From the NCBI GenBank assembly GCA_001275005.1, contig JWZX01002000.1, forward strand, positions 1 to 22,961: 22,961 nucleotides of DNA, in the 5' to 3' direction. Positions 1 to 22,961 of this stretch are shown one piece after another (the stretch's first letter is position 1; each line of letters begins with the position of its first letter). The notes beneath the pieces are model-generated. The model was not told the origin of the DNA. It searched no databases and saw only the letters and a program-made list of their open reading frames with translations. Origin of the DNA: Chrysochromulina tobinii. Taxonomy: Eukaryota > Haptophyta > Prymnesiales > Chrysochromulinaceae. Position numbers and translations under genes: made by a program.

Positions 1-293
1 TGAGATTGGTCTGTGTGCCTTTGTGCGTCCGCGTGTCCCGTGTGTCCCGTGTGTGTCCCGGCTCCCCCCGGTGTCTTTTTACCGGGTAGCTGCTGCTGCT
101 GCTGTGAAACGAATTATTGGCACATGAAACACATGAGGACCCCCTGGCTATCCGTTTTTAGGGGCGAAGGCGCTCAATAGGGCGCGTTGTCGACACAAGG
201 CCTGCCGCACCTCTCCCGGGTTGTGTTCGAGGTTGAACTAGTTTTGCAATGTATGATCCCGCGCCCGGTACAGGCCCGTTCACACCTCAAGCC

Positions 294-3229
294 TCATGCT
301 TGGACGATGAACGTCGCGTCATCGTCGTTGACGCCTGCCGCACCGCGGGCGAAGACGAGATGATGTTCTCCTGGGTACAGCACCTTCTCGCCATTCGCGT
401 TGACGATCATGAGATCCTTCTCGCTCAGCTCAAATTGGTGGGACGCGCGCGCGCCCGGGACGACGCTCAGCCGCTGGAAGTCGATCAGTGCCCGTCTCGG
501 CGCTGGATGGTCGAGCTGAGCGCGGATGGCGTCGCCGACGGAGTGGTAGAGCATCAGTACCTCGTCCCCGGAGATTGAGCCCTGGTTCGTCACGTTGCAT
601 GCGTAGCTGTAGTTGGCGGCGCCGGCAGGCGTGCCGTAGCGCCGCGCCGCGCTGGCCTGGCACGTCAGATGGAACTGCGTGTACGAGAGCCCAAAGCCAA
701 ACGGGTAGAGAGGCATGCCCGTGTAGTACCGGTAAGTGCGCCCCACGCCCGATGACATGTCGAAGTCCGTCATCTCCTTTTTCGAGATGAAGGCATGCTC
801 GTACATGGTCACCGGCAGCTTGCCCCACCGATTGGCGCCGCCAAACAGCGTCTCGCCGAGCGCCGCAGCCCCGATTTGGTTCGGGTTGAAGGCCTCGACG
901 ATCGCGTACGGCGCAGGCTCAGCTCGACTCACGAGAACGTCGATGGCGAGCGCCCCGCCATTCGTGAGCACGAGGACGGTCGGCTTGCCGAGGGCGAGCA
1001 CCTGTGGGGAGAGAGGGCGCCGTGGTGAGCACTTGCATGCTGGGCCGAGGGCAAGCACATCTCAATGCAAAGGGCCATCAAGTTCAATCAAGTGCAATCA
1101 AGTGCAATCAAGTGCAAACAAAGGCAAACCCAGGGCAACGAGCACCTGTAATGCAAAGGGAAATCAAGGGCAATCAAAGGGCAATCTAGGGTAACCCAGG
1201 GCAATGAGCACCTGTAATGCAAAGGACTCCTGCAGTCCCGGAAGTGACGTGTCCACCCGATCAATTCCTTCATGCTCAATCGACTTATCAATCCCGAGGG
1301 CGAGCACCACAACCTCCGCCTCCGCCGCGAGCTTAAGGGCGAGATTGATGCCGCTCGTGTCGGCCGAGTCGACATCGACGCCCTTGGCTGTGGTCGTCCT
1401 GCCCCCCACATTCTGGGCCGAGACCGCCTCAGCGATCGACACGATGCAGTCGAAGCAGTCGGTACCGTGGCACTTGTCGTCGGTCCAGCAGATCTCGTCG
1501 CCATAGTAGTCACTCACGAGGCCCTGCGTGGTGGAGGCTTGCAATAAGCGAGGTCATCAGAGGCCATCAGTGGTCATCAGTAGCACTCACCTGCTTGGCG
1601 GAGCCTTGCGGGCCAACGACCGCGATCCGGCTGCCGGCGCGAAGCGGTAACATCTTGGCGTCGTTCTTGAGGAGCACAAGGCCCTGCAGGGCCGCCTCGT
1701 ATTGCACCTGTCGATGCTCTGTCGAGTTGATGGTCGTCTCATCAAGTTGAGTCCACGGGCTGCTCGTCGGCGGGTCGAACGCGCTGTGGTGAGCACTTGC
1801 ATGCAAGGCAGATCATCAGTGGCAATCAACGTGCCTGCTCGTCGGCGGGTCGAAACGGCCGAGCGTGAAGAGCTGACGCTGGGTGCGACGCACCTGATGG
1901 GGGAGGCACTCAGACTGATGAGGGAGGCAATCAGACTGATGAAGGAGGCAATCAGACTGATGAGGGAGGCACTCAGACAGGTGAGTGTGGACGCCCGACC
2001 ATCAGTAGCCATCAGTAGCAATGAGCACGCACCGCGGCGGTGATGGCCGCTTCGGTCGTAAGTCCCTTTTGGACCGCACTCATGAGGTGATTGGGGAAGA
2101 GGTCGGAGCCCATCTCGATGTCAGTGCCGTTGTTGAGTGCCCACGCAGCCGCGTGCTCCGGGGACGGGGCATTCACCGGAGGGCCCCGGAGGTTGGACAC
2201 CGCGCCGCAATCGGTGGTGATGATGGCGTCACGCTGCCATTTGCCCTTGAGCAGCGTGTTGAGCACGTAGTCGTTGGCGCAGCTCGGCACTCCGTTGACC
2301 GCATTGTAAGAGCACATGGCACCCGAGGCGCCCGACGAGAGGAAGGCTAGCTCATATTGCGCCAGATACGTCTCGTGCAGGTCGTGCAGGCTGATATTGT
2401 AGCTGTCGTGCCCACGGTTGGTCTCGACAGAGTAGGCGGTAAAGTGCTTGAGATAGGCGAGCATCTTCGGATGGCCTTGCGCGTCCTTCTCCTGCATGCC
2501 ACTCACCATCTCAGCCGCGTACGTCCCCGAGAGGAGCGGATCCTCCCCTGATGACGAGGACGAACAATCGCAATTGGTCGCAATCAGTCGCGATCAGTCC
2601 CAATCAGTCGCAATGAGAGGGTCATCACGCTCGTCCTCACCGGGGAGCTCGGAAGAACGGCCGAACCGCGGGTCACGAGCGATGTTGATGTTCGGCCCGA
2701 ATCCAGTAGGGGCGATGAGCGAGGCATGTTGCTGATCTCCGATATTGCGTTGCCAGTTCATATTGTGAAAGGCTCGCATCTCCGAGCCGAGCACGCCACC
2801 CTTGGCACGCCAAGACGTGCGGTTGAAGGAGGCCCCCATGTTCATCGGCCCAGGGAAGGTGGTGGCACACACGCCTGGCTTGAAGCAGGCAGAGTTGACA
2901 GCAGTATTAGTCTCTGTGAGCCACATCCATTGCGGTACACCCAGTCTCGGTACTCCCGTCGTGTGGTCGGCGCACTCATTTCCAAGGGTGCCATTCGGGC
3001 CGATCATGGCAACCTTTTCGGCGAGGGTCAGCCTCCCGACGAGGTCGTCCACCCGCTGATCGATGCTCAATGCCGTGTTACAGAAGGGCAAGGCGAGCGA
3101 TTCGGAGGTCGTGCATGCCCAGTAGGAGGGCAACGGCGGGAGCGACGCGACGGCAGCGACTGTGAGCATCATAGAGTTCATCATAGCGTGTCGGGTGTTC
3201 CGAAGTTTTGCGATCGAGGTTTGATTCAT
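294..3229 (-). CDS. Glycoside hydrolase family 3 beta-xylosidase/beta-glucosidase, six exons
   Basis: Inferred exons (minus strand): 3229-2641, 2547-2033, 1893-1835, 1759-1591, 1523-1212 and 1001-294, giving 783 residues with frame kept at every junction. The N-terminus has a hydrophobic stretch after MMNSMMLTVAAVA that could be a signal peptide or anchor, so export or vacuolar targeting is likely. PFCNTALSIDQRVDDLVGRL followed by LAEKVAMI matches the start of the GH3 N-terminal barrel, closest in style to plant beta-xylosidases. RDPRFGRSSELPGEDPLLSG spans the first junction. The catalytic nucleophile is probably Asp ~309 in IITTDCGAV. The GH3 C-terminal domain follows (LVLLKNDAKMLPL, GRTYRYYTGMPLYPFGFGLS), then a fibronectin-III-like domain (GDEVLMLYHSVGD). 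The usual role is release of terminal xylose or glucose from glycans; the exact substrate cannot be told. The divergent neighbour at 3428 may share its promoter. All five introns are repeat-like and are listed separately. The family call is firm; the start codon and the third intron's GC donor are inferred. Confidence 0.9.
1002..1211 (-). other. GH3 intron 5, compound introner of two units, 210 bp
   Basis: There are three copies of an exon-start sequence GTGCTC(G/A)..., beginning at 1211, 1145 and 1001. The first two each follow CTTTGCATTACAG and the last follows CTCTCCCCACAG. The intron therefore looks like two stacked units: 1146-1211 of the TTGATTGCCCTT type, and 1002-1145, a 10-nt repeat array joined to a type A core and end. 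Splicing the whole gives FALQVLALGKPTVLVLTNGG. Phase 0. Confidence 0.8.
1524..1590 (-). other. GH3 intron 4, 67 bp
   Basis: The donor is GTGAGT and the acceptor CACGCAG. The interior has TGATGACCACTGATGGCC-like words shared with intron 4 of the C2 gene. The join gives VVGPQGSAKQGLVSDYYGDE, whose spacing matches GH3 relatives. An acceptor 14 nt upstream would shift frame. Phase 0. Confidence 0.75.
1760..1834 (-). other. GH3 intron 3, type A, GC-AG, bounded by a 20-bp duplication
   Basis: An exact 20-bp copy of the upstream exon end (TTCGACCCGCCGACGAGCAG, 1835-1854) recurs at the 3' end of the intron (1760-1779). Between the copies lies the type A core GCATGCAAGTGCTCACCACA. The reading FDPPTSSPWTQLDE requires the intron to start GCACGT and end AGCAG, so a GC donor is inferred. 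Phase 2. Confidence 0.75.
1894..2032 (-). other. GH3 intron 2, type B with four 21-bp repeats, 139 bp
   Basis: The intron begins GTGCGT and the next exon also begins GTGCGT, so a 6-bp direct repeat brackets it. The 3' part (1894-1977) is four tandem 21-bp units, each ending CATCAG on the coding strand, so four potential acceptors lie in series. Splicing gives ITAAVRRTQRQLFTLGRFDP, a normal GH3 segment. Phase 0. Confidence 0.85.
2548..2640 (-). other. GH3 intron 1, introner-like type B, 93 bp
   Basis: The intron starts GTGAGG and ends CGTCATCAG. Splicing rebuilds the GH3 motif ELPGEDPLLSGTY, which fixes both ends. The interior is a degenerate tandem array of a 10-nt word, GACTGATTGC-like, repeated about four times. 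Each copy holds CTGAT, a fit to the branch-site consensus CTRAY. Phase 1. Confidence 0.85.
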
Positions 3230-3427
3230 ACATCCAAATCTACGGGTATATTACATGTATGTAAGTCCTTGGTCCCGGTGATCCGAGGGATGGTGGAAAC
3301 AGATCCCAATTTAGCCGGGGATCAGAAAGCAATCACTAACTTCCTTGCAACTTTGCTCGATTTTTCAGTAATTCCGGAAATATCCGGATAGGACGACAGG
3401 TTTCCGCGTGGTCTTTGTGCGTCCACT
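3230..3427. promoter_or_regulatory. Divergent intergenic region between the GH3 gene and the C2 gene
   Basis: Only 198 bp separate the two start codons, so the segment must hold both 5' UTRs and promoters. It is visibly more AT-rich than its surroundings (for example TATTACATGTATGTAAG near 3248). No specific element can be assigned with confidence. Confidence 0.4.
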
Positions 3428-6400
3428 ATGACGACCTCCGGCACCCGCTCACAGCCCATGAAGACAGTCTATTCGGCCCGCAACTCCATCTTCCGGGCGC
3501 TCTCGCCGCGCCGTTCGCGTTCACCCTCGCCAGGCGCCAGCAAGAGCGCTCCTCCGACCCCGCGTGGGCAGAGCGGAGTCTCACAAACTTCTGGCGGCGG
3601 CGGAAGCAGCAAGTCAAAGCCAATGCCAGCTGCTTCGCCCGCGGCCACGCCCAATGAGGAGTCCAATGAGGTGATCACGTGCTTGGGCGCGATCCCAGTT
3701 GGCGGCTCCTGTAGCAGCGTGACTCTGTTGAAGACAAGCGGAGTCTTCGACAGTGTGCGGGAGAGCGCAGCAGCAGCAGCAGCCAGCATTCAGGGACCGA
3801 GGGCGATCGCCGCGATGGCGAAGCGCTCGTTGCTGACCAAGATGCAGAAGCTCGTCGCGAAGAAGCTCGAATCCACCTACGGCCAGATGAAGCTAACCTC
3901 GATCACTCCCGACCGACGCATGCCGCACCTCTTGCGGGTCACGATTCACGAGGTTGCGGACACAGTTTGGGAGGATGTTCAAGACGAGGCTATGCGCATG
4001 TTTGAGAAGATGATGAGGAGCGAAACCGAGGAGATCGATGATGATGCCGAAGATAGACCCCACAGGAACCCCGTCTCGTCTCTGCCCTCGCCACCCTCGT
4101 CGCCACCCGAGGACAGCTCCGATGCCGCCTCGATGCAAACTCCGAAGCCAAAGGTTCAATTGCCACCCGGGCGGCCGCCTCAGCCACGGCCACCGCTGGC
4201 TCTTCCTGGACACGTGAGCATGCATGTGCTCACTACAGCGCCTCAACCACGGCCGGCACCGCTGCCTCTTCCTCCGCCGGAGGTGCAAGAGGTGCCGGTG
4301 TTACCCGAAGTAGAAATGGCCCTGCATGCAAAGGGTAGAAATGGCCTTGCATGCATGCAAGACATGCCCGAAGTCGAAACGGCCAGCCAGGCTCCAGACG
4401 GACGTCCGATGGTCCGTCAGGGGTCCGTCAGGGAGGAAGTGCAGAATTTCGCGGCCGGCACCATGCCCCTGGCCAGCGTGGCCGGCGCCATGCACAGGTC
4501 GTTGGGGCATGATAGAGGCACGATGCGCATCGTTCTCGTGAGCGCGCGTGGCCTCAAGGCAGCCGACTCCAACGGGCTCTCCGATCCCTACTGTATGCTG
4601 AGCATGGGACGGCACAGGAAGACGTCGACGACAATCAAGAAGACGCTCAACCCGAAATGGAACGAGGAGTTCCAATTCAAGGGTGAGATTGCGAAGCTCG
4701 GCTCGAAGCTGCTCCTCCGGATGTATGACTACGACCTCGTCGGCTTTGACGATGCGCTCGGAAACGCCGAGGTGATCGCCACTGATCGCCACTGATCGAC
4801 CGTCATCGACACTGATCGACACTGATGACCTATGCTTGTGTCGCATGCAGGTGGACTTGCAGCCGTGCTAAGACACATGCATGTGCTCACCACGGCGTCC
4901 CACTCTCGTCTCCCCATAGGTGGACTTGCAGCAATGCTACAACAAGCCGTACGAGACGCACGTGTTCGATGCGATCGCGCTCACGGGTGCGCGCATCAAG
5001 GGCGAGGACACAGCGACTGGCACGGTGCAGCTCAAGGCGCTCTGGATGCCTCTGGAGCAGATCCGCGAAGGGCTCGATCTCGAGCTTGGCGAGGACGTCG
5101 AGGGGCATGCAGATGATATCGCCTTTCATCAGGTCACGCAAGCGGCCAGTCGGGCGGATTGCATGCTCACCGCATGGCTCATCGCATGCTGATTGCCTCC
5201 CTCATCAGGTCACGCGAGAGGCCAATTGGGGCACAATGCGCGTGGCGCTGCGCCGGGCGACGGGACTGAAAGCCGCAGACTCGAATGGATTCTCGGATCC
5301 GTACGTGTACCTCTCCATCCCCGCTCTCGAGGGGAGCAAGCCCCAGCGCTCCAAGACGATCAAGAAGAGCCTCGACCCCGTGTGGAATGCCGAGTTCGAG
5401 TTCACGGGACCCAAGCGCCTGATGGGACGGCTCCTGATCGACGTCTGGGACGAAGATTGGGGAGGCTCGCACGACAAGCTCGGCTCCGCCTCCCTCGATC
5501 TCGCGGTGCTCGGGGTGCTCGACGCGGCGCTCGACGATGGCCCCATGCTCATATGACGGATTGCATGCTCATTGCATGGCTCATCGCGTGCTGATTGCTT
5601 CCCTCATCAGGTGCTCGAAGACGGCTCGCCTCTGATCGAGCACACGGTCGCGCTCAACACGCAGGGCGAGGTTCACCTGGGCTTCGACTGGAATTCGTAT
5701 GCAGAGGACAGGGAGAAGATCGCCTCGGCCGAGGAGCTGCTGGATCGCTCCGTGCCCCTCTTCATGCAACGGTTTGATGCGGACGAGGAGGCGGAGCCGC
5801 TCGAGTATAAGGTGAAACCTACTGATGACCTCTGATGGCCTCTGATGACGGAGCCGCTCTACTGATGACCACTGATGGCCTCTGATGACGGAGCCGCTCG
5901 AGGATAAGGCGAGGCAGCTGCTGCCACTGGACGCGCATGCATGCATGTGCTCACAGCAGCGCCCTCTCCCTCCTCTCCCACAGGCGAGGCAGCTGCTGCC
6001 GTGGACCCACTGGACGCGCTCACTCACCCAGGTGATTGCACTTGATTGCACGTGATTGCACTTGATTGCACGTGATGGCACTTGATTGCACGTGATGGCA
6101 CTTGATTGCACGTGATTGCACTTGATTGGACTTGATTGGACTTGATTGCACTTGATTGCACTTGATTGGGCGTGCTCACCACCCCCAGAGCATGCCGCTT
6201 ACGATCAAGGGGCGCTACTCGCTCGCATGCATGTGCTCACCACGGCGCCCCACCCTCGTCTCCCCACAGGTGACGATGCGGCTCACGATCAAAGCGGGGT
6301 ACGACTTGCTCGCCGCCGACCGAGGCGGCACCTCGGACCCGTATGTCATCTGGCATCTGGGCGCCGAATCGGGCAAGGTACGTTGGTTGCCACCTGAGGA

Positions 6401-9400
6401 CCTGCCATGCATGCAAGTGCTCATCACAGCGCGCTCGACTCCCCTGGCATCTGGGCGCCGAATCGGTCAAGACAAAGGCAGCGCGCAAGACGCTCAACCC
6501 CGTGTGGGATGAGACGGTGGAGGTTTGGGGCGAGGCGCGCGACGTTTCCTCGAAGCCGATCCGCCTCGAGTGAGGGCATGCATGTGCTCACCACGGCGCC
6601 TCCCCCTCCTCTCCCCACAGGTGCGCGACTTTTCCTCGAAGCCGATCCGCCTCGAGTGAGGGCATGCATGTGCTCACCACGGCGCCTCGCCCTCCTCTCC
6701 CCACAGGCGCGCGACGTTTCTTCAAAGCCGATCCGCCTTGAGTGCTTCGATCACGACCTGCTGTCCTCGGACGACTCGCTCGGCACTACCGTGCTACCTC
6801 CCGAAGCCATCCGAGCGGTGCTCATCCAGACGCTCAAGGGCGAGGAGCCTGACGAGGGGCGTCTGTTCTGGCTGCCGCTCAATGGCAAAGGGTACGTTGA
6901 GCGCCACTGACGACCTGCCTTGCATGCGAGCGCCAGTGCTCACCACGGCGCCTTGCCCCCTCAGGTACCTCGGCATCGTGCTCAAGGTCATCGTACGTGG
7001 CCAGCCCACACTGGGCCAGCTGGTACGCCGGCTGGCTCAGCCGCTTGGGGCTCTGATTGCGTGCCTCATCAGCTTGGGGCTCTGATTGCGTGCCTCATCA
7101 GGTACGCCGGCTGGCTCAGCCGCTCCTCCAAACGAGTCTGGTGTTACTTCGCTACCCCGAGTCGCTGCGTCGGGCGAACTCCATGGCGACGCTGCGCGTG
7201 CAGCTCCTCCGTGGCGAAAGGTTGCTCGCCGCCGATGCGCCCTCCCTCAGCCACCTGGCCGGCACGTGCGACCCGTACGTGATCTTGAAGCTGGGGGCTC
7301 CTGATGGGATCCGTCATCAGCCACTCGGACGGCGCTGGGCAGTTATCCGGAAGCTCGCGGACCTCGAGGCGAGTGGCCACGAGCTCGAATGCGGGCATGC
7401 ATGTGCTCACCACGGCGCCCCCCCCCTCCCCCTCCTCTCCCCACAGGCGAGTGGCCACGAGCTCGTGCACCCTGCGCTCAGCGCGGCGCTCAAGGCCCGT
7501 TACAACCTGACGCGCTGGTGCTTCGGCGGCGAGGACGAAATCTCGATCTCCGCCACCGAGCTCCACGCCCTCAACAAGCAGCTGCCCCATCCACCTCTGA
7601 TCACCGCAGAGTCCTATCTCCGGGCGGGCGAGCTCACATTCCGACCGGTGCCGCCCCTGATGGCCTTTGATGGCCTCTGATGGCCTTTGATGGCCTCTGA
7701 TGGCCTCGGATGGCCTCGGATGGCCTCTGATTGCCACTGATTTCATCTGATTGCCATTGATTGCATCGGATGGCCTCTGATTGCATCGGATGGCCTCTGA
7801 TTGCTTCGGATTGCCACGGATTGTCTCAGATTGCCTCGGATTGTCTCAGATTGTGCCTCTCATCAGGTGCCGCCCCTCGAGCCCATGTCGTTGATGACCT
7901 CCTTAATGACCTCCCTAATGACCTCCCTAATGACCTCCCTGATGACCTCCCTCATCAGGTGCCGCCCCTCGAGGCCACGTCGAAGACTATTAGGAAGACC
8001 CTCAACCCAGTGTGGGAGGAGACCTTTTGGTTCCGCGCGTACGTCCACGACTTTACGAGCGCGCCGCTCGAGTGCGAGGTACTCGACAAGGACGAAGGGC
8101 CGGTCGCCCACCTGCCTAATTTGGGACGTCCGTTGCTCTCCGAGAGCTCGAGTAAGGACGACCCAATCGGGTTCGCCGAAGTGTCGCAGCGCCAGATGTA
8201 TGCCCTTTTCGCCGACGCGATGCCGGACGCGATACCGGCCGCACAGGACGGGGGAAGTGCGTCGTCGGTGGGCGCCGACACGGAGAGTGGCAGGGACTTT
8301 GCGCTGCAACTGACAACGAGGGGCATGCTGCACCTGAACGTGGCCGTCGTCGAGGTGACCCCGCCGAGCTACACGATGCTGCTCCGGCGGCTGCTGCTGC
8401 TGCCGCTCGTGCGCCTGTATGCGGCGATGGCGCAGCTTTCTCACCTCGCCCTCGTCATGCAGCGAGAGTACACGACGGTGACGATCAAGGTGACGCTGCA
8501 CCGGGCGACCAATCTGAAGGCGGCGGATGTGAGCTTTCTCGGGCGCCGGAGCTCTTCCGACCCGTATGTCAGCATCGAGCTCGCGGGCCAGGTGCTGCAG
8601 TCGAGTCAGAAGACGGCGGACCTGAACCCCATTTGGGATGGGGAGGAGTTTGTGTTCGTCAAGACGCTAGGTGAGCTCGAGAAGGACGAGCTCGATTGTC
8701 TCTGATTGCCACTCTGATTGACGCTGATTGCCTCCCTCATCAGGCGAGCTCGAGAAGGACGAGGATGGGATCTTGAACATCGAGGTGTTCGACTACGACC
8801 AGTTCGGCGACGACGACCTGCTCGGCATGAACGGTCTCTACATCGAGGAGCACCTGCTCGCCAACGCAGGCAGGGGGCCCCATCGGTACCTTCTACCGCT
8901 CAATACCCAGGGCTCCATCGAGCTGAGCGTCGACGTCTCGAGCAAGGTGGAGCATCCAATGAGCATCCTATGATTGCCTATGAGTACCCACGAGAGCCCA
9001 TGGAGGGCCCATGATTGAAGATCGGATTGCATCCCTCATCATGAGAGCCCATCGAGTGCCCATGATTGATTATCGGATTACATCCCTCATCAGGCGGAGC
9101 CCCATTTCTTCGAGATGCTCCTCCTCCTGCTGAAGCCGTCCTTGTACTACGTGCGCGCCAGCGTCCTCTACTACCGATTCCCGTACGACCTGCCCATCTG
9201 GTCCAAGATTCGTGACCCCTGGTACTACATCTTCTACTTCCTCGGAGCCAACCCGGACATCTTCGTGCGCGGCGGCTTCTTCACCATCTACCTCCTCTGC
9301 ATCGCATCTGACCTCGAGGAGTTCCAGGTCATGCGATTCATCCTCGGCATGAAGGGCATGCAGTTCGTCTCGGGCGTGATCAAGTCGGCCATCCTGTGCT

Positions 9401-10966
9401 ACGAGTTCTGGGAGTGCTCGGTCGGCTCGACCGAGCCGCTCGGCTGCCAGGTATGATGATTGCCACTGATGACCTGCCTTACATGCACGTGCTCACCACA
9501 GCGCTATCGACCCGCTCGACTGCTAGGCCAAGGGCCCCGGCGTGGGCGGCGCGTCCGTGCGCAAGATGGTCGCCATCATGCTCTGGATGCAGGCCCTCCT
9601 ATGGATCGCCTTCCTGCTGCTCCCGTTCACAGGCAAGCTCCATTTCACAGGCTCCCTTTCACAGGCTCCCTTTCACAGGCTCCCTTTCACAGGCTCCCTT
9701 TCACAGGCTCCCTTTCACAGGCTCCCTTTCACAGGCTCCTTTGGATCGCCTTTCTGCTGCTCCCGTTCACAGGCAAGCTCAACCCCCGCTCGGGCAAGAT
9801 CAACTATACACGGAGCCGGCGCAAGTGGGCGGACGCGTGGCAGTTTGCCGAGGAGCTCGAGCTGCAGCGGTACAAGACAAAGTTACGGCGCGCCGCGCGG
9901 CGTGCGACGCGGCACGACAAGGTGCAATACCAGAGGCTCAAGGTCGAGGAGCATGCGGAGCTCGCCGTGGAGAAACTCGGGACAGGATACGTCCAACAGA
10001 TGGACGAGAAGGCGAGGGGTGCGCACGAGAAGAAGCTGCTCGAGTTGCGCCGCAGGTGCGCCGAGCGATGCGATCAGACGAAGCATGCAACGACCTTGAC
10101 GCATGCAAGTGCTCACCACGGCGCCGGGTCCCCGCAGGTGCGCCGAGCGATACGATCAGACAACCTTGGTCGGGTGGCTACAGGCGCGGCTCGCCCTCTG
10201 CCACAAGTACTTTGATGCGGTCACGTTCCCGATGCGGTGCGCGGAGAAGCAAAACCGTCTCGTCGTACTGCTCCATTGGGACACGTTCGCTTTTGCTCTG
10301 TGCGTGCTCATCTTTCTCATCCTGTCAGTCTGGTCGTACTGGGCACGCGAGGAGATTGCGGCAGAGGCCGACGGGCGCATCCTCAAGGGCCAGCCGCTCT
10401 TGCACACGCTCCTCGTCATTGGCGACATGATGTCAATCTTCAGCGACTCATTTTGGGATGACTGGCACACCCAGATCACGTTCCAGATCGTAAAGGTCAT
10501 CTTCTCGCTCTCGGCCGTCCCCTTCTTCTTGTTCACGATTGGGCCCCTCTCCAAGCTCTTCTCGCACACCGACGCGACCGCGTACATGCCCGATGGGCGC
10601 CTCACCGTTCCCGACCCGAACGGCCTCTCGGCCTACCTTCGCTGGATCCGCGAGGATGTGCTCGGGCCTCACTCGGCGCACGCGGAGGAGCTCGAGACGA
10701 GGTTCTCCCAAAAGGAGGTCCTCAACCTGCGCCGCGCCGTCAAGAATGCGGAGCGTACCCTCAAAGAGGCGTGGAGGAAGCCTGCCTCGGCGATCCGAGT
10801 GACGCGCAACTCGAAGCTTGCTCTGGACAAGATGCTGCTCAAGCTCGTCTCCAAGGAGCGCGCGTCCAAGGCGCTTTACACTCACTGCTTCCCCGACCGC
10901 GTGCTGCTTGACGAGTACGAGAAGAACAAGATACTCAGGATCCAGGAGCAGAAGAACAAGGAGTGA
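3428..10966 (+). CDS. Multiple C2-domain membrane protein (MCTP / extended-synaptotagmin-like), 17 exons
   Basis: Inferred exons: 3428-4771, 4920-5132, 5209-5514, 5611-5811, 5984-6031, 6270-6377, 6472-6534, 6707-6891, 6965-7022, 7102-7368, 7447-7647, 7959-8670, 8744-8946, 9094-9450, 9527-9632, 9773-10055 and 10138-10966. They total 1827 codons plus stop. Residues 1-360 are Ser/Pro-rich with a charged helical patch near 125-200. C2 domains begin near residues 365, 528, 705, 869 and 1170. Each has the loop-1 pattern AAD...DPY and an acidic loop 3 (DYDLVGFDD, DEDWGGSHD, DHDLLSSDD, DKDEG, DYDQFGDDD), so calcium-dependent phospholipid binding is likely. The fourth C2 carries a ~85-residue insert. 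The last ~525 residues hold membrane segments (MLWMQALLWIAFLLLPF, FALCVLIFLILSVWSYW, SLSAVPFFLFTIGPLS) and end in a basic coiled-coil-like tail. Inferred role: tethering or trafficking at ER or plasma membrane contacts. Ferlin-like alternatives are less likely. An optional in-frame intron at 4214-4282 is possible. Confidence 0.85.
4195..4282 (+). repeat. Exonised or decayed type A introner relic inside exon 1
   Basis: GTGAGCATGCATGTGCTCAC, then TACAG (from 4214), is a recognisable type A core that stays open in the coding frame. A Pro-rich coding sequence CCTCAGCCACGGCCACCGCT before it is repeated, diverged, after it (4239 onward). That is the same duplication-core-duplication layout as the true introns. 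Splicing 4214-4282 (69 nt, GT-AG) would keep frame, so this could be an optional intron; 4214-4238 would not. Confidence 0.5.
4304..4379 (+). repeat. Short duplications around TGCATGCA in exon 1
   Basis: CCCGAAGTAGAAATGGCC (about 4304) recurs as CCCGAAGTCGAAACGGCC (about 4366). Between them GTAGAAATGGCC(T)TGCATGCA is repeated again. The stretch is translated in frame (LPEVEMALHAKG...DMPEVETAS). Removal between the obvious GT and AG sites would shift the frame, so it is probably a coding relic, not an intron. Confidence 0.4.
4772..4919 (+). other. C2-gene intron 1, compound type B + type A, 148 bp
   Basis: Two units in tandem. 4772-4850 starts GTGATCGCCACTGATCGCC, is built of 10-nt GATCGACACT words and ends GCATGCAG. 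4851-4919 starts with a copy of the next exon's first bases (GTGGACTTGCAGC), runs through a type A core and ends CCCATAG. The trapped copy reads VDLQPC then stop, so it cannot be a retained exon. Splicing gives LGNAEVDLQQCYNKPYE. Phase 0. Confidence 0.85.
5133..5208 (+). other. C2-gene intron 2, type B, 76 bp
   Basis: The intron start GTCACGCAAGCGGCCAGT is repeated, with a few changes, as the start of the next exon (GTCACGCGAGAGGCCAAT). The last 54 nt (5155-5208) match the last 54 nt of intron 3 at all but four positions. The donor GTCACG is weak, so the 5' edge is less certain than the 3' edge. Phase 0. Confidence 0.75.
5515..5610 (+). other. C2-gene intron 3, type B, 96 bp
   Basis: The intron begins GTGCTCGACG and the next exon begins GTGCTCGAAG. 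The 3' 54 nt are nearly identical to those of intron 2. A second GTGCTC at 5506 is an alternative donor, also in frame. Phase 0. Confidence 0.75.
5812..5983 (+). other. C2-gene intron 4, compound, 172 bp
   Basis: The exon end GGAGCCGCTCGA(G) recurs twice inside the intron, each time after a TGATGACC/TGATGGCC block. The start of the next exon (GCGAGGCAGCTGCTGCC) is also present inside the intron, just before a type A core that ends TCTCCCACAG. At least three duplication events are stacked. Splicing joins PLEYK to ARQLLPWTHW. Phase 0. Confidence 0.75.
6032..6269 (+). other. C2-gene intron 5, 10-nt minisatellite plus type A, 238 bp
   Basis: The first ~135 nt are a 10-nt tandem array of CTTGATTGCA / CGTGATTGCA words (about 13 copies). 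A possible acceptor CACCACCCCCAG follows, then a ~38-bp diverged copy of the next exon's start (from ~6192), then a type A core and CTCCCCACAG. The next exon opens the third C2 domain (VTMRLTIKAGYDLLAAD). Phase 0. Confidence 0.8.
6378..6471 (+). other. C2-gene intron 6, type A, bounded by a 27-bp duplication
   Basis: The exon end TGGCATCTGGGCGCCGAATC, then GGGCAAG, is copied at the 3' end of the intron (ending GGTCAAG at 6471). The donor is GTACGTTGG. Splicing gives HLGAESGKTKAARKTLNPVW. An upstream acceptor CATCACAG (6429) would add 14 in-frame residues, RARLPWHLGAESVK, duplicating a beta strand. Phase 0. Confidence 0.75.
6535..6706 (+). other. C2-gene intron 7, two tandem 86-bp type A units
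   Basis: Units 6535-6620 and 6621-6706 are each exactly 86 bp and nearly identical. Each is a ~39-bp copy of the following exon start (GCGCGCGACGTTTCCTCGAA...) plus a type A core ending CTCCCCACAG. The real exon 8 starts with a third copy at 6707. In frame, unit 1 reads into a TGA, so it must be removed. Domain continuity (WGEARDVSSKPIRLECFDHD) implies a GC donor at 6535. Phase 0. Confidence 0.75.
6892..6964 (+). other. C2-gene intron 8, type A, 73 bp
   Basis: The donor is GTACGTTGAG, the same donor word as intron 6. A diverged core TGCTCACCACGGCGCC follows and the end is GCCCCCTCAG. The next exon begins GTACCTCGGC, echoing the donor. Splicing gives LNGKGYLGIVLKV. Phase 2. Confidence 0.8.
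7023..7101 (+). other. C2-gene intron 9, type B with an internally doubled 3' end
   Basis: The intron starts GTACGCCGGCTGGCTCAGCC and the next exon starts with the same bases (23 bp identical). CTTGGGGCTCTGATTGCGTG, then CCTCATCAG, occurs twice in direct tandem, giving two acceptors 29 nt apart. Splicing gives TLGQLVRRLAQPLLQTS. Phase 0. Confidence 0.85.
7369..7446 (+). other. C2-gene intron 10, type A, GC-AG, 19-bp duplication
   Basis: GCGAGTGGCCACGAGCTCG is found at both the intron start and the next exon start. GCGAGT is a good GC-type donor. The type A core is perfect, followed by a long C-rich tract and CTCCCCACAG. Splicing gives KLADLEASGHELVHPAL. Reading through without splicing stays open, so intron retention would only insert residues. 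Phase 0. Confidence 0.7.
7648..7958 (+). other. C2-gene intron 11, two minisatellite units, 311 bp
   Basis: GTGCCGCCCCT occurs at the intron start (7648), inside the intron (7867) and at the next exon start (7959), each later copy preceded by CATCAG. Unit 1 is a ~200-bp array of TGATGGCCTC / GGATTGTCTC 10-nt words. Unit 2 ends in five 12-nt repeats of the form AATGACCTCCCT. Splicing gives LTFRPVPPLEATSKTIRKTL. Phase 0. Confidence 0.85.
8671..8743 (+). other. C2-gene intron 12, type B, 18-bp duplication
   Basis: The intron begins GTGAGCTCGAGAAGGACGAG and the next exon begins GCGAGCTCGAGAAGGACGAG, differing only at position 2. CTGATTGCC words follow and it ends CCTCCCTCATCAG. Splicing gives FVKTLGELEKDEDGILNIEV, an intact C2 strand. 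Phase 1. Confidence 0.9.
8947..9093 (+). other. C2-gene intron 13, type B, internally doubled, 147 bp
   Basis: The donor is GTGGAGCATCC; the next exon begins GCGGAGCCCCA. A ~60-bp segment (GAGAGCCCATGGAG ... CATCCCTCATCA) is repeated once in tandem. Splicing joins DVSSK to AEPHFFEMLL. Phase 0. Confidence 0.85.
9451..9526 (+). other. C2-gene intron 14, type A-like, 76 bp
   Basis: The exon end CCGCTCGGCTGCCAG has a diverged copy CCGCTCGACTGCTAG at the intron end. The donor is GTATGATGATTGCC; the middle has ACATGCACGTGCTCACCACA. The acceptor is CTAG, unlike the usual CAG. Phase 0. Confidence 0.8.
9633..9772 (+). other. C2-gene intron 15, 14-bp acceptor array inside a 42-bp duplication
   Basis: A ~42-bp coding sequence (TGGATCGCCTTCCTGCTGCT...ACAGGCAAGCTC) occurs twice, 140 bp apart. 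Between the copies are six perfect 14-bp repeats GCTCCCTTTCACAG (9651-9734). The frame before and after is consistent only if 140 nt are removed, with GCAAGC as donor and TTCACAG as acceptor. The type A and B cores are absent. Phase 1. Confidence 0.75.
10056..10137 (+). other. C2-gene intron 16, type A, ~26-bp duplication
   Basis: GTGCGCCGAGCGATGCGATC starts the intron, and nearly the same bases start the next exon. The core GCATGCAAGTGCTCACCACG precedes the acceptor CCCGCAG. Splicing gives LRRRCAERYDQTTLVGWL. Phase 2. Confidence 0.85.
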
Positions 10967-11235
10967 CAAGGGGTAGTCGCTCGAGAGCCTCGAATAGAAG
11001 ATAGGTCTGTCATGGAGCTGCGTCGAGCGTCTCGGGGAGCTTCAGGCCAGCAGCAGGCTGTCGTCGTAACCGACGTACTACTTTCGTGTCGTTTCAACCC
11101 CTCGGCCCTTCCTGTCACCGGAGTGACGACGGAGTGTGCGCAGCACGGCGCACCGACCGTCCGGGGACTGTTTTCAGGTGCCAATTCGTTTTCTTTAGTA
11201 AGCGTCGTACGTAATAGTAGGATCCCAGTATGGCA
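10967..11235. other. Intergenic tail-to-tail region
   Basis: This lies between the stop of the C2 gene (plus) and the stop of the Mpv17-family gene (minus), so it should hold both 3' UTRs. Short reading frames here look like chance. No terminator or RNA gene is visible. Confidence 0.4.
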
Positions 11236-12033
11236 TTAACGAAATAGGTGCAATAAACCGCGTATACTATGTGTATACTGTGTATCGGGCGTGGGCGGCG
11301 AGATGGGCATCTCTAGTGACGACGAGAGCAACGCGAAGAGGTCGAGCCCGTGGCCGTGGATGTACGAGAGCGCGATAGATTCGACGAAGCTGCCCGCGTT
11401 CGCGAAGAGCGTCTGTAGGCCGACGGGGATCTTCCAGAAGCACAGGATGTCCATCGGGACCCAGAGCATCGAACCACCCACGAGCGTCGACACGAACGTG
11501 CCGCGCAGCTCGCGCAGGATCATGTCCAACGAGTGGCCCTGAGCTGTGCCACAGATCGTCCAGTAGGCCAATAATGACGTGGGATGCCAGATCGCAATTT
11601 CGAGCCCGAGCTTTGCGCCAACGAAAGGCAGCCCACCAGGTGTGAGGCGCAACGCCCCGCGCACCACATAGTCCAGAAAGTTGAACCACAGGTATGTGCC
11701 CGCACCGCCAACAAGGGTGCCGTGCACCACTGTGCCCGCAGTACGGTAGCAGTCGATATGAGTGCCAAGGATGACAACCTTGCGAGAATCGGCGTCAAAC
11801 TCATCCTTTGACGCGTGAGAGCCTCCCGTACGCTCATGCGACTCTGCTCCTTCGAGGAACTGTGCCACCAAATCGCCAGAAGACCAGAGGACGCTTCCCG
11901 TGAGGGCGGAGGTCCGGAGAGGATTAGAGGCCATCATTCTTCCGTAGAGGGTGCTGGTGTCCACAGGGCCCCCGGAGGCAAATCGGCGCAGAGGGCGTAG
12001 AGCCGCCGCTGTGAGGCGCCGAGACGTGAGCAT
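11236..12033 (-). CDS. Mpv17/PMP22-family membrane protein, mitochondrial-type leader
   Basis: Single exon, 265 residues from the ATG at 12033. The frame is open further upstream, but MLTSRRLTAAALRPLRRF is a typical Arg-rich, acid-free mitochondrial presequence and is shared with the methyltransferase gene to the right. The body has the Mpv17 layout: an N-terminal LYGRMMASNPLRTSALTGSV segment, TYLWFNFLDYVVRGAL, hydrophobic helices and the C-terminal signature MLWVPMDILCFWKIPVGLQT ending with SFVESIALSYIHG. Family members sit in the inner mitochondrial or peroxisomal membrane and are linked to membrane permeability and metabolite balance; the exact function is unsettled. There is an unusually polar insert (SHERTGGSHASKDEFDADS) after QFLEGAE and a ~25-residue C-terminal tail. 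No introner is present. Confidence 0.85.
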   Translation of the reverse strand: MLTSRRLTAAALRPLRRFASGGPVDTSTLYGRMMASNPLRTSALTGSVLWSSGDLVAQFLEGAESHERTGGSHASKDEFDADSRKVVILGTHIDCYRTAGTVVHGTLVGGAGTYLWFNFLDYVVRGALRLTPGGLPFVGAKLGLEIAIWHPTSLLAYWTICGTAQGHSLDMILRELRGTFVSTLVGGSMLWVPMDILCFWKIPVGLQTLFANAGSFVESIALSYIHGHGLDLFALLSSSLEMPISPPTPDTQYTHSIRGLLHLFR

Positions 12034-12110
12034 GATGGGGAAAAAACCAAGCTCGTCCCTCTGAGAGTGTGAGGCGACGCGCCGTGCGTGCGTTGCAGGG
12101 TAATTTCGCG
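11882..12110 (-). repeat. Leader-and-promoter duplication, copy 1 (Mpv17 gene)
   Basis: This segment, covering the first ~45 codons and the DNA upstream of the start, is a diverged direct copy of ~13534-13800. Shared landmarks include GAGGATTAGAGGCCAT, GGCGTAGAGCCGCCGCTGTG and GTGCG(T)(G/T)CGTTGCAGG on the plus strand. Confidence 0.85.
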
Positions 12111-12771
12111 AAGTCCGCAAGCGTTTCACATAAATTTGGACATGGAGAAGTGGAAAGCAACTTATACACACGCCGCGAGAGAGATCATTAATGTTTGAGC
12201 CAAGGCCGTCGCGCACACAAACACAATGCACTATGTGCGCACGGTTTCGATTGAAGGTATGTACAGTAATGGATTGAACTAGCTTGAAGGTCGGGGCTTA
12301 TTCCACGGCTTGGGCAAGTCCAAAACCTTACAGAACGCACGTGGCAGAAATCGGCCGCTCAATCGCCTCAGTCCGAGCGGGGCGGGCACGAACCGTTCTT
12401 CGCATCTTTTTGGTACACCAGCCATCCATGAACCGATCACCAACGTCAATCTCCGCGCCTCCGCCACCTCTTTGGTCCTTGGTGGCAGTTCAAAAGCGGT
12501 GGCGTAGGCAACAGTACTGGTCCAGAGCTGTCGCCCAAGCCAACAAGCCGCCGCCAGTGCCGACGTCGTCGCCGCGCCGCCGCTACTCAGCCGCCTCCGC
12601 CTCGACCCGCCTCCCGCCACATTGCCGCCAGCCCGCCACCAGAGAGCGTCACACACAACGATTGACGCCCCATGCCCTCTCCATGCCGTCGTTCATGGGC
12701 TCGGCTCCCAGCAAACCCGGCACATCCGATCAGTCCTAGCGACGCCTCGGGGGCTTGAAATTTAGTGAATT
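12034..12771. other. Intergenic region, no supported gene
   Basis: 738 bp between the Mpv17 start and the methyltransferase stop. The first ~80 bp belong to the duplicated leader/promoter segment. Overlapping open frames on both strands near 12280-12740 are Pro/Arg/Ser-rich with no recognisable domain. A small lineage-specific gene cannot be excluded, but I see nothing that supports one. Confidence 0.4.
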
Positions 12772-13692
12772 TCAGGGATCCGGGAGAGTCACCAGGCTGT
12801 GCGGAGCCTGCCATATCTCCAGCGTGTTGAACTTGCCACGGAGTCTGTTGAAGACGCCGTTCTGCGCGACGGGCGTCGAGCGCTGCAGCACGAGGCCGCT
12901 CGCCTCGAGCACGCTCGCCTTTAGCTCACGGTACGAGTCGGCCGTGCAGTACACGATCACCGAGCCCGGATGCTTGGCCACCTGTGCAGCGAGACCCGCG
13001 TACAGGCGGTCCATCTCGGCCTCGGGCAAGTTGGCCATCCAGAGCGGCTCGTAGATGTAAAAGGCCGCGCGCCCGCCGAAGAGACGCTTGGTAGCGCACA
13101 CGCGGTCCGCGAAGCCAAACATGTCGCCGCACTCCACCTTGCATTTGGGATCGTCCTTGACAGCTGCTACCGCCTCCGCTGCAGTGTTCGGATCAAGCTC
13201 CACACCCACGCATCGCTCAAACATCGACTTGCCATCGATGGTCGCCTCGGACATTGGACGTAGCATGGCGCCCTGTCCGCAGCCCAGGTCCACAAATGTG
13301 AAGTCTGTCGCACTGCACATAGGCCCGATCACCTGTGCCAGCTCGCTGCGGATGATCGGGATGACCATCGGCATTGTCGGCTTGCAGGCCGGCCGCCCTC
13401 TGAGTGTTGGCATTAAGAGGTTCTTGAACCACACGTAGGCGCTGTAGAGCTCCTCTGATGTGGTCATTTTGATGGTTTCCGAATACACATCGGCTTCCGG
13501 CATCGCGTTCGGCGATGCAGCACATGAGAACGACGACCAGAGGACGGAGGTCTGGAAAGGATTAGAGGCCATAAACCTTCCGTAAAGGGTGCAGCTGGTG
13601 TTCGCAGGGCCGCCGGAGGCAAAGCGGCGTAAAGGGCGTAGAGGGCGTAGAGCCGCCGCTGTGAGGCGCCATGACGACAAGAGGCAGTGCAT
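12772..13692 (-). CDS. Class I SAM-dependent methyltransferase with mitochondrial-type leader
   Basis: Single exon, 306 residues. The N-terminus (LTAAALRPLRPLRRFASGGP) is a near copy of the Mpv17 gene's leader, with LRP duplicated, and the likeness continues through LYGRFMASNPFQTSVLWSS. After residue ~55 the proteins are unrelated. The catalytic fold shows motif I FVDLGCGQGAMLRP, an acidic motif II CVGVELD, and AFYIYEPLWMANLP in the motif IV region. It probably transfers a methyl group from S-adenosylmethionine to a small molecule or protein; the substrate is unknown. Mitochondrial location is inferred from the leader only. Residues ~60-135 (YSAYVWFKNLLMPTLRG) are a helical cap I do not recognise. 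No intron is seen. Confidence 0.8.
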   Translation of the reverse strand: MHCLLSSWRLTAAALRPLRPLRRFASGGPANTSCTLYGRFMASNPFQTSVLWSSFSCAASPNAMPEADVYSETIKMTTSEELYSAYVWFKNLLMPTLRGRPACKPTMPMVIPIIRSELAQVIGPMCSATDFTFVDLGCGQGAMLRPMSEATIDGKSMFERCVGVELDPNTAAEAVAAVKDDPKCKVECGDMFGFADRVCATKRLFGGRAAFYIYEPLWMANLPEAEMDRLYAGLAAQVAKHPGSVIVYCTADSYRELKASVLEASGLVLQRSTPVAQNGVFNRLRGKFNTLEIWQAPHSLVTLPDP

Positions 13693-13800
13693 GAAGGAAA
13701 AACGTCTGTCCCACTGCAGGCCTCGACGAGCGACGCGCTCGTTCGTGTCGTGCGTTCGTTGCAGGCTGTTGCAGTCAAGTTCGCAAGATGACGCAGTAAA
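13534..13800 (-). repeat. Leader-and-promoter duplication, copy 2 (methyltransferase gene)
   Basis: Direct-orientation partner of ~11882-12110. It differs by small gaps (for example loss of a Thr-rich stretch and gain of one 9-bp GGGCGTAGA unit) and point changes, including sequence upstream of the ATG. Confidence 0.85.
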
Positions 13801-14482
13801 AAGTGGCCTACAACTAAGTGTGAAATAGTATCAGCAGAGCCATCAGAGGACCACCCGGGGTGGCATATGGTGGAGCCCAAAGGGCATTAAGTTACACCCC
13901 CGAATCTATTCCTCTGTTGAAGGCCCACGAATGCCTCAACTTGCCGCCTCAACACCTTCATGTAATCCTGCTGCCATCCCAATGCTACGCCAATTCACAG
14001 CCCCCGGACCGCCGTACCGGTACTGTACCCTTCCATTCACACGTTCGCGCGAACCGTCCGCGCCTACGTTGGACAGACTCTGATAAGACTCTGACTCTCT
14101 CAACGGACCACCACTAGCCACAGCGGCCCATACTCATTGCACCAGGACTCTCTCCAGACCACCCGATAGCCACAGCGGTCCGCACTTAGTTACACCGATA
14201 CTCCCTATCTCAACGGACCGGACCACCACTCTAGCCTGACAGCAGCCCCATACTCATTGCACCAGTACTCTCTCCAGGCCGCCTATAGCCTCAGCGGTCT
14301 GCGCTCACTCCACCGAGACTCTCTCTCTCTCAACGGACCACCACTAGCCACAGCGGCCCATACTGATTGCACCAGGACTCTCTCCAGACCGCCTAGCCCC
14401 AGCGGTCTGCGCTCAGGTCTCGGCGGTGAGGAAGATAGAGCAGCCATCCGCCTCCTTGTCTGCATGCCGTGTCGGCGGCAGC
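13801..14482. other. Intergenic region left of the receptor-like gene
   Basis: Lies between the upstream region of the methyltransferase gene and the stop of the large minus-strand gene. 13801-14098 shows no supported gene; 14099-14425 is the tandem repeat listed separately. It should include the 3' UTR of the large gene and the distal promoter of the methyltransferase. Confidence 0.4.
14099..14425. repeat. Three tandem copies of a ~115-bp unit
   Basis: Copies start at about 14099, 14209 and 14329 with CTCAACGGACC. Each runs through CAGC(G)GCCCATACTCATTGC, CTCTCCAGRCC, and CAGCGGTCYGCRCT. Lengths vary from ~110 to ~120 bp through small indels. The array is not coding in any consistent frame and lies just beyond the stop of the large minus-strand gene. 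Confidence 0.85.
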
Positions 14483-17400
14483 CTACAGGTTCTCGGTCTC
14501 GTGGCCACCCGTGCTGGTCATGATCGTGCTGGCGTCTCCGCCTGCGGACTCCACCTGCGGAGCCTCTGCGGTGACGGAGACGACGTGGAGCTCGCGGGCG
14601 AGGAAGGCGAGCCGCGAGGTGGAGTCGTGCTTCTCGCTGTGCTGCTGCCACTTGGCACGTATCGCCGACTTCGCCTCAACTCGTCCCCTTGCGCCAAAGA
14701 GCCTATCTGCGATTCGAACGACGTGGCGCCGGAAGGCGAGGATCCACCGGCCAGCTGGGCCGACCTTGCCCTCACCATCGGGCTCGGTGAAGCGATGCAG
14801 GTACTTGAGCAGCGACATTTCGAAGAGGACGGTGAGGATGACGGGTACGGCGAGGAGCGCAGGGAGCAAGGCCGACATTATCGGATCGTTGGGGTAGGCG
14901 TTGGTCACCAAGGAGCTGACCAACGAGAAGAAGATGACGACCTGCGCTACCTGTGCAAGGATGTCGTCCTCATTTTCTACGTAGGGAGCGCAGACGCAGT
15001 AGGCGCCATACGACAGGAAGCAGATGATGAGCCCAAATATGAGCTGGGCCGGCGACCCCGCCGGGAAGAAGATGGGCAGCCCGATGAGCAGGATCTTGCG
15101 CACGCATTCAAAGATCTCGAACCAGTACGTGCGGAGCTCGTAGCCAGCGGTTAGCTTGCGCTGCGTCGTCGGCAGCTCGTCACGTAGCTTTGCGAGGGCT
15201 TTACCGGTTGCCTCGTGCGCTTCCATTGCCTTGCGCACCATCGCATCCGTCTCTTCAGGGGTGGCAGCGGCCTCCGCCTTGAGCTTCGCGAGCGCAAAGT
15301 CCGTCTCCCGGGTGAGCTCGATGTGGCGCATCTCCTGGAGCTGGTGGCGCTCAAGGTGGAACATGAGCCCATAGAAGAAGGGCACGCCGATGGGGTAGAG
15401 GATGAGCATGACGACGGCGTACACGGTGAAGCCTTGGTAGAGTTCCCCCTCGCGGTCAATGGAGCGGTCGGCGCGCATCAGGTCCACGTACACCTCCCCA
15501 GGCTGGTCATAGGTCTCGCGCATGAAGAACATGAAGGTCATGGAAGAGCAGCTCGGGTAGACGAGGAAGATGATGAAGAACCACAGATCCGAGCATGCAT
15601 CGGCGAGGTACGCGCCGAAACCCCTCTGGGCGCTCTCCGCACCGCCAAAGCGTGCGCGCAGGACTTTGCTCATGACGTAGAGCAGCAGCACAAGCACCAG
15701 CGGCGTTGCGGTCTTCAGAACGAAGTTGAAAAAGAAATTGTCAAGCAACGGAAGAACACAGCCAAAGGGCAGCAAGTTGACTTGAATGTTGATGTTCTTG
15801 AGGCCCTCGAGGGTGGCGGTGTAGAAGGCAGGGTACGTGATGTCAAAGATCACGTCCAGTTGCGAGACCACCTGGCTCAGCGAGATCAAGATCCGGATCT
15901 TGACTCCAAGTGAATCCACGACTGACGCGAACGTAGCGCCAGCGGCCACCAACCTCGCCGAAGCTGCATCCGAAAGCCCTAACGTTTCCTTCACCAGTTG
16001 ATTGCCTTCTGTCTTCGTGGCCGCCCCAGCTGCCTCTTCAATCATGCCTTGAACCCCGCCTTCCATCTTTGTCACAGAAAAGAGCACGTCAACGACTTTA
16101 TCCCCTCTGCGCTTGCAAATGGCCATGGCCAGCACGAAAGCGAGAAGAACGACCACGCCGCCGATGATGTAGAAGGTGATCGTCTCCATGGGATTGCCCG
16201 CGTCGGAGCACGATTGGCAAGGCTCTCCACGGCCGCCAAAGTGCAGCGGATCCTGCACACACAGATCGCACAGCGGCCCAGAGTGACCGTCCGCGCACGA
16301 CACGTCGCCAGCGAGCCCACCGCCGAGACACGCCTCCTCCAAGTCGCACATTCGAACGTACAGCGCCCTCGGATTTTGCCGCCAGTGGCCCGGGGTGACG
16401 GGGATGGAGTCGAGCGTGACGCCCGGCGCTGTGCAGTTGGTCATCTCCCCTGGTCCTGAATGAATCCTCGCGCAGGGCTTACACTCAAAGGCATGTGCTG
16501 CGATGTGGCTGCTGTCGTTGGTCGCCCAAATCACCTCGGCGCTTGTGAGGTTGGCGAACGTGCCCACCTTGCACACGCATTGGGAGACCGAGTCGGCGCC
16601 TTCCTGCACCGTGGTCGTCCCCGCCACAGGGCATTCGAGGCACTTTTGGGGGCCAAGAGGGTTGCGGTCGGCGTTCTCGCCCATCCAGTCCTTGTATGTG
16701 CCAGTCTTGCACGCGTCGCAGCGCACGCCGCCGACGAGCTCGCGCCCGGGCGCACAGACGCATAGGGCATTGCCTGCTGCATCGAGCTGCTGCACGAAGC
16801 TCTCTTGGCACAGGCATTGGCTGACGTTCGTGGCTGCGGTGCCATTGGTGGTCGAGAACTCGGGGCAGCGCAAACAGGCTGTTTGGCTGGCGGCATTTGT
16901 GGTCGGGTTGTAAAACCCCTTCTCACACGCCACCTCAAGCCCGGCAGTGCACCAGAAGCCCCTGGGGCACACGCGTTGTCGAATTACGGTCACGGTCTGC
17001 TGGACCACGGTCGCGGTAGGTGCCATGAGGTTGGCCACAGACACACCAAGAGCGGCGCCGAGGACCGCGGGATCGAGGTTGTTGAGAGTAAAGGATGGGG
17101 TCACAACAGGTGGACCGCTCGTGGTGGCGTTGCTGGGGGCGTTGCTGTTGGTGGGATTGGTGGTCACCGTCCGAACGATGGTGTACGTGACGATGGTGGA
17201 GCTCGTCTGAAGCCGACGCCCAGCCGCTGGTGGAGACGGCGACGCCGCCGAAAAGTCGATCTGAAGGTCCTGCCAAGGAACGCCGAGCTGTGCGGCGATC
17301 GTCTGGCGATACTGGATCTCAAGGTCCGTGTTGTTCAAGAAGGACGAGAGTGGCGCGTTGAGCGAGAGAGAGCCCGTGACAGTCTCGACTGTCTGCGTCT

Positions 17401-20400
17401 CGATTGTGACCACCGGGGTGAGCCCGCCCGTCGGGAGAATGACGGGCTGGGAGCCGTTTGTAACTTTGTCGTTCAAGTACCCAGGGCACGAGAAGCCTGA
17501 GGGGCACGGGATGGGGAACTCGCTCCCCGTCGGAGCCCAATAGCCAAAGCCAACCGGCACGCAGCCATCCTCGGACTCGAGGCCCGTCCGGTTGTTGAAA
17601 AAGCCGCGAGGGCATGGCACGGGGCTGGCGGCGCCCTCGGCGCAGTAGTAGCCGGGCGTGCATGGGTTGCACGACGTCTGACCAGCCAGCTCTTGGAACG
17701 AGCCCGGTGCGCACTTGAGGCACGTCTCTTGCCTCGGCTGGTTGTTGTACGTGCCCGGAGCGCACGGCACCGCAACGGCCGAGCCCACGGAGCACGACGT
17801 GCCGACCGGGCAGACGATGCACTCGCTCGGGGAGCCAAGATAGCCGGTGAGAGTGAGCACGGTCTGGTTGGCGTGGGTGCCGCCCGGGCAGGGCTGCGGC
17901 GCGCTTGAGCCCTCGACGCACAGGAAGCCCGGGGTGCACGGCTGGCAGGCCGTGTTGCCCGACGTCGACGTGAACTTTCCTCTCGGGCACAGGTCGCACG
18001 ATTGCGTCCCGGCGGCTGCGCTGAACGAGCCAGGTAGGCAGGGCCTGGGCGTGGCGGAGCCGACGGAGCACGACGTGCCCGCAGGGCAGACGACGCACTC
18101 GCTCAGGGAGCCGAGGTAGCCGGTGAGATTGAGCACGGTCTGGTTGGCGTGGGTGCCGCCCGGGCAAGGCTGCGGCGCGCTCGAGCCTTCGACGCACAGG
18201 AAGCCCCGTTCGCACGGCTGGCAGGCCGTGTTGCCCGACATCGACGTGAACTTTCCTCTCGGGCACAGGTCGCACGATTGCGTCCCGGCGGCTGCGCTGA
18301 ACGAGCCAGGTAGGCAGGGCCTGGGCGTGGCGGAGCCGACGGAGCACGACGTGCCCGCAGGGCAGACGACGCACTGATCGACGGACGTCATCACGCTCAG
18401 CGAGGCGTTCTTGTGCGTGCCGAATGGGCACGGCAGCGCGGCTGCGGCGCCCTCGGCGCAGTAGTAGCCGCCGGTGCTGCACGGGTTGCACGACGTCTGA
18501 CCAGGCAGCTCTTGGAAGGAGCCCGGTGCACACTTGAGGCACGTCTCCTGCCGCGACCGGTTGTTGTACGTGCCCGGAGCACACGGCAACGCCACGGCCG
18601 AGCCCACAGAGCACGACGTGCCGACCGGGCAGTCGATGCACTCGCTCAAGGAGCCGAGGTAGCCGGTGAGATTGAGCACGGTCTGGTTGGCGTGGGTGCC
18701 GCCCGGGCAGGGCTGCGATGCACTCGCGCCTTCTTCGCACAGGTAGCCCCACCTGCACGGCTGGCAGGCGGTGCTGTTCGACGTCGACGTGAACTTGCCT
18801 GCTGGGCACAGGTCACAAATAGCCGTGCCGTGTTGCGCAGCATATGAACCGGGAAGGCATGCTCTGCAAGCCGTGGCCGCAGTCGATTGGGGCACAGGGT
18901 TGGCCGTGCCAGCGGGGCAAGAGCGGCATGAGGTATTTGTCGACGATCCCTCGACAGGGTTGTAGGTGCCCGCAGGGCACTGCGAGAAGGTCAGGCTCAG
19001 GGCCGCTGCGCCAGCCATGGGGCAGAAGCCGCCGCGAGGGCAAGCTGAGCATGTGGCCGAGCGCAAGTTCGACGAGTACGTCCCGGCTGCGCAGGGCGTG
19101 CATGCGATCGCACCAGACGTCGGATTGAACGAGCCCGGGAGGCAGGGCAAGCACCCCTCTGGATCAAAGAGGCCCTGGAAGCCGACAAAATCCCCCGGAG
19201 AGCAGGGGATGCAGGCGGTGCCCCTGGCCGCGTGGCGCTTGCCCGCGAGGCAGCGCGTGCACCGGGTTGCGCCGAGGTAGCGCTCGCTGCCCTCGGTGCA
19301 AGCGGCGCACGCACCGGAGTCGGAATCGAGCTGGCTGTGCTCGTCGCACTCGTAGCAGACGTCAAAACCGTCGTCGCGGCGTGAGGACGGAACTGGGCAG
19401 CGCACGCATCCGTTGCCGTAGCGGCTTCGTGCTGTGCCAGGCTCGGAGCATCGCATGAAGGGCAGCAGAAGACTGGGACCGCCAGAGTTCCCAAGCAGCA
19501 CGTCGAGGTCGCCGTCGCCGTCCACGTCCGCCGCCACGATCGAGAACGTGGACGCGCTGCCGCCGGGCAGGTCGATGCTCGTCGGGAAGGTGCCGTCGCC
19601 CGCGTTGAGCAGCACTCGGCTGGCACTGCCATACAACGGATCGTTCCCAAGCAGCACGTCGAGGTCGCCGTCGCCGTCCACGTCCGCCGCCGCGATCGAG
19701 TTCGTGGACGCGCTGCCGCCGGGCAGCTCGATGCTCGTCGGGAAGGTGCCGTCGCCCGCGTTGAGCAGCACCAGGCTGGGACTACCATAGTTCCCCAGCA
19801 GCACGTCGAGGTCGCCGTCGCCGTCCACGTCCGCCGCCGCGATCGAGCTCGTGAACTCGCTGCCGCCGGGCGGCAGCGTTGCCCGCCCGCTCAGCAGCGC
19901 TGCGGTGCGATCCATTCTGAATCGAAGTACAGGCTCGCCACTATCCAGCGGCTCGTTCCCCGTCCTTGCCAAAGGCTTGGGGAGGCGCAGGCACCCTGGC
20001 TCGGAGGACACGAAGCAAGCCGGTGGCAAGAGCGCAGCTCGAACGCCTGCTGCAGGCTTGGCACGGGCCGGCTTCGGCATCGCGAGGCAGCCCACCCGCC
20101 CTGGTGCCAAGCAGTTGGGGGGTGCGAACGCCTGCGGGTGGCCGCCCGGCTGGAGCTCCTGCGCATAGTCCCGTGGGGGAGGGTAACGCCTGCGGCCGTG
20201 GCGCTCGATGTGCCACCCAGGCTGCGCTGGTTTTGGAGGCTGTACTGGCGGCAAGGGCGGCGAGAACGGTGGCGGAAGATGCTCTCGGGGGCCGCAATCG
20301 GTGCAGTCAGTGCCATGCGCACAGCTTGCGTCCTCAGCTCCGGGTCCGCCATCGTCGCATACACCGTCTGAGGCGTACTCGTAGCACGTCTCCGCGCAGA

Positions 20401-20491
20401 GCTGCGCGTTCGTGATGCCAAAAAAGCCGATCGCCAAGAGGAAATAGAGGATGCGGTCTGTAACGCGTAACGAGGGGTATGGAGTCGCCAT
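14483..20491 (-). CDS. Large FG-GAP plus ephrin-receptor-like cysteine-rich multi-pass membrane protein
   Basis: One uninterrupted frame of 2002 residues from the ATG at 20491. The frame is open back to 20656, but the inner start puts a signal-peptide-like segment first (DRILYFLLAIGFFGITNAQ). Next is a Cys-rich LCAETCYEYASDGVCDDGG motif, a Pro-rich stretch, and three FG-GAP/VCBS repeats with calcium-loop sequence DVDGDGDLDVLLGN (residues ~210-337). Then come tandem GCC2/GCC3 ephrin-receptor-like or TNFR-like cysteine modules (~347-1000), a Thr/Ser stalk containing AAGRRLQTSS that may be a SEA-like segment, and a second cysteine block (~1172-1430). The rest has about seven or more membrane helices (TFYIIGGVVVLLAFVLAMAI first) and a cytosolic tail. 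The layout fits a cell-surface receptor or channel-like protein; ligand and ion role are unknown. It shares a 243-bp divergent promoter with the CS-domain gene. Confidence 0.85.
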   Translation of the reverse strand: MATPYPSLRVTDRILYFLLAIGFFGITNAQLCAETCYEYASDGVCDDGGPGAEDASCAHGTDCTDCGPREHLPPPFSPPLPPVQPPKPAQPGWHIERHGRRRYPPPRDYAQELQPGGHPQAFAPPNCLAPGRVGCLAMPKPARAKPAAGVRAALLPPACFVSSEPGCLRLPKPLARTGNEPLDSGEPVLRFRMDRTAALLSGRATLPPGGSEFTSSIAAADVDGDGDLDVLLGNYGSPSLVLLNAGDGTFPTSIELPGGSASTNSIAAADVDGDGDLDVLLGNDPLYGSASRVLLNAGDGTFPTSIDLPGGSASTFSIVAADVDGDGDLDVLLGNSGGPSLLLPFMRCSEPGTARSRYGNGCVRCPVPSSRRDDGFDVCYECDEHSQLDSDSGACAACTEGSERYLGATRCTRCLAGKRHAARGTACIPCSPGDFVGFQGLFDPEGCLPCLPGSFNPTSGAIACTPCAAGTYSSNLRSATCSACPRGGFCPMAGAAALSLTFSQCPAGTYNPVEGSSTNTSCRSCPAGTANPVPQSTAATACRACLPGSYAAQHGTAICDLCPAGKFTSTSNSTACQPCRWGYLCEEGASASQPCPGGTHANQTVLNLTGYLGSLSECIDCPVGTSCSVGSAVALPCAPGTYNNRSRQETCLKCAPGSFQELPGQTSCNPCSTGGYYCAEGAAAALPCPFGTHKNASLSVMTSVDQCVVCPAGTSCSVGSATPRPCLPGSFSAAAGTQSCDLCPRGKFTSMSGNTACQPCERGFLCVEGSSAPQPCPGGTHANQTVLNLTGYLGSLSECVVCPAGTSCSVGSATPRPCLPGSFSAAAGTQSCDLCPRGKFTSTSGNTACQPCTPGFLCVEGSSAPQPCPGGTHANQTVLTLTGYLGSPSECIVCPVGTSCSVGSAVAVPCAPGTYNNQPRQETCLKCAPGSFQELAGQTSCNPCTPGYYCAEGAASPVPCPRGFFNNRTGLESEDGCVPVGFGYWAPTGSEFPIPCPSGFSCPGYLNDKVTNGSQPVILPTGGLTPVVTIETQTVETVTGSLSLNAPLSSFLNNTDLEIQYRQTIAAQLGVPWQDLQIDFSAASPSPPAAGRRLQTSSTIVTYTIVRTVTTNPTNSNAPSNATTSGPPVVTPSFTLNNLDPAVLGAALGVSVANLMAPTATVVQQTVTVIRQRVCPRGFWCTAGLEVACEKGFYNPTTNAASQTACLRCPEFSTTNGTAATNVSQCLCQESFVQQLDAAGNALCVCAPGRELVGGVRCDACKTGTYKDWMGENADRNPLGPQKCLECPVAGTTTVQEGADSVSQCVCKVGTFANLTSAEVIWATNDSSHIAAHAFECKPCARIHSGPGEMTNCTAPGVTLDSIPVTPGHWRQNPRALYVRMCDLEEACLGGGLAGDVSCADGHSGPLCDLCVQDPLHFGGRGEPCQSCSDAGNPMETITFYIIGGVVVLLAFVLAMAICKRRGDKVVDVLFSVTKMEGGVQGMIEEAAGAATKTEGNQLVKETLGLSDAASARLVAAGATFASVVDSLGVKIRILISLSQVVSQLDVIFDITYPAFYTATLEGLKNINIQVNLLPFGCVLPLLDNFFFNFVLKTATPLVLVLLLYVMSKVLRARFGGAESAQRGFGAYLADACSDLWFFIIFLVYPSCSSMTFMFFMRETYDQPGEVYVDLMRADRSIDREGELYQGFTVYAVVMLILYPIGVPFFYGLMFHLERHQLQEMRHIELTRETDFALAKLKAEAAATPEETDAMVRKAMEAHEATGKALAKLRDELPTTQRKLTAGYELRTYWFEIFECVRKILLIGLPIFFPAGSPAQLIFGLIICFLSYGAYCVCAPYVENEDDILAQVAQVVIFFSLVSSLVTNAYPNDPIMSALLPALLAVPVILTVLFEMSLLKYLHRFTEPDGEGKVGPAGRWILAFRRHVVRIADRLFGARGRVEAKSAIRAKWQQHSEKHDSTSRLAFLARELHVVSVTAEAPQVESAGGDASTIMTSTGGHETENL
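17640..18850 (-). repeat. Near-identical cysteine-module repeats within the large gene
   Basis: Segments from ~17846 and ~18121 (about 270 bp each) are almost identical, both encoding PCPGGTHANQTVL ... CPRGKFTS-SGNTACQPC. Partial copies extend to ~18850, where PCPGGTHANQTVLNLTGYLG appears again. A second module pair (APGTYNN...CLKCAPGSFQEL) is at ~17690 and ~18520. Period about 90 residues. This shows recent in-frame tandem duplication. Confidence 0.85.
19485..19860 (-). repeat. Three FG-GAP repeats, highly similar in DNA
   Basis: The plus-strand block AGCAGCACGTCGAGGTCGCC begins at about 19494, 19650 and 19797 (spacing ~156 and ~147 bp). Each encodes AADVDGDGDLDVLLGN plus a loop ending in NAGDGTFPTSI-LPGGSAS. 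The near-identity of DNA suggests recent amplification or gene conversion. Confidence 0.85.
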
Positions 20492-20734
20492 CTCTCTTGG
20501 CTCCCCTGGGGCAATCCCTGGGGCCAACTCCCTGGCCTGCCCTGGACAGGGACGCTGGAACAGGCTGGAAGCAGACAAGTTTCCGAAAACGCCCTTCACT
20601 GTGAAAAAAAGACCGGGGGAGCCGGACGGGACACACACGTGTGAGAACTCAGACAAATCGACTGATCGACACCTTCACACCTCATCGTCGCTTCACGCGA
20701 TCGTCAACAGCCTCGAAAGCGCCAACTCTCGACA
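20492..20734. promoter_or_regulatory. Divergent promoter region of the receptor-like and CS-domain genes
   Basis: 243 bp between the two inferred start codons. If the upstream ATG at 20656 is used instead, the gap shrinks to 78 bp, which argues for the inner start. No TATA box or other element is clear. Confidence 0.4.
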
Positions 20735-21664
20735 ATGTACTTTCACTTTGAGGACGCGACGCCCGAGTTCACGACAAAGGTTGGAATCTCCGGCAGGCCC
20801 ATGACGGTTCACGAGGCGCTCGGCCAGTTCGCACTCGCATACGGCAGCACCGGGTACGAGCTCAGCGTCTCGTCCCTCGAGCTGGTTGACGAGAGTGGCC
20901 TCGCGCTCGCTTTGGACGCGGTGCTGCCCTGTGGGCTGCCACCCGACGCCGATGCCTTCGTGCGCTCCAGCATTGCGCCCGCGCCTCTCGCTGAGGCTGC
21001 CGTCGCGACCGCCGCCGCCGCTGCTAAGGCGGCAAGTGCGGCACTGGCACGCCCCCTTGCCGCAGTCGCCGCTTCCACTGCGCCGTCAGCTGCGCTGTCG
21101 GCCGAGGAGATGCGGCAAAAGGGCGTGTACGCCGCGCCCGGCTCGGCCGTGGCCGCGTCGCAGGCCAAGATGGGCGAGAACTCGTACTATTACTCGGTGG
21201 GGAAACACAAGGCGAGGGACCCGACGGGCGTAGTGACGGCGCCGGTGCCCATCGCGACTCCCGCGCCGAAGGCGGTGTTCGTCAAGCCCGCCAAGCTGCC
21301 GGAGGCGACGATCACCAACTATGCGATGATCGATGACGAGAAGGAGATCAAGGTGCAGGTGCCGCTCGCAGGCGCGGGCACGCTCGCGGAGGGCGCGATC
21401 TCGGTCGACTTCCGCATCCGCAGCTTCGATCTGCGCGTCGTGCATGAGAACAAGGAGCTGCGGCTGCACGTCCCGCTGCTCTGCCAGGAGATCGACCAGG
21501 AGAAATGCGTCGTCAAGAAGAAGACGGGCAAGCTCATCGTCGTACTGCATAAAAAGGACCCTGAGCAGCCTTGGTACGAGCTGCGTAAGACCAAGGGCGT
21601 GGGCGACTCCGAGTACAATAAGCTCGTCCCCGACGCGGGGGAGAGCACCAAATTCACGCTCTGA
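20735..21664 (+). CDS. CS-domain (p23/CacyBP/NudC-like) protein
   Basis: Single exon, 309 residues, ATG at 20735. Residues 1-80 form an ordered-looking N-terminal part (MYFHFEDATPEF...) that I do not recognise. Residues ~85-130 are an Ala-rich linker. ENSYYYSVGKHKA follows, then a CS domain at about 190-285: ITNYAMIDDEKEIKVQVPL, VDFRIRSFDLRVV, LHVPLLCQEIDQEKCVVKKK and LIVVLHKKDPEQPWYELRK. The spacing and the RSFDL motif resemble the CS domain of calcyclin-binding protein and related Hsp90 or ubiquitin-ligase adaptors. Likely role: co-chaperone or protein-interaction adaptor in the cytosol; clients unknown. It is divergent from the large receptor-like gene and has no introns. Confidence 0.8.
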   Translation: MYFHFEDATPEFTTKVGISGRPMTVHEALGQFALAYGSTGYELSVSSLELVDESGLALALDAVLPCGLPPDADAFVRSSIAPAPLAEAAVATAAAAAKAASAALARPLAAVAASTAPSAALSAEEMRQKGVYAAPGSAVAASQAKMGENSYYYSVGKHKARDPTGVVTAPVPIATPAPKAVFVKPAKLPEATITNYAMIDDEKEIKVQVPLAGAGTLAEGAISVDFRIRSFDLRVVHENKELRLHVPLLCQEIDQEKCVVKKKTGKLIVVLHKKDPEQPWYELRKTKGVGDSEYNKLVPDAGESTKFTL

Positions 21665-22881
21665 CGTGGCCGCCGCGCCCGCCACCGAGGATACTATGTA
21701 GGCCTGAGCGACAGGAATGCATCGTGGCATGGTTGCTCGTTTTCATTGCCGGGTACACACGCGGCGGATAGGACACCCGCAGAGTGCAACCGCAGAGCTT
21801 CATCGGATGACGGATCCGCATTGAAGTACAGTACATACGCAGGTAGTGTAGACTGGTCGCCGGACATCTGGTGGGCGCGCCCGACGGGGCACTTCCAATG
21901 GGCACTTCACTGATGGGGTTTCCGGTCTGGTGACTGATTTAGATTTTGCCGGAGCGTCCTTTGGGACGGTGCCGTGGGCGCAGGGGACCGCGACAGACCT
22001 TACTTTGTGACCTTTTGCCCTTAAAGGCGGCGCCTTCACGACTGGAAATTCTACTTCTTTCCTTCTTTCCTGTTCTATTGCCGTAACGATCACGCTCGTG
22101 GTGGCTCACTAACTCTGTCAAGTTAAGTGAAGGCGCCGTGCTCCCAGCACGGACTTGGGTTAGACCGAATACGGTAACAGAACTTGTACCGGTACGGTAC
22201 GCGGTCGTCTCCAAGGCGCTTGATTCATTTCAAGCGCCGACGACTACGCCCGCTTCTTTCTACCCACCCACCATCCCGGTGCTCATTCAGGTCGCAAGCG
22301 ACCCCGCACCCATTCAATTATCACATCTCCATGACAGGAGTTCAGCGTATGCACCTTGCATGCACAGATCAGCTGCAGCCGCTCCCCGCGGCGCACCCTC
22401 GCAGCGAGACGTTGCAAGGCCGTGAGCCGGCCGTCCAGCACGCGGAGGCCCACCTTCCACGCCTTACGCACACCCACAGCATGGGCCCTGCCCAGCACTC
22501 CCGCGGCATGTGACCCAGTTAACCACTGGCGATATGCTTCCGCCGCGTTCCCCCCCCCTCTCGTCATCGTGGAACGGGCTCGAGTACACGCCCGACCCAC
22601 CGATCAATACGGTCTCGCTCGCGGCCGGCCCCGGCTCCAGCGGACGATACATTCGTATCTCCCCAGCCTCCGCACTCTCGGGCGGGGGCTCCGTACTGTG
22701 TCGCCGATCCCAGCGTTGGATCAGCGTCTCGCGCGAAACCTTTACCGCCGCCCACTGAGGCGAGACGGTCGAGGGCGCTTCCTCCGCCACACCGGTCCTG
22801 TCGCGGGCCCTGCGGAGCGGCACAAGGGGCGATACCAGATCAGATTTGGTTGCGCATGCAAAAGGCCCGGGCGAAGGTCAC
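21665..22881. other. Right-hand intergenic region, no supported gene
   Basis: About 1.2 kb downstream of the CS-domain gene. Open frames on both strands (22184-22513, 22464-22823) are short, overlap one another and show no domain. Apart from a small perfect hairpin at 22215-22238 I see no structured feature. Untranslated sequence of the two flanking genes is the likely content of the edges. Confidence 0.4.
22215..22238. repeat. Perfect 9-bp inverted repeat, 6-nt loop
   Basis: GGCGCTTGA, a TTCATT loop, and TCAAGCGCC. It could form a stem-loop in RNA of either strand, but there is no U tract and no adjacent gene end that gives it a role. Confidence 0.5.
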
Positions 22882-22961
22882 CTACTCGCCCGCCTTGTAG
22901 GCATCCTCCCCGATATTTCTCCACTGATCGGGGTGCCGTTTGTCCTTGCACTTCCGCTTGG
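22882..22961 (-). CDS. Probable 3' end of an unidentified gene, cut by the window edge
   Basis: On the minus strand the last 80 bp read KRKCKDKRHPDQWRNIGEDA followed by YKAGE and TAG, stop at 22882. The charged, soluble-looking composition and absence of earlier stops suggest a real C-terminus. Only 26 codons are visible, so the family cannot be named. GAGTAGGTGACC could instead contain a splice donor. Confidence 0.3.
   Translation of the reverse strand, partial: KRKCKDKRHPDQWRNIGEDAYKAGE

Follow-up and report, generated by a model that had tools for sequence, protein, structure and literature searches.

Introner-type introns with long, variable exon-edge duplications in the haptophyte Chrysochromulina tobinii

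The window, by which we mean the whole stretch of DNA analyzed (22,961 nucleotides, contig C938 of a Chrysochromulina tobinii assembly of 53.2 Mb in 2253 contigs), carries two genes with multiple introns. A GH3 glycoside hydrolase gene occupies positions 294..3229 of the minus strand; it has six exons and an open frame once five introns are removed, and the first of several possible ATGs was used as its start. A multi-C2-domain gene with 17 exons lies at 3428..10966 on the plus strand. Removing its 16 introns, a count that agrees with the original prediction, leaves one open frame of 1827 amino acids, and a 403-amino-acid piece of the predicted protein matches Pfam C2 (E value, 3.3e-41). This protein is 54% identical over 331 aligned positions to a related 537-amino-acid protein, and the junctions of C2 introns 3 to 9 are gap-free in the alignment. 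From the open frames and this homology, we infer that the predicted introns are spliced; the open frames of both genes and the alignment to the relative likewise indicate that the insertions lie in coding exons and that the predicted splicing restores the frame. The window also encodes a single-exon protein with 97% identity to an environmental protein, and its nearest named relatives are from haptophytes (Prymnesium sp., 49%; Diacronema lutheri, 37%; Emiliania huxleyi, 33%). One further relative, whose record label begins with "Coc", is 44% identical.

Both ends of each intron were compared using a junction-anchored duplication score (match, +1; mismatch, -2). A score of at least 10 was reached by 10/16 C2 introns, whereas none of 240 mismatched junction pairs reached it; the corresponding values were 8/16 versus 0/240 at a score of at least 17 and 11/16 versus 7/240 at a score of at least 8. 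GH3 introns 3, 4, and 5, scored without a mismatched control, reached 20, 11, and 10 (3/5 at a score of 10), and GH3 introns 1 and 2 scored 5 and 7 at their ends. That the window contains such duplications, as had been claimed from the sequence at the outset, is confirmed, and they exceed what chance would give, but the claim that nearly every intron is bounded by one was too broad, given that 13 of the 21 introns in the two genes reached a score of 10 at their ends. End scores of 9, 7, 5, and 6 were obtained for C2 introns 3, 5, 8, and 13, respectively, and the composite C2 introns 1 and 4, which have nested pairs inside, scored only 5 and 3.

A 24-base intron core, GCATGCAAGTGCTCACCACGGCGC, has 461 exact matches in the assembly, whereas the reversed core has none. 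It contains CTCAC, a typical form of the branch-point motif, and may hold the branch point. When 169 cores were sorted, 99 were isolated sites, 69 of these had a duplication score of at least 14, and these 69 were classed as A1 (40), A2 (11), or neither (18); all copy lengths given here for the two classes come from the 51 classed sites. In A1, the order is exon copy, core, pyrimidine tract, and AG, after which the exon restarts. The A1 exon copy is 15 to 44 bp long (n = 40), begins with GT in 36/40 sites and with GC in 4/40, and is preceded by AG in 19/40; because the class rule requires an AG near the start of the copy, the exactness of this outer end is partly built in. The gap from copy to core is 0 to 24 bases, and the median intron length is 79.5 bp (standard deviation, 7.3). 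In A2, an exon-end AG is followed by a near-identical donor piece (GTACGTTGATTGCCACTGATGACCTGCCTT), the core, a short variable tail, and a second copy of the exon end, which is 14 to 37 bp long (n = 11). The acceptor is the AG of this second copy, and the donor, GTACGTTGATTGCC, is carried by the element, which matched at least 54 places with 89 to 100% identity. In A1, the insert is constant at its 3' end and ragged at its 5' end; in A2, it is constant at its 5' end and ragged at its 3' end. A1 and A2 are mirror-image uses of one core in one genome. We infer from these arrangements that one splice site is imported and that the other is host sequence made usable by the duplication. The earlier proposal that copied host sequence supplies the splice sites is borne out for one site; in these two commonest forms, the other comes from the dispersed element. 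A third form, type B, consists of arrays of 10- to 12-bp units rich in CTGAT/CTAAT, with similarly duplicated flanks.

All of these forms occur in the window. On the minus strand, GH3 intron 3 (1760..1834) is an A2 intron whose copies (1760-1779 and 1835-1854) match at 20/20 positions, the exon copy providing the AG. The other duplications detailed here lie on the plus strand in the C2 gene, where A2 is represented by intron 6 (6378..6471; copies 6350-6377 and 6444-6471, 27/28) and, in a more diverged form, by intron 14 (9451..9526; copies 9432-9451 and 9508-9527, 17/20). In these three introns, the previous exon's end is copied, in the direction originally described. A1 introns are intron 10 (7369..7446; copies 7367-7387 and 7445-7465, 21/21), in which the exon copy gives a GC donor, and intron 16 (10056..10137; copies 10050-10079 and 10132-10161, 29/30). 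Intron 7 (6535..6706) is a tandem A1 whose end copies (6533-6572 and 6705-6744) match at 37/40 positions, and a third copy (6619-6658) sits mid-intron. The composite intron 1 (4772..4919) contains a nested A1 with copies at 4849-4870 and 4918-4939 (20/22), and intron 4 (5812..5983) comprises two insertions, with copies at 5792-5812 and 5889-5909 (20/21) and at 5907-5925 and 5982-6000 (19/19). Introns 2 (5133..5208; copies 5126-5148 and 5202-5224, 21/23) and 9 (7023..7101; copies 7022-7045 and 7101-7124, 24/24) are also flanked by long copies. Type B is represented by intron 12 (8671..8743; copies 8669-8690 and 8742-8763, 21/22) and by intron 11 (7648..7958), which is built of 10- and 12-bp units, has end copies at 7647-7658 and 7958-7969 (12/12), and holds a nested pair at 7859-7890 and 7951-7982 (30/32). 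Intron 15 (9633..9772) has the longest copies (9596-9640 and 9736-9780, 43/45) and a filler made of a 14-bp tandem unit. Most of the duplication lengths noted before this analysis agree with the junction-anchored comparison; a duplication of ~38 bp ascribed to C2 intron 5 was not found at the ends of intron 5 in our numbering (score, 7).

Beyond the window, we examined a first sample of 20 stretches selected because they gave hits, which together with the window amounted to 213,444 bp. At a score of at least 12, flanking duplications were found at 80/98 core sites, compared with 14% of mismatched flanks, and at a score of at least 25 they were found at 41/98, compared with 0.6% of mismatched flank pairs; one more core match, which had no flanks, was left out of the 98. 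A random-position control gave 17% and 5.8% at scores of 12 and 25, values that are probably inflated because the sampled stretches are full of such introns. The second sample comprised 40 core sites taken mainly in order among the matches listed, leaving out two already sampled contigs and most tandem neighbors. Here, 28/40 sites passed at a score of 12 versus 2.9% of mismatched flanks, and 24/40 passed at a score of 16 versus 0.44%. We had considered C65/C498 and C101/C235 as allelic contigs, but each pair is identical over ~5 kb and represents an overlap, which makes L065/L078 and L066/L079 duplicate sites; without the two overlap copies, 27/38 sites passed at a score of 12. The anticipated excess of flank identity is thus large relative to mismatched flanks in the wider sample, although 12/40 second-sample sites had no duplication at a score of 12, which counts against the insertion model. 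Also against it, duplication score and core mismatches were not significantly related (Spearman coefficient, -0.12; P = 0.13), although age should make copy identity fall with core divergence. The splice compatibility of core pairs was 40/51 in sense and 16 in antisense by a loose test that is no proof.

A motif-free search of the same 213 kb for disjoint direct-repeat pairs gave a peak at an intron-like spacing of 70 to 89 bp (75 pairs), and every 10-bp bin past 110 bp held at most 8 pairs. Overlapping tandem pairs formed a separate peak at 20 to 29 bp. By the patterns used, the 198 nonrepetitive disjoint pairs with spacings of 40 to 400 bp contained the A core in 75 cases, a type-B array in 35, and neither in 88, and these 88 count against the insertion model. 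At spacings of 60 to 99 bp, an A or B insert was present in 67/101 nonrepetitive pairs, and many of the 34 insert-free pairs were B-like or resembled plain tandem repeats.

An insertion that duplicates its target predicts an empty site with a single copy of the duplicated stretch. We searched the same genome with the joined flanks of 39 sites, so that the comparison is between paralogues within one assembly, and found six intronless paralogues at 3/39 sites (74 to 97% identical), each with one copy, in agreement with the original prediction. At L028:4939, the 82-bp intron is absent from a 97% identical paralogue in C2193, in which the 30-bp stretch occurs once. The 91-bp intron at L009:7655 is missing from three paralogues (88, 83, and 80%), and two paralogues of the A2 site L040 (74%) are likewise intronless, all with one copy each. 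No contradicting empty site was seen among these six alignable intronless paralogues. A paralogue of L024 has the same intron. Diverged matches to L055 in C2204 and C2168, which cross the junction by ~25 and ~10 bases and in which the copy count is unreadable, are probably intronless too. For the other 34/39 sites, no usable paralogue was found, the matches listed being self-matches, identical overlaps, or repeat units. A long-query search of the same genome for alleles of L022 turned up matches to the element, an overlap of 232 bases at a contig end, and a few other short matches. Taken together, the empty-site and mismatched-flank tests support the proposal of intron gain with target duplication.

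Introners are near-identical, dispersed introns that create new introns (PMC9860276), and near-identical introns are dispersed through the present genome. That the system is introner-type, with long and variable exon-edge duplications, is firmly supported. As in introners, the element gives one splice site and the target duplication gives the other, both orders being known (PMC9860276); here, in contrast to the introners described in the accessible text of that article, both orders occur within one genome on one common core. The same text gives target duplications of 3 to 9 bp in previously described families, none in some families, and 4 bp for the introners of its Fig. 2B and 2C, the latter an example in Chrysochromulina. 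The copies reported here are 14 to 44 bp and variable, although the per-family table of PMC9860276 may list longer ones. The longer duplication lessens the identity with described families, leaving the introner kind itself unaffected. Terminal inverted repeats are a feature of some introner families only. Amoebophrya introners resemble the present introns in being repeated introns between direct repeats but differ, as far as the accessible text describes them, in having direct repeats of 3 to 5 nucleotides, inverted repeats of 8 to 20 nucleotides, and many noncanonical splice sites (PMC7789003). Direct repeats of 4 to 30 bp at 213 introns of many classes have been read as insertion scars (PMC11782384); their mean of 11.4 bp is less than half of our A1 median, and the abstract describes neither a single mobile family nor empty sites. 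In the accessible parts of nine open-license papers (PMC9860276, PMC4202315, PMC3443670, PMC7789003, PMC12768974, PMC9481584, PMC8379373, PMC4201569, and PMC11782384), we found no introner family with equally long duplications. The origin of new introns is a long-standing question, and this family of hundreds of copies bears a readable birth scar, an exon copy several-fold longer than those given for introners in the texts available. Because the sequence expected at an empty site is predictable base by base, the mechanism is testable by strain comparison or in cultures.

Our preferred reading, which we consider fairly probable, is that many of these introns were made by small mobile intron pieces that insert with duplication of ~15 to 45 bp of exon and that are copied from resident introns. 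An introner would insert into an exon and duplicate ~15 to 45 bp of its target. In A1, the piece would bring the core, the pyrimidine tract, and the 3' AG, the left exon copy would give the GT or GC donor, and this entire left copy would become intron. In A2, the piece would bring the donor and the same core, with the right exon copy giving the AG. In either case, splicing would give back the original coding sequence. A resident intron would serve as the source of the insert, which would be copied into a break or at a nicked site, and the duplication would arise from the stagger or from a backward template switch. Loose joining combined with selection for a spliceable product could account for an inner end that varies and an outer end that is exact. 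Staggered-break repair, as first suggested, is possible as the DNA step. Because the core is present 461 times, the insert is not just any filler in a staggered break. Neo-introns of Daphnia attributed to staggered double-strand breaks have repeats of 4 to 12 bp (PMC4202315), compared with 14 to 44 bp here, and the type A inserts, unlike those described in the accessible text of that report, are a repeated family.

Two sets of observations bear on the source of the inserts. The L059 insert matches the exon copy within the L022 intron, which lies on another contig, at 20/20 bases; 17 of these 20 bases also occur downstream, in the putative L022 exon, and the two introns have 3' tracts of the same kind. 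This suggests that a resident intron plus captured exon may have served as the template for L059. Carry-over of exon-derived sequence was observed in the single case of L022/L059, and the other upstream similarities among the pairs listed were mostly between tandem neighbors or within core or tract sequence. In addition, A2 introns with the same tail shared exon ends (score of at least 7) in 5/9 pairs, compared with 8/531 other pairs, a pattern that guidance of insertion by short homology would produce. The nine pairs form three clusters (L033/L034/L036, L038/L039, and L030/L043/L048), one tandem pair being included two times, and a single tandem locus, L034, contributes some of the five positive pairs; the exon ends of the L043 pairs (two of the nine) are unrelated. 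The same-tail introns lie on different contigs, in genes that appeared unrelated by eye. These clues, which come from few cases, favor copying from resident introns.

It is conceivable, and we advance it only tentatively, that introns multiply as DNA-repair templates, such that half an intron is copied at an exon break and completed by the duplicated exon. The broken exon would pair by a few bases at the splice junction of a resident intron, only the 5' or the 3' half would be copied, and the return to the exon would occur upstream or downstream of the point of exit. Captured exon would be carried along in later rounds, and short homology to the end of the source intron would guide the choice of target.

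A somewhat unlikely alternative to the preferred reading is that non-LTR-type machinery reverse transcribed intron RNA by target priming; two offset nicks would give variable target duplications, and one end of the insert would be fixed and the other truncated. This route accommodates the variable duplication length, the upstream sequence carried over at L059, and, in A1, the constant 3' end with a ragged 5' end (0 to 24 bases from copy to core). The polarity of A2 is opposite, however, and would require antisense RNA or another route, so that this explanation fits A1 well and A2 poorly. Copy length and insert length had a correlation of -0.61 (n = 24); since reading the end of a copy too early shortens the copy and lengthens the insert, this value may partly reflect measuring error, and we did not use it.

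A MITE-like DNA transposon acting as the introner, with a transposase that makes unusually long staggered cuts, appears improbable. Dispersed, near-identical copies would be in keeping with it, and the accessible text of PMC9860276 reads most introner families as consistent with DNA transposition. Against this, the duplication length is broad instead of fixed, and the inner ends vary. Copy lengths that vary this widely are unlike those of typical transposases. Three exact motifs were found in 1, 0, and 0 stretches of viral contigs, a search from which records close to the window's genome were possibly excluded.

Tandem genomic duplication of AGGT-containing exon pieces, which would supply both splice sites without a mobile element, is very unlikely as a general explanation, though it had been raised from the start and may suit a few introns. 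In the AGGT introns described in the accessible text of PMC3443670, the duplicated exon gives a splice site, as it does here, but it gives both sites, and a foreign insert is unnecessary. The best case in the window is intron 15, with its 45-bp duplication, GC-AG junctions within both copies, and a 14-bp filler unit that resembles its own target; this intron may qualify as an AGGT-type tandem duplication, and the A inserts do not. Exon-plus-intron units in tandem (window positions 6533-6744) and the 88/198 repeat pairs without an A or B insert, by the patterns used, also point in this direction. The simple form suits few introns. Against it as a general explanation, an A or B insert is present in 67/101 nonrepetitive pairs at 60 to 99 bp, and the A elements are found again and again, at hundreds of positions.

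Assembly artefact and chance or low-complexity similarity are scarcely credible, since the fragmented assembly (2253 contigs, with two contig pairs overlapping identically) and the repetitive nature of type B and array introns are outweighed by the mismatched-flank controls, the position of the pairs on splice junctions, the single copy in paralogues, and the open frames. Among the type-B pairs of the motif-free search, 30/35 had spacings of 60 to 139 bp, and their median copy was 29.5 bp.

Complete units, each consisting of an exon copy plus the type A element (the insert with the conserved core), are tandemly repeated at three places: window positions 6533 to 6744 in intron 7 of the C2 gene (86-bp unit) and, outside the window, L014 positions 3237 to 3420 (80 bp) and L022 positions 1807 to 2064 (79 bp). 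This repetition indicates that introns probably also grow by repeating the entire insertion scar, exon copy and element together.

A type-A-like insert also lies within C2 exon 1 (window positions 4191 to 4273), where its copies are 16/17 identical and spaced 66 bp apart. The insert leaves the frame of exon 1 unbroken and so may encode 22 residues instead of being removed by splicing. Type B inserts, found at window positions 7648 to 7958 and 6032 to 6200 and at several loci, are CTGAT/CTAAT-rich arrays of 10- or 12-bp units that, from their motifs, read as if several branch-point-like sequences had been strung together.

Adjoining the two intron-riddled genes, window positions 11236 to 21664 hold four long open frames without interruption: a Mpv17-like frame, one with a weak methyltransferase match (under the Pfam cutoff), one encoding a 2,063-amino-acid FG-GAP/ephrin-receptor-like protein, and a fourth encoding a single-exon protein.

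The exact type A core, with a 3′ tract and an upstream repeated stretch, was also observed at positions 4380 to 4554 of a 4.5-kb IMG/VR contig (UViG_3300027760_000958). This segment is the contig end, which by eye looks like a chimeric join with algal DNA. In the C. tobinii assembly, contig pairs C65/C498 and C101/C235 share ~5 kb of identical sequence, and redundant overlaps are therefore present.
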